A program made the position numbers and the translations under genes. Below, piece after piece: positions 1 through 64,000 of a stretch of DNA of 64,000 nucleotides. Position 1 is the first letter of the stretch. Every line of letters starts with the position of its first letter. The notes below the pieces were generated by a model, which worked only from the letters and a program-made list of their open reading frames with translations, was not told the origin of the DNA and ran no database searches. The DNA comes from a virus, in the IMG/VR virus record IMGVR_UViG_3300010883_000017, positions 1 through 64,000 of that record; one strand, given 5' to 3'.

Positions 1-1
1 G

Positions 2-130
2 GCGCAGCGGCGATTTATTCGGCGCGCAGCGGCGGCGCAGAACAAGACTACGTCGCAGTATGTCCGTGACCAAACGTTAGCGCCGCCTAAGAAGGGCTTA
101 CTTGCTTCTTTCTTTTCAGGGGGCAAGTAG
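2..130 (+). CDS. C-terminal end of an unknown protein (cut by window edge)
   Basis: An open frame enters from the left edge and runs 42 codons to TAG at 128-130. The next gene begins one base later at GTG 132, the spacing seen throughout this genome, which supports this being a real gene end. The visible tail is basic and Ala/Gln-rich, then Lys/Gly-rich, ending in LLASFFSGGK. No function can be given from this fragment. Confidence 0.5.
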   Translation, partial: AQRRFIRRAAAAQNKTTSQYVRDQTLAPPKKGLLASFFSGGK

Positions 131-131
131 C

Positions 132-602
132 GTGCCAAATTGGTGCGGCAATCATCTTACAGTTTCAGGGGAAAAACACTTAGTGAAGCAGTTTGAGGAT
201 GACGCAGTAAGAAAAAGTGAAGGCGATAGTGTTTTCACTCTTGCTGCGTTTCATCCTTGCCCCGAAGAACTAACTACCGACGGAGGCTGGTACGACTGGA
301 ACATCAACAATTGGGGAACCAAGTGGGATGTTGATTGTACCGAATCAGATGGTAGCCAATATTATACGGGGCGTGGCGCCGGGGCTGAGTGGGTGGCGGG
401 TTACAGTTTTGATTCCGCCTGGGCGCCGCCCCTAACCGCCATCGAGAAGATATCTGCAATATACACGAGGCTAACGTTTACGCTGATTTATGCAGAACCA
501 GGCAACGGCTACGAGGGCCGCGCGAAGTTTGAAGACGGAATTCAAACAGAAGACCTAAACCAAGAGTACACAGGGGATCTTCTAGAAAGGGAGTATTTTT
601 AA
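132..602 (+). CDS. Api92-like / DUF1281-type ferredoxin-fold protein
   Basis: The 156-residue protein opens with the family hallmark PNWCGNHLTVSG and has a Trp-rich WYDWNINNWGTKWD stretch near residues 53-66. An AEPGNGYEG-like segment lies in the C-terminal third. These match the Api92-like (YubB/DUF1281) ferredoxin-fold family common in phages and plasmids, whose biochemical role is not known. GTG 132 was chosen because it puts the PNWC motif at the N-terminus and follows an AGGGGG ribosome-binding sequence at 118-123. The stop shares one base with the csrA start. Confidence 0.8.
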   Translation: MPNWCGNHLTVSGEKHLVKQFEDDAVRKSEGDSVFTLAAFHPCPEELTTDGGWYDWNINNWGTKWDVDCTESDGSQYYTGRGAGAEWVAGYSFDSAWAPPLTAIEKISAIYTRLTFTLIYAEPGNGYEGRAKFEDGIQTEDLNQEYTGDLLEREYF

Positions 603-790
603 TGCTAGTACTGACACGGAAAATAAACGAACGCATCCACATAGGTGATGACATTGTTATTACTGTCGTGGCTGTCAGAGATGGGCATACGGTCCAACTT
701 GGCATAGATGCGCCTAAATACGTTCAAATCGAACGAGAAGAAGTACGACAGAAAGCTATGAAAGAATATAAGGAGAAGCATAGTGGCTAA
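602..790 (+). CDS. csrA: CsrA/RsmA-family RNA-binding translational regulator (copy 1)
   Basis: The 62-residue protein matches CsrA end to end: MLVLTRK start, IHIGDDIVITV in the middle, VQLGIDAP, then VQIEREEV carrying the Arg (residue 45) that lies in the RNA-binding edge of known CsrA dimers. CsrA dimers bind GGA motifs in mRNA leaders and change translation or stability. The ATG overlaps the previous stop by one base, so translation is probably coupled. A second, diverged copy lies on the - strand at 30686-30874. The targets could be host or phage mRNAs; the sequence does not say which. Confidence 0.9.
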   Translation: MLVLTRKINERIHIGDDIVITVVAVRDGHTVQLGIDAPKYVQIEREEVRQKAMKEYKEKHSG

Positions 791-1169
791 AGCAGCTGAC
801 ACGACTAACACGACTGACACGATGTGGGCTTTGCCGATTAAAAAATCGGCGACGCATATCAAAGAGTATTGCGGAATTGCGGATTGCCACGGCATCGAGA
901 GTTTCATGCCGCATCCCAGTAAAAGCGCAGGTGTACTAGAAATACGCGTACTGTCCAATCGACACCGACACGCGGTAACTTATGTAGTACGCCTTAATGA
1001 TGTGGATGCAGAACGCATTCGCGGACTTATTACCGACGAGAAGTACGTAGAGGCACTAGATAAGCTCAAGGAACGAGCTGTCAATGGCGAGTGTCTTTTA
1101 GGTGGCGGAGGAGCCGTTAAAGAAAGTTTCGAGTTGATCCCCAACCCGAAGTTGGATCCCTGGGGCTAG
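783..1169 (+). CDS. Unknown protein, 128 aa
   Basis: A GTG start overlaps the csrA stop by 8 bases, suggesting coupled translation. The protein has a Thr/Asp-rich N-terminus, a central segment that looks like an alpha/beta fold (AVTYVVRLNDVDAERIRGLI) and a Gly-rich loop GECLLGGGGA near the end. I do not recognise a family. Its place directly after csrA may mean the two are expressed together. Confidence 0.6.
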   Translation: MAKAADTTNTTDTMWALPIKKSATHIKEYCGIADCHGIESFMPHPSKSAGVLEIRVLSNRHRHAVTYVVRLNDVDAERIRGLITDEKYVEALDKLKERAVNGECLLGGGGAVKESFELIPNPKLDPWG

Positions 1170-1199
1170 TTCTCAGGCGCACTTGGAAAGGATGTCAAG

Positions 1200-1418
1200 A
1201 TGTGGAAAAAATGGAAGCAATGGACTGCTGTGTTTATGGAACTTTTATTCGGCCCTCCCTTAGAAGATAGAGAGCAGGATCCTACAGACGATGAAATTGA
1301 ACAAATGATTGAGGAGGCAGATGATTATGGAATCTACAACGACTACTACGAGCAAAAATGCGGCTCAGCCGAACGCTTCGGCGCGGCCAAACGTGGAAAT
1401 GACCCCGGTAGCGGCTAA
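1200..1418 (+). CDS. Unknown small acidic protein, 72 aa
   Basis: ATG 1200 follows AAGGA at about 1188-1192. The N-terminus is Trp/Lys-rich and amphipathic (MWKKWKQWTAVFMELLF), followed by a very acidic middle with paired Tyr residues. The C-terminal third overlaps the next gene in another frame, so the last residues may be under double constraint. No family recognised. Confidence 0.5.
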   Translation: MWKKWKQWTAVFMELLFGPPLEDREQDPTDDEIEQMIEEADDYGIYNDYYEQKCGSAERFGAAKRGNDPGSG

Positions 1419-1788
1419 GTACACCGCAGATGGCAGCTTGGCATCTTTATCGTCAACTCACCCAGTCGACAGCGAACGAGATGGCGCCGTTATATCGGAG
1501 GACCCGCCAACCGTGCCGGCAATACCAGTGCGTACGGATATATGGGACGAGATGAGTGCATTGAGAAAAGATCTCAAGGCAAACTCACGAGGCTACCTGG
1601 CTAAGACCCTAGCGCTCACAATTGGCTTCTGTTGCTTTGTAAGTGTGCTAGTCGGCACCGTATTGGCTATGCCCGTGATTGTACTTGTGTCGGTCTGGGA
1701 CCAACTCCGCAAGTTTTTCACAGATCGAAAAGCAACTAAAAAGGTTGCATCAGATTTGCGGGTTGTACGAGGCAGCGAGGGCGAATAG
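1327..1788 (+). CDS. Unknown single-pass membrane protein, 153 aa
   Basis: The N-terminal half is low-complexity and polar (Thr, Ser, Pro). It is followed by a hydrophobic segment of about 25 residues (TIGFCCFVSVLVGTVLAMPV) and a basic C-terminus, giving one likely transmembrane helix. ATG 1327 lies 9 bases after GAGGAGG at 1311-1317, a better spacing than the nearby ATG at 1321. The 3' end overlaps the end of the convergent - strand gene by 39 bases. Confidence 0.55.
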   Translation: MESTTTTTSKNAAQPNASARPNVEMTPVAAKYTADGSLASLSSTHPVDSERDGAVISEDPPTVPAIPVRTDIWDEMSALRKDLKANSRGYLAKTLALTIGFCCFVSVLVGTVLAMPVIVLVSVWDQLRKFFTDRKATKKVASDLRVVRGSEGE

Positions 1789-2934
1789 ATCCTGCCGATT
1801 AAGACCTTCGGGTACATGAGAAGCTTCTTTAGCAAACGGTGTAACGCCGTTATCTGAAAGAAGTCTATCAAAGTGTTCCGCATCGCCGCGGGGCAGCGTG
1901 GGGAGTAACTCTGCAAGTTTATCCATGTTCACGTGGAGACCTCCTACGCTGACCTCGTCGGCGAAGTCGGCGCCCATCCAATCTCGGATGGTGTCGAGTT
2001 TTACAGCCTGGAGATCTGCAACTTTGTAAATGTTGCCAGATGTCATAGGAATATGCGCAGCTTTAACCTGCGCAGCAGTCTTTTCAGTGACTGTGAACAG
2101 CACGTCTTCTGGGCGTTGAATACTACCGCCGTAGGACGAAACAATCCCGTTCTCCCTGTCAAAGACGTCGATAAATGCTGCTAGTTTTTGCATTTTTTCT
2201 GGGTGGTGTGCCGCAGACGGGTTATTACGGAGAAGGCTTGCAGCCATTTTAAGCTGTTGTTTAGCCGCGTGGTTATCTGTTAGATGCGCGCGGTTATCCA
2301 ACAGTTGGGCTGCCACCTTACCGGAGCATGCGCCGTTTCCAGCTTGTTTCTCCAGGTACTCAGCATAATCTTCAACGCCGGCGCCGTGTTCTGCTGCCTT
2401 AGTGAGAACCTTCTTTGCCATCGTTCTACGGTCGGCATAAGTAAATTCATCTCGGTGTGTATGAATGTATTCGGCAGCGCACTTCACTTCATGCTTATTT
2501 CTTAGCGGGAGGTGCCGTTCTGTGGACCCGTCGTCTTTATTCCAAACAAAAGCAAATGCATCATCAGGTAACGCGGTTTTATCATTAGCATGGTACTTTG
2601 CAGCTTTTTCAAAGACGCCTTGGATATCCGCTGCTATTCCATGATATTTAGCAGCTTTAACCAAGCGATTTTCAACCGCGTCCGCATCCCTGCTAGAATA
2701 GCAGGCACGTTTATCAGCAAAGAATGCAGCAGACATCCATGTAGAAGCAGATGTATGACAAGGAAAGCGTCTTGCGCGCGGGTCGGCATAAATATGCAGC
2801 GGCAACGTTTTCGGATCTCCGCAAATGTTACTATAGCTGGCATGCTTAACAAAGTCGGGCGGTCCGTACAGGCTTGTTATGCGGTGCAGCTCTTGGCCGG
2901 TGCGGTCTTTAGCTTGGTCAAGAACGACTTCCAT
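1750..2934 (-). CDS. Unknown 394-aa protein on the - strand
   Basis: This is one of only three - strand genes. A GGAGGT ribosome-binding sequence sits 8 bases before its ATG. The protein is mostly helical and His/Ala-rich. Around residues 118-170 the pattern LPDDAFAFVW...RHLPLRNKHEVKCAAEYI...MAKKVLTKAAEHG resembles short phage domains found in scaffold, protease or structural proteins, but I cannot name the family. It diverges from the primase-like gene with only 17 bases between the start codons, so no promoter fits outside the two coding regions. Confidence 0.75.
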   Translation of the reverse strand: MEVVLDQAKDRTGQELHRITSLYGPPDFVKHASYSNICGDPKTLPLHIYADPRARRFPCHTSASTWMSAAFFADKRACYSSRDADAVENRLVKAAKYHGIAADIQGVFEKAAKYHANDKTALPDDAFAFVWNKDDGSTERHLPLRNKHEVKCAAEYIHTHRDEFTYADRRTMAKKVLTKAAEHGAGVEDYAEYLEKQAGNGACSGKVAAQLLDNRAHLTDNHAAKQQLKMAASLLRNNPSAAHHPEKMQKLAAFIDVFDRENGIVSSYGGSIQRPEDVLFTVTEKTAAQVKAAHIPMTSGNIYKVADLQAVKLDTIRDWMGADFADEVSVGGLHVNMDKLAELLPTLPRGDAEHFDRLLSDNGVTPFAKEASHVPEGLNRQDLFALAASYNPQI

Positions 2935-2951
2935 GTCACGAGACCTCCAAA

Positions 2952-5705
2952 ATGAGTACTGGCAATCCAGGTAAAAGTTTGAATATTCATGCCCCGTGGC
3001 ATGAAGTTCTACAGCTTCTTGATATTAATGTGCAGGTTCTTGTGTTGCCTGCCACTGTATCTTGTCCACATTGTAAACAAACTAGTTTACATGTATATCA
3101 GGATATCACATCTGGCGGCGCATGGCACTACTGCTCCGCCTGCAAATTCGCCGGTGATACAATAGAGTTAGTAGCTTCAGTATGGAAGCAGGATATCGCA
3201 ACGACCATACTTAAGCTAAACGCCCACGGCATTAGTTTCCCAGATGATGCGCTAGATCCTAGTATAATCGATCGCTACATACTGGGTCACGTAGAATACC
3301 GTAAAGGGATCCAGGCATTATGGGAATTATCTCAAGAACGTCTACCGCTTAATGATACCCACACGATAGCAAAATTGCATGATAAATTCACCGCAGGGCA
3401 CACAGCAAGTAGTATAACATGGCCTCGTCGTGGAAAATGTTTTCTTGGTGGTTGTCATATTAACGATGTTTTACGCGCATTTCGTCAAGAGAAGGTGCGG
3501 AATAGCGGGCCAGATTTAGATCCCTGCACACTGAATTCCGGCTATGACCGCATCTTCAAGGGTCGCGGTTGGACGGATGTGCTTGTGCTCCCGCACTACG
3601 AATTACCTGGAAAAATACGCGGGTTTACGTTCATCGGGCGCGAGGGTAGCGCAAAAGACATACTTTACCGGCGCGTGAATACCCACCCCGCAGGGCGCCG
3701 CCCCAAAATAGAAACTAACGCAGCAGCGTACGATCCGGGCCTAACCATGTACGAGACTATGTTCTCGTACCATTCCAGGTACAAGAGCACGACGTTTGTT
3801 CTTGCTGATCCTGTTGCCGCTTTGCGCCTGCAGCTTCGGCACCTACGGCAAAGCAACACACCGCTTCCTGTATGCGGCAGCTATTCTGATGGGAAGTTGA
3901 CCAATCGTTGGTTGTGGTCGGCGGCCTTTTCGCGGAATTTCATTTTTTGGGGTCGGACACTAACACCAGATCTCATCCAGCAGGCGCGCCACGCAAATGG
4001 CAAGATAGCCGTTGGAAAAACATTAAGTACGCTTGCGGCAGCGCCTTCAGAAAAATCACCTACTCAATGGCTTGATTTGATGGAACGCACTGCCAAGCCT
4101 TGGCAGGTTGTACTGGAAGATGAACTCAACGCCGCCAGCTTACCCGTCGCAGAGAGTTTGCTGTTACGGCTGCGGCTATCTTCTCAAGAGCTGAAGGAGT
4201 TTTCTACTGGGTGTAGCTTAGCTGTCCGTGAAAAATTGGCAGACCTATTTGCAACTACAAAGCATGGTTTTAAATCTGTGCTTGTGGAGAGTAAGACTTT
4301 AATAGAAACAAAAGAGGGCTGGTGCCTAGAAGATGGAACAGTAATCTGTGATACCGTAATTCGTATTGAAAAAGTGGTGCACCAACCCACAAAAAATTGC
4401 GCGTATTACCGAGGATACATAGAGAGAAACGGCAGTCGCGTAGAGTTCACAGATGAAGTTGAATATGTAGAGGTTCATGTAGGCAAGTGGTTACGTAATA
4501 AACTGATTTCTGCCGGCCTCGGGCGGCCTAAAGTCTCAAGGACATGGCAGAAGCACCTACTTACGATCGCACAAAGCTTTCACGAGCCAGAAAATGTGGT
4601 GGGGATCGGTTCCTTTGGTTGGAAAGAGGAGCAGCAGTCATTCGTATTTCCACATTTTGTATTGCGCAGGAACGGCGAAGTCGTTGACGACCCGCTTGTT
4701 CGTGTTGTTAATGACAATTCTCCCGCGGTTGCGTTACGACAGCCCCAGCTGCTAACGCCGCAACAGGTCGCACAATTAAACGAACCTGAAGAGCATCTGG
4801 ACGTGTTTTGGGCGACCACAGCGTGTGTAGTGTCAAACATCATATCGCCCGCATTTAACCTGCCGCCTACAGGACTCGCGCTCTTTGGTGCTGGCGCCAC
4901 TATGGCCGGGCGGGCAGCTGCCCGCACACTTGGTTGTGTAGACGTTGAGCTAGGGCAGCAGACGATGGGCAGTGCGTTGCGTAAATTACACACGGCTAAT
5001 ACGGCGCACGGCTGGCCGTTTGTCCTCAAAAAATACGGCACAGTAAAAAATAAGACACTCCGCGCATGGTTAGCTGACCCAGAAGCTAAAAACTGTGTGG
5101 TGGTTGCGGGCTGGTATCAAGCACAAGTACTGATGTTAAACGGCGGGTGGAACGTAATTGAATGCCAACGTCCGGGAACAACACTACACAGCGTCCTAGA
5201 GCTGGGTCCGATTGTATTGCCTGCCTTTCTACAGTACCTGTGCCGGCAACGATTGCAGATACAACGTGACGAGGGCCTCGTGCGCGGTGTACTTAACGAG
5301 CTATCCCTGTGGTTTGAAGGGCTAGGCGGGCACGACTTGCGCAGGTGCGGACGGCTACTACACGTCGGAGAAGTATTTTCCAGGGAACCGCAGCCGCGTG
5401 AGCGTTTTCTGAATATTGTCTTTCAAATGATGACAGAACATAAGTTGCGACTAGTCATAGAAGGGTTTAATAACGAGGGCCGCGCGAACCAAGCAATTCA
5501 ACACAATGAACATATCTACGTGCCGCAGCAGGCAGTACTAGAACTTATCGCAAAGAAAGGCGCCCCGGGGCCGAACATAAACTTGCTTGAGCAAGAGTTC
5601 AACACGTACTCCGTAAATGGTGCACTGTACTGGTCTATTCCTGAAGAGGAGTGGCTAACCGCAATAAACGAAAGGAGACCCAGCGCAATAACAGAGGTAA
5701 TATGA
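2952..5705 (+). CDS. Large primase-like protein: CHC2-type zinc finger plus DUF927-like region
   Basis: The 917-residue protein has a Cys4 zinc finger near residues 38-64 (CPHC ... CSAC followed by GDTIELV), the arrangement of CHC2 primase fingers. Around residues 545-660 it shows a DUF927/phage-helicase-like pattern (VVGIGSFGWKEEQQSFVFPHF, then TGLALFGAGATMAGRAAARTL). The place of a Walker A loop reads FGAGATMAGRAA, with no GK[ST], so ATP binding there is doubtful. A clear TOPRIM motif was not found. A second zinc-finger/TOPRIM primase is encoded at 39842-40927, so this one may have another role. ATG 2952 lacks a good upstream ribosome-binding site; TTG 2979 is an alternative. Confidence 0.7.
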   Translation: MSTGNPGKSLNIHAPWHEVLQLLDINVQVLVLPATVSCPHCKQTSLHVYQDITSGGAWHYCSACKFAGDTIELVASVWKQDIATTILKLNAHGISFPDDALDPSIIDRYILGHVEYRKGIQALWELSQERLPLNDTHTIAKLHDKFTAGHTASSITWPRRGKCFLGGCHINDVLRAFRQEKVRNSGPDLDPCTLNSGYDRIFKGRGWTDVLVLPHYELPGKIRGFTFIGREGSAKDILYRRVNTHPAGRRPKIETNAAAYDPGLTMYETMFSYHSRYKSTTFVLADPVAALRLQLRHLRQSNTPLPVCGSYSDGKLTNRWLWSAAFSRNFIFWGRTLTPDLIQQARHANGKIAVGKTLSTLAAAPSEKSPTQWLDLMERTAKPWQVVLEDELNAASLPVAESLLLRLRLSSQELKEFSTGCSLAVREKLADLFATTKHGFKSVLVESKTLIETKEGWCLEDGTVICDTVIRIEKVVHQPTKNCAYYRGYIERNGSRVEFTDEVEYVEVHVGKWLRNKLISAGLGRPKVSRTWQKHLLTIAQSFHEPENVVGIGSFGWKEEQQSFVFPHFVLRRNGEVVDDPLVRVVNDNSPAVALRQPQLLTPQQVAQLNEPEEHLDVFWATTACVVSNIISPAFNLPPTGLALFGAGATMAGRAAARTLGCVDVELGQQTMGSALRKLHTANTAHGWPFVLKKYGTVKNKTLRAWLADPEAKNCVVVAGWYQAQVLMLNGGWNVIECQRPGTTLHSVLELGPIVLPAFLQYLCRQRLQIQRDEGLVRGVLNELSLWFEGLGGHDLRRCGRLLHVGEVFSREPQPRERFLNIVFQMMTEHKLRLVIEGFNNEGRANQAIQHNEHIYVPQQAVLELIAKKGAPGPNINLLEQEFNTYSVNGALYWSIPEEEWLTAINERRPSAITEVI

Positions 5706-6319
5706 AATTCAAAAACAACACGAAGTGGGACACACAGCAGCTCCGAAAGATTATAGCTGCAGTTATGAATAGATATTTAAACAAGGAACAACGTAAAACT
5801 CTAACTATTGTCGCCGACCCGATTAGGACGGGCGGCCGCTTTAAAGTCGCGGTAACTCAGCAACAAGAGGGCTGGATGGCCGGCCGGCCGGGCCGCTCTT
5901 GTTCTGTTACGTTTACTGTTCCTAATGACACAACAGCAGGCTCTATTCGGTTTAATTGTGTCTCCTTCGCGCGGCGAAACGCTTGGAAGCACAAGAAGGA
6001 AACCACTACGCAATATACAGCCTGGTCCAATCGAGTGGGTGCGATGCCTTTAGACGAGGCAGTTATAGAAAAGAAAACGAAGGACCCCCTCGAGGAGTCG
6101 CAAAAAGGCTTGAAGTCCTCGTTAGCAAGCGCTGTTGAGTGGAAAGATAAGATGCTGCGCGCAGCGAACAAGGTCCAGGATTACGAGAAAAAAGCTAAAT
6201 ACCATACAGCACGTATTATATTATTGAAAAAACAGAGAAGCGGCGAAGTTCGAAAAAAGAAGTCCCCTAAAGCTGGCGACAGGGGTTTTCGAATCGCGCG
6301 CCGTAGACGAGGTACTTAA
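5702..6319 (+). CDS. Unknown basic protein, 205 aa
   Basis: The start ATG 5702 lies in an ATGA overlap with the previous stop and follows AGAGGTAAT, so I prefer it to upstream in-frame codons. The N-terminal half looks folded (KTLTIVADPIRTGGRFKVAV). The C-terminus is strongly Lys/Arg-rich (KKKSPKAGDRGFRIARRRR), suggesting nucleic-acid binding. No family recognised. Confidence 0.6.
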   Translation: MKFKNNTKWDTQQLRKIIAAVMNRYLNKEQRKTLTIVADPIRTGGRFKVAVTQQQEGWMAGRPGRSCSVTFTVPNDTTAGSIRFNCVSFARRNAWKHKKETTTQYTAWSNRVGAMPLDEAVIEKKTKDPLEESQKGLKSSLASAVEWKDKMLRAANKVQDYEKKAKYHTARIILLKKQRSGEVRKKKSPKAGDRGFRIARRRRGT

Positions 6320-6579
6320 TGACATTAACACGAAGCACGCCTATTTGCGTGAAATGTAAAGTGATTATGAAGTGTCACAAAAATGCTCAATTTGTACAGG
6401 ACCCGACTGTTGGCGGGTTTCCGAGCACAGTTTGGAGTGGGGATGTCTGGAAATGTCCAGGCTGCTCGTGTAAGGTTGTAACTGGTTTCGGGTCGGCTAT
6501 CGTTAACGGTGTTGGCTCAGTTGATGTTTTAGAATTTAAGTGGGACCTCAAAAGTCCCAACGAAAACGAAGGAGAGTAG
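6319..6579 (+). CDS. Small zinc-ribbon protein, 86 aa
   Basis: It has two Cys pairs, ICVKCKVIMKC near residues 9-19 and WKCPGCSCKVV near 44-54, separated by GGFPSTVWSGDVW, as in small zinc-ribbon proteins common in phages. A metal-binding or nucleic-acid-binding role is likely; no specific function is known. The start overlaps the upstream stop by one base. Confidence 0.65.
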   Translation: MTLTRSTPICVKCKVIMKCHKNAQFVQDPTVGGFPSTVWSGDVWKCPGCSCKVVTGFGSAIVNGVGSVDVLEFKWDLKSPNENEGE

Positions 6580-6583
6580 CAGA

Positions 6584-6784
6584 GTGGAAAACGGAACGAT
6601 TAAAAAACTGACGGATCGAGGCTTTGGATTTATCAAGACTGCAGCTGGCACGGAAATTTTCTTCCACGCCTCCAGTCTTGACTGCGCGTTTGAAGCGCTT
6701 AGCGAAGGTCAAGAAGTACAGCTAGAGTACGAAGACGGAGAAAAAGGCCCACGAGCAACATCTGTTGTATCTGGAACCTGTTAA
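6584..6784 (+). CDS. csp: Cold-shock-domain protein (CspA family)
   Basis: The 66-residue protein carries both RNA-binding motifs of the cold-shock fold: RGFGFIKT (RNP1, about residues 11-18) and IFFHASSL (RNP2, about 25-32), preceded by NGTIKKL. Such proteins bind single-stranded RNA or DNA and melt RNA structure. GTG 6584 follows GGAGAG. In a genome with long structured non-coding islands and two CsrA proteins, an RNA chaperone fits the context, but that link is inference. Confidence 0.85.
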   Translation: MENGTIKKLTDRGFGFIKTAAGTEIFFHASSLDCAFEALSEGQEVQLEYEDGEKGPRATSVVSGTC

Positions 6785-6788
6785 GGCG

Positions 6789-8654
6789 CTACGGGGTATT
6801 AAAATACCCGCCCAGCGCATCTGATCCGTCGCCGCTGGCTGCTTGTACTTGATACTGATCAAGTCTCAGCCCGGCGATGCGGGAGAAGTCTGGGTACTTG
6901 TTGGGATACCACAAAGCAGCGCAGCCAATATTTACAGCTTGTGCAAAGTCATCGGATAGCCCGGTGGCACGTACAATGGTGTAAATATCGCTGGCCTGCT
7001 TGGTTTCTACCTTATTCTCAACGAGCGCGAGGAAGTCATGGATTAGGCCAGGTTGGTCTGTATCCCTGAAATCCCACTTAAAAAACCGTAGACGACCTAG
7101 CTTTATGAACATAGTAACGTAGAGCAGCATCCTAGTTTTATCGACGCGATAATGATCTCTAGGGTGTAATTCAGTCTTAGGCACATGGTACATAGGGGCC
7201 TTTGTAGCGGCGCGCACATAGGCTACGGGCATTATTCTCTCAAGGGGGAGGCCCGCCTGTACTATGAATGTTTCTCTTAGTGTGCCGGCCCCCGTATAGT
7301 CATGGGCTAGGAGATGGCATTGGAAATATTTGTACCAATGAAGTACTTCCTCCGCTTCACCCAGGTGATCATGCGGCGTTCTTAGGCGTTTGCCCCAGAG
7401 CACATCGATACCGCCTGCGGGCGTTATGCCAAGTACAGCAATTGTGGTGAGACTTATACCAGCTTCGCCGCCCCCGCCCCAGTCAACCGCCAGTATTCGT
7501 TTGCCGTAACTCGCAGTAGCCTTACGCGCGGCGTCTTCAGGTTTTATTGGGTTGTTCTCCCATGGTAGGCAGGCTGCGGCTTTTAATTCAGAGAGTGTGA
7601 CGAGCTTCTGCCCAATGTCATATGATTCGCCCAGCACTTCGTTATAGAAAATATGTGGTTGGGATTCCCAGCCATCACGTTTTCCAATAAGCGTAGACCA
7701 CTTGTCTACGCTTTCGTAATGGATAGGCATGATGACCTGCGGCACGTGGTAACCCGCGAAATCCCAGCGTTTTTCCGGGAACTTGTGGACCCAGCGCCCG
7801 AACCGGGGGTTGATAGACCTACTGCACTTAGCGCACACCGTAGCTGGTTTGTTTACGCTGATGTCTTCACGGACAGGCCCCAGCATTTTTTCCATGTCGT
7901 AATCCATCGATGGTATGTTTTGATGGTTACAAGAAAAGCAGGGCACGAACCACTCCGCTTGCGAGGATTGTTGCCACAGTCCCTCCAGGGTATTATCGAG
8001 AGTTTTGGGCGTTCCCGTGTACTGACTAAGTTCGTACTTCGAGTACGACATGGTCTCCAGAATGATCGGAATGTGCGCGGAGTCCATGTCCTGGACCTCG
8101 TCGATCGCAACCTTATCTGCGGTGATACCGCGAATACGGTCGGCGTCTAACAGCGCATAAGAGAACTGCATTTTTGAGTAGTTCTTGAATGACCGCTGTA
8201 AGACGTTTTGTTCTGAACTGGAATCTAACCAGAGAGCCTTCAGCGGGCTCTCATCTACGAATGGACGGACGTAGTTATTGCTGAATCTACGTACTTGTTC
8301 GAATAGCGGCGTGACATATAACGTCGTAAAGAACGGATGCAATACTGTTGTGACGACGCCGTCAGCCGCTAGGCTCGTCGATTTCGAAACTTGGCGCCCG
8401 GTTTTCAGCACGATCTTTCGGGGTCGCCTGTGCCGGAATACGGGAGCGAAGGGGAAGTGGTCCTGGATCGAGTAGGGTTTGCCTTTGAGATTTAAGAGCA
8501 AAGGCAGCAAAAACTCGATCGTTGGTAACTTACCCCCTAATGCATCTTTAAACTGCGTGAGAAGCGTAGCGTGATTAGATGCTGATTCCGTACGGCCAAG
8601 CTGCGAAATAATCTCTGCGGCATTACCACTTGTTAAATTAGGAGACGTTGCCAT
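6789..8654 (-). CDS. terL: Terminase large subunit (GpA-like, with zinc ribbon)
   Basis: The 621-residue protein has a TerL-type Walker A GRQVSKST (residues 86-93), Walker B VAIDEVQDM (182-190), a zinc ribbon inserted after the ATPase core (C239, C242, C274, C277) and the start of the nuclease domain at LAVDWGGGG (D391). It should cut concatemeric phage DNA and drive it into the prohead through the portal, whose gene begins at the right edge. It sits alone on the - strand, and its start codon overlaps the divergent 8653 start by two bases. A zinc ribbon in this position recalls lambda GpA. Confidence 0.9.
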   Translation of the reverse strand: MATSPNLTSGNAAEIISQLGRTESASNHATLLTQFKDALGGKLPTIEFLLPLLLNLKGKPYSIQDHFPFAPVFRHRRPRKIVLKTGRQVSKSTSLAADGVVTTVLHPFFTTLYVTPLFEQVRRFSNNYVRPFVDESPLKALWLDSSSEQNVLQRSFKNYSKMQFSYALLDADRIRGITADKVAIDEVQDMDSAHIPIILETMSYSKYELSQYTGTPKTLDNTLEGLWQQSSQAEWFVPCFSCNHQNIPSMDYDMEKMLGPVREDISVNKPATVCAKCSRSINPRFGRWVHKFPEKRWDFAGYHVPQVIMPIHYESVDKWSTLIGKRDGWESQPHIFYNEVLGESYDIGQKLVTLSELKAAACLPWENNPIKPEDAARKATASYGKRILAVDWGGGGEAGISLTTIAVLGITPAGGIDVLWGKRLRTPHDHLGEAEEVLHWYKYFQCHLLAHDYTGAGTLRETFIVQAGLPLERIMPVAYVRAATKAPMYHVPKTELHPRDHYRVDKTRMLLYVTMFIKLGRLRFFKWDFRDTDQPGLIHDFLALVENKVETKQASDIYTIVRATGLSDDFAQAVNIGCAALWYPNKYPDFSRIAGLRLDQYQVQAASGDGSDALGGYFNTP

Positions 8655-8916
8655 GAGTGACCTATCCCGTTATCGCGCCCAAGAAGAGGATGAACAAAGT
8701 AGTCCTTCTGACCTACAATGGTTAGAGGACAGCATCCATTTCTTAGGCGCTTGGACAAAGGATATCCTTAGTCCAAGTAAAAATTCGTCCGAGCCGGTAA
8801 CCACAGAAGTTTCCAATCGTAAACCTGGTAAAATAACAAAGCGCAAGCAAAGCCGTGGGCGCAAAATTATTAGGATACGTGAACGGGAAATCGAGATTAT
8901 CATTGAGGACGATTAA
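8653..8916 (+). CDS. Unknown basic/acidic small protein, 87 aa
   Basis: ATG 8653-8655 overlaps the terminase ATG (8652-8654, opposite strand) by two bases, and its AGGAG ribosome-binding site lies within the terminase coding sequence. The C-terminus is a charged helix, Lys/Arg-rich then Glu/Ile-rich. No family recognised. A small terminase subunit is conceivable from its position, but nothing in the sequence shows it. Confidence 0.6.
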   Translation: MSDLSRYRAQEEDEQSSPSDLQWLEDSIHFLGAWTKDILSPSKNSSEPVTTEVSNRKPGKITKRKQSRGRKIIRIREREIEIIIEDD

Positions 8917-8968
8917 ACTTGTCGCGTAACTTGGATGACGCGACCTATTGTAAACCACGGAGGGAACT

Positions 8969-9187
8969 ATGCCCACGATTGGAAAATCGGCTTTTCGTTA
9001 TTTGGAGCGCAAAAAGTTGATTGACACAATGCGAAGCCCAGCTCCAAAGTATAGCGTTATTTCTAACCGTATTCACAGCTATCCGTTGGATCCGCCGTTG
9101 CCGCACCCAGGGCAGTTGGAGGCGGGGATCCCGGATACTGGGGATGCAACTATTTGGCCCCATGGTTCAGAAGGAGAAGTGACATAA
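8969..9187 (+). CDS. Unknown small protein, 72 aa
   Basis: ATG 8969 follows GGAGGG. The C-terminal half is Pro-rich (YPLDPPLPHPGQLEAG). It is followed directly by a small membrane-protein gene. No family recognised. Confidence 0.55.
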   Translation: MPTIGKSAFRYLERKKLIDTMRSPAPKYSVISNRIHSYPLDPPLPHPGQLEAGIPDTGDATIWPHGSEGEVT

Positions 9188-9391
9188 GTGAATGGATGTG
9201 TTTTTGTAGGGGGTATTTTACTGCTTTCCTTGATTAGTTTTTGGTTTGGGGAAGTACTACTAGGTTGCGGGTTAATTCTTGGCGCCTACTATGGGTTGCT
9301 AGTTTACAACCGACTTACCGGAGACGGGGCAGCAACATTTACGTTTAAAGATTGTGAAAACGAATGGGAAGATCAGATACGTGACAAGTAA
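9188..9391 (+). CDS. Small membrane protein, 67 aa
   Basis: GTG 9188 directly follows the previous stop. About 40 N-terminal residues are hydrophobic (VGGILLLSLISFWFGEVLLG, then LGAYYGLLVY), enough for one long or two short membrane helices, with a soluble acidic tail. The two following membrane-type genes suggest a small membrane cassette. A role in lysis, such as a holin, is possible but not shown. Confidence 0.6.
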   Translation: MNGCVFVGGILLLSLISFWFGEVLLGCGLILGAYYGLLVYNRLTGDGAATFTFKDCENEWEDQIRDK

Positions 9392-9719
9392 ATTACTCTT
9401 AGACATTGTGATGATCGCCCTGGCGATTAATCAGGTGTGCGACACGTGGTTCAACGGAACCATTTTTGCAGGAACCCGCGCTTATTTCGAAGTATGGCAG
9501 GATGTCGAGGGCGGTACGCGCGCAGATCGCGTAACGCGCTTTTTTGCCAATCTGTCGATGTGTCGTTTTTGCTTGTCTCACCATGTCACGTTGTTTTTTA
9601 TTGTGGTATGTTGGTTGCCAACGTTTCTTTTGCCCTGGGGAATATTTACAATGTTCCCTGTCTATGGATTAGCTGCTCTGCGGCTATCCTTGCTACTAAG
9701 CGACGTGGTACCAGAGTAA
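9381..9719 (+). CDS. Membrane protein with CxxC-xx-HH motif (DUF1360-like)
   Basis: It has two or three hydrophobic segments and the central motif FANLSMCRFCLSHHVTLFF, which resembles the Cys/His motif of DUF1360-type phage and bacterial membrane proteins of unknown role. GTG 9381 gives an 11-base overlap with the upstream gene and 112 residues. GTG 9354 is an alternative that adds nine residues. Confidence 0.6.
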   Translation: MTSKLLLDIVMIALAINQVCDTWFNGTIFAGTRAYFEVWQDVEGGTRADRVTRFFANLSMCRFCLSHHVTLFFIVVCWLPTFLLPWGIFTMFPVYGLAALRLSLLLSDVVPE

Positions 9720-9738
9720 TAGTATTAAAGGAACTAAT

Positions 9739-10158
9739 ATGGCTGAGCAAGATGATCAAAAAGCGGAAGAAAAGCCGGCAGAACCAACGCGAGAGCGATT
9801 TGATGAGGAAGTCATCCGGAGATCCTTTGCGTTTGGTAACGAGGTACTTCAGGATATTCCAGAATTAGAAGTCTTGGCCATAGTGCCTGTGTGGGGTATT
9901 CCACAGGATAAGATGGTTCCGGCCATCTATCTGACTAAAGACGGCACGGGCATGTCACCGCACCAATTGTTAATGACATTTGACCGCTTCTTAGCCGGCA
10001 TGGAATATAAACTGAACCGGACAAGAGAGCTGCTACAAGCAACAGGTGAAATGTTAAATAAGCAAGCAGGTGAAATAGATGCCAACCAGAAACTTCTCGC
10101 GGAGCACGCAGAACTCCTCTCAGAAGCCGAGGAAAGTAAAAAGAGTGAAGAAGAGTAA
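9739..10158 (+). CDS. Unknown coiled-coil protein, 139 aa
   Basis: ATG 9739 follows AAAGGAACTAAT. Residues 20-90 look globular, with the hydrophobic stretch LEVLAIVPVWGIP. The last 50 residues are a Glu/Lys/Ala-rich coiled coil. The acidic tail overlaps the start of the RNase H-like gene. No family recognised. Confidence 0.6.
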   Translation: MAEQDDQKAEEKPAEPTRERFDEEVIRRSFAFGNEVLQDIPELEVLAIVPVWGIPQDKMVPAIYLTKDGTGMSPHQLLMTFDRFLAGMEYKLNRTRELLQATGEMLNKQAGEIDANQKLLAEHAELLSEAEESKKSEEE

Positions 10159-10750
10159 GCGCCCTAAGTCAGCGCGCCTGCATAGCTTGTTACAGGAGTT
10201 GGATATCAAATCCTGGGACGTGCTCTTAATAGGGGATGGTTCCGGCAGCGGCTGGGATATCGGGGTTGGTTGGTCGTGCGTAGTGATAGATCGATATACG
10301 AAGTCTCGGAAGCTAATACACGGCGGCGGTAGTACAGGAACTGTAAATATCGCGGAGCTGATGGCCTACGTGCACGCCATGCTTTGGTACTCTACCCACA
10401 TAGGCCGTGAGCTGCGCAAGCAATACCCTCGCAAGATTCTCAATATTCATGTAATCACGGATTCCCGTGTTATTGTGACCCAGGGCAAGAAGGTTGCAGA
10501 ACGGAACACAGAAGGGCTGGCTAACCGCGCGTTGTGGGCATCCATCAGCGATATCGCCCGCCAGGGTTACACATTCCACTGGCATTGGATCGCGCGGCTC
10601 ACTAATGAATTGAACTGGGCGGCCGATCAGATGGCAGGCTCAGCCAGAAAAGCTGTAAAAAATTGCATGCTTACTGAGGACGTGCCGGATGAGAACGGCA
10701 AGTATACGGGGGTGTCGATATACGACATCAACCCACTAATTAAAAAATGA
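10145..10750 (+). CDS. rnhA: RNase H-like ribonuclease
   Basis: The 201-residue protein shows the RNase HI active-site order: D31 in LIGDGSGSG, E71 in TVNIAELMAYVHA, D106 in VITDSRVIV and D161 in NELNWAADQMAG. RNase H cuts RNA in RNA-DNA hybrids, for example primers during replication; with a retron-type RT in the same genome it could also act on RT products, which is inference. GTG 10145 gives a 14-base overlap with the upstream gene and removes a low-complexity Ser/Lys extension present if ATG 10079 is used. Confidence 0.8.
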   Translation: MKKSKRPKSARLHSLLQELDIKSWDVLLIGDGSGSGWDIGVGWSCVVIDRYTKSRKLIHGGGSTGTVNIAELMAYVHAMLWYSTHIGRELRKQYPRKILNIHVITDSRVIVTQGKKVAERNTEGLANRALWASISDIARQGYTFHWHWIARLTNELNWAADQMAGSARKAVKNCMLTEDVPDENGKYTGVSIYDINPLIKK

Positions 10751-10832
10751 CCAAAGGTTAGCGAAGAATAGCAAAGTGAGGTTGCGGCTAGTTATGCGTG
10801 GGTGTGAAATTTCGTGCATTGTTTAGCAAGTG

Positions 10833-10876
10833 CCCCCGTTATGTAGAAATATATACCGGGGGATTTTTAATCCAAG
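10833..10876 (+). repeat. GAAA-capped hairpin plus ATTTTTAATCCAAG tail (array member 1)
   Basis: A 30-nt hairpin at 10833-10862 pairs CCCCCG with CGGGGG, then ATGTA with TATAT around a GAAA loop, with one T-C mismatch. It is followed by ATTTTTAATCCAAG. It has the same length, loop and tail as five hairpins at 11878-12488 but lies upstream of the sulfotransferase gene. It could act as an intrinsic terminator for the rnhA operon or as the 3' end of a small RNA. Confidence 0.75.
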
Positions 10877-10932
10877 TGCAGTGAAGAGAGACTAGAAGTG
10901 CAAATCCAAGTAACACAAGGCAAAGTAGGACA

Positions 10933-11481
10933 ATGAATATCTGCCATGAGCACGAGTTCATACTATGGGCACACCCGAGAACCGCAGCGCGTTTTGTATA
11001 TTCTGCGCTGCGGAACCGCGGAAGCATGGGTCCTCTCACGCATCGAACCGGTGTTCCGATAGACGGCGCTGGTTACAGTGTTGTTTGCACGGTGCGCAAT
11101 CCCTATACGCGAATGCTATCTGCGTGGAAGTGGACGAATGCGGTGGGAAAGCAGCGGTACTCGCCGGAGAGTTTTACGGAGTTTGTAAGAAAGCACACGC
11201 CGTTATGGGGGTTACCGCCGATTTCAAAGGACCTGGGCCACAAGTTGAAGATGGTCAAATACTTTGTGCGCACAGAGTCGATTGAGAAAGACTTACGCGC
11301 ACTCCCCTGGGTTCCGGACACACATTCGTTCCCCAAGAATACGTACTGTAGTAATTATAAGGGCTACACTCCGACCGCTTTGTATGACGAAGAAGCACAA
11401 GAGAAAGTTCGCCGGTTGTATTGCGGAGATTTTGCAGAGTTCGGATACGATCCAGATGTGATTCCCGCAACGTTTTATTAA
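10933..11481 (+). CDS. Sulfotransferase-family protein
   Basis: The 182-residue protein has the two PAPS-binding signatures of sulfotransferases: HPRTAARFVYSALR (residues 14-27, 5'-phosphosulfate loop) and TVRNPYTRMLSAWKW (about 53-67, 3'-phosphate motif). A C-terminal YDEEAQEKVRRLYCGDFAEF helix also fits the sulfotransfer families. The usual Lys of the first loop is replaced by Arg/Thr-type residues, so activity needs testing. The acceptor could be a surface glycan, given the sugar genes downstream. It is flanked on both sides by members of the hairpin array. Confidence 0.75.
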   Translation: MNICHEHEFILWAHPRTAARFVYSALRNRGSMGPLTHRTGVPIDGAGYSVVCTVRNPYTRMLSAWKWTNAVGKQRYSPESFTEFVRKHTPLWGLPPISKDLGHKLKMVKYFVRTESIEKDLRALPWVPDTHSFPKNTYCSNYKGYTPTALYDEEAQEKVRRLYCGDFAEFGYDPDVIPATFY

Positions 11482-11494
11482 CGAAAGAAGGACA

Positions 11495-11755
11495 ATGAGA
11501 GTAACGGAGATTTCTGTAGAAGTAGGCAGAACTGCCACCATTAATTACCAGAGCGCGCGCAACTCAGTTGGTCTTACAGCCACCCTAGCGGCTGATGACC
11601 ACGCGCCTACCGCGATCCGCTCGTTACAAAAGCAAGCCGTAGATATGCTTCTAGGTGACAACGAACAATTTCGGGACGCCGAAAATGTGACTTCTGTGGA
11701 TGCGGAGAGCCTAGATGCGGCTATTCGTGCAGGGGCGGAGTCTCGCGAACACTGA
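11495..11755 (+). CDS. Conserved small phage protein, 86 aa
   Basis: ATG 11495 follows AGAAGGAC. The opening pattern MRVTEISVEVGRTATINYQSARNS and the later ALQ-like helix resemble a small protein seen in many phages, of unknown function. The fold is probably a beta sheet followed by a helix. It is the last coding gene before the non-coding hairpin array. Confidence 0.6.
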   Translation: MRVTEISVEVGRTATINYQSARNSVGLTATLAADDHAPTAIRSLQKQAVDMLLGDNEQFRDAENVTSVDAESLDAAIRAGAESREH

Positions 11756-11877
11756 TTTACCGTGGGTAACGGGCAAATACTTTGTTATCCATAACAGGAT
11801 TTTTGATCTAAGTCGTGCCCCGTAGTGTGGAGAGGATCTAAGAGGACTACCGCCGACAACAGGAAGTACGGTATGCA

Positions 11878-11921
11878 TCCTTGGCGTGCAGAAATGTGCG
11901 CCAGGGGTTTTTTGATCTAAG
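11878..11921 (+). repeat. Array hairpin member 2
   Basis: The 12-bp stem CCTTGGCGTGCA (11879-11890) closes a GAAA loop and pairs with TGTGCGCCAGGG, followed by a T run and GATCTAAG. A flanking T-G pair extends it to 30 nt (11878-11907). The G-T pairs keep the helix intact despite sequence change from the other members. Confidence 0.75.
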
Positions 11922-12038
11922 GCCAGTCTTGAGGAACGAAGTTCGGGAAAGTCTCGATGAGTTTACTTGTGTACTGCCAATTTTAGTTCGCAATAGTGAT
12001 GGAAAGCGGTGCGGATTTTAGCGCGGCGTAGTACAGTG

Positions 12039-12082
12039 CCCCCGCCATGTGGAAACGCGTGGCGGGGGATTTTTGATCCAAG
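12039..12082 (+). repeat. Array hairpin member 3
   Basis: A 13-bp stem (12039-12068) pairs CCCCCGCCATGTG with CGCGTGGCGGGGG around GAAA, with tail ATTTTTGATCCAAG. The outer nine pairs are all Watson-Crick. Confidence 0.8.
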
Positions 12083-12194
12083 GGAAGAGGCGCAAAGGGG
12101 TACCAAGTTGAGCTCCGCATACAAACGCTTAGAACTCGGCAGTACAGCGAGGGATAGCGCTGCGCAGCGATGCGTAGACTAATGTAAGTAAGCA

Positions 12195-12238
12195 TCCCTG
12201 TCGTATGGAAACATGCGCCAGGGATTTTTTGATCTAAG
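12195..12238 (+). repeat. Array hairpin member 4
   Basis: The stem 12195-12224 pairs TCCCTGTCGTATG with CATGCGCCAGGGA around GAAA with a single mismatch, followed by a six-T run and GATCTAAG. Confidence 0.75.
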
Positions 12239-12320
12239 AAATAGCAAAGCAGCGTACGGGCATGATCACTCATAACAAGTCGAGCGCACTCTAGGTGTGT
12301 GCGGTATACAAGAGTAACAG

Positions 12321-12364
12321 CCCCCGTCATGTAGAAATGTGTGACGGGGGATTTTTGATCTAAG
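12321..12364 (+). repeat. Array hairpin member 5
   Basis: The stem 12321-12350 pairs CCCCCGTCATGTA with TGTGTGACGGGGG around GAAA, tail ATTTTTGATCTAAG. Compared with member 3, a G-C pair becomes A-T within the outer helix, a compensatory change. Confidence 0.8.
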
Positions 12365-12444
12365 CCGGGTAGGGTAGAGGGATGCTCGGTAAATACCAGC
12401 CGGGACAAGTGTGGCCGTCAAGTGCGGGCTCAGTTAAGTTAGCG

Positions 12445-12488
12445 CTTCCGTCGTGCAGAAATGTGTGGCGGGGGATTTTTGATCCTAG
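12445..12488 (+). repeat. Array hairpin member 6
   Basis: The stem 12445-12474 pairs CTTCCGTCGTGCA with TGTGTGGCGGGGG around GAAA through several G-T pairs, tail ATTTTTGATCCTAG (the only tail with CTAG in place of YAAG). Confidence 0.7.
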
Positions 12489-12568
12489 GAAAGAGCCGTT
12501 GTGGCAAGTGGAGAGGAGCCCAGACCAGCATCGTATAGTAGCGCTCGGTCAAGCTCGGGATACCTTAG

Positions 12569-12602
12569 CCCGCGTAATCAGAGATGGTTGCGCGGGTATT
12601 TT
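12569..12602 (+). terminator. Terminator-like hairpin just before tRNA-Glu
   Basis: An 11-bp stem, CCCGCGTAATC with GGTTGCGCGGG, closes a six-base loop and is followed by TATTTTT. The tRNA begins three bases later. It lacks the GAAA loop and GATCYAAG tail of the array members, so it is a separate type. A terminator this close upstream of a tRNA would cut tRNA expression unless the hairpin serves in processing. Confidence 0.65.
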
Positions 12603-12604
12603 TG

Positions 12605-12677
12605 GCCCCGTTCGTCTAGTGGACTAGGACACCGGCTTCTCAAGCCGGGAACAGGAGTTCAATTCTCCTACGGGGTA
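12605..12677 (+). tRNA. tRNA-Glu (anticodon CTC)
   Basis: A 73-nt cloverleaf: acceptor GCCCCGT with ACGGGGT (first pair G-T), D arm, anticodon stem CCGGC/GCCGG with loop TTCTCAA giving anticodon CTC, and T arm AGGAG-TTCAATT-CTCCT. Discriminator A is followed by CA, not CCA, so the 3' end must be added by the CCA-adding enzyme. It is directly followed by TTTTGATCCAAG, the same tail as the hairpin array. Confidence 0.9.
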
Positions 12678-12772
12678 CATTTTGATCCAAGTGGAGTCGA
12701 TATTACCGGTGTATAGGGGAGGCTAGTCCTGCAACGAGCAGTTCTGCGTCGCTCAGATAACCAGACTAGTGG

Positions 12773-12801
12773 GCCCGGGCGTTCGTTACGGGCGCTCGGG
12801 C
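12773..12801 (+). terminator. Long GC hairpin closing the non-coding island
   Basis: GCCCGGGCGTTCG pairs with CGGGCGCTCGGGC around a three-base loop, with three G-T pairs. It is followed by TCATTTATT rather than a clean T run, so termination may be weak. It sits about 45 bases before the ParB-like start codon. Confidence 0.6.
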
Positions 12802-12845
12802 TCATTTATTACGTGGCAAACTGGGTTCAAATAGGGAATGTAAAT

Positions 12846-13889
12846 ATGAAAAGCAGGAAGAAAAAAGTTAAGCAAAATACAAAGCGAAACGCGCCGAAAA
12901 CATCAGTTTTGCGCCGCAAGAATACACGTTTAATGAGCAGGACTTCCGGAGGACGGCAGTCAGTTGTCGAAGCGCGTCTTGATAAAAAGGCCGATACAAT
13001 TTTGGCCAAAGCAAAAATCATCAAGATAGCTGCGCAACCAACAAAGGTGTACCGCACTGTGAAAATTGACGATCTCCAGATCGACAACTCTTATCAGCGT
13101 CCGCTGAAAGAAGGTCATATTGCTGACATCATGATGTACTTCAATTGGGAGGGCTTCGGCACACCAGTTATAGGACGCCGTACTGGTGGCGGGCTATGGT
13201 TAATTGACGGGCAGCAGCGGATTACCGCAGCGCAGCGCTTGGGTGCTACCAGCGTTGGCGCAGAGATCCGCGATTCTGTAGGGCCCAAATATGAAGCAAG
13301 TCTGTTTCATTTGTTGAACTCAACGAGCGTCGTCCCGACGAAGATGCAGATCTTCCGCGCGGCATTGCGCGCGGGTAATAAGAACGCCGTTGCTATCAAT
13401 AAAGCAGTTAAAGAGGCGGGATTTCAAATCCATTTGAATGCGGTCAATTATAGCGGCAGCGAGTGGCCGTATATTCGAGCACTCAGTCGTTTAGAAAAGC
13501 TGTTTAAGTACGGCGGCGTACAATTTCTTACGGAGGTGCTCTCGATAATTAGTGAGACGTGGCCGGAAGAAGATGACGCAGTTCGCGAGGACGTTATCGG
13601 TGGAATGCACCGGTTTATTCGTTTTACTCGGTACAGTGATCCGCGCCCCAAGGGCTGGTTGCACGAGCTCATGCCCACAAGGGGGATGACGCGCCGCGAT
13701 CGTATCGTAGAGGCGATTACGCAGAAGGGTCTGACTGCTGCAGGCTTACATAACAAAGCTGCGAACAGCAAGGAATCGGCGTCTGGCTACAGCCGCGCCG
13801 AAGCTGTGCAGCGTATCTTGGACGAGACGTGCAGGTTTAATAGCCGCCGTAGAACGCCTAAAAGTACCGCTGCCGACGACATGGTTTAA
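12846..13889 (+). CDS. ParB/Srx-type nuclease-domain protein
   Basis: The 347-residue protein has a basic N-terminus (about 40 Lys/Arg-rich residues), then the ParB-type core: IDDLQIDNSYQRPL (about residues 74-87), a variable helix and LWLIDGQQRITAAQRLGA (about 117-134), where DGQQR is the family signature. The C-terminal half is helical. Phage members may bind or cut DNA; the exact role is unknown. ATG 12846 follows AGGGA at 12833-12837; GTG 12813 upstream has poorer support. Confidence 0.75.
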   Translation: MKSRKKKVKQNTKRNAPKTSVLRRKNTRLMSRTSGGRQSVVEARLDKKADTILAKAKIIKIAAQPTKVYRTVKIDDLQIDNSYQRPLKEGHIADIMMYFNWEGFGTPVIGRRTGGGLWLIDGQQRITAAQRLGATSVGAEIRDSVGPKYEASLFHLLNSTSVVPTKMQIFRAALRAGNKNAVAINKAVKEAGFQIHLNAVNYSGSEWPYIRALSRLEKLFKYGGVQFLTEVLSIISETWPEEDDAVREDVIGGMHRFIRFTRYSDPRPKGWLHELMPTRGMTRRDRIVEAITQKGLTAAGLHNKAANSKESASGYSRAEAVQRILDETCRFNSRRRTPKSTAADDMV

Positions 13890-13903
13890 TACATGCGTAT
13901 AAG

Positions 13904-13942
13904 CCCCCACACACACACTTTGCGTGTGTGCGGGGGTTGTTT
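13904..13942 (+). terminator. Intrinsic terminator after the ParB-like gene
   Basis: CCCCC plus an (AC)n arm pairs with a (GT)n arm plus GGGGG (13904-13936) and is followed by TTGTTT. The position right after a stop codon fits transcription termination. Confidence 0.75.
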
Positions 13943-14051
13943 ACTGCTCTGTGCTGCTGCGCGATACAAAGCGGAGCTGGGTCAAGCGGAGAAATGCCCG
14001 GGCCAGCATAGCAGAGTTTTTGTTTTTGAAATTAAATGGAGGAATTTGAGT

Positions 14052-14846
14052 ATGCCAACCACAAAAAAGGCCCCTAAAAAGGCCACTAAAAAGAGAGGCG
14101 TTAAAGGAAATATGTCTGCGATGTTAGCAGAGATGCCAGACGACGCGCTTGCTACCATAGAAAAAGAGGGGGGAGACCTTCTCGACCTGGAGCTTATTGA
14201 GTTTCACTGGTTGGAGTGTGAAATCATCGGATCAAGTCCTTTGGTTACTAATCGGTTCTCTGATGAGTCTTTGGATGCGATCGAGGGTAATCAGACCCAA
14301 GGAGCAACTGGTAAGAAGCTTAAGAAGCCCCCGCGACAACCTGAGAAGGAGTTTATGCAGGCTGCGCATATATGTAAGGGGAAAGCAGATCCTGCGCACC
14401 TTGAGAAGAACATCTATGGATTTCCCGCTGTCGCTTTGAAAAAGGCCATGGCTAACGGGAACTACAGATACGGAGGCGCGAAGGATAAGGTGTCGCAGAT
14501 GGGCGCATTTCATGTGCACGGCCCCTGGCACGGGCTGATCGAGGTGCAGGGGCTTGATGACAAGCCGTGTATCCCCTCGATGGGACGTGATATGGTCCAG
14601 CTTCCTAAGGGGCAGATTGCGTCTATCGCGTATAGACCATACTACTTCCCGTGGAAGATGAGCGTATTTATCCGGTATTGTCCGACCTTGATGTCCAAGG
14701 ACGAGCTGATTCACGCCCTGTATATCGCAGGCAATTGCATCGGCATTGGTTCTTGGCGCACGGAAAAGAGCGGGGACAAGGGCTCGTTCGACGTCGGTGA
14801 TATCAAGTACCACGGAAAAAACTTCCAAGCACCTCTGTGCTCGTAA
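14052..14846 (+). CDS. Conserved phage protein with Gly-rich GxGxWRxEKxGxxGxF motif
   Basis: The 264-residue protein has a Lys/Thr-rich start, a central IIGSSPLVTNRFSDESLDAI segment and a C-terminal motif CIGIGSWRTEKSGDKGSFDV. I recall this layout from unnamed proteins in many phages. The Gly-rich motif also resembles the end of RAMP-type (Cas7-like) RNA-binding folds, but that is only a visual resemblance. ATG 14052 follows GGAGGAATTTGAGT. Function unknown; an abundant nucleic-acid-binding protein would fit. Confidence 0.65.
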   Translation: MPTTKKAPKKATKKRGVKGNMSAMLAEMPDDALATIEKEGGDLLDLELIEFHWLECEIIGSSPLVTNRFSDESLDAIEGNQTQGATGKKLKKPPRQPEKEFMQAAHICKGKADPAHLEKNIYGFPAVALKKAMANGNYRYGGAKDKVSQMGAFHVHGPWHGLIEVQGLDDKPCIPSMGRDMVQLPKGQIASIAYRPYYFPWKMSVFIRYCPTLMSKDELIHALYIAGNCIGIGSWRTEKSGDKGSFDVGDIKYHGKNFQAPLCS

Positions 14847-14859
14847 ATAGTTAGTTACG

Positions 14860-14906
14860 CCCCCGGCCTCGTTGATTATGTCAGCGGGGCCGGGGTTATT
14901 TTTTTT
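14860..14906 (+). terminator. Strong intrinsic terminator
   Basis: CCCCCGGCC and TCGTTGA arms pair with TCAGCG and GGGCCGGGG (14860-14895), followed by TTATTTTTTTT. It ends the 14052 transcript. Confidence 0.85.
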
Positions 14907-14925
14907 GGCTTCTGGAGAAACAACA

Positions 14926-15177
14926 ATGTCAGATCCTACTGAAAGCATTCGACGAGAAATGGTTGCTCACATTAATAACGAGCCGGCCACACGAGAGCAA
15001 CTTGAAGAGCAGCACGGACGCGTATGGGATACCGCAGAAATGCAAAAAGACTTCGAGGTACTTGGTTTCATGGCACCGCTCGTGGTCGTTAAGAGAACCG
15101 AAGACGCCGTTCGCGGCGCGTTGGAATTCCAACATGCCCCGCGCTTCTATTACGGCTTTACGGAATCACAGGGATAG
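14926..15177 (+). CDS. Conserved small phage protein, 83 aa
   Basis: The pattern SIRREMVAHINNEP...LEEQHGRVWDTAEM...FEVLGFMAPLVVVKR...GALEFQHAPRFYY is like a small protein I recall from other phages. It has a helical N-terminus and a beta C-terminus. ATG 14926 follows GGAGA. No function known. Confidence 0.6.
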   Translation: MSDPTESIRREMVAHINNEPATREQLEEQHGRVWDTAEMQKDFEVLGFMAPLVVVKRTEDAVRGALEFQHAPRFYYGFTESQG

Positions 15178-15180
15178 CCT

Positions 15181-15819
15181 GTGCATATTGTCCACATCAT
15201 CGCATCTGAAGGAGCAGATGCCGATGATGCCCGCCTGATGGCGGAAAACGGGATAGAAGGCTACGGCAACGGAGACGTGTGGGATTGGTACGAGGTTGGA
15301 GGTCGCTGGGAGGGCTTTATCGGTGCCACTTATGGTGAAACTGGAGAAGAGCAAGTCCCGGGGGTAAACCAGCTTTGTTACGCAGAGAATCCCGAGTTAT
15401 TTAACGAAACCATAGACAACGCGATCAGCGGTCGAAACGCTGAGTTACTTGAGGCGTTACACGCCATCCGTGGTGACGTAATTAGTTCTGAGGTAGTTCC
15501 TGAGCACTTCATGGGCCTGCCCATAGATAATAAAGAAGCAGTGGCAAAAAGGGTATCAGAGCAAAATGTTGCACACAGCGCCGAGTGGCAGGCACTACTA
15601 GCCTGCAATACAGTGGCCGATCTGGACAAGATAAACGGCCAACACCACCTGGTGTTTTACAAGGTTTACAAACTAATGAAGGGGGTGATGGGTCACTATG
15701 ATTTTGACAGCCGCTTTTACGACGCAGACGCCGGTAGCACGGGCCGCTCGTACGTAGACGACCGGAAGGGGTGCGACCCGGATAAACAATGGATTACCGT
15801 TTTTGACCTACACAATTAA
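15181..15819 (+). CDS. Unknown protein with WYEVGGRWEGF motif, 212 aa
   Basis: GTG 15181 starts three bases after the previous stop. The N-terminus has VWDWYEVGGRWEGFIG near residues 31-46, a pattern seen in uncharacterised phage and bacterial proteins that often begin with a short beta-strand. The C-terminal part is rich in Asp and Tyr. No enzyme motif recognised. Confidence 0.6.
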   Translation: MHIVHIIASEGADADDARLMAENGIEGYGNGDVWDWYEVGGRWEGFIGATYGETGEEQVPGVNQLCYAENPELFNETIDNAISGRNAELLEALHAIRGDVISSEVVPEHFMGLPIDNKEAVAKRVSEQNVAHSAEWQALLACNTVADLDKINGQHHLVFYKVYKLMKGVMGHYDFDSRFYDADAGSTGRSYVDDRKGCDPDKQWITVFDLHN

Positions 15820-15829
15820 GGAGTTTTAA

Positions 15830-16072
15830 ATGGCAGTACAGGAGACCTTTAGTCTTACAGACATCTTTGATGAGGCGCAGCTCACCAGATTAATCACTCT
15901 TTGGAAGAAACCAGGCACCACCACCGAAGATATATGCACTAAAATAATTGAGCCCAATATGGGTCAGATTAATGAAAAACTGAGCATACTTACAGATGGT
16001 AGGATGGCTGACAATTACCCACAGTACATTGCGTACTGTTGTGAATTTGCATTAAGGAAAACAGATAATTGA
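15830..16072 (+). CDS. Unknown small protein, 80 aa
   Basis: ATG 15830 follows AAGGAG. The protein is acidic and mostly helical, with FDEAQLTRLITLWKKPG in the middle and two nearby Cys residues at the end. No family recognised. Confidence 0.55.
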   Translation: MAVQETFSLTDIFDEAQLTRLITLWKKPGTTTEDICTKIIEPNMGQINEKLSILTDGRMADNYPQYIAYCCEFALRKTDN

Positions 16073-16085
16073 AGGAGGTAGCTAT

Positions 16086-16682
16086 ATGGCGACCACGGAA
16101 ACGGCACAAACCCCGGCGCTAGCCACGCCAGTTGAAGTTCGATTTAGAGCTGCAACAGGTTCGCGCTTTAATAAAGCAGATGCTGAACGAATTGGGCCCG
16201 AACTACTGCGGCTGAAGAAGCACCACGGAGTTCTTACCAAGGATCTACTTGTACAAAAGGCGCAGAGCGCCCGCTCGATCTTGCATGCTGATTTTAATTG
16301 GGATGACGCAACAGCTGCGCATGCCCACCGATTGGAGCAAGCACGTTACATACTGCGGTCCATCATGATTGTGTGGGATGAGAGCACACCTGATGGCGGT
16401 GTCGAGCAGGTGTCTACGCGCTTGTTCCACAGTGTCCGCGTGAACAGCGATGATGAGGATGCCCCAACAAACCGCGGTACCCGCAGTCAACGCGTACACG
16501 TCACGTTTCGAGATGTGGTTGAGAACCCGGAATACGCTCAACAGGTCATCGATTCTATGGAACGAGCAGTAGTGCGGTTGGATGCACGATTTCGGTTTTA
16601 TTTGGATAAAGTTCCAATGTTTGCCGAAAGGTACCAGGGACTTTTTGACGAGATTACCGCCTTGGAAGATAACATAGACTAG
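16086..16682 (+). CDS. Unknown conserved helical protein, 198 aa
   Basis: ATG 16086 follows AAGGAGGTAGCT, a strong ribosome-binding site. The protein is helical, with RFNKADAERIGPELLRLK and an aromatic/His region LHADFNWDDATAAHAHRLEQ. A C-terminal amphipathic helical region follows. Its conserved look suggests a phage housekeeping protein, but I cannot name the family. It precedes the structured leader region. Confidence 0.6.
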   Translation: MATTETAQTPALATPVEVRFRAATGSRFNKADAERIGPELLRLKKHHGVLTKDLLVQKAQSARSILHADFNWDDATAAHAHRLEQARYILRSIMIVWDESTPDGGVEQVSTRLFHSVRVNSDDEDAPTNRGTRSQRVHVTFRDVVENPEYAQQVIDSMERAVVRLDARFRFYLDKVPMFAERYQGLFDEITALEDNID

Positions 16683-17125
16683 TTGTAGACTAGTTATCGG
16701 TCGTGGCTACTTGAGGAACTATCGTTGACAGTCCTGCACTGTGCCAGACGTTAATCGGCCCCGTGAGTGTTATTTTTGTCACTGCGGGTGTCAAATTTGA
16801 CACTCACGGGTACTCGGTGCGTTATTTTCAGTAAAAACTAAGTATTTGGTCGTACCCAGCTAGCACGTAGATAACATCAATATTCGTTGATACGTGTACT
16901 TCTTGTAAATTTCGTCAACAATTATGATTTTGGCTTAAACCATTAGAAATAAAGGAGTTACGTGGGGTCTAGAGGCCGACCGCTAGGGAGGCGTCTTTAG
17001 ACCCACAACACCCCACAGGGTGTTAATAGCATAACTTTTATGCTATTGCGATTTGACACTTTCGGGCACTTCGCCTGATTTTGCGGGCACTTCGCCCGAA
17101 AAGCACTGCAAGGAGGGTTCCCACA
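16683..17125 (+). promoter_or_regulatory. Structured non-coding leader region with alternative stems and a leader ORF
   Basis: No ordinary gene fits in these 443 bases. Features in order: TTGACA at 16725-16730 with a GTTAAT at 16750 (spacer 19, weak promoter match); inverted repeat ACAGT-N5-ACTGT (16729-16743); an 11-bp stem pairing 16760-16770 with 16800-16810 that competes with the palindrome GTGTCAAATTTGACAC (16788-16803) and with a shorter CCCG/CGGG stem; a 12-codon ORF at 16962-17000; stems AACACCC/GGGTGTT and AATAGCATAA/TTATGCTATT; and a repeated GGGCACTTCGCC(T/C)GA. This looks like a long 5' leader with mutually exclusive structures ahead of the 17126 operon. Confidence 0.55.
16962..17000 (+). 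CDS. Possible 12-codon leader peptide
   Basis: AAAGGAG (16951-16957) precedes GTG 16962 by a good distance. The short frame encodes MGSRGRPLGRRL and stops at TAG 16998-17000, just before two stable hairpins. It could be a translated leader peptide that controls the downstream stems, or the remnant start of a lost gene. There is no independent proof that it is translated. Confidence 0.35.
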   Translation: MGSRGRPLGRRL

Positions 17126-17476
17126 GTGACACGAGAGACGCAGATTCTTCGATTAACCGCAGATGAGGTGGCGAGATTAGAGCGCCTATGTACGGCGCCG
17201 GACCCTGATGTTGAAAATAACGCAGTTGTTTTCGATCGCAGTGTTTCGTTTAGTTCCAATTGTGTGGGTTACGTTCAGGTGATTTCTAGCGCTCATCCGG
17301 GTAAAAAGCCGTGTTGGACGCAGGCCGTGCTTTTTCAGCAGGGGGTATCGGATGAGCTCCTGGAGCTCGTTTGCACGCCGCCGGGCGATACAGTTCTAGG
17401 CGAATACAATATGCATCTTGGTGATAGGGAGTACACGATTGACGTAGTTCTAGACAAGAACGAGGAGTTTGTTTAA
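17126..17476 (+). CDS. Unknown protein, 116 aa
   Basis: GTG 17126 follows AAGGAGGG with good spacing and removes an upstream extension that lies in the repeated GGGCACTTCGCC region. The N-terminus is a helix rich in Glu/Arg (TADEVARLERLC), the rest predicted beta strands. The stop overlaps the next start by one base. No family recognised. Confidence 0.55.
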   Translation: MTRETQILRLTADEVARLERLCTAPDPDVENNAVVFDRSVSFSSNCVGYVQVISSAHPGKKPCWTQAVLFQQGVSDELLELVCTPPGDTVLGEYNMHLGDREYTIDVVLDKNEEFV

Positions 17477-18279
17477 TGGCAACACTGTTATTGGGCCCCC
17501 GCGTCCCAAACGTGGCGGCCACGTGGCGTAGCGGTATGAGGGAAGTTTTGCCCCTTCCTTGCTCAAATTTTCGTGAGTCTGCGCGTGCGCTAGCTCAGGA
17601 TGATCTTCTTCGCGCGTGTTACCTTATTGAGAAAGTGTGGGAGTTCGACGAGATATACCGGGGTGACTACTGGCCACCCAGGTCGGAGCGTGTGGATATT
17701 CCGGAAGCTATTTTTGCAGCCACAGCAGTCGACCGGTATCCGGCGAACATATCGCTTATTTGTTGGTGGTCTTTGTGGCGAGATTTTCCAGTCGCGCTTG
17801 CCCTATACGAACACGAGCTGCTGATGACGGTAAAAGCCCACAACCAGCCCGGCCAGACGGGTATTCAAGGCAGGTACTTTCGAGATCTATCAACAGCCGT
17901 TTATCGGTGCGGTAGGCGTCTTCGCGAAGCTGACGTACCTCCTGCGTCTAAATTAGCGCGAAAGATTATAAAGGAGGTTGAATGGCTGGGGGACGAGCGG
18001 CTTCACTCGTGTCACCGGAGCTACCTTACGCATTCTAATCGTAAGTGGTATGGCCAGTACGGCTGGCGAGATCCTAATATCAAGCTGCGGGTTGACCAAA
18101 CGGTTAAACGGACGACCTTGTTTGATCACGTCGGTGTGGCAATGTGCCAGACCGACTACGGGCTGCCGATGTTTGCGTATGAGTTTTGGTTTCCGGATAG
18201 CGTTGTTGAATTTGCTGAATGCGTTCGGTACGAGCATCCGGGTTTGCTGCGCGCAGGCGGACTAGCGGTGCCCGTCTAA
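17476..18279 (+). CDS. Pyrimidine-dimer DNA glycosylase-like protein (diverged)
   Basis: The 267-residue protein aligns by eye with the MSMEG_6728/pyrimidine-dimer-glycosylase family. It has LPLPCSNFRESARALAQDDLLRAC near the start (family: fSAxxLDxxRLxKQ), a central WRDFPVALALYEHELL (family: WRxHPAVxxWxGYExAL) and HSCHRSYLTHSNRKWYGQYG near 183-202 (family: HxSNLLRKxPxYY). The usual Arg-Leu-Gly-Lys sequence of the first motif is altered to DDLLRA, so repair activity is uncertain. Such enzymes remove UV photoproducts. It opens the operon downstream of the structured leader region. Confidence 0.5.
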   Translation: MATLLLGPRVPNVAATWRSGMREVLPLPCSNFRESARALAQDDLLRACYLIEKVWEFDEIYRGDYWPPRSERVDIPEAIFAATAVDRYPANISLICWWSLWRDFPVALALYEHELLMTVKAHNQPGQTGIQGRYFRDLSTAVYRCGRRLREADVPPASKLARKIIKEVEWLGDERLHSCHRSYLTHSNRKWYGQYGWRDPNIKLRVDQTVKRTTLFDHVGVAMCQTDYGLPMFAYEFWFPDSVVEFAECVRYEHPGLLRAGGLAVPV

Positions 18280-18524
18280 TGGCTTGGAAACCTACCAAAT
18301 TTGATATCATATGGTCAGAAAATCTGATCAGAGTTATGAAGCAGGACGGTATCTGGTCGACTAAAGATGGCAGGTCTACTTACAAATTCGACCATAAGAA
18401 TAAGACTCTTGTTACAGTGCTGAACCATAACCCGGAGTTACACGAACGAATCCGGATCATATTTTCAAAGCTAGGCTGGTCTGTGGATGACAGTGCCCCG
18501 ACGCTTGACCCGGAGAGAAATTAA
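18279..18524 (+). CDS. Unknown small protein, 81 aa
   Basis: ATG 18279 forms a TAATG junction with the upstream stop. The protein reads as a beta-rich N-terminus (FDIIWSENLIRVMKQDGIWS) with a helical end. No family recognised. Confidence 0.55.
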   Translation: MAWKPTKFDIIWSENLIRVMKQDGIWSTKDGRSTYKFDHKNKTLVTVLNHNPELHERIRIIFSKLGWSVDDSAPTLDPERN

Positions 18525-18781
18525 TGGCAAAAAAGCGGCAACGAAAGAAGAAGATACATGTGAATATGCATATTATTAGGAAGAATACTAAGGAGGGCAC
18601 GGCGGAACCGCCGATTACCGTTAAATGTGGTAGGGAAAACCACTACTGTAGCGAAGCCGAGATTCTTGGTATTTCCAAGTTGGTATACTCTCCGCATAGT
18701 CCGCTACTGAGTTGCGGGGCGCGGCTGGTTTTGGAAACCAAGGCATCTGTTGTTATGGATAACACAAAGGTTGTTGAGTGA
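18524..18781 (+). CDS. Unknown conserved small phage protein, 85 aa
   Basis: The start overlaps the upstream stop by one base. A very basic N-terminus (AKKRQRKKKIHVNMHIIRKN) is followed by beta-rich sequence with SCGARLVLET near the end. The layout matches small phage proteins I recall but no function is known. Confidence 0.55.
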   Translation: MAKKRQRKKKIHVNMHIIRKNTKEGTAEPPITVKCGRENHYCSEAEILGISKLVYSPHSPLLSCGARLVLETKASVVMDNTKVVE

Positions 18782-19146
18782 ATAGAAATGACGATATTCC
18801 GGGCGCCAACTACGTAGAGAAGGGTTGGGGCCACGAGAAGTGGATTGTGAATACCCCTGAGTATTGCGGGAAGATTCTTCATGTGAAAAAGGGGAAGCGT
18901 TGTTCATGGCACTATCACCGGCTTAAAGACGAGACGTTTTATGTCCAGTCTGGGCGCGTGATGGTGTTCATCGGTGAGGGCAACAACGAGGAACAGGCTG
19001 AGATGCTCGTACTAGAGCCCAGCGACTCGTTGCATATCCCGCCAGACACGCGGCACTTCTTCTTCGCACTCAGCGATGTGGACATCTTTGAATTCAGCAC
19101 GCATCATGAGGACAACGATTCGATTCGCATTACTAAAGGAGATTGA
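18778..19146 (+). CDS. Cupin-domain protein (mannose-6-phosphate isomerase-like)
   Basis: The 122-residue single cupin starts YVEKGWGHEKWIVN, typical of type II phosphomannose-isomerase-like cupins. Metal ligands are visible in CSWHYHRLKDETFYVQSG (His, His, Glu) and in the second motif SLHIPPDTRHFFFA. It probably binds a divalent metal and acts on a sugar or small molecule, which fits the nucleotide-sugar genes downstream. GTG 18778 overlaps the previous gene by four bases. Confidence 0.75.
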   Translation: MNRNDDIPGANYVEKGWGHEKWIVNTPEYCGKILHVKKGKRCSWHYHRLKDETFYVQSGRVMVFIGEGNNEEQAEMLVLEPSDSLHIPPDTRHFFFALSDVDIFEFSTHHEDNDSIRITKGD

Positions 19147-19149
19147 GCT

Positions 19150-19524
19150 GTGGTTAACCGCGAGCCCACTATTTACGTAGCAGGGCCTATGCGCGGCCAT
19201 GCGGACTTCAATCATCCAGCTTTTGATCGCCAGTCTAAGGTGTTGCATAGCCAGGGCTGGGTAGTGATCAACCCTGCTGATATGGATAGGAGCGTCCCCG
19301 GGGCTTTCGCCGTGGGCCTGGATGATCCCGAGTTCTTACGGGACGCGTTACGCCGTGACATCATAGAGATCTGTAACAAGTGCACGGCAATCTACATGAT
19401 GAGTGGCTGGGAAAGCAGCAGGGGCGCCAAGGCCGAGTGGGCGATTGCCAAAGCCCTGGGCCTGGATATTTACTACGAGGCACCACTACCACGAGTGAGA
19501 ACTGAAGTTGGTCCCAAGCAGTAA
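19150..19524 (+). CDS. DUF4406 / nucleoside 2-deoxyribosyltransferase-like protein
   Basis: The 124-residue protein begins with IYVAGPMRG and has MMSGWESSRGAKAEWAIAKALGLDIYY near the end, the two signatures of DUF4406. This group is related to nucleoside 2-deoxyribosyltransferases, which act on nucleosides or nucleotides. GTG 19150 follows AAAGGAG. A nucleotide-salvage or nucleotide-modifying role is likely from the family. Confidence 0.8.
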   Translation: MVNREPTIYVAGPMRGHADFNHPAFDRQSKVLHSQGWVVINPADMDRSVPGAFAVGLDDPEFLRDALRRDIIEICNKCTAIYMMSGWESSRGAKAEWAIAKALGLDIYYEAPLPRVRTEVGPKQ

Positions 19525-19536
19525 AGGAGTACTGCG

Positions 19537-19749
19537 ATGGCGAAGAAGAAGAAGAGGAAAGCGCAGGTTGAGACGCGGACGCATTACGCTACGCGTGCAC
19601 TTTCAGATAATAAAGAGCGAGTTTGTTTACGGTGTAGCAGACTTTTTAAATCTCTGGGACCGGGTAATCGGGTGTGCCAAGCGTGCACAACTGCTAATAA
19701 GACTGTGCAGATAACACAACGTTATACGCATATGCATGAAGAGGAGTAA
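19537..19749 (+). CDS. Small zinc-knuckle protein, 70 aa (paralogue 1)
   Basis: A Lys/Arg-rich N-terminus is followed by VCLRCSRLFKSLGPGNRVCQAC, a two-CxxC zinc knuckle around a GxGNR turn. The same CLRC...GxGNRxCxxC motif occurs at 28987-29211, so the phage has two paralogues. Probably binds nucleic acid; no specific role known. ATG 19537 follows AAGGAG. Confidence 0.65.
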   Translation: MAKKKKRKAQVETRTHYATRALSDNKERVCLRCSRLFKSLGPGNRVCQACTTANKTVQITQRYTHMHEEE

Positions 19750-19753
19750 GACA

Positions 19754-19936
19754 ATGCGATGGGCGGAAGACGACGAGCGCGTGCGTGATGAGGTTGAGTC
19801 CACTGTTGATGAGCTTATCGACGCCGGATTTGCTGAATCGTTTCTTGGTGAAGATGGGGACGTCAGGTTCCGACTTACTCCTGCGGGAAGAGAGCAGGCT
19901 AGGGATATTATAGGGAAAACGGAGGAAGATGAGTGA
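19754..19936 (+). CDS. Small winged-helix-like protein, 60 aa
   Basis: ATG 19754 lies 8 bases after GAGGAG. The pattern VDELIDAGFAESFLGEDGDVRFRLTPAGREQAR looks like the end of a winged-helix domain (helix, wing, LTPAGR). The stop overlaps the RT start by four bases, so it leaves no room for a retron RNA between them. It may be co-expressed with the RT. Confidence 0.5.
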   Translation: MRWAEDDERVRDEVESTVDELIDAGFAESFLGEDGDVRFRLTPAGREQARDIIGKTEEDE

Positions 19937-20706
19937 TTAATTGGTCAGACTGGGTGGCGCGGGAGTATAACGTGTATCCCATGGTCACTGGCCAGAAGAC
20001 GCGTTGGATCGAAGCTCCCAGCGAGGAACTTAAAGAGATACAGCGTTTGCTGCTGGATACCTTGTTATACAAGCTTGAACCGACAGAGTATGCGCATGGG
20101 TTTGTACCCGGCCGCTCGATCGTTACTAACGCCAGCTGTCATGTTGGCAAGAAGTGGGTACTTACAGCGGATATCAAGAACTTCTTTCCCTCGGTGACGA
20201 AAGCCCAGGTTATTGATGTGCTTGCGCCGTTGGAGCTCGCGCCGGAGCGCCAGGCTATCATCGTGGAGCTAGCGACTCTGCGCGGGCATCTACCGCAAGG
20301 AGCCCCGACCAGCCCGCATTTGGCTAACCTGGTTGCAGGGTGGTTGGACATTAGATTGGCAGCAATGTGTCGCCGTGACGTTATTACGTATACGCGATAC
20401 GCTGATGATTTAGCTTTTTCTGGTTATGAGGGTAGCCCACATTGGATGCTATCCGTTATTGAGCGCACAGTTGCTGAATGCGGCTTTCAGCTGGCTCGTG
20501 ATAAAACTCATATCATGACTGCTAACCAGCGACAGATGGTTACTGGGTTAGTTGTTAATGAAAAGGTAGCGCTACCTAAAGGTAAGCGGCGTATACTACG
20601 TGCTATGTTGCACAGGTTGCATTGCAGCGAGGTCGTTGACCTGGAGCAGCTTAAGAAAGTACAGGGCCATGTGGCAATGGCGAGATTGGTTGAAACAGGG
20701 GGATGA
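19933..20706 (+). CDS. Retron-type reverse transcriptase
   Basis: The 257-residue protein carries the RT core in order: ADIKNFFPSV (about residues 79-88), LPQGAPTSPHLANL (120-133), YTRYADDLAF with catalytic YADD (156-159) and AECGFQL (181-187). It also has both retron hallmarks: NASCH, matching the NAxxH X-region (66-70), and VTG (203-205) in VTGLVVN, the Y-region. The QGxxxSP motif excludes diversity-generating retroelements. It is somewhat shorter than typical retron RTs, with a short thumb. No msr-msd RNA space exists beside it: it overlaps the previous gene by four bases and the next starts three bases later. It should make msDNA-like cDNA if a trans RNA template exists. Confidence 0.85.
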   Translation: MINWSDWVAREYNVYPMVTGQKTRWIEAPSEELKEIQRLLLDTLLYKLEPTEYAHGFVPGRSIVTNASCHVGKKWVLTADIKNFFPSVTKAQVIDVLAPLELAPERQAIIVELATLRGHLPQGAPTSPHLANLVAGWLDIRLAAMCRRDVITYTRYADDLAFSGYEGSPHWMLSVIERTVAECGFQLARDKTHIMTANQRQMVTGLVVNEKVALPKGKRRILRAMLHRLHCSEVVDLEQLKKVQGHVAMARLVETGG

Positions 20707-20709
20707 GTA

Positions 20710-21072
20710 ATGGCTAAAGTAAACAAGCTGAAGGGAATGAAGCTGTATAACTATTTGTGCACGATCGATCGCGTAATTGATGGCGATACCGTGGACGTGA
20801 TTGTTGACATGGGCTTTTACTTGAAGCAGACGGTTCGTATTCGTTTATTGAATGTGAACACTCCTGAGCGAGGCGAAGATGAGTGGAGCATTGCTACGGA
20901 GGCGCTTAAGGATTTGATTAAACAAGGGGAAAAAGTTGATAAGAATTTTTGGCTTAGTACCCACAAAACCGGTAAATTTGGTAGATGGTTGGGGATGTTG
21001 GTTTCTTATGATAAAGAGATCGCTATTAACCTAACCATGGCTGACCGCTGGCCCTCGAAGTGGGGAGAGTGA
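20710..21072 (+). CDS. Thermonuclease/SNase-like protein
   Basis: The 120-residue protein has the SNase motif TIDRVIDGDTVDVIVDMGF, then VRIRLLNVNTPER (Arg and Glu of the active site) and a later HKTGKFGRWLG carrying a conserved Arg. These enzymes cleave DNA or RNA with calcium. It is shorter than secreted staphylococcal nuclease and has no signal peptide, so it would act inside the cell. It lies immediately after the RT gene. Confidence 0.75.
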   Translation: MAKVNKLKGMKLYNYLCTIDRVIDGDTVDVIVDMGFYLKQTVRIRLLNVNTPERGEDEWSIATEALKDLIKQGEKVDKNFWLSTHKTGKFGRWLGMLVSYDKEIAINLTMADRWPSKWGE

Positions 21073-21084
21073 GGAGTACACGTG

Positions 21085-21231
21085 ATGTGTGATCAGGAAG
21101 AGCACAATCAGAAAGATGATGCGCAAAGCAGTTGTTCTGCTGATACCGGCTGGCAAATACAGGAAGAAGTAATTAGATGGATGACAGAGGGGACAGATCC
21201 TCACATGTCACCAAGATCGGATTGTGGATAG
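21085..21231 (+). CDS. Unknown small acidic protein, 48 aa
   Basis: ATG 21085 follows GAGGAG, with an adjacent in-frame GTG at 21082, and the frame closes at TAG 21229-21231, sharing one base with the next GTG start. The peptide is Asp/Glu/Gln-rich with a single CxxE-like start and a Trp-rich middle. Gene-like spacing on both sides is the main support. Confidence 0.45.
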   Translation: MCDQEEHNQKDDAQSSCSADTGWQIQEEVIRWMTEGTDPHMSPRSDCG

Positions 21232-21803
21232 TGATTGACCTTGTGCTTATAGATATGGATGGAGTGCTGGCGGACTTCGCACGGCACGCGCTAGCCAAGT
21301 TTGATCGGCTGGACGTTTATGACAACTGGCCTGCGGGCAAGTACGAAATTGACGAGATCGTAGGGATTCCGCAGGATGAGTTCTGGGCAGAGCTCGATAA
21401 AGAAGGGCCGGAATTCTGGTCTAGTTTGCCGGTGTTGCCGTGGGCCGCTGAGTTATGCTCACTGGCGCGTGAGAAGGTTGGTAATTTCCACATCTCTACG
21501 TCGCCAAGTCGGGCTCCCGCATCCAGCATGGGCAAGGTACACTGGTTGCAGCAGTTCTTTGATCCGCGCTTTCGTCGGTACATGTTGGGCAGCCACAAGC
21601 ATTTGATGGCGAAGCCTGGCGTGGTTTTGATTGACGACAGCGATGCAAAGTGTGAAAAGTTCATTGAGGCAGGCGGTGGCGCTATTTTGTTTCCGCAGCC
21701 GTGGAACAGTAACTACGATCAAATCGATGCCCGGAAACCGTACGGTAGCCGCCTGGCTTTCGTAGAAAACCAGCTCGACGAGATCAGTAATCGAGGGCAC
21801 TGA
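21231..21803 (+). CDS. HAD-superfamily phosphatase (deoxyribonucleotidase-like)
   Basis: The 190-residue protein has the HAD nucleophile motif IDMDGVLADF (D8, D10) right at the start, a Thr/Ser-type motif HISTSPSR near the middle, and VVLIDDSDAKCEKF near the end as the Mg-binding motif. PEFWSSLPVLPWA resembles 5'(3')-deoxyribonucleotidases. It probably dephosphorylates nucleotides. GTG 21231 overlaps the upstream stop and puts the motif at the N-terminus. Confidence 0.75.
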   Translation: MIDLVLIDMDGVLADFARHALAKFDRLDVYDNWPAGKYEIDEIVGIPQDEFWAELDKEGPEFWSSLPVLPWAAELCSLAREKVGNFHISTSPSRAPASSMGKVHWLQQFFDPRFRRYMLGSHKHLMAKPGVVLIDDSDAKCEKFIEAGGGAILFPQPWNSNYDQIDARKPYGSRLAFVENQLDEISNRGH

Positions 21804-21805
21804 CT

Positions 21806-22738
21806 ATGCGTAAGGGCATTATCTTGGCAGGTGGTCGTGGCACACGGTTGTTTCCCGCAACGATTGCGGTAAGCAAGCAACTGCTGCCCATCTACGATAA
21901 GCCCATGGTTTACTACCCGCTTACGACGCTCATGCTTAGCGGCATTAAAGACGTGCTCATTATTACGACACCTCGTGATCGGGATTCGTATTGGAGTGTG
22001 TTGTCAGATGGCGCCGACTGGGGCATCAATATTGAGTACCGGATACAGGATGCACCGCGCGGTATTGCTGAGGCGTTCATAATCGCTGAAGAGTGGTTGG
22101 ATGGTGCGTCGTGTAGCTTGATCCTGGGAGACAATATTTTCTACGGAGATAAGCTGGCAGATAGATTGCGCACGGTTAGCGAATTGCAGGGGAGCACTAT
22201 ATTTGCGTACAGGGTTCCCGACCCACGTGAATACGGAGTAGTTGAGTGCGACGAAGCCGGTACGGTAATCTCTATTGAGGAGAAACCAACGGAGCCTAAA
22301 TCTAATTACGCTGTAACAGGGTTGTATTTTTACGGGCCGGACGTTGTTGATGTTGCAAAAAGTGTAGCGGCGTCGAAGCGCGGAGAATTAGAAATTACGG
22401 ATGTGAATCGCGTCTATATGGAGCGCGGGGAGCTTAACGTAGTTAACCTGGGACGGGGCACCGCCTGGTTTGATACCGGCGCACACGATGCGATGCTTAC
22501 TGCATCTACGTTTGTTCAACTAATGCAGCAGCAACAAGGAACTTTGATTGGATGCCCGGAAGAAGTTGCGTGGAGGATGGGTTGGATCACGGATGAAGCG
22601 CTGCTTAAATTATCTCGGGTGTATAGCGCGAGTGGTTACGGTGCTTATTTAGCAGCATTATTGGAAGATGAAGCAGGGCCGTCCTCGGGGCCGTTAGCGG
22701 ATCTTGTTGTTGGGTCGGCACGAGGCCGTGCGTCGTGA
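21806..22738 (+). CDS. rmlA: Glucose-1-phosphate thymidylyltransferase
   Basis: The 310-residue protein matches RmlA: LAGGRGTRLFPAT (residues 7-19), SKQLLPIYDKPMVYYPL, LILGDNIFYG, VVECDEAGTVISIEEKP and GTAWFDTGAHDAML. It makes dTDP-glucose from dTTP and glucose-1-phosphate, the first step to dTDP-deoxysugars. The C-terminus is slightly longer than in cellular enzymes. With the RmlB-like protein downstream, the phage can make a dTDP-4-keto-6-deoxy sugar; RmlC and RmlD are not in the window. Confidence 0.9.
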   Translation: MRKGIILAGGRGTRLFPATIAVSKQLLPIYDKPMVYYPLTTLMLSGIKDVLIITTPRDRDSYWSVLSDGADWGINIEYRIQDAPRGIAEAFIIAEEWLDGASCSLILGDNIFYGDKLADRLRTVSELQGSTIFAYRVPDPREYGVVECDEAGTVISIEEKPTEPKSNYAVTGLYFYGPDVVDVAKSVAASKRGELEITDVNRVYMERGELNVVNLGRGTAWFDTGAHDAMLTASTFVQLMQQQQGTLIGCPEEVAWRMGWITDEALLKLSRVYSASGYGAYLAALLEDEAGPSSGPLADLVVGSARGRAS

Positions 22739-22812
22739 GTGCGGTGGGTGTCCTCCTACTTGCTGTGGTCCCCGGATCACGGTAAGTGACCGAGTACCTC
22801 CTTTCCTCGGAT

Positions 22813-22841
22813 AAACTAGGTACGGTCACCGTCCTAGTTTT
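22813..22841 (+). terminator. Hairpin with TTTT tail after rmlA
   Basis: AAACTAGG (22813-22820) pairs with CCTAGTTT (22833-22840), with an inner ACGGT/ACCGT stem, ending in TTTT. A TATAAT at 22847-22852 follows closely, so the same place may hold a terminator and a promoter; no good -35 box was found for it. Confidence 0.55.
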
Positions 22842-22910
22842 CGCGTTATAATGCCAGGCGCGTCCCTAACCACGACGGCATTTATTTTAAACTCCAGGGA
22901 GGGGGATTCG

Positions 22911-23072
22911 ATGGGCGTTATCGCGCTAGTATTCGGGATTCTGCTGTATCTCGTTGTAGCTTACGATTTTTATAGCAAAAAGAATTACTCGTTAATGATA
23001 GTATTTATTTGCTATGCGTTAGCGAACATTGGATTTATCATGGCTGCACTTAAGAGCGGAAAGGATTTATGA
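22911..23072 (+). CDS. Small two-helix membrane protein, 53 aa
   Basis: ATG 22911 follows AGGGAGGGGG. Two hydrophobic segments (VIALVFGILLYLVVAYDFY and LMIVFICYALANIGFIMAA) are joined by a short Lys-rich turn, giving a hairpin membrane protein. No family recognised. Confidence 0.6.
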   Translation: MGVIALVFGILLYLVVAYDFYSKKNYSLMIVFICYALANIGFIMAALKSGKDL

Positions 23073-23344
23073 TGAGATATTTTAAAGGTCGAGGAGCAAA
23101 AGATACAAAGATTCTTAATGCGTATCTTGATATACGTCATAAAATGAAAGAAGCGGAGAAGTTGCTGGTTGAGCTGATCGAGCACCCTGGGTTCGATGAT
23201 GCACTGGCAGCTGGGCCGGGGTTTAAAGCAGTACGCGAAGCGGCGCAGGACCGCCGGGCTAAGGTAGCTAAACTAGAGCTTGTGTTAGCTAAGCTCGGGT
23301 TATCGGACATGGGGTTTAAGTATGTCGACGGAGATAAAAAATGA
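23069..23344 (+). CDS. Unknown helical protein, 91 aa
   Basis: The start lies in an ATGATGA overlap with the upstream stop. The protein is almost entirely helical and charged (HKMKEAEKLLVELIEHPGF, then AAQDRRAKVAKLELVLAKLG), possibly a short coiled coil. No family recognised. Confidence 0.55.
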   Translation: MMRYFKGRGAKDTKILNAYLDIRHKMKEAEKLLVELIEHPGFDDALAAGPGFKAVREAAQDRRAKVAKLELVLAKLGLSDMGFKYVDGDKK

Positions 23345-23963
23345 CGAATTTTTCTGCACACAATGTGCTGGGTGCTGCCACAAGAAGAACCTAAGGCAGT
23401 ATAATCTTGAGCATTGGAACATTACGATCGGCGAGGATGGCTATTGTTCCCACCTTAAGGACAAAGTGTGCACGATCTATGAAGATCGTCCTCTGATCTG
23501 TCGTGTCGGTGAGTTGTACGATAGGGTCGACGAGATTAGAGATATTGAACCGCAGCTGGTCGCCCTTATTGATAAGGTGAAGAGCATGGTTCCTGATAAC
23601 CCTAAGTTGGAGTACTTTAAGGTTGCTAATATGGGGTGCAACTACCTGATTAAAAGGTTGCACCTTGGATCTGCGTATTTTATTAATGTAGATAAAGTTT
23701 ACACGGAGGTTGATAAGAAGCCCGCGATGATCGATAAACCAAAGCGCGAGACAAAAAAAGAGGACCGTATCGATAAGAAAAAGAGTAAGCGGGATTATAG
23801 GATTGAGAAGATAAAGGCTGTTACGGCTAAGGCGCTTGCAGTTGCAAAGAAACGTAAGTGGCTCGTTTTTCTCATTGGTATTGGGATTGCTGCTTACTTC
23901 GTTATGTCTAGCGGTAATTTCAGCGGTGTGCTTGAAACGATAAAAGGCTTATTCGGGAGCTAA
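23322..23963 (+). CDS. YkgJ-like Fe/Zn-binding cysteine-cluster protein with C-terminal membrane helix
   Basis: The N-terminal domain has the YkgJ signature: FFCTQCAGCC (about residues 10-19), a further YCSHL, and VCTIYEDRPLICRVGE (about 48-63). Such clusters bind zinc or iron-sulfur centres. A long Lys-rich linker leads to a single membrane segment (WLVFLIGIGIAAYFVM) near the C-terminus, so the Cys domain would be anchored at a membrane. The start overlaps the upstream gene by 23 bases. Role unknown. Confidence 0.7.
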   Translation: MSTEIKNDEFFCTQCAGCCHKKNLRQYNLEHWNITIGEDGYCSHLKDKVCTIYEDRPLICRVGELYDRVDEIRDIEPQLVALIDKVKSMVPDNPKLEYFKVANMGCNYLIKRLHLGSAYFINVDKVYTEVDKKPAMIDKPKRETKKEDRIDKKKSKRDYRIEKIKAVTAKALAVAKKRKWLVFLIGIGIAAYFVMSSGNFSGVLETIKGLFGS

Positions 23964-23974
23964 CTTGATGACTT

Positions 23975-25282
23975 ATGCGTGATTGGGAAAAACTGCACGC
24001 CGAGGCCAAGGTTTTTGATTTGCATGTGCACCCAGGGTTGAAAGCATCCCTATTCAGTAAAGACCTGGCGAAGAGCCGCTTACCTATACTCAAGATGTTT
24101 TCTAAGTCTACGTGGCCAATGACCACCCGCTCTGACTTTCCTAAGATGGAGGCCGGAGGGCTTGATGCGGCTTTTGAAACCACGTACGCGACAGAGCAAG
24201 GGTGGCTTGATGATCTTCCAATTCTTAAGTGGGTGAAGTGGATCAAGCCGTCCGTTTGGCGGCAGTTCTTTGTGCCCACGTATTTCGACACCACCATGGC
24301 CACCATGGACCTGGTGGAAGAGCAGGCGCAGAGTTACACAAATACGAACTTTAATGCGTCGCACCACGCGTACGCGAAGTACCGGCGTCCTGTCAGATTT
24401 GCTACGGGCGTTTCTGAGCTTAAAGAGTTGCTTAGCACAGACGCTATTTGTCTTGTTCGCGCCATCGAGGGCGCGCACAGTTTGCAGCATGAGTTTATTG
24501 GCAAAGACCCTATTGATGATGCGCGTTGGGCAGACTCGTCCTGGTTGCAGCAAGCCGAGAACGAACTTCTTACGAGCCTTCAGACATTTTGGGATCGCGG
24601 GGTCGCGTCTCTTACTCTTGCCCACTTTTATCCAAATGCGTGTGTTAACCCGGTATTTCCATACCCGGAGCATGCGTTTAAGTTTGCTAAGAAAAAGCGA
24701 GGGGGCGTAGATTTTCTTGATCGCTGGGATCACAATAAGGGCTTAACGCCCCTTGGTGAAACCATCGTTGAGAAAATGCTTGAGCTGGGGATGCTTATAG
24801 ACGTATGTCATTGCACACCAAGAGCACGTGCGCGTATCTATGAGATTGTCGACCACCACGGCGCTACTTCGTGTGTGCATTGTTCGCACACAGGGGCGCG
24901 GGCCATTAACAACGACCCATACAATCTTTCCGATTGGGAAATTCAGTGGATTGCGAATCACGGCGGTGTTATCGGTATCATCTTTATGAACTACTGGTTG
25001 TCACCGGATGAGTCAAATCTTGGGATGAAGTATATACTCAACACGCTTGAGCATTTACGTCGTATTGGTGGCGAGGATGTTATTGGAATTGGTACTGACT
25101 TTGATGGTTTTACAGATCCTCCGGATGAACTAGAGGATATGTCTAAGCTACCGAGGCTAACCCGGGCGTTGGCAAGCGAATATGCCGGGATTGAGGCAGC
25201 GAGTTATTCTGATGATGTCATCAGAAAATTTTTAGGTGGCAATGCTCTCCGGGTTCTTTTCGAAGGCTGGGGGCGGGCTTAA
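23975..25282 (+). CDS. Membrane dipeptidase (peptidase M19 family)
   Basis: The 435-residue protein has M19 metal-site landmarks in order: VFDLHVHP (about residues 13-20), AIEGAHSLQ (Glu, about 161-169), GLTPLGETIVEKMLELGMLI (about 255-274) followed by DVCHCTPRAR, CVHCSHTGAR and GIGTDFDGF. The first motif reads H-V-H where most members have H-x-D, a ligand change. M19 enzymes cleave dipeptides including D-amino-acid forms, so peptidoglycan peptides are possible targets. There is no signal peptide. The gene sits within the sugar module. Confidence 0.8.
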   Translation: MRDWEKLHAEAKVFDLHVHPGLKASLFSKDLAKSRLPILKMFSKSTWPMTTRSDFPKMEAGGLDAAFETTYATEQGWLDDLPILKWVKWIKPSVWRQFFVPTYFDTTMATMDLVEEQAQSYTNTNFNASHHAYAKYRRPVRFATGVSELKELLSTDAICLVRAIEGAHSLQHEFIGKDPIDDARWADSSWLQQAENELLTSLQTFWDRGVASLTLAHFYPNACVNPVFPYPEHAFKFAKKKRGGVDFLDRWDHNKGLTPLGETIVEKMLELGMLIDVCHCTPRARARIYEIVDHHGATSCVHCSHTGARAINNDPYNLSDWEIQWIANHGGVIGIIFMNYWLSPDESNLGMKYILNTLEHLRRIGGEDVIGIGTDFDGFTDPPDELEDMSKLPRLTRALASEYAGIEAASYSDDVIRKFLGGNALRVLFEGWGRA

Positions 25283-25303
25283 TGATAAAGAAGGGATTCA
25301 CTA

Positions 25304-26311
25304 ATGAGGATTTTAGTTACTGGAGCCACGGGCTTTATTGGTAGCGCGTTTGTTCGTAGTTTTTGGAATAGACTGGCTGCTGAGGATAGTGTTGCGAGAG
25401 AGCATACGGTTGTGGGCTTTGCGCGCAACACTGTGATGAAGAATCAGCGGCGGTTACCTAGGCCGGCAGGCCCTGGTGAGCTCCCCGGGGAGAGACCAGT
25501 TCCAGATCAATTTGAGTTGATATACGGAGATCTCCTGGGAGATATCTCCGGCATCTGCGAGAAGGTAGACGCTGTTGTTCATTTTGCAGCGAGAACCTTT
25601 GTTGATCACGCGATTAAAGATTCTCAACCGTTTGTTGAGAACAACGTGATCGGTACGCTGCGTCTTCTTGAGGATGCGCGCAGAAATGGTGTGAAACGTT
25701 GGATTCAAATTAGTACTGATGAAGTGTACGGGTCCATACTGGAAGGGGCGTATTCGGAGAACTCTCCGGTTAACCCCACTAATCCGTACTCTGCGAGTAA
25801 GCTAGGTGCGGATGCCCTGGTTATTTCTTACGCACATACCCATGGGATGAACACCAGCGTGATACGGACCGAAAACAATTATGGTCCTTACCAGCACGTT
25901 CAAAAAGCGCTTCCGACGTTTACTAAAGCAGCGCTTAGTGACGAAAAACTTCCCGTGTATGGGGATGGATTACATGTACGGCAGTGGCTCCATGTAGATG
26001 ACCACGTACGTGCAATTTGGATGCTATTACACGCTGAGGTTGAGCCTGGTCAAATTTGGCATGTTGCAGGCTGCCAAGAGCTCACTAATAATGAGCTGGC
26101 CGAGATTATTTTGGGCGCGTGTGATAAGCCTGTGGACAGGATCAAATATATTGACGACCACGATATACGCCCGGGGCACGATCGCCGTTACGCGCTTGTG
26201 TGTGACAAGATGAAGAACGAGATCGGGTGGGAGCCTGAGATCGGACTTCAAGAGGGTCTTCGTGATACCGTTCATTGGTATCGGGATAATCGTTGGTGGT
26301 TAGACTGGTAG
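25304..26311 (+). CDS. rmlB: dTDP-glucose 4,6-dehydratase-like NAD-dependent epimerase/dehydratase
   Basis: The 335-residue short-chain dehydrogenase has the NAD loop GATGFIGSAF (residues 7-16), VVHFAARTFVDHAI, STDEVYGSI, the catalytic YSASK and the substrate motif RTENNYGPYQ, with VRQWLHVDDHVRA and IRPGHDRRYAL near the C-terminus. These match RmlB, which turns dTDP-glucose into dTDP-4-keto-6-deoxyglucose. With RmlA upstream this forms a two-step pathway. Related GDP- or UDP-sugar dehydratases are possible but less likely. Confidence 0.85.
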   Translation: MRILVTGATGFIGSAFVRSFWNRLAAEDSVAREHTVVGFARNTVMKNQRRLPRPAGPGELPGERPVPDQFELIYGDLLGDISGICEKVDAVVHFAARTFVDHAIKDSQPFVENNVIGTLRLLEDARRNGVKRWIQISTDEVYGSILEGAYSENSPVNPTNPYSASKLGADALVISYAHTHGMNTSVIRTENNYGPYQHVQKALPTFTKAALSDEKLPVYGDGLHVRQWLHVDDHVRAIWMLLHAEVEPGQIWHVAGCQELTNNELAEIILGACDKPVDRIKYIDDHDIRPGHDRRYALVCDKMKNEIGWEPEIGLQEGLRDTVHWYRDNRWWLDW

Positions 26312-26318
26312 AAAGAGT

Positions 26319-27323
26319 ATGGCTTATGATGCGGAGTTTAGGGCTGAATTTGTTCCGGGGCGGTATCGCGATGTGGTGGCGCGCGAGGCGGTACTGTACC
26401 CGGTAGTTAATTTTGATAGGCGTGGTCGCCATACAGATTCTCGGATTATTTCCGCTACGAAGACGGCGGTCAGTATGTGGCGCGCTCGCGTCCTGGAACT
26501 ACGCGATCATGGGTGGATAACTGCGCAAGGTGCCCGCCTACCGGCCACGCTGGCGTCGACTGGCGGGGGCCCTGTTGATTACATGCGAAATTGCCGCCCT
26601 AATTTCGTTTCTATGTACCCCCGAACGCGCCCCTGTAAGGCTTGGCACGCTTGCCCTTTTTGCTGGGCCCGCATGGTACAGGGCATTTATGACAGGGTAG
26701 ATGCTGCGTTTCCTGACACATCCTTAGTTGTTGATGACGTACCGGGCAGATCCGGCACGTCTACAGATGGCGAGGTTAACTCCGGAGTACTGGCTGCTGG
26801 GGAGCGGAAGCGGCGCTCCATTGTGATGAATATGGACGATGTGCGGGTTGCTGCTGATGGTAAGCGTCGTCGAATGAGTTCGCTTTCTTCGCGCGATTTC
26901 CCGTATCACATGGTTACTGTTTGTATGCGGAGCGCTTACTCCGCGCGGGAGAGTCTTCCTAACTTGGTTGATAGCTTTTGCAATTCCCGAGGACGTATAC
27001 GTGCAATCCCGTTTACGGGGGCGTCGGTCCTTACAACCGTGGAATACAGAACTAATCAGTGGCATTTGTCACATAGGTACTTACTCATGCTTCCGCCGGA
27101 TGTTGACGTGCCGCTGTCATTTTCAGAGGCACCAGGGTATCGCCGACTCGAGCAACCTACTCGGCGATTAGTAATGGAAGCTGTTGCACGAACCTGTAAG
27201 TATCCTCGTGCTTTGTTGGTAGGGGATCCGCAGTATTACGTTAGAATTCTTCATGCGATCAATGGCAGGCGTCTTCGTGCGTTGTACGGCTGCTTTAGAA
27301 ACACGAGGCAATATGGACAATAG
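26319..27323 (+). CDS. Cys-motif protein, possibly a diverged Rep-type protein
   Basis: The 334-residue protein has CKAWHACPFCWARMV (about residues 107-121), an FPYHMVTVCMRSAYSA strand and TTVEYRTNQWHLSHRYLLML near 238-258. This order (Cys box, HMVTV strand, then an Arg/His strand) recalls rolling-circle Rep proteins, where the third motif holds HxH. Here it reads HLSH, so the metal site would be altered. This is a visual resemblance only. It sits between rmlB and a deoxyhypusine-synthase-like gene. Confidence 0.45.
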   Translation: MAYDAEFRAEFVPGRYRDVVAREAVLYPVVNFDRRGRHTDSRIISATKTAVSMWRARVLELRDHGWITAQGARLPATLASTGGGPVDYMRNCRPNFVSMYPRTRPCKAWHACPFCWARMVQGIYDRVDAAFPDTSLVVDDVPGRSGTSTDGEVNSGVLAAGERKRRSIVMNMDDVRVAADGKRRRMSSLSSRDFPYHMVTVCMRSAYSARESLPNLVDSFCNSRGRIRAIPFTGASVLTTVEYRTNQWHLSHRYLLMLPPDVDVPLSFSEAPGYRRLEQPTRRLVMEAVARTCKYPRALLVGDPQYYVRILHAINGRRLRALYGCFRNTRQYGQ

Positions 27324-28314
27324 GTTTAATACGGCTGGGCTTTCTTTAAAGCCTTTGTCACAAAGAAAGTCGAAACTCAGTGTTAACGATTTAGTACTTC
27401 CAAAGTTTTTGCATCCGTCGGTGGCTGGGGCGGCCGCGGAGTGCGCTGCTCGCTATCTCGCAGAGAAGATACGCGAGGCAAAAGAGACCGATCGTAAAGT
27501 CATACTTTTCATGGGCGCGCATCTAATTAAGCTGGGGCTCACGCGATACATCACTGATCTTATCTTGAATGGATATATCGATCACGTGGCTACCAACGGG
27601 GCCTGCGCTATTCATGACTTTGAATTGAATACGCACGGAGAGACCAGCGAGGATGTGCAAACGTACATCGATAATGGTCAGTTTGGTCTCTGGGAAGAGA
27701 CATCTAATTTGAATGAGGTTGTCGCGGCGGCGTACCAGGGCGGTATTAATTGCGCCGAGCCTTATTCGCCCGGAGCGGGCCATTCGATCGGGACGTGGTT
27801 ATATCACAACGAGGGCGCGAGCCCGGAAACGTCTATTTTTGCTGCGTGTCATAAAATGAATGTGCCGATAACGGTTCACATTCTTATTGGTGGTGATATA
27901 AATCACTCTCATCCCAACTTTGATGCTGCAGCGTGGGGCGTCTGCTCTTACAATGATTTTCTTATCTTTGCGGAATCCCTTAAAGGACTCCATAAAGGTG
28001 GTGTCTTTTTGAATGTGGGGTCGGCAGTACATGGCCCCGAGATATTCTTGAAAGCATTGAGTATGGTTCGTAATGTCTCTTTATGTGAGCAGTTTACAAC
28101 AGGGGTTTTTGACTTTGCAGATCTTCCGTCATCCTGGCGAGATTTCGAACCACATCCGGCAACCCCGCTATACTATTTTCGCCCATGGAAAACACTGTTG
28201 ATGCGGACGAGCAAGGGCGGCCATAGCGAGTACGTAGGCGGCAACTTTACAAATACGATTCCTTTACTTTGGGGTACGATCAACGGATTAGGAGATTTCG
28301 ATGGCGACAATTGA
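27313..28314 (+). CDS. Deoxyhypusine-synthase-like protein of unknown role
   Basis: The 333-residue protein has MGAHLIKLGLTRYITDLILN, then IDHVATNGACAIHDFELNTHG and TSEDVQTYIDNGQFGLWEET, like a DHS-type Rossmann fold seen in uncharacterised bacterial proteins. Later motifs include ITVHILIGGDINHSHPNF, rich in His, suggesting metal or nucleotide binding. A phage would not need hypusine; the neighbours (rmlB, hldE) suggest a sugar-nucleotide reaction. The start overlaps the upstream stop, and GAGG precedes ATG 27313. Confidence 0.5.
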   Translation: MDNRFNTAGLSLKPLSQRKSKLSVNDLVLPKFLHPSVAGAAAECAARYLAEKIREAKETDRKVILFMGAHLIKLGLTRYITDLILNGYIDHVATNGACAIHDFELNTHGETSEDVQTYIDNGQFGLWEETSNLNEVVAAAYQGGINCAEPYSPGAGHSIGTWLYHNEGASPETSIFAACHKMNVPITVHILIGGDINHSHPNFDAAAWGVCSYNDFLIFAESLKGLHKGGVFLNVGSAVHGPEIFLKALSMVRNVSLCEQFTTGVFDFADLPSSWRDFEPHPATPLYYFRPWKTLLMRTSKGGHSEYVGGNFTNTIPLLWGTINGLGDFDGDN

Positions 28315-28969
28315 CGTTATTAACAAATTGAATCTATCTGACGAGAAGAAGCTGAAGTTACTGGCGCTGTACGTGGATCTTCCTGGCCTGGATGCCAGCT
28401 TCAAAGTGACGAGCCCGAGATCTTGCGATCTCCAGGACTTCATAGACGATGTCTTTAACGAGGACGAGCAACCCGCAGGAACCTGTTGTCCTGCGGGACC
28501 GCCTGGAGAACGCGGCGAGCCTGGCATACCTGATGAGGAAGATATTAAGACGCGGTACGACGAGCTCCTAGAGCCACTAGAGGACCTGGGGTTGGAGTTT
28601 GGGGTCGGCGAGGTGATTCAAGTTGAATCCGCGACCGAGAAGAGCACGGTTGTAAGTATTGATGTACCTAGTGTGCATTTAACAGACTGTATAGAGATTA
28701 TGAAAAAGTCGGGTGACTATGAACTACCGCCGCCTGGTACAACAATTCAGGGGATTGCACATGCTATTATTGGCGAGCCACCAGCTGCGTTTGCCGCGAT
28801 GTTGGTTAGCGCAGAAGGCGGCCCGTTTATCGATGCGTACCTTCAGAAGGATGAGGATATAATTTGTGAGCATAAGCCTATTCGAGATACAGAATTTCTA
28901 GAGAGCCGGGTTCGGATAAGCATGCGGTACGAAGATCGTATGTATGAGTTTGAGCTTACACCAACTTAA
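28301..28969 (+). CDS. Unknown protein with a short collagen-like segment, 222 aa
   Basis: Residues 60-78 contain CCPAGPPGERGEPGIP, a short Gly-X-Y stretch typical of collagen-like phage structural proteins. The rest is helical N-terminally and beta-rich later (VIQVESATEKSTVVSIDVPS). It overlaps the upstream gene by 14 bases. A virion-surface role would fit, but the Gly-X-Y run is short. Confidence 0.5.
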   Translation: MATIDVINKLNLSDEKKLKLLALYVDLPGLDASFKVTSPRSCDLQDFIDDVFNEDEQPAGTCCPAGPPGERGEPGIPDEEDIKTRYDELLEPLEDLGLEFGVGEVIQVESATEKSTVVSIDVPSVHLTDCIEIMKKSGDYELPPPGTTIQGIAHAIIGEPPAAFAAMLVSAEGGPFIDAYLQKDEDIICEHKPIRDTEFLESRVRISMRYEDRMYEFELTPT

Positions 28970-28986
28970 TAGAAGCAGGGGCACGG

Positions 28987-29211
28987 ATGCCACGGAAACG
29001 AAATTTACAGCACTCGAAAAAACCGCCAGCATGTCCGGATGATATGGACTCGCGGCGGTGCCTTCGTTGTGATGGCTGGTTTTGTTCGGAAGGCGCTGGT
29101 AATCGGCAGTGTTCCAAGTGTTTTGATGACACAATACATGTTAGTAAGCGTTTGCAAATACCGGGCACCACCATTGTGGGCGGGGATGGAATAAGCAGTG
29201 AGGAGTATTAG
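28987..29211 (+). CDS. Small zinc-knuckle protein, 74 aa (paralogue 2)
   Basis: CLRCDGWFCSEGAGNRQCSKC around residues 24-44 is the same knuckle as in the 19537-19749 protein (CxRC...GxGNRxCxxC). The Lys/Arg-rich N-terminus suggests nucleic-acid binding. The stop abuts the hldE start. Confidence 0.65.
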   Translation: MPRKRNLQHSKKPPACPDDMDSRRCLRCDGWFCSEGAGNRQCSKCFDDTIHVSKRLQIPGTTIVGGDGISSEEY

Positions 29212-30693
29212 ATGACGAAAGCTTTAGTTATTGGTGACATCATGTTGGATGCCACAATCGAGTGTGAGGTGTCGCGGGTTTCTCCTGAGGCGCCTGTTGT
29301 TATTGGTAGGGAGCGCAACCGAAAAGCGCAGTTGGGCGGGGCGGCTAATGTTGCTGCTAACTTAAAAGCTTTGGGTGTTGATGACGTGTATTTGTACGGC
29401 GTCACCGGGGATGAGGACGACGCGGCGCATGAGGTCGAAGAGTTGTGTAAAGATCTTGGGATCTTTCCCCGCTTTGAGTACAGGACAGCGCAGCGCACCA
29501 CGGTTAAAACCCGGTATGTGGCAGAGGGTCAGCTGATCTTTCGTCACGACGCCGAGCGTCATTCCATTTCTAGCAACTACAAACAACACAGCACAGCCAA
29601 GATCGATGTGACTGAGTATGACGTAATCGTATTTGTGGATTACGACAAAGGGGTGGTCGGCGATTACGACACCTTCAAACTTATTGCTCAGGCTACGGCT
29701 GCTCAGATTCCTGTCGTTGTTGACTGCAAGCCCTGTAATCTTCCGTTCTTTACGGGCGCTACGTTTATTACGCCAAATGAAGCGGAGCTTGCGGAGATGT
29801 GCTTGCTGTATCTTCCGGCGGTTGAGCGTTCGCTTGAACAGGATACGCATGAGCTGGCAGCTGGATTCGGGATTAAATGGGTGGTTTGTACGCGAGGCGG
29901 CGCGGGACTTGATGTCTACTTTGTCGCGCGGGATTATATTCGCAACAGCATAGAACCGCCGACGAGATTTTTGCCGAAGCAAACTCGGCGTGTTTACGAT
30001 GTGACCGGAGCTGGTGATGTAGTTACAGCTGCTTTGGGTAGTGTTTTAGCACGCGAGCGGGCCTGGTCGAAGCTACCACTGGCATCCCAGCCAGCCGTCC
30101 ACGACTCGATGTTTGAGTTTGCAAATACTGCGGCAGGGCTTGCTGTGGAGCAGCCGGGCACTACGGTGGTTGATCTTGATGCAGTTATCACTGCGCAGAC
30201 AGAGGATCGCTTAAGCAGTAAGATCCTCCTAGAGGGCGCCGAGACTGCGGTGGAGGCTCTTCAAGCGGTTGGTAGATGCGTGGTATTTACGAACGGCTGT
30301 TTTGATCTCTTGCACCCTGGTCATGTGCACTTGCTACATGCGGCGAAGAGCGAGGGAGACGCGCTCGTTGTTGCTGTAAACAGTGACGAGTCCGTGCGTG
30401 CCTTAAAAGGAGATAAGCGCCCGGTTCTTCCTCTGCATTTAAGGATGGCCGCATTGGCTTCGTTGGATGTGGTGGATTACGTTGTTCCCTTTGACGAGGA
30501 AACACCGGAAGGCCTAATCCGTAAGCTGAAGCCAGATGTGCTTGTAAAAGGAAAGCACACGACGGATTGTCCACATCAGGATGCTCCTGTGCCAGGCGCA
30601 GATTTCATGGCGGCACGGGGGGCCCGGGTCGTGTTTGTTGACACGATACCAGGCTACAGTACGACGGCTGTTATTGCCGGCGGCACTAGCTAG
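29212..30693 (+). CDS. hldE: Bifunctional heptose kinase / ADP-heptose synthase
   Basis: The 493-residue protein has two domains. The N-terminal PfkB-type kinase (about 1-320) carries VIGDIMLDATI, LGGAANVAANL and the catalytic DVTGAGDV near residue 263. The C-terminal cytidylyltransferase-type domain carries FTNGCFDLLHPGHVHLLHAA (about 357-376), DKRPVLP and a PGYSTT end. HldE phosphorylates heptose-7-phosphate and then makes ADP-D-glycero-beta-D-manno-heptose, the precursor of Gram-negative LPS inner-core heptose. GmhA and GmhB are not in the window, so the substrate would come from the host or from genes elsewhere. Confidence 0.9.
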   Translation: MTKALVIGDIMLDATIECEVSRVSPEAPVVIGRERNRKAQLGGAANVAANLKALGVDDVYLYGVTGDEDDAAHEVEELCKDLGIFPRFEYRTAQRTTVKTRYVAEGQLIFRHDAERHSISSNYKQHSTAKIDVTEYDVIVFVDYDKGVVGDYDTFKLIAQATAAQIPVVVDCKPCNLPFFTGATFITPNEAELAEMCLLYLPAVERSLEQDTHELAAGFGIKWVVCTRGGAGLDVYFVARDYIRNSIEPPTRFLPKQTRRVYDVTGAGDVVTAALGSVLARERAWSKLPLASQPAVHDSMFEFANTAAGLAVEQPGTTVVDLDAVITAQTEDRLSSKILLEGAETAVEALQAVGRCVVFTNGCFDLLHPGHVHLLHAAKSEGDALVVAVNSDESVRALKGDKRPVLPLHLRMAALASLDVVDYVVPFDEETPEGLIRKLKPDVLVKGKHTTDCPHQDAPVPGADFMAARGARVVFVDTIPGYSTTAVIAGGTS

Positions 30694-30874
30694 CGTCTTC
30701 TTCGGCATCTACATTTTTTGGACCACGTTCTTGGGCGTTGTCTCTCAAAATGTGGGTGCCGTGCGGTGCTTCGATGCCCAGGCGTACCTTATTACCATTG
30801 GTGTGTACAATGGTAATTGTTACGTCATCTCCAATGTGCACCGTTTCGCTTTGTCTTCGTGTGATAACTAGCAT
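30686..30874 (-). CDS. csrA: CsrA/RsmA-family RNA-binding translational regulator (copy 2)
   Basis: The 62-residue - strand protein starts MLVITRRQSETVHIGDDVTI, then RLGIEAP and HILRDN with Arg44 at the RNA-binding edge. It is clearly CsrA but differs widely from the copy at 602-790 (for example HGTHILRD against KYVQIERE). AAGGA precedes its ATG on the - strand. It converges on hldE with an 8-base overlap of coding ends and has its own short upstream region (30875-31020), so it is likely expressed on its own. Confidence 0.88.
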   Translation of the reverse strand: MLVITRRQSETVHIGDDVTITIVHTNGNKVRLGIEAPHGTHILRDNAQERGPKNVDAEEDAS

Positions 30875-30920
30875 TTTTTTCCTTAGGGATAACTGGGCTA
30901 GGCGAAGCTGGGCGCTCAGT

Positions 30921-30949
30921 TTGTTAGAATAGTGGGTCAGTCCCTATGT
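30921..30949 (+). promoter_or_regulatory. Weak candidate promoter for the sbcDC-helicase operon
   Basis: TTGTTA (30921-30926) and CTATGT (30944-30949) are 17 bases apart, a modest sigma-70 match in the short gap between the divergent csrA copy 2 and sbcD genes. The gap is the natural place for back-to-back promoters. Support is limited to this match and the position. Confidence 0.3.
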
Positions 30950-31020
30950 TGGGAAATTGTAGCACAGTCGCGGTGCGCGTGGAAGAATTCAGTAATAAAA
31001 TTTGATGAAAAGGAGGGTTG

Positions 31021-32220
31021 ATGTCCGGATTTGTATTTTCAGCTGATTGGCATTTAAGTTACGGAACCTGGGCCGGCAAGCCGGCTCTCGTGGGTGACTC
31101 ATACTACTCGCTTAGGCAGCTTATTGATTATTGTATTGAGCATGATTGTCCGCTTATTGCGGGCGGGGACCTTTTCGACAAGCCGGTTCCGGATCCCGTT
31201 AGCGTGAGCGTCATGTGCCGCGAGATGGACAGGATGCAGGCGGAGGGGCTGCCGGTTTACTTTATTCAGGGCCAGCACGAACGCGTAAAGCGCTCGGCGC
31301 TTGGGTCGGCGGGGCTTGGCGGGGCTTCGGAGTGGATGAATGTTCACGCGTGGCCGACGCATGTCCATAAGAAAACATTCTCCATTGAGAACAAGCAGTT
31401 CTATGGGTTGGATTGGACGCCCCCGGATCGTATTGAAGAAGAACTGGCAGCAATCCCTGAGGACACCTATTTCCTGGTTTGTCATCAGGTTTGGCGTGAG
31501 TTCATGGGTGATACGGTTTGCCAGCCGGAGTGTAACTTGAGCATGGTACCAGTGGTGCGGGAAGTTTTGACTGGAGATTTCCACGAGACGACGAACGCAC
31601 ACAATGGCGCATATACTGTCATGCATTCTCCGGGGTCTATTAGCATGCGAAGCATGGGCGAGCCAGCGGAGAAGTACTTCTTTCATTTCTTAGGTTGGAA
31701 CGAAGTGGAAGAGGTCGAGCATCCGGATGTAGGTGAGAGTTTACATCCAATGGAAACCCTTAAATTACGAACACGGGTAATGGCGGAAGTAACTATCGAT
31801 ACAGAAGAAGCGCTTGATGCGTTTGTTCAACGAGAGTTAGCTGAGCATTTAGACCTGATACCTTTGGTGCCCAGCATGATAAGCGTTTCCCGGGGGCTTC
31901 CAGAAGAACTGGAAAAGCCGATGTTACGTGTCAATTATCACGACGATATCCCGGAGGTTTACGATCGAATTGTTGCGGCCGTTGGGGATACGGCGCATCT
32001 GTTTTTATATCCGCAGAGAGTTCGTGATGATGTCGTTGAAGTAGACGAGGATCTTCGCGAACGAATACGTGGGCAGGGTTTGTTGGGCTGTTTGTCCCAG
32101 GTTGAAGATGAAGATTCACCTGTGTACAGAACGACGGCGCGTCTACTGCAAAGTAGTGATCCGGCAACGGAGCTTGAGGAGATGCACGCCGAGTATTTAG
32201 AAGAGGATGTAACTGAATGA
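31021..32220 (+). CDS. sbcD: SbcD/gp47-like metallophosphoesterase nuclease subunit
   Basis: The 399-residue protein has the calcineurin-like metal motifs: FSADWHLSYG, IAGGDLFD, IQGQHER (QGQH in place of GNHD), LVCHQVW and LTGDFHETT. With SbcC downstream it forms the SbcCD/gp46-47 complex that processes double-strand ends and hairpins during recombination. The change to GQH is seen in some phage relatives but could affect activity. ATG 31021 follows AAAAGGAGG. Its stop overlaps the sbcC start by four bases. Confidence 0.85.
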   Translation: MSGFVFSADWHLSYGTWAGKPALVGDSYYSLRQLIDYCIEHDCPLIAGGDLFDKPVPDPVSVSVMCREMDRMQAEGLPVYFIQGQHERVKRSALGSAGLGGASEWMNVHAWPTHVHKKTFSIENKQFYGLDWTPPDRIEEELAAIPEDTYFLVCHQVWREFMGDTVCQPECNLSMVPVVREVLTGDFHETTNAHNGAYTVMHSPGSISMRSMGEPAEKYFFHFLGWNEVEEVEHPDVGESLHPMETLKLRTRVMAEVTIDTEEALDAFVQRELAEHLDLIPLVPSMISVSRGLPEELEKPMLRVNYHDDIPEVYDRIVAAVGDTAHLFLYPQRVRDDVVEVDEDLRERIRGQGLLGCLSQVEDEDSPVYRTTARLLQSSDPATELEEMHAEYLEEDVTE

Positions 32221-34352
32221 AATTAATTCGATTGGAGGTCCAGAATTTTTGCCAACATCGGCATAAGGTTGTGGAATTTAGTCCACGGCTTACTGCTTTT
32301 TTGGGGCAAAACGGTTCTGGTAAATCAAATTTGCTTACAGCTGCACTTGGTGCGCTGACTAACGATTTTAGTAGAACACACGGTAATAAAGCCGAGAATA
32401 TATGTCAGACCGCGCCGGCATCTGAGCCGGCCTACGTCAGGTTACTCATTGAGCATGAAGGTTCGCAGGTAGAGATTCAACGAGGATTTCGTAAATCACG
32501 ATCTTACTGGCAGCAAGGCGACGACATCATTCGTGGTGATGCGCCCGTTACTGCTCGTGTCTTAGAGTTTTTGGGAACTACTAAGCGCATAATCAATGAC
32601 TATCTCTTTGTAGATCAGGGTGAGATTTTTACTCCGCTTGTTTGTAAAGAGGCCGATCGTGCACGTGCGTTTCAGCAATTGTTTGGGACAGGGCACGCAG
32701 AGAGTTGCTGGAAAGCCCTTGGCGACTATATGTCGTCCATTCCTACGGCTGTTAGTGCGTTGGATATGGATACGCTTCGCCAGGAGTTGGAAGACGCTCA
32801 AGGTCGTGTAGTAGCTCTCACAACTGAGTTAGCTTCTATTTCTCTTCCGGAGGACTATGTCCCTGCTGAGGATCCCGCACGGAAAATTATCATTAATTGG
32901 GATGCGTTACAGGGGGCTATTGCAGCGGCAGAAGCTGCGCAACCGGAGCTGAAACGATCGGGATTGGGATTAGCGGTGCTTAACGGCGAACTTACTATTT
33001 TAGAGGAAGAGGGCGCAGCGCTACACGACGCGATTAAAAACTCTGCTGTGGACCATAAGAAGGCAGAAGCTGCGTTACAGACGTGGGATTTACGGGAGCA
33101 ATCTGCAGCCCGCGTTAAGAAAATGCAGCAAGATCTGCTGACTCTTCGTGAAGAGGAGCGTACTAAGCCGATAGCGCCAGACCCAGGTGTATCTGATATT
33201 CCTGCGTGGCAACGGCAGACTGGTGCACTGGAAGCCAAGCGCGCTAAGTATTTAGCCATGGTTTCTGCACTGGATGCTAATAGTGGTGTGGTCGAGTGCC
33301 CTACTTGTGGTACGTCCGTAGCTGATTTGGAAATGGACATCGAATACTCACGAGTTGAGGCAGATAAGCTCACTCAAGAGGTTATTGAAAGAAATGGTGT
33401 TCAGCAGCAGTCGGTGACGTACAACATCGAGAATGCGAAGTGGGATTCGTGGCACGAGGCTTGGCAAGCTCGCGTGGCAGCCATTGAAGAGGCCGTTGCG
33501 GTAGAGCCCGCTTCTGATCAAGCGGGTGCGCTTAGCGAGGAGCAGCATGCGAAGTACAAGAAAACTCAATCGAATACGATTGAGTGGGGGGCTGCTCGCG
33601 CGGACGTCTTGGAAGAAATTCAAGCCAAGTCGGCTGCGATTCTTGCCAAGGAGTACCAGGTGAACGCGTGCCAGGTTGGTTTGGACGGTTTCAATGAACG
33701 GATAGCCGTGTTGCAACCTGGTTTGGACGCGGAAGCTGTTGAGGCGGCGCAGGCTTTGATTGCGGCTAATCAGCTGGCTTACTCTTCCCGTATACGGCTC
33801 CAGGGCCAACGAGACGAGGCCGGCGTTTCTGCAGCAGCAGCACAGGACCGCTTAAATCGGGCGGAAGAAACTGCCCGGCAGGCGTCTCGTAACGTCGAGT
33901 TTTCTTCGCATCTTGGCGCCGTTCGCGATATTTTGCACCGGGATAATCTTCCAAAGTTGGTTGCGCAGAATTATCTTGAATTGCTAGAAGCGGACATTAA
34001 CGAGATACTGGAGGTGTTTGGGACGGATTTCAGGGTCTCTGCTCGTGACGGGCTCGGGTTTATTGCGGACTTCCCGGATGGGAGATCCCAGCCAGTTCCG
34101 AGGCTGTCCGGGGGTCAAAAAGTTGTACTAGCGCTCGCGTTTAGGATTTCGGTGAACTCTTTGTTTGCTGCGGATCTTGGCGTGATTACGCTAGACGAGC
34201 CCACTGCTTACTTAGATGATGAAAATATCAATTGTTTAGATTTGGCTTTAGCCCGCTTACGGAGTCTTTCCGAGGCCCGCGGGTTGCAGTGTATATTGAT
34301 TACGCATGAAAAGGGGTTGGGGCATCTCTTTGATCATGTCGTGCAACTGTGA
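32217..34352 (+). CDS. sbcC: SbcC/gp46-like SMC ATPase
   Basis: The 711-residue protein has Walker A FLGQNGSGKSN (about residues 28-38), long coiled coils with a zinc hook VECPTCGTS near residue 361, the ABC signature RLSGGQKVVLALAF, Walker B VITLDEPTAYLDDENI near 655-672 and a final His switch. It is the ATPase partner of SbcD. Length is shorter than bacterial SbcC but near phage gp46. The ATG overlaps the sbcD stop. Confidence 0.9.
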   Translation: MKLIRLEVQNFCQHRHKVVEFSPRLTAFLGQNGSGKSNLLTAALGALTNDFSRTHGNKAENICQTAPASEPAYVRLLIEHEGSQVEIQRGFRKSRSYWQQGDDIIRGDAPVTARVLEFLGTTKRIINDYLFVDQGEIFTPLVCKEADRARAFQQLFGTGHAESCWKALGDYMSSIPTAVSALDMDTLRQELEDAQGRVVALTTELASISLPEDYVPAEDPARKIIINWDALQGAIAAAEAAQPELKRSGLGLAVLNGELTILEEEGAALHDAIKNSAVDHKKAEAALQTWDLREQSAARVKKMQQDLLTLREEERTKPIAPDPGVSDIPAWQRQTGALEAKRAKYLAMVSALDANSGVVECPTCGTSVADLEMDIEYSRVEADKLTQEVIERNGVQQQSVTYNIENAKWDSWHEAWQARVAAIEEAVAVEPASDQAGALSEEQHAKYKKTQSNTIEWGAARADVLEEIQAKSAAILAKEYQVNACQVGLDGFNERIAVLQPGLDAEAVEAAQALIAANQLAYSSRIRLQGQRDEAGVSAAAAQDRLNRAEETARQASRNVEFSSHLGAVRDILHRDNLPKLVAQNYLELLEADINEILEVFGTDFRVSARDGLGFIADFPDGRSQPVPRLSGGQKVVLALAFRISVNSLFAADLGVITLDEPTAYLDDENINCLDLALARLRSLSEARGLQCILITHEKGLGHLFDHVVQL

Positions 34353-34370
34353 GTGACAAGGACGCGCTTA

Positions 34371-35417
34371 ATGCACAAAACAGAAGTAAAAGAACTTCGT
34401 TTACAAGTGGCCGATACCGGTGATATCTGGGCTACGTCTTGGTTGGAATCGCACCCGCGCTGCGTGGCCAGCGGTATCGAGGATCTAATAGCGTCTAAGC
34501 TGTTTTTAGCGTCTACATCTGTAGCGATAGTGGCATTTCCGACAAATGTGAAATTGATTACAGAAATTTACTTACGGAAACACAAGGACGCTGACTATTC
34601 GATTTGGGTAGCGTCGCCTCTATTAGTGGGGGCGACGAAGCCTGATCGGATAGATCCTGTTTCTGTTTTAGAGGCGTCTCACGCCTTGGATCCACACCTA
34701 TCGCCGAGCCTGGGAGGGTGGCATCAGTTTGGTAAGGCGGATTATCCTGCGTATGCTTTGGCAGAAATAGTTTCTCAGAACAGTAGCATTTCTGACCAGG
34801 CAATACAGCTGTTAGAAGCGCATCCGGTGTGGCCTGCGCTGTCGTTCATCTCCGGGTTAAATAAGAAGATGTGTTGTCGTCTTCTCGCTACTGTGTTGGA
34901 CCCGCGGTGGTATATAGATTTGAAGCAACCTGCGCGCACTTCACGGCTTGAATCTTATTTAGGTCTTACCTTGCGGGTGCAGCGGACGGCGTTAAACATG
35001 TTGACCGACGTAGATCCAACAAATAAGAACAGCCGTGAAAAGATTGATAAAGTGTTGACGGGTATGACCGAGTACGAAGCGAGGATGGTTGAGCGGTGTA
35101 CCGCAGTTCAATACTGTTGGTGGCGTGATCCGGCGGTTCTGACTTGTCCTGATAGCGGAGCTACTCCTGGCCAACCGCTCCTGGAGGCGCCTGGCGGGTT
35201 TTTATGGCGTGTCTGGTTTTCTCACGGAAAATCACCGAAAGGGTACCTACGTGCATCTCAGCAATTTGTTAGGTTTTTACGTGATTCGTGGTTGGATGCG
35301 TTATATTCAAAAACCGTTGGAGATGGTTTGTTTATTCCGGACTACTTTTTCAAGCATAACTACGAGCAGCTGTCTTTCATGCAGCACATGGCTAGGTTTG
35401 AAAGCGATCGAGGTTAG
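34371..35417 (+). CDS. Unknown conserved protein, 348 aa
   Basis: It has distinctive segments such as AHPVWPALSFISGLNKKMCC and LLATVLDPRWYID, with a Trp/Tyr-rich C-terminus. I do not recognise the family; position between SbcC and the SF2 helicase suggests a recombination or replication role. ATG 34371 follows AAGGA; GTG 34353, directly after the sbcC stop, is the alternative. Confidence 0.55.
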   Translation: MHKTEVKELRLQVADTGDIWATSWLESHPRCVASGIEDLIASKLFLASTSVAIVAFPTNVKLITEIYLRKHKDADYSIWVASPLLVGATKPDRIDPVSVLEASHALDPHLSPSLGGWHQFGKADYPAYALAEIVSQNSSISDQAIQLLEAHPVWPALSFISGLNKKMCCRLLATVLDPRWYIDLKQPARTSRLESYLGLTLRVQRTALNMLTDVDPTNKNSREKIDKVLTGMTEYEARMVERCTAVQYCWWRDPAVLTCPDSGATPGQPLLEAPGGFLWRVWFSHGKSPKGYLRASQQFVRFLRDSWLDALYSKTVGDGLFIPDYFFKHNYEQLSFMQHMARFESDRG

Positions 35418-35419
35418 CG

Positions 35420-35956
35420 GTGCAAGAAATAACAATCAGGTTGCGATTTAATCAACCGTGTCCCGGCTCTGTACGAACGCAAGACGGTAAAAATGTTCTT
35501 CATGTTCATCAGCGGGATCCGGAGGGGCGCATTATGTTCCTCCCCAGCTGGTGGTCGGCGCTGATACGGTATGCCGCTAAGGTTTTGAATAGGCACCAGT
35601 CTGAGGCCAAAAAGATTAGCTGGGACCCCGTAATTGACGGCGTGCCGCGGAAGTGGAAGCGCTACCTTCCGACACCTGCAGGTAAATCATCTGCGCGTGC
35701 GCGGTACGCTCTGCATGAGGCGTTTCTTCCGGGCAGCGTTATTGGTGTAAACTGTGTGCTTCCGCGGGCTATATCTACTGATGACATGTGGCAACTATTG
35801 GATATTGCTGGAAGTTACAAGGGCATTAGCCCATACAAGCCAAATGAAGGCTATGGTACGTTTTGTGTAGTCTCTCTTCATAGAAGGAGGCGTTCTTTAG
35901 AAAAGCCGGAGGTCTCATTAGAGGAGCCAACGCCCGAGGCAAAGACAGAAGATTAA
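35420..35956 (+). CDS. Unknown protein, 178 aa
   Basis: GTG 35420 follows the previous stop closely. The N-terminus is beta-rich (ITIRLRFNQPCPGSVR), followed by FLPSWWSALIRYAAKVLNR and a basic middle. The C-terminus is acidic and low-complexity. No family recognised; it lies between sbcC-linked and helicase genes. Confidence 0.5.
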   Translation: MQEITIRLRFNQPCPGSVRTQDGKNVLHVHQRDPEGRIMFLPSWWSALIRYAAKVLNRHQSEAKKISWDPVIDGVPRKWKRYLPTPAGKSSARARYALHEAFLPGSVIGVNCVLPRAISTDDMWQLLDIAGSYKGISPYKPNEGYGTFCVVSLHRRRRSLEKPEVSLEEPTPEAKTED

Positions 35957-35965
35957 GGGGGTAAT

Positions 35966-37474
35966 ATGGCACAGCCATCACTTTTACTTCGAAAGTTCGG
36001 AGTCATGATTGATCTGGGGCTGGCCAATGGCGAGCCCCTTCCTGAAGATATTCGCATAGCGTTTACGTCTCAAATGGCGTACACACATGTGCAGCATCTA
36101 CACGGCGCGGACAAGTGGGATCCCGTTACCGGTATACAAAGAAATATCCAGACCACGCGAGTCTTACTTCATAAGATCGTAGATGGTCGGATTACTACTT
36201 GTTGTGGTTACATTCCGCGCATTCTTAGAACGGCGCAGGAATTAGGCTGCACAGTAGATATTCAAGACCTTACTCCGGAAGACTCTAACACTCCGGGAGC
36301 TTACGAGACTGATTGGGAGAACGTGCATGACCGGGTACAGTTTCGTGTCCGGCAAGAGGAGTGCCTGCGTGCTGTTGCAGACAATCCTGGCGGGATCATT
36401 AAAGCACCGCCGGCGTTTGGAAAATCTCACTTAATCGCAGCTATTGCGATTCTGTACCCCCGCGCAAAAATACACGTTGTTATTAAGCGGCGGGATCTGG
36501 TCGAGAGCACGGTTCGTACACTGCGTGGCGTACTGCCCCAAGTTGGTGTCGTACGCGGCGGCGAGTACAAGCCTAGTCGTGTTACGGTGTTTACGGCGGC
36601 GTCCTTGCACCGTAGTGAAGGGGATGCTGATATCCTCATATGCGACGAGGTACATGAGTTGATGAGCCCGAGTTATTCTGAAGCCCTTGCGAGAACCTAT
36701 AAATTTTCTAGGAACTTTGGGCTCAGCGCTACTCCGGAAGGGCGTGCAGATAATGCCGACGCAAAGTTGGAGTATTTGTTTGGTCCGCTCATCTTTGATA
36801 TGCCCTGGCAAGAAGCGACGGAGCTCGGGTTGATTGTGCCGATCGAAGCGCGGTGGGTTCCTATTCAGATGGCTCGTAATCCTGCGCAAGGTAGGAAAGA
36901 TGTGGCCAAAAAACGGTGGGGAATCTGGCGAAATGAATATCGGAATGCTGTAATTGGGCATACGGTACGACAGCATGGAGATGACGACCAAGTTTTAATC
37001 TTGGTCGAAACCATCGAACACGCAGTTAATCTTTGGCAGCGGTTGCCTGAGTATGAACTGTGTTACGCTGAAATGGAGATGGAGGACCTAGAGCGCTATA
37101 AGCGTAACGGGTTGCTACCGGAATCCTACGAACCCATGACAGGGGAAAAAAGATCTGCGCTGCGTGTTGCATTTGAGAACCACGAGGTTAAAAAAGTAAT
37201 TGCAACTGATGTGTGGAGTACCGGAGTTAGTTTTGAACGGTTAGCTGTTCTTGTTCGCGCAGACGCCCGTGGTAGTGAGATCATGGATACGCAGGCGCCA
37301 GGAAGAGTTGCAAGAATTCATGAGGCTTCTGGGAAGGCCAAGGGGATTGTGTATGACTTCTATGACCACTTTGATCGCGGATTTAAAAGCAAGAGCCGCA
37401 CTCGAAGAAAAAACTACGCCAACAAGGGTTGGGAGCAGGTCGACTTTCCGGCACCGGAGATCCTCGATGCTTGA
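35966..37474 (+). CDS. SF2 DNA helicase (UvsW-like)
   Basis: The 502-residue protein has Walker A-like APPAFGKSHL (motif I), motif II ICDEVHEL (DEVH), motif III LSATPEGR, and later ATDVWSTGVSF (motif V) and APGRVARIH (motif VI). A long N-terminal extension of about 115 residues precedes the helicase core. UvsW-type helicases remodel recombination and replication forks. ATG 35966 follows AAGGGGGTAAT. Confidence 0.85.
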   Translation: MAQPSLLLRKFGVMIDLGLANGEPLPEDIRIAFTSQMAYTHVQHLHGADKWDPVTGIQRNIQTTRVLLHKIVDGRITTCCGYIPRILRTAQELGCTVDIQDLTPEDSNTPGAYETDWENVHDRVQFRVRQEECLRAVADNPGGIIKAPPAFGKSHLIAAIAILYPRAKIHVVIKRRDLVESTVRTLRGVLPQVGVVRGGEYKPSRVTVFTAASLHRSEGDADILICDEVHELMSPSYSEALARTYKFSRNFGLSATPEGRADNADAKLEYLFGPLIFDMPWQEATELGLIVPIEARWVPIQMARNPAQGRKDVAKKRWGIWRNEYRNAVIGHTVRQHGDDDQVLILVETIEHAVNLWQRLPEYELCYAEMEMEDLERYKRNGLLPESYEPMTGEKRSALRVAFENHEVKKVIATDVWSTGVSFERLAVLVRADARGSEIMDTQAPGRVARIHEASGKAKGIVYDFYDHFDRGFKSKSRTRRKNYANKGWEQVDFPAPEILDA

Positions 37475-38150
37475 TTCTCCTGGTTCTTTGCAAAATCTGG
37501 CGGGCCTCATTCGCTCCACGTGGATTAGGGAGCGGCGCGCACACGAGGAGCAGTTAACCGGTAAAGATTCTCGATATGCGCAGGGAGATTATCTTCCACG
37601 GTATGACGGTGGCGAAGACGGAGCTGGGCGCACGCACAAGCCTTTTTGGCCGAAAGCTGCTCAATACTCTGTTATGCATAACTTAAACCCGCGTCGTTGG
37701 ATTCGGTTTGCGCTTGAGACTTTTCAAGCACAGGGGCGGCGGGACACGCGGCGATTCGCAACCCCGCATACGCTCATTTCTGAATCCCTGCGCAAGAAGT
37801 ACGAGTTGTACATTCAAGAATTGCCGGAAAGATTTCGTACCGAACTTGATTCGCAGAGTTCTACTGCTATGCTCAGATTCCGACAGCGAGCACGGTCTGC
37901 TTCTCTGGGTTACACAGAAGACCAGGCGCTTAGATCGGTATTGCTCGATCTGTCTTTGCCCCTTTCAGCGTTGTTTCGTTATTCAGCAGCTGAAGAGGGC
38001 GGGTTGTCCGACGTGGCTGAGCGGTTTTTTGAGTCTGCGTTGATGCAATATTATTTTGAGCGGACCCTGTACGACGCTGCTTGGGCAGGGTACATTCCCG
38101 ACTCATTACGCCGGGCTGCTGTCGCAGCTCAACAATCGTTTACAGCCTAA
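37467..38150 (+). CDS. Unknown protein, 227 aa
   Basis: ATG 37467 lies 8 bases inside the helicase end and follows GGAGA; the longer frame from 37251 would be a shadow of the helicase. The protein has PFWPKAAQYSVMHNLNPRRWIRFALETFQAQGRRDTRRF and a helical C-terminal half. The neighbours are helicases, so a replication-accessory role is plausible. No family recognised. Confidence 0.5.
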   Translation: MLDSPGSLQNLAGLIRSTWIRERRAHEEQLTGKDSRYAQGDYLPRYDGGEDGAGRTHKPFWPKAAQYSVMHNLNPRRWIRFALETFQAQGRRDTRRFATPHTLISESLRKKYELYIQELPERFRTELDSQSSTAMLRFRQRARSASLGYTEDQALRSVLLDLSLPLSALFRYSAAEEGGLSDVAERFFESALMQYYFERTLYDAAWAGYIPDSLRRAAVAAQQSFTA

Positions 38151-38168
38151 CTGGGAAGGGAGTACCAT

Positions 38169-39845
38169 ATGGCCAACAGTCGAGGTATCGACGGACAGAA
38201 TAGCTTTGCCTTTACGAAAGGGCGCATGAGTCCGTCGTTAGTCGAGTCTATGCTGATTCGACTCTTATCACATCCAGGTTTATTTCAAGAAGCTAAGGGT
38301 ATTCTCTTACCAACTCATTTTGAGAGCACTGAGTCTCGGTTTTCTGCTATTTGGGCGGCGGCCATTCAGTGTGATGATGAGTTTGCTCGGTTGACCTTTG
38401 AGACGATGTCAGACCGGGTTGAAGAGTTACTTGCTGATGCAGGAGAAGATGTTTCTTCGCAACAGGGAGAGGCGATTTTTGGAACGGACCCAGACCGCCC
38501 GGGGATTCTTTACTGGGCGTTATCGCAAGTAGATCCCGCCGATGTCGACCTTGATCAAGGGCGCCATCTTCTACGTCGTTTTTTAGAAGAGCGGGTACTT
38601 GCTGACGAGCTGCGAAGTGCGCTTGAATTTGCTCCCGGCGGCGTCCCGTCTAATCTTCCCGCCATTATTGAGCGGGCTAACCAGGCGCGGGAGCGCATCA
38701 CCAATATTCAAGATGATCCTGTAGAGCTGGGGATCCCTGATAATTGGGAACCAGAATCGCTCGACATCTGGCCAACATGCTTACCCTTTTTAGACACACC
38801 TATGGACGGTGGTCACGCGCGTGGCGAGGTGTACGGGATCTTGGGGCCGTTTGGCGTTGGGAAAACTACTCTTGGTATTCAACTGTGCGTGGAGCAATGT
38901 CGTTACTGGCACGACCGCGAGGTTGAGTATGGAGAAGAGGGTGGGCAGGTTTTTTTCTTCAGTTATGAGCAATCGGCTACGGAAGTTCGTAGGAAGGCTG
39001 TTGCCTGCGCTGCGCGTATTCACATGTCGACGATGAATACTATTACGGGAGAAGACAGTTTTAGCACTCGGGGTTCTCTTAAGGACTATGAGACGGAGAT
39101 GTTCAGGCAATCTGGCCTACTGTCTAACGGTGCTCCGCCTCCGCCAGGAGAGCTAGAGCGGTACGAGGATATTAAGGAGATGCTGCGCACACACTTACGT
39201 ATTGTTGATCTCTCTGGCGGCGCTAAGAAGCGTACCGGTGATGGGTATGTAGGCGAGATCGCAGCAATTCTTGAAAATAGCGTAAGGAAGCACAATTCTA
39301 AGCCTCGCATGGTTTGTATAGATCATGTGTGGCTTGCGGCGTACCGGCATCTATCGTCACAGGGAATGGATGAGCGGCGATTGCGGCACTTCATTACCAT
39401 GTTTGGTGACGATATGAAGACTAAAGTTGCTGAGCGGTACGAGATTCCTTGTTGGTTGTTGCATCAATATAACGGTGATGCGAATAAGGCCTCTCCGGCT
39501 AAGCTTCTTCATCATACCCAGGCGGCAGAGTCTTCTAGCTTTGCTATGCCTTTATCTTTTTGCTTTTGCATTGGAAATAAAGATCAGCAGTCTAATACTG
39601 CGCAGATGGTCTGCACCAAGCGACGGCGATCGGGAAATCCATTACCGCCCTCAATACTTGAAATTGAGGGGCAGTTTTCGACATTGCTTGATAGAACTGA
39701 CGCCTTTGTTGTCCAGCATGATAAGATTCTCCCCCGAGAGTTAGCTGAGCAGTTTGGCGGTTCAGCAGAGGAGGTAAATTATGTTCCACGTCCACAGCAG
39801 GGTGGTGGTTTGGATGGTGCGGGAGTCTGGGGCCCGGGAGTATGA
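38169..39845 (+). CDS. dnaB: DnaB-like replicative helicase
   Basis: The 558-residue protein has the DnaB layout: an N-terminal helical region (about 1-200), then the RecA-type ATPase with EVYGILGPFGVGKTTLGIQL (Walker A, near residue 225), VFFFSYEQS, MVCIDHVWLAA as Walker B, and a C-terminal DNA-binding loop region with QYNGDANKAS. It would unwind the fork and pair with the primase gene that overlaps its stop. Ends in a Gly/Pro-rich low-complexity tail. Confidence 0.85.
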   Translation: MANSRGIDGQNSFAFTKGRMSPSLVESMLIRLLSHPGLFQEAKGILLPTHFESTESRFSAIWAAAIQCDDEFARLTFETMSDRVEELLADAGEDVSSQQGEAIFGTDPDRPGILYWALSQVDPADVDLDQGRHLLRRFLEERVLADELRSALEFAPGGVPSNLPAIIERANQARERITNIQDDPVELGIPDNWEPESLDIWPTCLPFLDTPMDGGHARGEVYGILGPFGVGKTTLGIQLCVEQCRYWHDREVEYGEEGGQVFFFSYEQSATEVRRKAVACAARIHMSTMNTITGEDSFSTRGSLKDYETEMFRQSGLLSNGAPPPPGELERYEDIKEMLRTHLRIVDLSGGAKKRTGDGYVGEIAAILENSVRKHNSKPRMVCIDHVWLAAYRHLSSQGMDERRLRHFITMFGDDMKTKVAERYEIPCWLLHQYNGDANKASPAKLLHHTQAAESSSFAMPLSFCFCIGNKDQQSNTAQMVCTKRRRSGNPLPPSILEIEGQFSTLLDRTDAFVVQHDKILPRELAEQFGGSAEEVNYVPRPQQGGGLDGAGVWGPGV

Positions 39846-40927
39846 TGAGTAGCGGTGCACAGGTACTTAATCCTGAGTTGTACCGGCGTCTTCAGAAAAA
39901 CTTTGGTAATGTATTGATTGCGAATCCCGGCGAGGGATTTGTGGCAACTGTACGCCGAGGGTTGGACGGGCGCCCTAAGCAGCAGATAGCGCACTCTGGG
40001 GAGTACTACAGAGTGTGCTGTCCTTATTGTAAAGACACCCGTAACCGATTATGGGTGAACCATAAATTCGGGGCCTTTGATGAAAATACACGCAGTAAAA
40101 ATACGCACTTGGCTATTTGCTACAACGAGAACTGCCTAACCCACCCGGCACAGCGGCAGCGTTTTGAAAACGCGATATTCCTCGGAATGAACTGGTCTCA
40201 ACGTAAAGCCGTGGTTGTTCAGCGGGGCAGTACGCACGACGATACGCTTCGTGTTGTAAGTCCACCGGGCACGCTTGTTCCTGTTAATCAGCTCGCAGAT
40301 GGCCATAAGGTTTCAGCATATTTGCGTAGTCGTGGCTACTCTCCGGAGGAGCTCGGGACGTCTTTTCATGTTGATTATTGTGAGTTCGCCGAGCCTAAGT
40401 ACCCTGCAGCCGCCGATCGTATTGTGGCGTCTGTTGTAATGGACGGGCAGCTTGTTGGTTGGCAGTGTCGTTTTATTGGTGACATTGACTGGAAGCGTGC
40501 GGGGATGGCTAAGTACTATACCCGGCCGGGTATGCCTAAGAGGTTGATGTTTTACAACTATGATCAGGCTAAGAATTATCCATTGGTGGTTCTTACTGAG
40601 GGTATCTCAGATGTTTGGGCTGTCGGTCCGCAAGCAGTTGCCATGCTTGGTAAAAAGTTGCACGCCTCTCAAGAGCGCCTCTTGTGCGACACATGGGGCG
40701 AAGGTGTGCTGGTCGTAATGCTGGACCCCGACGCACGAGATGAAACTGATAAGTTGGTTCAGCGGTTAGAGTCTAAATTTGCAGGTGGTGTGGTTCCTGT
40801 TTACTTAGATGAGCAGGACCCCGGCGATCTTGATCGGGATGTTATCTGGTCAATTATTTCTGAAGAGTTAAAATCACGTAATTACCAAATGTATTCACTA
40901 GAAGAAAAAGAAGGAGATATATCATGA
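39842..40927 (+). CDS. dnaG: DNA primase with zinc finger and TOPRIM domain
   Basis: The 361-residue protein has a zinc finger YRVCCPYCKDTRNRLWVNH with a later CYNENC pair, then a TOPRIM domain: VVLTEGISDVWAVG (catalytic Glu) and LVVMLDPDARDETDK (DxD). This matches phage primases that lay RNA primers with the helicase encoded just upstream. It overlaps the helicase stop by four bases. It is a separate protein from the CHC2-type protein at 2952-5705. Confidence 0.8.
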   Translation: MMSSGAQVLNPELYRRLQKNFGNVLIANPGEGFVATVRRGLDGRPKQQIAHSGEYYRVCCPYCKDTRNRLWVNHKFGAFDENTRSKNTHLAICYNENCLTHPAQRQRFENAIFLGMNWSQRKAVVVQRGSTHDDTLRVVSPPGTLVPVNQLADGHKVSAYLRSRGYSPEELGTSFHVDYCEFAEPKYPAAADRIVASVVMDGQLVGWQCRFIGDIDWKRAGMAKYYTRPGMPKRLMFYNYDQAKNYPLVVLTEGISDVWAVGPQAVAMLGKKLHASQERLLCDTWGEGVLVVMLDPDARDETDKLVQRLESKFAGGVVPVYLDEQDPGDLDRDVIWSIISEELKSRNYQMYSLEEKEGDIS

Positions 40928-41130
40928 CGCTGTCGCCAGGAGAACTATTGAAAGAGGCTACTGTTGCTCATTTTCAAGCTGAGAAGCGGAAGTCGCAGGC
41001 TGTACTTGCCGTTTATTTTGAGAACCCGGTTGGAATTGGAGAACATTCTGATTTGTTGGAAGAGACTGTGAAGCACGTGGAAGCCTTGGCTAACGCGACG
41101 GACTGCTTGGAAGCGTTGGAGCAGCTCTAA
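40924..41130 (+). CDS. Conserved small phage protein, 68 aa
   Basis: Residues LLKEATVAHFQAEKRKSQAVLAVYFENPVGIGEHSDLLEETVKHVEAL form two helices, a pattern I recall from small phage proteins between primase and polymerase genes. Function unknown. The ATG overlaps the primase stop by four bases. Confidence 0.6.
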   Translation: MTLSPGELLKEATVAHFQAEKRKSQAVLAVYFENPVGIGEHSDLLEETVKHVEALANATDCLEALEQL

Positions 41131-41132
41131 TC

Positions 41133-44100
41133 GTGCCTGCGCAATTTCCTATGGACGATAGGCAGTTTCAGTCGTTTTTATACGGCGACGACTGCGAGGA
41201 GCTGCTTGATGCATATCCTTTTTACCCGTTGAATAGTCCTGGGATTCCGCTTCCTGGTTCAGACTTTATTGAAGAGGCACGCCGGCTTGGGGACGCTGCT
41301 CCGGAGACGGAGGGGCGCGGTAGCGCGGAGCGTCTTCTAGCCTCTGGTAAGTATTTGGACTATCTCTACTTGCGCGCCCTTTACGACGCGGACTTTAGTA
41401 TGTCTGTCGATGTAAAAGGTGTGCCGCGGCAAGCTAGCTTTGTGACGGGCCATCTATGGGGTGGCGCACCTGAGGAGGCTGGCCCGCGCGCGGCACGGGC
41501 GATGGTCATTGGGAAAATGGCTCCGAGTGACTGGGGGTCTTCGCGGATCACCGGCGATACTGAGCGTGGTCCGCGTTTTCTTGTTGGTAACGCTGGGTGT
41601 CTCATAGAAGATCGGATGAAAGCGCTCGGGGTACCAGAAAGCGAGTATCTTACTTGGTACGTTACTGCGCTGGTCAAGCATCAGAACTTGAACACTACTG
41701 GTAACTCCCTTCCGCAGGCGTGGATTAGAAATTGTGCGCCAATACTTGCTCAAGAGCTTCGACTAGTTAAGCCTGACTATATTCTCTGTTTTGGGACAGA
41801 GGCGAGTAAGCATCTTTTGGGCCCCAAAGGCGGCGTCGACCAGATGCGCGGTCGAATTGCTGAGTATAAGTTCGCGTGCCACGAACTCAACGAAGAGCCG
41901 GATTACCACACGGCAAAAGTTGTTACGGTTATTAATCCGGCGGCGGTGCTGCGTACTCCTGAGCGGCAGGACGAATTTGATATGGGGCTGCGGCGGTTCG
42001 GTGAGCTCGTAGCGGGTAATATCGTCGACGACCACGAGCACGATATTGATCATCGCATCGTTTACAAACAGCGGGAGCTTAAAAAGATTGTCGACGAGAT
42101 CCTCGCTGAAGATGGTGATGATTTAATCATTGCCGTGGATGCGGAGTGGCACGGGGGCAATCCCTGGGAGCCGGGGTCTTATCTGCGTACGGTACAGTTT
42201 TCCCATAAGGCTAAATTTGCTTGTTGTGTTGTGCTTAATGAGCAAGGCGGGCTTCCCGCATTTGTACCCTCTAAGGAAGCTGCAGTTAGCGAACTGCGGC
42301 GTTTGTTTGATGCGGACGGCAGTGGGAAGAACGTCCAAGTTGGCGGCCACTTCTTTCGTTCAGATATTCCTTGGATACATGAGAAGCTTGGGATAGATCT
42401 GCGCGAGCTTTATAGGCGTGGTTTTGATACTGCGCTCATGTGCCACGCCGTTAACGAGACAGCTCGGTTTAAGTTAGAGGATATCGCCGTCCGTTATACG
42501 ACGTGCCCGCGCTGGGATGTGGAGTTACAAACGTGGAAGAAGGACTACTGCACCGAGAATAAATTGAAGGACAAAGACCTGGAAGGTTACGGTGAGTGTC
42601 CTGATGCTGTTCTGTACCCTTATGGCGCGTATGATGCCGACGCTACCCGTCGCTTGGTTGACGTTTTTAACGAGCTGATGGAGCGCGACGTACATGGTAA
42701 TAACTGTGTAGCTGCGTATGAGATTAGTCATAACGCATCGCTGGGAGTTCTAGAGATGGAGCTCGCGGGTCTTGGTGTAGACATGGAGCGCGCAGAGGCG
42801 CTTATTAGTACGTTTTCAGAAGCGCGCACCGAGTTGCTAGAGCAGCTGCGTGTAGAGATTCACTGGCCTGATTTTAATCCTGCTTCTTCGCCACAGTGTC
42901 GGGCGTTGTTATTTGGTGATAAGTATGCCAAGAAAGTTTCTGGTGATGGGTACGTTAATGTGCGTCCAGAGGGCGCATTGACCCTTGAACTGGAGCCGAT
43001 TACTAGCACAGGGCAGCGCCCTCGTGCGTGGTCTGATGTGCTAACGAGTAACGATGCGGCGTTGTATACGCCCTCTACGAACGGCGAAACATTAGGAATT
43101 TTGGGACAACAACATCCTATTGCAGGCCGCGTTCGGGATATTAGGTTCTTAGAGCAGGTGTTGAAAACGGCGCTACGCCCCGCTGACGAGGCGGTTGATG
43201 GGGCAGCTCCTCAGTATTCTTCTGGTCTGTTGTCGCACGTTGGCGCAGACGGGCGGATTCGTACCCACTTGTTACAGACAATGGAGACGGGTCGGTTCAG
43301 CTCTAGTCGGCCGAACTTGCAAAACATAAGCAAGCGGCGAGAAGATGACTACCGTAGAATTTTAGGCGACAGTTACCTGTACCCGATCCGCACCGTGTTT
43401 ACCGCTAAGCCGGGTCATGTGTTTATAGAGGCGGATTACACAGGAGCGGAGCTTGCTGGGATTATGTGGATGTCGGGAGATCCTACGGGTATAGAACATG
43501 TTCGTCGAAACATGCTTCCCGAGGATCATGAAGATTACTATGACATACACAGTCAAGCAGCTGTGCGGGCGTTTAACCTAACCTGCGAACCGACTAAGCA
43601 TGGTTTGTACTCTGCGGGTCGTCCGGGTCTTCGTGTTGCCGCAAAAAATGTAAATTTCGGTATTCCTTATGGGCGAGGGCCGGCGGCTATCGCACGGCAA
43701 TGTCGAGAAGAGGGCGTGGACCTCGGAGAGGTAGAGGCGCAGCTTCTTATTGACAACTACTTTGAAACGTATCCAAAGACGAAAACGTTTTTGGCGGATT
43801 GCCGTGCGCGGGTGTCTGACCCTGGTTGGATGTGTAATACGTTTGGTAGGTACCGTCGTTTCCATAAATCTGAAGAGCGATCGGTGGTTGCCGACCAAGA
43901 GCGACAAGCGCAGAATTTTCCTATTCAATCACTTGTTGCTGATGCTACGAGCATAGCTATCGCTAATTTGTACGAGTATCGCGAGCAAAATCCTCGCGTT
44001 GCATACGATATTGTATTGCAGATACATGACGCGGTGCTTTTAGAGGTGCCGGTAGAGTGGGTGGAGGTAGTCTGTGATGAGGTGTTGCCTTATTGCATGA

Positions 44101-44264
44101 CAGAATTAATTCCTGTGACTCCGTCTGATTTATCTGGCGCCCCCCTGAGTGGTGAGCAGCAAACTTATAGACTCGTGGGAGACCACGATATCTCTGTTCA
44201 TTGGGGTATTTCATTGACAGCAGAAACGGCACGGGAGTTAGGTATTCCGCCTCGTCTTCTTTAG
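41133..44264 (+). CDS. polA: UDG-like domain fused to family A DNA polymerase
   Basis: The 1043-residue protein has three parts. About 115-300 resembles family-4 uracil-DNA glycosylase: GKMAPSDWG, GPRFLVGNAGCLI, WYVTALVKHQNL, DYILCFGTEASKHLLG and VINPAAVLR. About 325-510 is the 3'-5' exonuclease (AVDAEWHGG near 335; GAYDADATRRL). About 600-1043 is the polymerase: RFSSSRPNLQNISKR, EADYTGAELAGIMW (near 766), KNVNFGIPYGRG (near 838) and QIHDAVLLE (near 963). The glycosylase motif that usually holds His-Pro reads Asn-Pro, so it may bind uracil rather than cut it. GTG 41133 is used. Confidence 0.9.
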   Translation: MPAQFPMDDRQFQSFLYGDDCEELLDAYPFYPLNSPGIPLPGSDFIEEARRLGDAAPETEGRGSAERLLASGKYLDYLYLRALYDADFSMSVDVKGVPRQASFVTGHLWGGAPEEAGPRAARAMVIGKMAPSDWGSSRITGDTERGPRFLVGNAGCLIEDRMKALGVPESEYLTWYVTALVKHQNLNTTGNSLPQAWIRNCAPILAQELRLVKPDYILCFGTEASKHLLGPKGGVDQMRGRIAEYKFACHELNEEPDYHTAKVVTVINPAAVLRTPERQDEFDMGLRRFGELVAGNIVDDHEHDIDHRIVYKQRELKKIVDEILAEDGDDLIIAVDAEWHGGNPWEPGSYLRTVQFSHKAKFACCVVLNEQGGLPAFVPSKEAAVSELRRLFDADGSGKNVQVGGHFFRSDIPWIHEKLGIDLRELYRRGFDTALMCHAVNETARFKLEDIAVRYTTCPRWDVELQTWKKDYCTENKLKDKDLEGYGECPDAVLYPYGAYDADATRRLVDVFNELMERDVHGNNCVAAYEISHNASLGVLEMELAGLGVDMERAEALISTFSEARTELLEQLRVEIHWPDFNPASSPQCRALLFGDKYAKKVSGDGYVNVRPEGALTLELEPITSTGQRPRAWSDVLTSNDAALYTPSTNGETLGILGQQHPIAGRVRDIRFLEQVLKTALRPADEAVDGAAPQYSSGLLSHVGADGRIRTHLLQTMETGRFSSSRPNLQNISKRREDDYRRILGDSYLYPIRTVFTAKPGHVFIEADYTGAELAGIMWMSGDPTGIEHVRRNMLPEDHEDYYDIHSQAAVRAFNLTCEPTKHGLYSAGRPGLRVAAKNVNFGIPYGRGPAAIARQCREEGVDLGEVEAQLLIDNYFETYPKTKTFLADCRARVSDPGWMCNTFGRYRRFHKSEERSVVADQERQAQNFPIQSLVADATSIAIANLYEYREQNPRVAYDIVLQIHDAVLLEVPVEWVEVVCDEVLPYCMTELIPVTPSDLSGAPLSGEQQTYRLVGDHDISVHWGISLTAETARELGIPPRLL

Positions 44265-44297
44265 TATTTTTTGCTGTGATTACTGACCCACATATGC

Positions 44298-44325
44298 TTG
44301 TGGTCCTGCAATTCTGTGTTAGAAT
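44298..44325 (+). promoter_or_regulatory. Candidate sigma-70 promoter upstream of the ssDNA-binding candidate
   Basis: TTGTGG (44298-44303), a 16-base spacer and TAGAAT (44320-44325) form a good promoter match about 55 bases before ATG 44381. An inverted repeat GCAATTCT (44308-44315) with AGAATTGC (44321-44328) overlaps the spacer and -10 box. The repeat could be an operator or a hairpin. Confidence 0.5.
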
Positions 44326-44380
44326 TGCATTGACCAATAACCGACTTTGTTTTAACCAATTTGTGAAAGTGAGGCTGAAG

Positions 44381-45664
44381 ATGGCACATAGTGCACGTAG
44401 AGGAACGACTAGTTCGAGGTATTCTTTTAAGGCGCATGGAAGTGCATCAAGGAAGCAAGGGCGCCTTGGTGATTACGTTCTGAAACCTAACAACGGAACG
44501 GAAGCCTGGTCGCCGTCGTGGAACCATACCACGACTGTCTTTCGACCCTTCCCAGTACCGTCTGCGGAAGATCCCGCACAGTTGTGTGGGTTTAAGTTGT
44601 CTGATGATCCTGATGATTGGGATGATTGGATTCGCGGATACCCTGCGGCACGTAACTGGGGCGACCCCGGTATTACTTTTCTTTTGTACGATCCTACAGA
44701 GGACATTAACCCCGAAGAGCACCCTGCGTGGGTTCTTTTTCGTTGTGTAGATGGCCGTGTGTCAGCGGGACAAGCTCCAGCACACTGGCAATCACTTTTG
44801 CAAGGCGGTCAAGGTCGCAGCGCGATGTTGCGAGCCCCGCAAGACTTGTATGTGATGCAAGGTGCGTTGCTAGAGCAGCGAAGTAAGCCGTATGATCCGC
44901 CACGTGGTGGGTCTCCCGACGATGATTTGCTCATCTTGGAGTGTACCCGTTCCGTTATTCAAGAGATGGCTCCGCAGCTTAACGAGATCGATTTTGATCT
45001 TGTTTCTCTTGAAGCAGGCAGTGGCGGGCTGCTTCAGATTTATCAGGTGGGCGGCGCAGCAGATCCTGCTCAGGCGTCTGCTAGTGGTTTTGGCGGCCGA
45101 CGCGCTGGCCTCTCTAGCCGTAGTGAAGATCGCAAGATTGGCTACGGTGTGCAGGTTATTCGTGAATGGAACGGCGTGTCGGGTGATCTTTCCGGCGTTG
45201 CTGATATGGTGCAGGCTAAGGTGAAACCGTGGGAAGAGGTTCTGCGTATTCTTCCTATTGAAGAGCAGGCGCATCTTCTGGCTAAGCACTTTCCTGCCGA
45301 TGTTATCTGGGAAGCGTTTGCTGACCATCGGTATGAGGGTTGGATTCCGGAGCACGTTGAGCGGGCTATTAATCAGCCGGTTAGTGTGGCGTCTCCAGGT
45401 GTTCCGCCAGAGACTCCTTCGCAAGCACCTCCGGCTCCCGCTGCGGGTCTCGCCTCTGGTTGGGGCGCAGAACGCGCGGACGCAGGCGCTGGGGCTGCTG
45501 TTGATCCGTTGGCACGGCCTACAGGCCCTGCAGAGGTGGATCCTACCGTTCCTGAGGGGCTTCCAGTGGATGATATTGCTTCGGCAATGGCAACCCCCAC
45601 GGAAGAGTCCCGGACCCGTGCCGATATTGTGGCGGAGGCGCGCAAGGCCGTTAGTGACGAGTAA
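44381..45664 (+). CDS. Candidate single-stranded-DNA-binding protein, 427 aa
   Basis: The protein has a basic N-terminus (AHSARRGTTSSRYSFKAHGS), an aromatic-rich core and a long Ala/Pro/Gly-rich C-terminal region ending in acidic residues, like the acidic tail of T4 gp32. It lies between the DNA polymerase and the recombinase and has its own promoter candidate, both as expected for an abundant ssDNA-binding protein. No diagnostic OB-fold motif was recognised, so this is inference from position and composition. Confidence 0.45.
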   Translation: MAHSARRGTTSSRYSFKAHGSASRKQGRLGDYVLKPNNGTEAWSPSWNHTTTVFRPFPVPSAEDPAQLCGFKLSDDPDDWDDWIRGYPAARNWGDPGITFLLYDPTEDINPEEHPAWVLFRCVDGRVSAGQAPAHWQSLLQGGQGRSAMLRAPQDLYVMQGALLEQRSKPYDPPRGGSPDDDLLILECTRSVIQEMAPQLNEIDFDLVSLEAGSGGLLQIYQVGGAADPAQASASGFGGRRAGLSSRSEDRKIGYGVQVIREWNGVSGDLSGVADMVQAKVKPWEEVLRILPIEEQAHLLAKHFPADVIWEAFADHRYEGWIPEHVERAINQPVSVASPGVPPETPSQAPPAPAAGLASGWGAERADAGAGAAVDPLARPTGPAEVDPTVPEGLPVDDIASAMATPTEESRTRADIVAEARKAVSDE

Positions 45665-45678
45665 GTAGTGTTGTGTAG

Positions 45679-45749
45679 TCGGCGGGGGGAGGGTGTTGGC
45701 CACCTGTCTAGGTGTGGCCCCGCTTAATCCCCCCTGCCGATTTTTTTTT
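45679..45749 (+). terminator. Strong intrinsic terminator
   Basis: TCGGC plus six G (45679-45689) pair with six C plus TGCCGA (45729-45740), enclosing a smaller GGCCAC/GTGGCC hairpin, followed by nine T. It would end the transcript from the 44298 promoter. Confidence 0.85.
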
Positions 45750-45765
45750 AGGAGTGTGATTGGAA

Positions 45766-47154
45766 ATGGCAAAGAAGAAGGTACGACCGAGTTCAGAAGA
45801 AACGCATGGTGCTACAGTTGATGCCATGATGGAGGGGTTGCACGAGTCTCTTGCAAAAGAACTCGGCAGCGACCGCGTACGAAGTCAGGACGAGATTACA
45901 CGGAGGATGATTGGTATTCCGCTGCCGGCGTTGGCCTTTCGGTATCTCATACAGCAGGACGTGTTGCCGCTAGGTAGGATTATCACGATTAATGGTTTGG
46001 AGAGCTCATGTAAGAGCTCGTTGATGTATGAGATCATGCGTTGGCACATGGTGTACGGCGGTATGTCATTGCTGCTGGAGAATGAGTCTAAAGACTCTCC
46101 TGATATCCGTCAGGGTGTTTGGGATCATAACGACGATTTTCTTAATAAGAAGTCTCGTGTTGTTCAGACGCTCTACTTAGATGATTGGCAGAACGGACTA
46201 ACGCGGGGGCTCTCTGCTTGTCAGGATATGATGACAGCGCGAGGCGGCCCTGGGCGGAGTGTTCCTGTTGTATTCGGCGTGGATAGTCTTACATCTAAGA
46301 TGTCTGAAGAGGGCGCAAAGAAGGTTGTTAAGACCGGGCACACCGAGCGAGGAGAGGGCCGTACTGTTGCGCTGAAGCTTACGGAGTATTTTCAGTGGCT
46401 TCCTAGTCAGCTTATTGACTGGCCATTTAGCGTTGTATGTATCCAGCACTTGAAGAAGACTAAGGATCCGCGAACAGGGATGCTGATTCGTAATAAGCCG
46501 GGCGGGGCTCATGTAGCTTTCATGGAGACGTTCGAGTTTGAGATGGCGCGCGGCCGAGACATCCAGCACGTGGATGATGGCGGTGTGAATCTTACTATAG
46601 AGACTCGTAAGAACTCCCTCGGCCCTGCACGGATTAAGATCGACGTGATCTTCAGGTGGTGGTGGGAAGACGACCCTGTTACTGGTGTGCGCACTCAAAA
46701 GCATGTCTTTGATTGGGACGATGCGTCTATGAATATGCTTATCAAACTTGCAAAGGATAAGAAGACGATCTGGAAGCGGGTCATTGAAGTAGTTGATCTG
46801 CACCCAAAGATTTCTTTACGGCAAGTGTGGTCGCGGGAGCTGGGCATTCCAGAGGACTCACCGTTGTCTTACGCTGAAGCCTATAGGATTATCGAGCGCG
46901 ATCGTCCAGATATTCTTCTGGAGTTGTACAGGATCTTAGGGATCAGGCAACGTAGGCAGCTTAGTTATGGGCAAGATTACTTGAGCCTTGTTAATTCTGA
47001 AGATGCTAGTCCTATGGGCGGTATGCCAGCACCCACGCTTTACCTTCCACCGCGGGTTGACTCAGGGGCGGTTGCCGCAGAGCTTACTGATAAAGTATTG
47101 CCTGACGAGCCCGAGGTTGTGTACGAAGCGGAGGAGGATATCGGGCCTGTATGA
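45766..47154 (+). CDS. uvsX: UvsX/RecA-like recombinase
   Basis: The 462-residue protein has a Walker A GRIITINGLESSCKSSLMYE, Walker B VPVVFGVDSLTSK and RecA-fold spacing. The loop reads ESSCKSS rather than ESSGKTT of RecA, closer to phage UvsX. The C-terminal part (about 320-462) is phage-specific and ends acidic. It would carry out strand invasion with SbcCD and the SF2 helicase. ATG 45766 follows AGGAG; TTG 45760 is possible. Confidence 0.8.
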   Translation: MAKKKVRPSSEETHGATVDAMMEGLHESLAKELGSDRVRSQDEITRRMIGIPLPALAFRYLIQQDVLPLGRIITINGLESSCKSSLMYEIMRWHMVYGGMSLLLENESKDSPDIRQGVWDHNDDFLNKKSRVVQTLYLDDWQNGLTRGLSACQDMMTARGGPGRSVPVVFGVDSLTSKMSEEGAKKVVKTGHTERGEGRTVALKLTEYFQWLPSQLIDWPFSVVCIQHLKKTKDPRTGMLIRNKPGGAHVAFMETFEFEMARGRDIQHVDDGGVNLTIETRKNSLGPARIKIDVIFRWWWEDDPVTGVRTQKHVFDWDDASMNMLIKLAKDKKTIWKRVIEVVDLHPKISLRQVWSRELGIPEDSPLSYAEAYRIIERDRPDILLELYRILGIRQRRQLSYGQDYLSLVNSEDASPMGGMPAPTLYLPPRVDSGAVAAELTDKVLPDEPEVVYEAEEDIGPV

Positions 47155-47693
47155 GTACGTTTAGCTGGGATGATACGGGATTTGAAGAGGACCCGGACGC
47201 GCCTTTCGCACAAGCTGAGGACACTGCTGTACGTAAAGTTCTCCGTAAAATGGGGAATGAGTCAGCAATTCAGAGTTTGCGCCATAGATGTAGAGAAGTC
47301 ACGGGGAGCGATCTTTTGACCTTCCCGTGGTTTCACGAAGAGTATCCTACGTGGCCTATCCTTTTGGGTGTTGCTCGTGTTAGGCATATCCGTCCCATCC
47401 CGTGGGGACAGGTAATGAAGAACTTCACGAAAACACCAATGTTCAAGGCCTTTGAAAACTTTACTGAGGATGTGGGGGTCAACGTCCGTGAAGAGAGCGC
47501 GGGTGTTATTTTTATGAGTCCTGGGCACACTACTATGGTGCTTCACAATTACCCGCGCGATGATGAATATGTGGCGCGAGGTAAAGAATGGACTAGAATT
47601 ACGAGACCCATGGGGAACATGACTCCTCGTGTTATTTATACGTTAGAGCCGTTGGACGCGCTCTTATACTTCGTCGACAAGGAGTTTGAGTGA
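47151..47693 (+). CDS. Unknown protein, 180 aa
   Basis: The start overlaps the recombinase stop by four bases. It has an acidic N-terminus and segments YPTWPILLGVARVRHIRPIP and TMVLHNYPRDDEYVARGKEW. No family recognised; cotranscribed with the recombinase. Confidence 0.5.
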   Translation: MSTFSWDDTGFEEDPDAPFAQAEDTAVRKVLRKMGNESAIQSLRHRCREVTGSDLLTFPWFHEEYPTWPILLGVARVRHIRPIPWGQVMKNFTKTPMFKAFENFTEDVGVNVREESAGVIFMSPGHTTMVLHNYPRDDEYVARGKEWTRITRPMGNMTPRVIYTLEPLDALLYFVDKEFE

Positions 47694-48838
47694 CTTTGAT
47701 TGATGTGCCCAAGTTATACGTGCCTCCAGCGCTCTGTGAGTTTTCAGACAAGCAGCGCCTGGACAAGCGCCTCAGGGAGGTTGATGAGAACACTTTAGTT
47801 CGCCCTCCGATATCTCCCGACGAAATCACGCTTGATGCTGATGGGCGTACTATTGCGGGCGGGTACCGGTACACTGTCAATGCTTTTGATACTGTGGCGC
47901 GAACTCTGGCGCCTGGGCTTTCCACGCTGGTTCCCAATCTAGCAGGTGAGAATCAGCGGTCTCGGCGCAAGGAAGAGCAGAAGTCTTTTTCAGAAGCGCT
48001 ATCCGTTTTTAATGCTGTAGCGGTGGCGCGGTTTGATGCGGAGATTTCCCAGTGCCAGTTCGTTTTCAATGAAGGAGAGAAGCTTATCGAGGGGGTCCTG
48101 GGCCCAAAGACAAAGTATCTTGATAACTCTCTCTTTTTTCAGTTAATAGATGAAACGCTGGTAGCAACGTTCGGGGACGAGGTTGAATTTTATTGCGCGC
48201 ACGTAGCGGGGCGCAGGTTGCTACTACGTTATTGTAGATCTGCTGCCTTGTGTACGCTTGGCCCAGAGAATGATCAAACACATTTCATTCATAGGGGTTA
48301 TCATTTTAGTAATTCAGAGAGTGGTGACGCCAGCGTGCGCGCGGCTCCGTTGTATGTAAACCCAGAGAGCGGGCATGCTTGCCTGGGGCGTTTTGCTAAG
48401 GCTAAGACGCGTATGATTCACGCAGGAAGGGAATTTCGAGCACGGCTTAACAGCTTGTTATCTGCCGCCATCACCAATGACGGGGATGACACAGTTTTTG
48501 TTAATAAACTGCGCGAGTTGCAAGGCTATTCGTTAGAATTGCCTTCTCCTGCGCATGAGTCGTTTGATGATTGTTTGGTGCAATTGGTTGGCGTTGTTTC
48601 CAAGTATGGAACAATAACAAATAGTCTTGCGCAAAAAATAGTAGAGCACGCGGTATACACAGGAGCGTTCCCGACGGGGGATTCCCAGTACCGTGCGCTT
48701 CGAGATTCACAGGTAACAAAGAGAACTGAGTATGACGTTTACTGTGCGGTGACCGCTGAAGCAAAAAAGCTACCAATTCGTCAAAGGGAATCGGTGGAAC
48801 AAGCTGCATTTGATTATTTATTTGATGACAATCGTTAA
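47690..48838 (+). CDS. DUF932-like protein, 382 aa
   Basis: GTG 47690 overlaps the previous gene by four bases. The central pattern HRGYHFSNSESGDASVRAAPLYVNPESG resembles DUF932 (GfxxxNSExGxxxlxlxp), found near replication genes in phages and plasmids. The C-terminal half is helical. Function of the family is unknown. Confidence 0.4.
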   Translation: MTLIDVPKLYVPPALCEFSDKQRLDKRLREVDENTLVRPPISPDEITLDADGRTIAGGYRYTVNAFDTVARTLAPGLSTLVPNLAGENQRSRRKEEQKSFSEALSVFNAVAVARFDAEISQCQFVFNEGEKLIEGVLGPKTKYLDNSLFFQLIDETLVATFGDEVEFYCAHVAGRRLLLRYCRSAALCTLGPENDQTHFIHRGYHFSNSESGDASVRAAPLYVNPESGHACLGRFAKAKTRMIHAGREFRARLNSLLSAAITNDGDDTVFVNKLRELQGYSLELPSPAHESFDDCLVQLVGVVSKYGTITNSLAQKIVEHAVYTGAFPTGDSQYRALRDSQVTKRTEYDVYCAVTAEAKKLPIRQRESVEQAAFDYLFDDNR

Positions 48839-48848
48839 GGAGAGATGC

Positions 48849-49760
48849 ATGTCTACAGCACTATCAGACCCGAAGAGGGCCAAGGAAGCCAAAAAAGCAC
48901 TTATTACTCGTAATAAAATTGTGTCGGATATGAATTCGGCATTGAACGATAAATACTGTGAGATGACTGCTCGTCTAGATGCAGTGATGGCTAGCGGTTT
49001 ACGTTTTTATCATTGGTTGGGAGGCGAGGTTAATGACGTAGTTAAGAACGTCGGTAATGTGTACGGGGCGGGCGCTATGAAAAAGATTGCGGAGGCCTGG
49101 ACAATGCATCCCAGCATGTTATACAAGTCTAAGGCTTTTAATGACGCTTACTCTGAAGAAGCGCTTGAACGTTTGTGTAATCTTAAGACCGAAGCTGGGA
49201 CCTTGATTGGCTGGGCGCATGTCATTCAGCTCATCGGTATTCCTGAGAAGGCACGACCGCGGATACAGGATAAGGTTATCGATGAGGCTATGACTGCTAA
49301 GGAGCTAGCCGCGCTTGTTAAAAAGCTCTACGGGCAGCGGGCATCTGGCGGCAGGCCACTCATGCGACCTAAAACTGTAAAGGCCGGCTTAGTGCAGTTG
49401 CGTACTGTATCGGCACAGTGGTTAAATCGTAACTCGGATATATGGAACAACCAGGACCACTCCTTATTTCAAGAATTGGAGGAAATGCCACCGGAAGAGC
49501 TCACACACGAGCTAGTTGATGAGTTGGAGCAGATTGCAGCGGGGCAAAGTTCTATGTCTAGCGCATGTGCTAGCAACGCAGAATCTGCAGCGCGCTTGAT
49601 GGATCAAGTTAAATCTGTGCTCCGAGAGCGAGATCAGGCGATTGCCGCGGTCATTAGGGAAGAACGGAGTCCATCCGAAGCTGCTGCACCTCCTGCCACG
49701 GGAACAAGCCCTCGCGCCACCGGGCGCGGCATGGCGAGCGGGAAGGCACCGCGTAGATGA
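48849..49760 (+). CDS. Unknown helical protein, 303 aa
   Basis: ATG 48849 follows AAGGAGAG. The protein is helical throughout, with HWLGGEVNDVVKNVGNVYG and MKKIAEAWTMHPSMLYKSKAF in the first third. A basic, Ala/Pro/Arg-rich tail follows. This resembles DUF3102-type proteins but the match is weak. Confidence 0.5.
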   Translation: MSTALSDPKRAKEAKKALITRNKIVSDMNSALNDKYCEMTARLDAVMASGLRFYHWLGGEVNDVVKNVGNVYGAGAMKKIAEAWTMHPSMLYKSKAFNDAYSEEALERLCNLKTEAGTLIGWAHVIQLIGIPEKARPRIQDKVIDEAMTAKELAALVKKLYGQRASGGRPLMRPKTVKAGLVQLRTVSAQWLNRNSDIWNNQDHSLFQELEEMPPEELTHELVDELEQIAAGQSSMSSACASNAESAARLMDQVKSVLRERDQAIAAVIREERSPSEAAAPPATGTSPRATGRGMASGKAPRR

Positions 49761-49800
49761 TTTTTTGTTTTTGTTTCACGTTTAAAAGGGAAGAAGGAAT

Positions 49801-50061
49801 ATGACTAATAGCATTACAAGTTGCCAAGCGAATGCACTGTTGGCTTTGCAGCGTGATCTTATGGGGTCGGGTCTTACAGTGACCGTAGGCGAGTGTGAGA
49901 CCTCTTGCACAACCCCTGCGGCCGCTACAAGGGTCGGCACTCGTACTAGGAAGGCGGCTACGCGGGCTACTACGGCGGACACGACGCCAAGAAGCGTCGC
50001 GGACGACCGCCGAAGGACGCAACTACGACCACGCCTACCGCGTCCGGGGCGCGGAAGATGA
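49801..50061 (+). CDS. Unknown protein, 86 aa, with a possible frameshift near its end
   Basis: The first ~45 residues look ordinary (SCQANALLALQRDLMGSGLTVTVG). From about position 49950 the sequence in this frame becomes Thr/Arg/Asp-rich low complexity, while the -1 frame over the same bases reads GYYGGHDAKKRRGRPPKD, a canonical AT-hook, and runs into the 50058-50201 ORF. Either the real protein uses a -1 frameshift, or there is an indel. ATG 49801 follows AAGGGAAGAAGGA. Confidence 0.45.
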   Translation: MTNSITSCQANALLALQRDLMGSGLTVTVGECETSCTTPAAATRVGTRTRKAATRATTADTTPRSVADDRRRTQLRPRLPRPGRGR

Positions 50062-50201
50062 GTAGCGCGGGCCGTCAGGCAATTGCCGAGTCGTCTGGAG
50101 CGTATCACGCTCGCATTAAAGAGCTGCGCGATGCCGAGCACCTTACGCTGAAACAGGCCCGGGCGCGGTACCAGGAATTGAAAGAGGACGGCACTCTCTA
50201 G
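50058..50201 (+). CDS. Unknown small protein, 47 aa (possible C-terminal part of an AT-hook protein)
   Basis: ATG 50058 lies in an ATGA overlap with the 49801 ORF stop and encodes a helical peptide SSAGRQAIAESSGAYHARIK. The same frame is open upstream to about 49950 with an AT-hook but has no start codon there. So it may be expressed alone by coupling or as the end of a frameshifted protein. Confidence 0.45.
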   Translation: MSSAGRQAIAESSGAYHARIKELRDAEHLTLKQARARYQELKEDGTL

Positions 50202-50286
50202 CGTTTTGTGTTCAAGGTTGAGGCGTATACGGCTGCCGGGGCGAATGGAGTCGCCCCTGGTGGTCGTTTTATTTTTGGGGCGTCCT

Positions 50287-51099
50287 ATGGAATATACAGT
50301 TTTTGCGCTTTTCTACGGTGATTACCCTGAGCTAGCTTCCCGGTGCTTGAATTCTTTGAAACTGCTTCCGCACGGCTGTGCCGAGCTGCGCGTTGGACTT
50401 AACGCGGTGCCGGAGAGCAGCGAAACGCAGCGCATTGTTCGCGCTATGGTAGATGAGCGGCACCTTGTGGAGAGCAACATCTACGAGTCTTCAGAAAATA
50501 TTCATAAGTACCCACTGATGCGCCGTATGTTTCACGACCCGGATAACCCGGTTGATACACCATACATTATGTGGTTTGACGACGACTCGTTTCTACGAAC
50601 AGATGAATGCAGTAATTTTGAAGCGTGGTCTACGGAGTTGGCGGGATACTTGTGTGACTTTGCAATGCTTGGCGCTGTTTATAAGCTGGGGCTTGCGGGG
50701 AAGCAGAAGGAGTACGTTGAAGATCAATCGTGGTACAATGGTAAGCCAGTTGGGAAGAACTTTACGTTCATAACTGGTGGTTGGTGGTGCCTTCGCGCGG
50801 AGGTTGTGTCTGCGTTTGATTGGCCGCCCCCTGATTTAGATCATCGCGGGGGAGATGCATTGCTAGGGGAGTTACTGCGTCAGCATGACTACTCGATAAA
50901 GCACTTTACTCGGCATGTAGCAATTAATGCCGACGAGGACGGGCGCCAGTGCAAGGCCAAACGCCGGGGTTACGATTCTCGGCCTATAGGGCACGATTAC
51001 GAGCCCGGGGTTACTAAGCAGATCTCTGCGGTAATGCCGCGCCTGGCTAGGACAGAATTACCTTATGAAAAATTGATGGAGGAACTTGATAATGAGTGA
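50287..51099 (+). CDS. GT-A-fold glycosyltransferase
   Basis: The 270-residue protein opens MEYTVFALFYGDYPELASRCLNSL, a family-2-like start, and has YIMWFDDDSFLRTDECSN with the DxD-type metal site near residues 99-103, then FTFITGGWWCLRAEVV and DHRGGDALLGELLRQH. It would move a sugar from a nucleotide donor; donors made by RmlA/B or HldE are candidates. ATG 50287 was chosen over upstream codons because it matches the usual family start. Confidence 0.75.
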   Translation: MEYTVFALFYGDYPELASRCLNSLKLLPHGCAELRVGLNAVPESSETQRIVRAMVDERHLVESNIYESSENIHKYPLMRRMFHDPDNPVDTPYIMWFDDDSFLRTDECSNFEAWSTELAGYLCDFAMLGAVYKLGLAGKQKEYVEDQSWYNGKPVGKNFTFITGGWWCLRAEVVSAFDWPPPDLDHRGGDALLGELLRQHDYSIKHFTRHVAINADEDGRQCKAKRRGYDSRPIGHDYEPGVTKQISAVMPRLARTELPYEKLMEELDNE

Positions 51100-51442
51100 T
51101 GGCGAAGAAAGAAAGGCGCGACTAGAAGAGATTCTAGACGGGCTTGAAGCAACTATGGATCGTGTACGTGGTGAGATGGCTGAGTTTAAGACTATTCGAC
51201 AGGTGGCGCGGGGCGACGGTGATAGTCTTGAGAATGCCAGGTTTTACGTCGACATTGGCGCCGGAGCGGTGGAGATTCCAGCACCAGCATCCCTTTCTGA
51301 AGAAGCGTTGTCGGGATTGATGGATCAACAGGGAAGCAAGGTTGCTGCTACATGGACTGAGGAGATCAAGCCCCTCGTTGACGAGGCGGTGGGCATTTGT
51401 CAGCAGGCCTCTGATAGGGGCCAGGAGGGGGACGAAGGATGA
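51092..51442 (+). CDS. Unknown coiled-coil protein, 116 aa
   Basis: ATG 51092 lies 9 bases after GGAGG. The N-terminal half is a coiled coil (RKARLEEILDGLEATMDRVRG); the C-terminal half is acidic. It overlaps the upstream gene by 8 bases. No family recognised. Confidence 0.5.
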   Translation: MSDGEERKARLEEILDGLEATMDRVRGEMAEFKTIRQVARGDGDSLENARFYVDIGAGAVEIPAPASLSEEALSGLMDQQGSKVAATWTEEIKPLVDEAVGICQQASDRGQEGDEG

Positions 51443-52014
51443 GCATTGAGCTAGTGGAGGGGGTTGAAGTTGAATTAACCAAGCACTGCGCAGGAGTTGT
51501 GGGTGTTGATAGTGGGCAGGCGATGATCTGCGACCCGACTAATATCGGGCAATGGAAGGGCAATGATCTTGACCCTAGTTTTATAGAGCGGAAATTAGAG
51601 GATACAGTGAGTGGTATCATCTATACGTGGCCGACAGACTTCAAGAGCTATGAGTGGTGTTTTGATGAGTTTGCAGAGGTCGTCTTTGTTTCTAAGGACG
51701 AGGTAGATCCATCCTGCGACAAACCTACTGTAAATGAGCTTGTCGAGTCTGGTAGGTTCGAACATGTTGTTAGCGATAACAAAAAGCCTAACGGTGAGTT
51801 CTCGTACGACGGCTGTTGCCGCGCTACTCTTGCAGAGAGTTTTGGCCAGTTGAAGTACGAGAGGGGGCACGACGGCGCAGGTGTTGTATTCAACACAGGC
51901 TGCGGCGATGGCGTGTACCCTGTTTACGTGTATACAGCGGATGTTCCTGGTTGGGGTAACCGCGTTGTTAAGGTTGAGATTTGTTTCTTTGAAGAGGAGG
52001 ACGTGGATGAGTGA
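51439..52014 (+). CDS. DUF4241-like protein, 191 aa
   Basis: The N-terminus VELTKHCAGVVGVDSGQAMICDP and the C-terminal EFSYDGCCRATL...GAGVVFNTGCGDGVYPVYV match the layout of DUF4241-type proteins. No activity is known. It overlaps both neighbours by a few bases. Confidence 0.55.
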   Translation: MSIELVEGVEVELTKHCAGVVGVDSGQAMICDPTNIGQWKGNDLDPSFIERKLEDTVSGIIYTWPTDFKSYEWCFDEFAEVVFVSKDEVDPSCDKPTVNELVESGRFEHVVSDNKKPNGEFSYDGCCRATLAESFGQLKYERGHDGAGVVFNTGCGDGVYPVYVYTADVPGWGNRVVKVEICFFEEEDVDE

Positions 52015-52141
52015 TGCTGAAGTAGTAGCTGAAGACCAAGACTTGGTAGATCATTTGGACCCGAGCCACCCTTTCGAGTTGGATATTGGTGTTGCCGGGG
52101 CCCTTCCGCGGGTATTGCTAAGGAGGTCGGCGTGCCTTTAA
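52007..52141 (+). CDS. Unknown small protein, 44 aa
   Basis: ATG 52007 follows GAGGAGG and overlaps the DUF4241-like stop by 8 bases. The peptide is acidic N-terminally (SDAEVVAEDQDLVDHLDPSH) with a hydrophobic, then basic end. It in turn overlaps the next gene's start. Support is the ribosome-binding site and overlaps. Confidence 0.45.
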   Translation: MSDAEVVAEDQDLVDHLDPSHPFELDIGVAGALPRVLLRRSACL

Positions 52142-52578
52142 GTAATACGTCTGGCTGTCCGCATTTGGACGGATTCCGCGCAGATATTGTGGAAGTAGAT
52201 GAAAAAGTTGGGGTAGATCTACTGCTGTACCAAAACGGGGAAGAATCTAGTAGATGGCGCCTAGCGGAATTCGACACCGTCGAGTACGCTGCGGCCCGCC
52301 GATTCTGGCAGCTCCTGGCGGCAGTAGCCAGGTTTGTAACGTTGGGCGGGGATACAGATACTATATATGCTGTTTGGGATAACTGGCCTGACGTTGCCGT
52401 ATCTCCTGTGCTTCCGCTTCTTTCGGTGGAGTCGGAAGAGTCTTACGTGCATACGTACCAGCTTCCGGACGGCAAATTTTTGCGAGTATACGAGGATGAA
52501 ACTTATGAGGAATTAGATAGAATGGATTTTCACGATTTGCTTGAAGACCTGGTTGCTGATGAACCAGGCGCTGAATAG
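52132..52578 (+). CDS. Unknown protein, 148 aa
   Basis: GTG 52132 follows AAGGAGG. The protein is beta-rich N-terminally and strongly acidic at the end (EDLVADEPGAE). Aromatic residues cluster in RRFWQLLAAVARF. No family recognised. Confidence 0.5.
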   Translation: MPLSNTSGCPHLDGFRADIVEVDEKVGVDLLLYQNGEESSRWRLAEFDTVEYAAARRFWQLLAAVARFVTLGGDTDTIYAVWDNWPDVAVSPVLPLLSVESEESYVHTYQLPDGKFLRVYEDETYEELDRMDFHDLLEDLVADEPGAE

Positions 52579-52593
52579 TGTGGCAAGGAAGTT

Positions 52594-53454
52594 ATGTCAA
52601 ATTTACAAGTCTATAATTTGCAAAGTACATTTCGGCTTCGCAATCGCTTAATTCAGGATACTTGTTCTCCGTATTACTGCTGCACACCTGAGGGAGACGA
52701 TTTCCAGGCATTCGCTGAGGATGTTTGGCGGGCACTTCCTGCTGGTACAAACCTGAGTGCGGTCTTTGAGTCTCTTCGTGGAGCTGCCGGCCGCGAGCTG
52801 GCGTTACCGCTCGTTGAAGAGATCATGTGGCGGCTGGCGGGTAACTTGGATTTATTAAAGGCTGGGCGTGCCGTGTGTCCGTGGACAGCGCAGCGGACGG
52901 AAGAGTGGATGCCCGTGCAGGCGGTGCGCGCTGTTCCCCGCTTGAATCGTAAGAAGCAGCCTGGTTATCTGTTCACGTTTAGGGTGTTAGCTGGTACTGC
53001 TTGTCCTTTGCTCATTCATAAGCATTGGACGCGACCTGCGTGCGCGGTTGCGGCTAAGCATGTAGGCCATACTAGACGGAATGGTAAGTACCCGTACAAG
53101 CATCCGCAGCAACTAGTTGGGTTGCGGATGTATTGCCTAGTTACGCCGAAGCTTAGTCAGCAGGGGCATCCTGGTTTTTTTAAGACGGAGTGCCCCCCTT
53201 CTTGTGTTCGGTATAATCGCGAGATCCTGACCACCCGGCTGGGCGAGCGGCCTAGTTCTTGCCCGCGAGGGTATACTCATGAGTGCCATAAATGTACCGT
53301 CGGGTATATTGATTGTATTGGCGGTACGCATAGAGAGAATTACGTTAAATCGTTTTGTAGCCACTGTGGGCAGTTATCTGTCTTTGATCCGGAGAATGTG
53401 TCGGATAAGTGCGTACCCTGTGCGGAACATATACAATTAAGGGGGGATTCTTGA
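52594..53454 (+). CDS. Cysteine-rich zinc-finger protein, 286 aa
   Basis: The C-terminal half carries several Cys clusters: ECPPSCVRYNR, SCPRGYTHECHKCTVGYIDC and SFCSHCGQLSVFDP...DKCVPCAEH. Together they form at least two zinc-binding modules. The N-terminal half is helical and ordinary. A nucleic-acid-binding role is likely. The stop overlaps the next start by one base. Confidence 0.6.
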   Translation: MSNLQVYNLQSTFRLRNRLIQDTCSPYYCCTPEGDDFQAFAEDVWRALPAGTNLSAVFESLRGAAGRELALPLVEEIMWRLAGNLDLLKAGRAVCPWTAQRTEEWMPVQAVRAVPRLNRKKQPGYLFTFRVLAGTACPLLIHKHWTRPACAVAAKHVGHTRRNGKYPYKHPQQLVGLRMYCLVTPKLSQQGHPGFFKTECPPSCVRYNREILTTRLGERPSSCPRGYTHECHKCTVGYIDCIGGTHRENYVKSFCSHCGQLSVFDPENVSDKCVPCAEHIQLRGDS

Positions 53455-53624
53455 TGGGCAGTCCACCGAAACCTCGGCAGTTGTTTTTACATTTTGGCGA
53501 CAGTACGGAGTGTTGTGGGGGCGGGTGTGAAAAGGAAGAAGAGGCGCAGAAGGCCCCCGATCAAACGCAAGTTAAGCAATCGTATGCGAAAGCTTGCGAG
53601 GAGTTACTAGAAGAGGATGAATAG
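53454..53624 (+). CDS. Unknown Cys-rich small protein, 56 aa
   Basis: ATG 53454 follows a GGGGGG run after AA. Residues ECCGGGCEKEEEAQ give a compact CC...C cluster that could bind metal. The remainder is charged and helical. No family recognised. Confidence 0.45.
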   Translation: MGSPPKPRQLFLHFGDSTECCGGGCEKEEEAQKAPDQTQVKQSYAKACEELLEEDE

Positions 53625-53636
53625 AAGGAGCTCTAC

Positions 53637-54116
53637 GTGAATAATCCCCATGAACACCTACTGCAGTACTCGCAACGTGATGGAGACAGTAGAAAGTATT
53701 CCCCTAATCGGGATATTGCATATGTCTTTCCACAGCTTATTAAAGAAGCCATCCGCGGCCTAGATGATGAGACCCTTTGGCAGGGCGGGATCAAGGATTA
53801 CCTGAAATTCCGCAATATTACTGTTGAAGATATCGGTAAGGCGGAGGAGACGTTTGCACAGGGTATCGTACTCTTTACTAAGTACGGATGCGGTTCTCCC
53901 AAAGAGGCGCTTGGGCAGGCGGGCTTCTTCGATGTGCCTGAAGCAGCCCAGGATGCTATCATGATGCGCATTGGGCAGGTGATGGCGGGGGCTTTCTTTG
54001 TCGCTATCCGCGACGTTACGCCGATGGGTGCGCAGCCACCTGTCATGCGGGATATTGAGTCCACGGTACGCTCGGCCGGGGTGTTTGCGCGGGAGTTATT
54101 GAAGAAGAAGAGTTAG
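53637..54116 (+). CDS. Unknown helical protein, 159 aa
   Basis: GTG 53637 follows AAGGAG. It is mainly helical with hydrophobic segments (AIMMRIGQVMAGAFFVAI) that are too short or polar to call membrane helices. No family recognised; it precedes the exonuclease gene. Confidence 0.5.
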   Translation: MNNPHEHLLQYSQRDGDSRKYSPNRDIAYVFPQLIKEAIRGLDDETLWQGGIKDYLKFRNITVEDIGKAEETFAQGIVLFTKYGCGSPKEALGQAGFFDVPEAAQDAIMMRIGQVMAGAFFVAIRDVTPMGAQPPVMRDIESTVRSAGVFARELLKKKS

Positions 54117-54148
54117 GTTACGTTAGTTTCCCATGGAAGGGGCGGCAT

Positions 54149-54982
54149 ATGACACCAGGACAATGGCTTGTAGAACTACAATCTCGTTTAGGCTATAGCA
54201 TTTTTCCTGATGATTATATCGTTGTAGATGTAGAAACTACCGGACGTGTTTTTTACGGCGCCAACGGAAGTTACACGCCTGGCAATCATGGCTACCATGA
54301 CTTAATTACTCAGATGGGGCACTGCATTGTCCGTGGTGGTGAGGTGAAGCATAGTGCCGGCGTAGTTTTGGATTGGTCCCGAGAAGATGCACGCGAGCTA
54401 CACGAGTTTGAGGCAATGCATGATCCGCGCTGGCTTGCGGATCAGTTGGATTTTCTGGAGCGGGTGTTTGCGGAGAAAGGGCGCACTTACCAGGTACCGC
54501 TTTCAAAGATGAAAGATGAAGGCGAACCCCCGGTAAAGATTTTACAAGGGTATTACGACCTCTTCATTGAGTCACGAGAAAAGGGGTTAAAGTTTGTTGG
54601 GCATAATGCGTGGGGATTTGATGCGAAGATGATCATGTATCATTTTCGGCATTATTTGGGTAAGAGCTTTAAGTGGAAGGCGGATGAGATTATAGATACG
54701 GGCATGATTGAGAAGGCTATTCAAGATGCCGACAATGAAAATATTAGCCTTCCGTGGCCTACAGAAAATTTGAAGACCTGGTCTCGGCGGATTGCTAATA
54801 GTCCTCGCGCGGGCATTCGTTGGAATTTAGATCAACATGTGGTAAACAAATACAACTTGGTGGAGCGCTTCGACCTGAACATGGAGGAGGCGCATGATGC
54901 CGGGTTTGATTGCTACCTCACTCATTTGCTTTTACGCACGTTTAAAGCTGTATACGAGGCTGAGGTTGGTCTTGAGCAGTAG
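54149..54982 (+). CDS. DEDD-family 3'-5' exonuclease
   Basis: The 277-residue protein has DEDD motifs: YIVVDVETTGR (Asp and Glu, about 23-33), FVGHNAWGFDAKMI (Asp, about 149-162), and HDAGFDCYLTHLLL with the final His and Asp. It is like phage DnaQ/RNase T-type exonucleases. It could proofread, trim recombination ends or process RNA; the sequence does not decide this. Confidence 0.8.
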   Translation: MTPGQWLVELQSRLGYSIFPDDYIVVDVETTGRVFYGANGSYTPGNHGYHDLITQMGHCIVRGGEVKHSAGVVLDWSREDARELHEFEAMHDPRWLADQLDFLERVFAEKGRTYQVPLSKMKDEGEPPVKILQGYYDLFIESREKGLKFVGHNAWGFDAKMIMYHFRHYLGKSFKWKADEIIDTGMIEKAIQDADNENISLPWPTENLKTWSRRIANSPRAGIRWNLDQHVVNKYNLVERFDLNMEEAHDAGFDCYLTHLLLRTFKAVYEAEVGLEQ

Positions 54983-55014
54983 GTGGTTATTCACGTTAAA
55001 GATGTAAAACGACC

Positions 55015-55350
55015 ATGATCCGCAATCGAGGCAATACGAAGGTGAAGAAGGTATCCGGAAGTCCCTTGACACGGTGGAGCAAGGCAAACGAAGTTGTTGC
55101 AGCTGCATTGCGCTCGGTGAAAATAGGTACGGACGCGGGCGAACGACCGCTCCCGCCCGATGTAGCTAGGCGTATTCTAAATGACGTGAAGAACGGGACC
55201 GTTCCGATAGCCATTGCGGATTTGTGTACACTGTCATGTGCATTGGAAGCGCATGGAGTTAGTACGTCAGATGTAGACGCGATTTATCAAGCAGCGAGTG
55301 GCGCGTGGCAAATGCGAATACTGGCGGCAGCAGCGGGTAAAGGAAATTGA
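55015..55350 (+). CDS. Unknown basic protein, 111 aa
   Basis: A basic N-terminus (NRGNTKVKKVSGSPLTRWSK) leads to a helical domain with LPPDVARRILNDVKNGTVP. No clear ribosome-binding site for ATG 55015; GTG 55042 is an alternative. No family recognised. Confidence 0.45.
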   Translation: MIRNRGNTKVKKVSGSPLTRWSKANEVVAAALRSVKIGTDAGERPLPPDVARRILNDVKNGTVPIAIADLCTLSCALEAHGVSTSDVDAIYQAASGAWQMRILAAAAGKGN

Positions 55351-55365
55351 TTAAAGAAGGGAAAT

Positions 55366-55806
55366 ATGGGAACTAGTATTGTTATTGGAATAGACCCGGG
55401 ACGATCTGGCGGGCTTGCGTGTATTGGTCCTGGCGATCAAGACGTGCAGACGTACAAGCTTGATAACACGGACAGGGACGTTTACGAGAAGTTGAAAGAG
55501 TTTGTTGAGGTAGCGGATTTCGCATTTCTCGAGAAGGTTCATTCGATGCCGAAGCAGGGCGTCGCGTCTACGTTTAAGTTTGGTCAATCATTTGGTTTCC
55601 TGCAGGGAATTCTTATTGCCTCCGGCGTTCCATTTGAACTGGTAACGCCGCAGAAGTGGCAGGGCTATCTGAGCTGCCGCACGCGAGGCGACAAAAATAT
55701 AACCAAATCACGCGCACAGGAATTGTTTCCGGATGTTAAATGCACCCATGCGATTTCTGATGCTTTACTGATAGCCGAGTATGGTCGGCGAGTACGGGGA
55801 GAATAA
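55366..55806 (+). CDS. ruvC: RuvC-like Holliday junction resolvase
   Basis: The 146-residue protein has RuvC motifs: VIGIDPGRSGGLA (first Asp), FLEKVHSMPKQGVASTFKFGQSFG (Glu region) and HAISDALLIAEYGRR (last Asp/Asp motif). It cuts Holliday junctions and branched DNA, needed after recombination and before packaging. ATG 55366 follows GAAGGGAAAT. Confidence 0.85.
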   Translation: MGTSIVIGIDPGRSGGLACIGPGDQDVQTYKLDNTDRDVYEKLKEFVEVADFAFLEKVHSMPKQGVASTFKFGQSFGFLQGILIASGVPFELVTPQKWQGYLSCRTRGDKNITKSRAQELFPDVKCTHAISDALLIAEYGRRVRGE

Positions 55807-55811
55807 GCACG

Positions 55812-56183
55812 ATGGCTGAAGAAAAAGGACAGATGGATGAAGAAAAAGTACAAGAGCTAACAGAGCACGCACGAAAACTGGTGGCTGACAGTAAGACTAT
55901 TCAAATTGCTACGGTCGTGATGCTTAATGCCTGGCGGTTGTATTATTGTTCAAGAGCAGTGCTGGACAATTACGTTGAGGAAGATGAGAACCTTACAACT
56001 GATGAAGAACGTGACGTTGTTAAGAATCTCATAGGCAATTCAATGAACACCGAGGCATTAAAGCCTTATAAGATTGATGAATTAGTAGCCTGCCTTAGCG
56101 GGATCTGCATACCCTTCTTGCTAGCGCAGGAAGGTAACATTAGTGAGGAACTTGAAGAAGAAGGTGATGAAGATGACAGTTAA
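55812..56183 (+). CDS. Unknown helical acidic protein, 123 aa
   Basis: The protein is helical with two moderately hydrophobic segments (IQIATVVMLNAWRLYY and ELVACLSGICIPFLLA) and an acidic tail. A peripheral-membrane or protein-binding role is possible. It overlaps the next start. Confidence 0.5.
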   Translation: MAEEKGQMDEEKVQELTEHARKLVADSKTIQIATVVMLNAWRLYYCSRAVLDNYVEEDENLTTDEERDVVKNLIGNSMNTEALKPYKIDELVACLSGICIPFLLAQEGNISEELEEEGDEDDS

Positions 56184-56853
56184 TTATTATGTTGGTTGGA
56201 CGGGGATGCCGTGGAAGACTGATTTGATGCCGGAGCCGACGGCCCCGAGTAACTACAAGGATCCTGAAAAGATTGCCGCAGCTGTAGCAGAGAAGCGCGC
56301 AAAGCAACAAGAGACTGCGGGCAGCGTTCCTATCTATGGAAAATTGGAGGCAGTCACTGTGCTTGATGAAGCTGGTGAGGTGCTGTTTGGGCATACCTCT
56401 GGTGACACGCTCGACGGCGTTGACGATGTGGCGGCCGCGACGGCCTTTGTCGATTTTCTGCTTGATACGTTTATCTTCCCGACCGAAGATGCGGATTACG
56501 AGCTTCGCGTTGCCAGCGAGCCCGCGCGGCTTATCGGGCTTGAAGTTAAGACGTCTTTGAAGATGGCTGCTATGGAGGTGTTCTCCCGCGAAGGACGTGC
56601 CGGCATTCCTATGCGTATGTGGTATCGCCGCACGTTCTGTGTGGACCCATTTGAGATGCTGCGCGCTGGTGTGCCGGATCTGACGCTGGACGCTGCCCTA
56701 TCGTTTGTTGGTAGTACGGCTACTCCAGCTGAGTACCAGCAGGGCGCGGTCTCGCAGTCGCATGCCACGGCGTGGGCAGCACGCGAGCTTGCAACGCGCA
56801 TTGGTATCGCGCAGGCCGTTGCAACGGCGCAAACAGAGGCGGCCTCTCTCTAA
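56173..56853 (+). CDS. Unknown protein, 226 aa
   Basis: ATG 56173 follows AAGGT and overlaps the previous gene by 11 bases; an upstream start would add a basic peptide. It has YYVGWTGMPWKTDLMPEPTAP at the start and a long C-terminal Ala/Thr-rich helix. No family recognised. Confidence 0.5.
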   Translation: MTVNYYVGWTGMPWKTDLMPEPTAPSNYKDPEKIAAAVAEKRAKQQETAGSVPIYGKLEAVTVLDEAGEVLFGHTSGDTLDGVDDVAAATAFVDFLLDTFIFPTEDADYELRVASEPARLIGLEVKTSLKMAAMEVFSREGRAGIPMRMWYRRTFCVDPFEMLRAGVPDLTLDAALSFVGSTATPAEYQQGAVSQSHATAWAARELATRIGIAQAVATAQTEAASL

Positions 56854-56862
56854 GGAAGTAGT

Positions 56863-57522
56863 ATGAGTACAGAAGGACCCCGTGGTGACGATTCACTAAA
56901 ACCTGAGGGTTTTAGTGGGCATGACAAATACGAGAAAGGCTTGGCCCCGATAAGACCTCTCAAGCTAACGCCTGGGATGACACTGTCGACCCTTTCTGAA
57001 GAGTATGTTTTCTTTAACCACGGGGTCCTTTTTTCTTATGCCGCGCTACCTATCGATCCGGCTGAACAGTATGTAGAAGAGCATGGCTCGCTGATTCGGT
57101 TGGTGGTTTCTCCTAGTGTCTTGTTTGATGGTCTGTCTGGTGGAAATCCTTTATTTTTGGCGTGGGAGCACGCGCTTGTCTTAATCCCACGAGAAGATTG
57201 GGAGGGGTTTGCTAATGCAATTTTGCAGACAGCTATTGTGAATAAGGAAGCGAATTCTTTTTTCCGGCCGTACGTGCGTGAGCTCACCGTTCACGATTGG
57301 TTGCAAACGCCGATCGCGTCAAATAGCAGTCAAATTTCGGCTGCCTTGTTTGGGTTGGATGGGAATAAGGCGTTCATCGGGTTTGCGGAGGCCGGTGGTC
57401 GTATACGTGTGCGAGAGGGCGCTCCGCGCCCCGACACGGTTCAGTTTGGTAAGCAGCTTTTAGCCGGACAGAATCCTTACGATATGTCTGGAGATAATGG
57501 GAGAGATTACGATGAAGATTAA
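56863..57522 (+). CDS. Unknown protein, 219 aa
   Basis: Beta-rich core (YVFFNHGVLFSYAALPI, LIRLVVSPSVLFDGLSGG) with an acidic C-terminus. It overlaps the next gene by 11 bases. No family recognised. Confidence 0.5.
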   Translation: MSTEGPRGDDSLKPEGFSGHDKYEKGLAPIRPLKLTPGMTLSTLSEEYVFFNHGVLFSYAALPIDPAEQYVEEHGSLIRLVVSPSVLFDGLSGGNPLFLAWEHALVLIPREDWEGFANAILQTAIVNKEANSFFRPYVRELTVHDWLQTPIASNSSQISAALFGLDGNKAFIGFAEAGGRIRVREGAPRPDTVQFGKQLLAGQNPYDMSGDNGRDYDED

Positions 57523-57823
57523 AATCAAGGTTCCGGCCGATTCGGAAGTAACGTTTGACGAGGTTTCTCGTGAGTTGACGGTCGAGCCCTTTTTCACAAA
57601 GAGTGAAGGGCGCGCTACGTGGGCGTGTGTTTCTGTTTGCGGCGATGGCGGCGCTGAACGACGTACGACACTTCAATGTAGTGGTAAATCTGGGCAGTTG
57701 TTTGTGCTGAGCGCAGCGGGTAAAAATACTACAACTGGTTTTGATAAGTTGGCAGACTATCAGGGCGTACAGAAGAAAAGCGGGATAGACGACGCGGACG
57801 ATGGTGAGGGGTCTATTCTGTGA
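57512..57823 (+). CDS. Unknown beta-rich protein, 103 aa
   Basis: ATG 57512 follows GGGAGAG. Residues KIKIKVPADSEVTFDEVSRE and WACVSVCGDGG point to a beta fold with two Cys. The tail is Asp/Gly-rich. No family recognised. Confidence 0.5.
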   Translation: MKIKIKVPADSEVTFDEVSRELTVEPFFTKSEGRATWACVSVCGDGGAERRTTLQCSGKSGQLFVLSAAGKNTTTGFDKLADYQGVQKKSGIDDADDGEGSIL

Positions 57824-58080
57824 AAACTTACACTAAGACATTTGTAGAAAGCCGCTATGAGAAGCGGAAGAAGGGCGCGGCTCCTGACGATTGGGAGCAC
57901 GTTAGTCATACTGAACCAGTAGACGAGCAAGTACGAACTTGGGTAGATGCTAGTAGTGCTAATATCATCACTGTGTCTGCTCCGGGGATTGAACATGTGT
58001 GGGCAAACAAGGAAATGACACTTAAGTGCATCCTGTTAGCTTACGTGGTCATTTATGTGCCGGGAAATAATAGCTCATGA
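57820..58080 (+). CDS. Unknown protein, 86 aa
   Basis: GTG 57820 overlaps the previous stop by four bases. Short, beta-rich C-terminal stretch LKCILLAYVVIYVPG. No family recognised. Confidence 0.45.
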   Translation: MKTYTKTFVESRYEKRKKGAAPDDWEHVSHTEPVDEQVRTWVDASSANIITVSAPGIEHVWANKEMTLKCILLAYVVIYVPGNNSS

Positions 58081-58466
58081 TAGATGAAATGGACGGTGTG
58101 GAAGTTGCGGTGGACGAGCGTCCGCTTTACTACTTAGTGGTGTGTCCGGACACGGGGTCTCCAAGCGTAGAATTTTACGAAACACTAGACGGGCTAGCTA
58201 CTAAGTTGATTGAGCTCCAAGATACTGAAGTTACCGTGATGCCTTTCTGCGGGCGGCGTTTGTATGTGTCAGAAGGTGAGCTGCGGTATCTATTGGACGA
58301 TGGGCACGCAGATCCTATTCCTTTGTTTACAGTCCCGACGCCCAGCGACGGCGACTGGAAGGGGACGGTCCGGTTTGGCGCAGACACGCCCGATCCAGGA
58401 ATCGCACTAGGAACCCCCGCGGATATTGTTGAAGAAGAGTCCGAGGAAGAGGAAGAAGAGGACTAA
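58077..58466 (+). CDS. Unknown protein with Glu-rich tail, 129 aa
   Basis: It ends in an almost unbroken Glu/Asp tail of about 15 residues. The N-terminal half is beta-rich with LYYLVVCPDTGSPSVEFY. The last gene before a strong terminator. No family recognised. Confidence 0.5.
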   Translation: MIDEMDGVEVAVDERPLYYLVVCPDTGSPSVEFYETLDGLATKLIELQDTEVTVMPFCGRRLYVSEGELRYLLDDGHADPIPLFTVPTPSDGDWKGTVRFGADTPDPGIALGTPADIVEEESEEEEEED

Positions 58467-58521
58467 CTTGCGCCCCTAAACAACGGGCGTAAATGCGTCA
58501 CTATTACATAGAAGAATAATA

Positions 58522-58556
58522 GCCCACAGCTGCATATCGCAGTTGTGGGCTTTTTT
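58522..58556 (+). terminator. Strong intrinsic terminator
   Basis: GCCCACAGCTGC pairs with GCAGTTGTGGGC around ATATC (58522-58550), followed by six T. It ends the long operon of small genes. Confidence 0.9.
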
Positions 58557-58564
58557 ATGTAAGT

Positions 58565-58600
58565 GGGGCGCGGGGCTGCCTGACGAGGCGGCCCCGCCCC
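58565..58600 (+). repeat. Second GC-rich hairpin after the terminator
   Basis: GGGGCGCGGGGC and CTGCCT pair with AGGC-GGCCCCGCCCC arms across 58565-58600. It is followed by TGTGTTTATT, not a clean T run. It may be a backup terminator or protect the next mRNA's 5' end. Confidence 0.5.
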
Positions 58601-58630
58601 TGTGTTTATTCATTTCACGGAGGAAACGAT

Positions 58631-58867
58631 ATGGACTGTGAACTATGCGGAAACGAAAAAGCTACCCAATACACAGCGACGGATTGGGGAGAAAGACATA
58701 TTTGTGACAACTGCGCACCACAGGTGCAGTTAACGATTCCACGGGAAAGTCCCGGGTTATCCGAAAGTCCTGTGGAAGAGGATCGCTTTAAGACGGCCGC
58801 GGAGCGATTCTTGCAAGACTTGGGAATCCCCAGGAATGGAGAGCGGCCCCCCAATAACCCCAAGTAG
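58631..58867 (+). CDS. Small zinc-finger protein, 78 aa
   Basis: CELCGNEKATQYTATDWG followed by HICDNC gives a two-CxxC zinc finger. The C-terminal part is acidic and Pro-rich. ATG 58631 follows GGAGG. Role unknown. Confidence 0.6.
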   Translation: MDCELCGNEKATQYTATDWGERHICDNCAPQVQLTIPRESPGLSESPVEEDRFKTAAERFLQDLGIPRNGERPPNNPK

Positions 58868-58880
58868 AAAAGGAGTGAAC

Positions 58881-59093
58881 ATGCGGGTACTCGGTTTCGA
58901 CGCTAACGGTAGCGTCATGCCAGTAGATGAACCTGGTGTGGTTCATCATTACCGCAACATCCGGCGTGTGCATCCGAACGGGAAGCATGCAAAGGTTGTT
59001 CTCGAGACCGAGCCGGGCGAATCCGGCGAGATCATTGAGATTAAGTGGACTGTCTTCCGGCGCTGTGTCAGGCGGGCAGAAGAAGTGAATTGA
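58881..59093 (+). CDS. Unknown small protein, 70 aa
   Basis: ATG 58881 lies 7 bases after AAAAGGAG. It is beta-rich (RVLGFDANGSVMPVDEPGVV) with a basic helix end. No family recognised. Confidence 0.5.
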   Translation: MRVLGFDANGSVMPVDEPGVVHHYRNIRRVHPNGKHAKVVLETEPGESGEIIEIKWTVFRRCVRRAEEVN

Positions 59094-59172
59094 CGTTTTT
59101 TAATTTTGAGGAGCCGCATTTTGGCGGGCCTCGTAGGAACCTTAAACCATTGACCAATAGAAGGACCAAGTT

Positions 59173-60624
59173 ATGAACATTATCAACACTATTGAAGAAC
59201 GCTACGAGCACGTGTTGCAGAGCTGTCGCGAAAACATGGCTACCCTTACGGGTAAGACCGTTTTTACAGTTCGACAGAACAGACGCGAAGGTACCCCGAC
59301 CCTTTTTGAAAAGGCCGCCATTCCCATTGAGCACCTCCATGTCCTGGATCTGTCTGTGAAGCAGATGCCGAATGGCGATCCAGGCCTGCTCTTTCGGCTG
59401 AACAACGCCAAGCCTCCCACTACGCAATACGCGGATACGGTGGGAGTGGGCGGCCAGGGTCCGCAGCAGGCGTTGGCGATGTGGCTCAATAAGGAGCCCA
59501 CCAGTGACGGCCGGGGTTCTTGTTTCGGCTGGGGCGATGAGCTCCTCGCCGTCGCCTTGACTATGGCGGAAGTGCTGGTTAGTAGTCCTGTTAACGGCCC
59601 CGTGCAATTGCCGCGGGTCCTTGGGACGAAGCCATCGCAGACGTTGTTGGAGTCTTTGCAGGCAGCTGCAGAAACTCCGGGAGACTACAGTGTTCTGCGG
59701 GCGCAGTGCAGCGGAGAGGTGACCTTTGTCTGTGAAGCGGAGCAGGGTCTTCCGGGCTATGTGCGCATAGTTCAGCAGTCGGATAGTTCCTCGCCGCTGT
59801 CACAGGAGTCTGTTCGGGCGGTTGCACTACCGGAAACTTCCGGCGCGGTGCAGGATGTTCCGGAGAGTGTGCCCCAGGGTTTCCAACCGCTTGTTGCGGA
59901 GGAAAATGTTCCCACCTGTGACGAGGTGGTGATCTTGCCCGGTACGCTCGCTGTTGTTACGGTTGGTCAGGTGGTCGAGATGGGTGACCCTATTTTGGAG
60001 CTGGACCCTGAAGCTGTGGGTCGTCTTTCAGAATCCCAAGTGACTGACTTGGCTGCGGTCGTAGAGTTTGCGGCACAATCGGGGCATTGTGCTGCCCTGG
60101 CTGTGGACACGCCGGTTATGCATATCGGCACGATGCCTCTATTCGCTGGTGTCGGTGCTACTATTCCTGCCGGGAAGCTTTACTTTGACATAGTCCAGAT
60201 GGTTGGTGTCGATGGCGCCCCGGTTTACCAGGTTGTCGACACTGGCCGTGGGATTATGTCGTCGAGCAACTTGCGGGTTGATCTTCGACCAACCGCCATC
60301 TCATGGCCGCGTCAGTCGGATTTTGTCCGGCCGTCAGCAGCGACGATCCGGCAGCAGGAAACCCGGCAGCGGACTCGAAAGTTACGCGGACTTGGTGAAG
60401 AGGCTGCCCTTGCGCAGCTCGTTACCGAGGCCATCGAGTTGCCCAGTCGTGATTATGATCTAAAACTAGATCATCTCTCGTCGGGACCTTTCCCCTTGGG
60501 AGTGGATATGGCGAAAGAGGTCCATACCTTCTCTATGCATATCCGAATGGGGGATCACGCTGCGCGTACGCCGGCTGAAAAAGCAGTACTCATTAATGAG
60601 TACCTGCAGGGATTTTGGCAGTAG
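59173..60624 (+). CDS. Unknown 483-aa protein
   Basis: The middle contains GTLAVVTVGQVVEMGDPILEL and related beta-strand repeats. The C-terminal region has HLSSGPFPLGVDMAKEVHTF. It might be structural or regulatory. A terminator follows it. AGAAGGA precedes ATG 59173. No family recognised. Confidence 0.55.
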   Translation: MNIINTIEERYEHVLQSCRENMATLTGKTVFTVRQNRREGTPTLFEKAAIPIEHLHVLDLSVKQMPNGDPGLLFRLNNAKPPTTQYADTVGVGGQGPQQALAMWLNKEPTSDGRGSCFGWGDELLAVALTMAEVLVSSPVNGPVQLPRVLGTKPSQTLLESLQAAAETPGDYSVLRAQCSGEVTFVCEAEQGLPGYVRIVQQSDSSSPLSQESVRAVALPETSGAVQDVPESVPQGFQPLVAEENVPTCDEVVILPGTLAVVTVGQVVEMGDPILELDPEAVGRLSESQVTDLAAVVEFAAQSGHCAALAVDTPVMHIGTMPLFAGVGATIPAGKLYFDIVQMVGVDGAPVYQVVDTGRGIMSSSNLRVDLRPTAISWPRQSDFVRPSAATIRQQETRQRTRKLRGLGEEAALAQLVTEAIELPSRDYDLKLDHLSSGPFPLGVDMAKEVHTFSMHIRMGDHAARTPAEKAVLINEYLQGFWQ

Positions 60625-60634
60625 TTACTGTGAG

Positions 60635-60670
60635 AGCACCCGGAGCCATCACTTCGGGTGCTTTCTTCTT
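60635..60670 (+). terminator. Intrinsic terminator
   Basis: AGCACCCG (60635-60642) pairs with CGGGTGCT (60655-60662), followed by TTCTTCTTTTT. It closes the 59173 transcript. Confidence 0.8.
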
Positions 60671-60727
60671 TTTGTACTGCGGACAGCTGTGATGGTAGTT
60701 GTCCGAAAATTAAGGAAGAGGTGAAAC

Positions 60728-61231
60728 ATGAAGTGGATCCTATGTGCGGTCTTAACCGCAGTGACTGCGGGTTGTGTTTGCGTACCGTGCGAGGGGGCAG
60801 AGTTGTTTGCAAGCCCGCCCGCGCGCATCGTGAAGGTCCATGGCCCGTGGATGTTAGTGCAACGCGGCGGCGAAAGCTGCTGGATGTACGACCCGTGTTA
60901 CGCGACAAGAAAGTTGCAAGACTCGGGTAAGAAGGTGTTGAAAGACACCGTGAATGTTATTGGCTGTACAGTTGAGACAGCTGGTGACATCGTTGTTGGG
61001 GCTGGCGCCCTGGTGGTAGGGACGGGGCACGAGATTCTTCAGCGCACTCATTGCGCAGTGAAGTGTCTGGTGTGCCCTAAACGTCCGTGCAAACCTGCGC
61101 CGAAGCCCAGACCTCCGGAAGTACGGAAGAAGGACCTACGTCCTCCGACCATCCTTATTCCGGAGGATGACGGGAAGAAAGACTCGCCTGCCGCGCAAGC
61201 GACCAGGCGCTGGATATTAACAGTGAGGTAG
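60728..61231 (+). CDS. Putative lipoprotein / secreted Cys-rich protein, 167 aa
   Basis: The N-terminus MKWILCAVLTAVTAGCVCVP is a lipoprotein-type signal, with TAGC as the likely lipobox and Cys16 as the modified residue. The mature part has a Cys-rich centre (CAVKCLVCPKRPC) and a Lys/Pro-rich end. A phage lipoprotein may act in superinfection exclusion or lysis, but no family is recognised. AGGAAGAGG precedes ATG 60728. The structured RNA island follows directly. Confidence 0.6.
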   Translation: MKWILCAVLTAVTAGCVCVPCEGAELFASPPARIVKVHGPWMLVQRGGESCWMYDPCYATRKLQDSGKKVLKDTVNVIGCTVETAGDIVVGAGALVVGTGHEILQRTHCAVKCLVCPKRPCKPAPKPRPPEVRKKDLRPPTILIPEDDGKKDSPAAQATRRWILTVR

Positions 61232-61304
61232 CTCCTTGCTGAAGGGTGGTGGTGGGGAATCGGAAACCCGTACCCCTCGCCATCACCCACTTTTATACAA
61301 CTGG

Positions 61305-61338
61305 CCTCGGAGGGTGTTTCGCCCTCCACGTGAAGAGG
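61305..61338 (+). repeat. Two-copy RNA motif, copy A
   Basis: Outer pairing CCTC/GAGG, inner stem GGAGGG/CCCTCC with loop TGTTTCG, then ACGTGA. Copy B at 61621-61660 has GGAGAG/CTCTCC with the identical loop and ACGTGA. Confidence 0.65.
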
Positions 61339-61531
61339 TAGTCGGACCAGGTCCTCACACGACCTCGCTCCGCGACGCCGCGCAGGACTTGGTCCTACGA
61401 TCGGCATATTGAAAGCATGGAGGCGCCCTGATTCACCTAACAGTGATGAAGGGCGTCCCTGGTGCTTTCCACCCTACAAGCCCCGGAGAGGTCGCTCCTC
61501 CCACGCTCCGAAAGGCGGGCGTCCGGGCAAA

Positions 61532-61618
61532 GGCCGAGTGGCGGAACTGGCAGACGCTCAGGACTTAAAATCCTGTGTCCTCACGGACGTGCGGGTTCGA
61601 GTCCCGCCTCGGCTACCA
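61532..61618 (+). tRNA. tRNA-Leu (anticodon TAA) with encoded CCA
   Basis: Class II tRNA: acceptor GGCCGAG with CTCGGCT (first pair G-T), TGGCGGAACTGGCAGACGC D arm, anticodon stem CAGGA/TCCTG with loop CTTAAAA giving anticodon TAA, a long variable arm (TGTCCTCACGGACG region) and T arm GCGGG-TTCGAGT-CCCGC, ending in A-CCA (61615-61618). It reads UUA and UUG codons. Confidence 0.92.
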
Positions 61619-61620
61619 TA

Positions 61621-61660
61621 AACCTCCGGAGAGTGTTTCGCTCTCCACGTGATGGGGGTT
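61621..61660 (+). repeat. Two-copy RNA motif, copy B
   Basis: Outer pairing AACCTCC/GGGGGTT, inner stem GGAGAG/CTCTCC with loop TGTTTCG, then ACGTGA. Relative to copy A one G-C pair is A-T, and the outer helix differs in sequence but still pairs. Confidence 0.65.
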
Positions 61661-61810
61661 TCCCCGGGCCATCCGCTGGTTTCGCTACGCGAAAACGCAG
61701 CTACTGGCCCCGGGGACCAGGTGCGATTGGAGCATAAGGGGTGACGAGCCACAGCTATCGGGACATTAGTCCCGGGACGCCTAGGGTTCGTTGCCCCTAA
61801 ATTGCTCCCT

Positions 61811-62002
61811 CCCATCACACACGAGGTTTCTGCGCAGCTTGTTCGCTGCGCTCACTGCGCTGCGACGCTGCAGCCGGAGCTGCCGGCCTTCCGCGGCATT
61901 CTAAGCATAAGGGACGGCGGAGTGCCGGGGACAGTCTCCTCGCGCATAAACCGCCGTCCCGGATTGCTTTCTTTCAATTTTCCCGTTATGGGGTATTCTG
62001 TT
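61811..62002 (+). other. Non-coding gap with a GC-rich inverted repeat
   Basis: This 192-base stretch between the RNA island and the next small ORF has no convincing gene; the longer frame from 61802 is not supported. It contains GGGACGGCGG (61911-61920) and CCGCCGTCCC (61951-61960), a perfect 10-bp inverted repeat around a 30-base loop. Confidence 0.5.
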
Positions 62003-62104
62003 ATGGATAACACAGAGTCATGGTTTAGTACTGTTTGTGTGTGGGTGGTATCACTTGGTTTTTTTAGTCTGATTTGGAAAGTGGCGGCTCATTTTTTTGA
62101 ATAA
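62003..62104 (+). CDS. Possible tiny membrane protein, 33 aa
   Basis: ATG 62003 follows GGGG and encodes MDNTESWFSTVCVWVVSLGF then a hydrophobic helix ending HFFE. It could be a single-pass toxin-like or holin-like peptide. It is the only coding candidate between the RNA island and the 62128 terminator. Confidence 0.4.
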   Translation: MDNTESWFSTVCVWVVSLGFFSLIWKVAAHFFE

Positions 62105-62127
62105 TTCAATCCGCCAGTATGGCGGAC

Positions 62128-62148
62128 AGGGCTTCGGCCCTTTTTTTT
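62128..62148 (+). terminator. Strong intrinsic terminator
   Basis: AGGGC-TTCG-GCCCT hairpin followed by seven T. A smaller stem CCGCC/GGCGG sits just upstream at 62111-62125. Confidence 0.9.
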
Positions 62149-62228
62149 AGCTACCAGGGTTTAAGTACCGTGGCTGCCTTGGCCGCGCTAAGCTACACTT
62201 ACGTGTGTATTATTGTGGGAGAAGGTTT

Positions 62229-63044
62229 ATGGCGAAGAAGATCGTGGTGGATCCGTTTTTTGATGGGGTTGCGGTCCCGCCAACAGACGGCGAGGTAGAG
62301 TATGCTCCGGTTGAGGATACAGATATTGCTCGGATGTTGCCTCCAGGACCTAGCGGGTTACGCGGAACAGTTGTTCCAAAAGCCGCGGCTGACAATTTTG
62401 GCGCAACTACTGGTTGGCAGGCTGTAGCTCCTGTTAGAGCTGAGATGCATGTGGACCCAGATATACCAGGACAATCTACAGTTGTACGTTTAGATGAGAT
62501 GGGTGCCGAGCAAATAGCGGCGGCGTTAGCGGCAACTGACGGCGTCGATCCCCGCGTTCGGGTGTCCGCAGTCTATAATGCTCTTTCAGAGGGTTCTGTA
62601 GCGCCTACCGCGCAGGAGCAGGTTGTCTCCGCGGATATGTCACCACGGGAGGCTGCGGTGGGACCTTTGCAGGTTTTTAACTCGTCTAAGTCAGCGCCGC
62701 CACATAATGAAGTAGTTCAGGCGCCTGATAAAATGCAAACAAGGCCGCCTACTACGTGGGTTACATTTGAGATTGACGGGTTTGGCGAGCATCGCGCACC
62801 GTATCACCGTGTTATACATAGCAACAGCGCCCTTGTGTTAGTGTATGATACTAGCTGTGAGGGGGCGCAGCGGTTTTTTCCGCGGACTACGGATCAGCCT
62901 CTGGGTGTACATATTGCGGGGGAGTCTGTGGCTTACTATGCGCACACCACCGGCATCGAATTTTCTGATGCTGGTGTTGACTATTGCGTACTGTTAGTGG
63001 AGCGCGAGGCTCCGTTATCTGCGGATTCCGATGACATGGAGTAA
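62229..63044 (+). CDS. Unknown protein upstream of portal, 271 aa
   Basis: ATG 62229 follows GGAGAAGG. The N-terminal half is Pro/Ala/Val-rich and flexible. The C-terminal half is a likely globular domain (TWVTFEIDGFGEHRAPYHRVI). Being just before the portal gene suggests a virion or assembly protein, without further evidence. Confidence 0.55.
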   Translation: MAKKIVVDPFFDGVAVPPTDGEVEYAPVEDTDIARMLPPGPSGLRGTVVPKAAADNFGATTGWQAVAPVRAEMHVDPDIPGQSTVVRLDEMGAEQIAAALAATDGVDPRVRVSAVYNALSEGSVAPTAQEQVVSADMSPREAAVGPLQVFNSSKSAPPHNEVVQAPDKMQTRPPTTWVTFEIDGFGEHRAPYHRVIHSNSALVLVYDTSCEGAQRFFPRTTDQPLGVHIAGESVAYYAHTTGIEFSDAGVDYCVLLVEREAPLSADSDDME

Positions 63045-63050
63045 TTAATT

Positions 63051-63233
63051 ATGCTGGAAAAGAATGGAGAAATTCGTGAGGGGCTTACTCCTCCGGAAGA
63101 GTGTAAGGATAAGAAGGTCTCATTACCTGAAGCCGCAGAGGATCTTCTTAAAGAAGCTGAAGTACGCTTCAAAAGATTGGAAGATCATATGACTACGCGG
63201 TCGCATACGCGCGTGACTGAGAATCTTCGCTAG
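63051..63233 (+). CDS. Unknown small helical protein, 60 aa
   Basis: A helical, charged peptide (LPEAAEDLLKEAEVRFKRLE) between the 62229 gene and the portal gene. No family recognised. Confidence 0.45.
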   Translation: MLEKNGEIREGLTPPEECKDKKVSLPEAAEDLLKEAEVRFKRLEDHMTTRSHTRVTENLR

Positions 63234-63260
63234 TACGGTCACCAAGGATGGAATGCGCTC

Positions 63261-64000
63261 ATGGGCAGTCTCAACTCATTCGGTAACAACTCAACAATGT
63301 CTGGAAGAGGTTCGGAAGCATTTCCGGACCCTTTCTGTGATGTTTCATCGTTGTACATGCCGGAGACGATGACAGATGCGCTCAGGTGGTGTGAGTACAT
63401 CTTCATGGCAAACGGCGTTTATCGTCAGGCGTGTGATCGTATTGTTTCCTACTTCATTACGGAGATAGAAGTAGTTGGCGACGATAGAGAAGAGAAGAAT
63501 AAGTTTAAGGATTTTCTTTACAACCATGTAGGTATTCAAAACCTACTGCACACCATTGGCATGGATTACTTGTGCTACGGTAATTCCTTTACTAGTACGA
63601 TTGTTCCGATTCGCCGGTATCTATCTTGCCCTAAGTGTGGATTAGAGCTGCCACTAGGAAAGGTCTTTAACGAGCCCGCCTTTAAATTTCAGTGGAAGGG
63701 CTTTGAGTTCATGGCTCACTGTCCCAAGTGTAAGCACAGCGGTGCTTGGAAGCACGTAGATAGGCGCGCACTTGAAGAAGAGAATCTGATTGTCAAGCGC
63801 TGGTCGCCGCATGAGATGGAGCTGCTGTACGACCCGTTGACTGATGATACTTCTTATATCTGGAAGATTCCGGAGGATTATAAGAAGCAGGTTAGAGAGG
63901 GAACTCTTTACCACCTAGAGCGCGCAAACTGGGAGATTATCCAAGCGGTTAAAAACGACCAGCATCTTCGTTTTGATAAAGACGTTATTTACCATATGAA
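63261..64000 (+). CDS. Portal protein (5' part, runs off the window)
   Basis: The frame from ATG 63261 is open for 246 codons to the right edge. It has ALRWCEYIFMANGVYRQACD and RIVSYFITEIEVVGDD, then YNHVGIQNLLHTIGMDYLCY and GNSFTSTIVPIRRYL, the pattern of large-phage portal (head-tail connector) proteins. A zinc ribbon is inserted: SCPKCGLEL (about residues 122-130) and HCPKCKHSG (about 153-161). The portal forms the ring through which the terminase packs DNA. AAGGA precedes the start by about 12 bases, so the exact start is uncertain. Confidence 0.75.
   Translation, partial: MGSLNSFGNNSTMSGRGSEAFPDPFCDVSSLYMPETMTDALRWCEYIFMANGVYRQACDRIVSYFITEIEVVGDDREEKNKFKDFLYNHVGIQNLLHTIGMDYLCYGNSFTSTIVPIRRYLSCPKCGLELPLGKVFNEPAFKFQWKGFEFMAHCPKCKHSGAWKHVDRRALEEENLIVKRWSPHEMELLYDPLTDDTSYIWKIPEDYKKQVREGTLYHLERANWEIIQAVKNDQHLRFDKDVIYHM

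Follow-up and report, generated by a model that had tools for sequence, protein, structure and literature searches.

Retron RTs are described as tied to a neighbouring template RNA, the msr-msd, which is 200-300 nt long. The RT of Retron-Eco1 recognises a stem of 8 bp capped by a UUU loop (PMC6868368, PMC11754653), and this loop is functionally constrained (PMC11754653). The msr-binding part of the RT in Eco1 and Eco3 is region Y (PMC6868368). Retron-Nex1 (Ne160) includes msr-msd-like copies that have no RT within a kilobase, and the Ec73 element in phiR73 places a retron RT on a phage-like element (PMC6868368). As for type X retrons, no experimental paper was found in the literature searched.

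The RTs nearest to the one described here are encoded in three planctomycete genomes, L083, L084 and L085 (58%, 53% and 56% identity, respectively). We found two further genomes with a type X RT, L250 and L251, by searching the planctomycete order. The frequency of type X is low; it was found in 5 of 170 genomes of the order and, by the partner gene, in 1 of 392 genomes of a phylum sample. IHF-VHL_X, which is the PADLOC type X partner, is located upstream of the RT in both genomes scanned at the protein level (L084 and L085). The L083 genome also matches the IHF-VHL_X profile, and a similar ORF, judged by eye, lies upstream of the RT in L251. In L085, tandem HTH proteins are encoded upstream of the RT (2463-3572 and 3663-4919; 58 and 245 bits with IHF-VHL_X), suggesting that the partner gene is duplicated in this genome. 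All five bacterial genomes carry one ncRNA downstream of the RT (Table 1), 5-81 nt past the stop codon where the stop is readable. The 5' part of this ncRNA consists of a1, (T/C)AGC, a GGUUUC hairpin and a near-invariant CCUCCUUGGGCGUUUCGCCCCGGGA hairpin, which has one C in L250. After this hairpin follow GUCCUUCGC, a long msd hairpin, GCUCCGGA(A/U)CGU and a2. The type X hairpin sequence is GGGCGUUUCGCCC. The a1 and a2 sequences differ between two type X subgroups, with their pairing preserved. These five ncRNAs could seed an RNA family and serve as a reagent for type X retrons.

We analysed a window of 64,000 nt from a large uncultivated virus of bacteria, positions 1 to 64,000 of the virus record IMGVR_UViG_3300010883_000017 (IMG/VR), the full length of which is 73,848 bp. 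ORF 19933-20706 on the + strand is, judged from its sequence, an intact retron RT of type X. It starts with GTG and encodes 257 aa in an intact frame, and all the retron RT motifs are present: NASCH (residues 66-70), TRYADD (154-159) and VTG (203-205). The protein matches RVT_1 in Pfam (1.4e-18) and retron_St85_RT in NCBIfam (7e-60, under the curated cut-off of that model). In PADLOC it matches RT_X with 330.9 bits (1.4e-99), while the second-best model scored 241 bits. The AlphaFold (AF2) model has a pLDDT of 93.9 and, among PDB structures, resembles the Ec86 retron RT most closely (TM 0.88). A first-pass annotation of this DNA had pointed out the retron hallmarks of the RT and had named beforehand a position outside the retron clades as one of the results that would refute its reading. 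The hallmarks were confirmed by NASCH, YADD, VTG and the RT_X score, and in the tree the phage RT was nested within, not beside, the planctomycete type X clade with 100/100 support, on a long branch (0.54). Thus, YADD, NAxxH, VTG and the retron RT profile make the protein a retron RT, and the top RT_X score together with the placement in the clade makes it type X.

Region Y is among the best-conserved stretches of this RT. Against the five bacterial type X RTs, the identity of the phage RT is 81-84% in region Y and 53-62% over the whole protein. This suggests that msr binding by the phage RT is probably under selection and that this RT has probably kept the ability to bind a type X-like RNA, in trans. 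The bacterial type X RTs carry a C-terminal tail of about 17-45 aa, which is missing from the phage RT.

The neighbourhood of the RT is tightly packed. The upstream ORF ends at 19936 and overlaps the RT start by 4 nt, and the downstream ORF starts at 20710, leaving a gap of 3 nt after the RT stop. Because of this overlap and this gap, no msr-msd fits beside the RT, and the ORF boundaries thus bear out the first-pass view that the RT has no adjacent msr-msd. This is unusual for the clade, as the ncRNA lies shortly downstream of the RT in all five of the nearest bacterial relatives. The overlapping upstream gene, which encodes a small winged-helix-like protein, matches phrog_4278 (E=0.0013); its model has an H-E-E-H arrangement (pLDDT 76) and gave no significant match in a PDB search. 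The winged-helix-like and the nuclease-like neighbours had been put forward as effectors. Neither matched a PADLOC retron effector model, and IHF-VHL, the genuine type X partner, was not found in the 73.8-kb record even with E-values up to 10 allowed. An effector role for the two neighbours, which carry no retron-effector signature, is not supported. Two other retron-like RTs are found in large viral contigs (L058 9776-10795, in 178 kb, and L010 10001-10870, in 120 kb). Both overlap the upstream gene, and in L058 a gap of 5 nt separates the RT from the gene that follows; judging from these contigs, RTs with no space for an adjacent RNA may recur.

Table 1. Coordinates of the type X ncRNAs of bacteria and of the features discussed in the phage window
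Feature	Sequence	Position	Strand	Remarks
Type X ncRNA	L083	3230-3515		downstream of RT
Type X ncRNA	L084	5882-6122		downstream of RT
Type X ncRNA	L085	5937-6221		downstream of RT
Type X ncRNA	L250	2694-2983		downstream of RT
Type X ncRNA	L251	5022-5279		downstream of RT
Structured non-coding region	window	16680..17125	+	2.8 kb upstream of RT; fold z -5.5
DUF4406 / nucleoside 2-deoxyribosyltransferase-like gene	window	19150..19524	+	PF14359 1.8e-19, phrog_355 1e-28; operon-like run with RT
70-aa CxxC small protein	window	19537..19749	+	phrog_13335 3e-8
Small winged-helix-like protein	window	19736..19936	+	66 aa, or 60 aa from second ATG at 19754; overlaps RT start
SNase-like endonuclease gene, generic phage nuclease family	window	20710..21072	+	phrog_452 endonuclease 5e-26; weak thermonuclease matches
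Candidate RNA 1	window	61240..61478	+	UUU-loop hairpin 61309-61327; weak terminal repeats 61240-61249 / 61469-61478; fold z -4.9
tRNA-Leu (TAA)	window	61532..61618	+	between candidate RNAs 1 and 2; ARAGORN, Rfam RF00005
Candidate RNA 2	window	61617..61832	+	UUU-loop hairpin 61628-61646; terminal repeats 61617-61626 / 61823-61832; fold z -8.5

We searched the phage record for a template RNA in two ways. Model R1, a covariance model of the type X msr core built from the five bacterial sequences, gives a single strong match per genome in the five bacteria, always next to the RT and with 80-101 bits; across the 73.8-kb phage record, its best match reached only 10.6 bits. A descriptor that combines AGC at the a1 end, strong a1/a2 pairing, a UUU-loop hairpin and a structured insert recovers all five bacterial RNAs (-31 to -35 kcal/mol). 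In the phage record, it returned only background matches, the best at -22.3 kcal/mol, and did not report the 61-kb island described below. Both results show that a canonical type X RNA is absent from the visible record. With neither IHF-VHL nor an adjacent a1/a2 ncRNA downstream of the RT, the record does not hold a complete type X system. Furthermore, an Rfam search gave no match except two tRNAs, and the exact type X msr motif was not found in IMG/VR viral contigs. Several other leads were discarded. The pattern GTGTTTCGCNNNCCACGTGA gave a single match in IMG/VR, within a coding region, which was judged to be due to chance, and a 15-nt msr pattern with 3 mismatches matched at chance level. 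Duplex energy alone did not discriminate (1064 matches), and the strongest duplex of the record, the inverted repeat 49711-50031, was dismissed because it overlaps coding ORFs. We set aside the results of a less strict survey for ncRNAs next to other phage retron RTs, since it failed to recover known positives.

The absence of a canonical template from the visible record, together with the loss of the C-terminal tail and the location in a variable cargo block, might mean that the RT is no longer a retron enzyme but a remnant, either decaying or repurposed, or else a general polymerase with no dedicated msr-msd. We consider this unlikely, since the catalytic and retron motifs are intact, the full fold is predicted with high confidence, the frame is intact despite the long branch, and the conservation of region Y would be unexpected had RNA binding been lost. 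The main rival to the explanation preferred below, although we regard it as somewhat doubtful, is counter-defence: the RT would have been captured from a type X retron of a host and would bind the type X ncRNA of that host. The retron would then fail to trigger, either because more RT-msDNA antitoxin is made or because a dominant-negative complex forms, and an RNA of the phage would be unnecessary. Region Y is nearly unchanged relative to the five bacterial RTs, and the phage has neither the partner nor the ncRNA, which fits an inhibitor derived from a partial system. The Eco7 effector is neutralised by the RT and msr-msd together, not by the RT alone (PMC11555353). This implies that the phage RT would need, and could exploit, the RNA of the host. 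A phage antitoxin mimic against DarTG is also reported (PMC11481870). However, type X is rare in both the order and the phylum sample, the phage RT has no C-terminal tail, and a planctomycete as host is pointed to by the kinship of the RT only.

The RT lies in a part of the genome that varies among relatives. Nearly the entire window is collinear with G576, an 83-kb relative, but in place of the RT block (18.8-26.3 kb) G576 has about 3 kb of other genes, one of them deaminase-like. The larger cargo block (18778-31000), which is partly replaced in G576, contains cupin, DUF4406, nucleotidase, RmlA-like, M19 dipeptidase, epimerase and HldE-like sugar genes. The RT was absent from the 41 related records searched, which are fragments. 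A search for related loci with the DUF6551 gene at 12.8 kb found none. It missed the 53% homologue of this gene that G576 carries, indicating that such searches are not exhaustive. In summary, this phage lineage carries a type X RT in a variable cargo block, with neither the ncRNA nor the IHF-VHL neighbour beside it. The window also contains a phage-encoded CsrA at 602-790 (PF02599, 3.5e-21).

The three non-coding regions that had been named as structured at first pass are indeed so: 10.8-12.7 kb is a hairpin array, and fold z-scores for 16.68-17.12 kb and 61.2-61.8 kb are given in Table 1. The array (10826-12697) consists of six 51-nt hairpin units, 61-82% alike, that end in ATTTTTGATCYAAG. 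Four of the five spacings are 124-161 nt, with unique sequence in between. The tail motif of the array also follows tRNA-Glu (12605-12678), and the exact array motif GGGGGATTTTTGATCYAAG is absent from IMG/VR. The units are possibly tandem small RNAs or terminators. We rejected the array (10.8-12.8 kb) as a template because its repeated hairpins match neither the descriptor nor R1. The region at 16.68-17.12 kb was also rejected; it is folded, but it does not have the AGC/a1/a2/UUU arrangement and matches neither the model nor the descriptor. It includes long hairpins at 16760-16810 and 16962-17047, which lie in the 400 nt of intergenic sequence preceding ORF 17081 and are probably regulatory.

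Of the three regions proposed as possible sites of a template acting in trans, 61.2-61.8 kb is the best candidate, with paired UUU-loop hairpins and the top msr match of the record; it lacks an AGC primer at the a1 end, and no canonical arrangement of a1, AGC, UUU hairpin and a2 exists in the visible record. Two candidate RNAs surround a tRNA-Leu in this island (Table 1). They share a 31-nt repeat, CGGAGGGTGTTTCGCCCTCCACGTGAAGAGG in RNA 1 and CGGAGAGTGTTTCGCTCTCCACGTGATGGGG in RNA 2, which is 87% identical and shows one compensatory change, G-C to A-U. Each hairpin has a stem of 8 bp and a UUU loop, within the range of an msr hairpin (7-10 bp with a short loop), and the two are the only GUUUC hairpins of at least 7 bp on the + strand of the window. 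Each RNA is flanked by 9/10-nt terminal repeats; repeats of similar size also occur nearby by chance. A terminal stem is predicted for RNA 2 only (MFE and centroid); in RNA 1, a1/a2 competes with a stronger hairpin. AGC does not directly follow a1 in either RNA, and so the priming guanosine is not in place.

Of all stretches of the record, 61304-61324 agrees best with the type X msr consensus (17/21). Other phage DNA contains about two matches of this grade per 2.3 Mb, and 4 of 60 simulated genomes also had one, and thus the match by itself is suggestive only. Under simple nulls, the record-wide chance of this single 21-nt match is about 7%, location not counted. The structural and sequence tests on these RNAs are partly post hoc, as the region was first seen in the R1 match list. 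In a local alignment of the five whole type X RNAs with the phage, the island ranked 5 and 7 of 588 windows, which is background. In L253, a syntenic relative, the genes that flank the island are about 150 nt apart, showing that the island is a lineage-specific insertion of about 0.9 kb. No comparable paired hairpins were found in the portal loci of 67 relatives. RNAs 1 and 2 are the best visible template candidates for the RT, and plausible ones.

The lack of AGC priming would also agree with an ordinary msr-msd located in the unsequenced part of the genome, about 60%, the 61-kb RNAs then being unrelated structural RNAs of the phage. The search with the portal protein gave the 67 loci in IMG/VR, several of them in contigs of 150-230 kb, and distant cultured relatives by this protein have about 180-187 kb. 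Compared with relatives of about 150-230 kb, most of the genome is outside the view of the 73,848-bp record, and we estimate that about 40% of some 180-230 kb is visible. An msr-msd in the remaining part would still be a trans arrangement, which none of the five bacterial type X genomes shows, and the exact type X msr motif is missing from IMG/VR viral contigs. We think this explanation very unlikely.

The explanation that we prefer, tentatively and at somewhat less than an even chance, is that the RT acts in trans, with an RNA from another part of the phage genome. An active RT would bind, through region Y, the UUU-loop hairpin of such an RNA and would copy part of the bound RNA into DNA. The source of the RNA would be the two RNAs around tRNA-Leu (61.24-61.83 kb) or else the unsequenced part. 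The product might serve the phage, by host take-over or by exclusion of competing phages, rather than a tripartite defence of the bacterial kind. A more specific form, a split type X retron in which the RT of the cargo block is served in trans by two diverged template copies around the tRNA 41 kb away, with no bacterial effector, seems rather doubtful to us. We counted in favour of action in trans the type X membership of the RT, the single adjacent downstream ncRNA in all five bacterial genomes set against RT flanks with no space, the conservation of region Y, the intact motifs and confident fold, the compensatory change in the island hairpins, the 17/21 msr match, the insertion of the island and the absence of the RT from the related records. 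Against it, we counted the missing canonical RNA in 73.8 kb, the lack of AGC at the a1 end, the stronger hairpin that competes with a1/a2 in RNA 1, the background-level similarity of the whole RNAs, the chance level of the 21-nt match, the distance of 41 kb between the RT and the candidate RNAs and the fragmentary state of the related records. If a phage indeed retains the RT alone, with the RNA-binding region conserved, then either a retron can be divided and operate in trans, or the phage has turned half of a defence system against that system. A trans template, as the first-pass annotation had proposed, would be a new retron arrangement.

Among known systems, the planctomycete type X retrons are the closest, sharing the RT clade, the overall identity and region Y with the phage RT. 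They differ in that their ncRNA follows the RT (5/5) and their partner precedes it (L084 and L085), whereas the phage RT has neither beside it and has a shorter C-terminus. Retron-Eco1 (Ec86) has the nearest solved structure, and the stem of 8 bp and the UUU loop that are recognised by the Eco1 RT (PMC6868368) have the same shape as the phage hairpins at 61309 and 61628. However, the msr-msd of Eco1 is directly upstream of an RT of another type, and its effector is adjacent. Phage-borne retrons such as Ec73 in phiR73 are prophage cargo, whereas here an RT with no adjacent RNA is carried by a large phage that encodes replication genes of its own. Retron-Nex1 (Ne160) has repeats that are bacterial and chromosomal, while the phage RNAs are only candidate msr-msd, but it provides a precedent for a template that stands apart from an RT.
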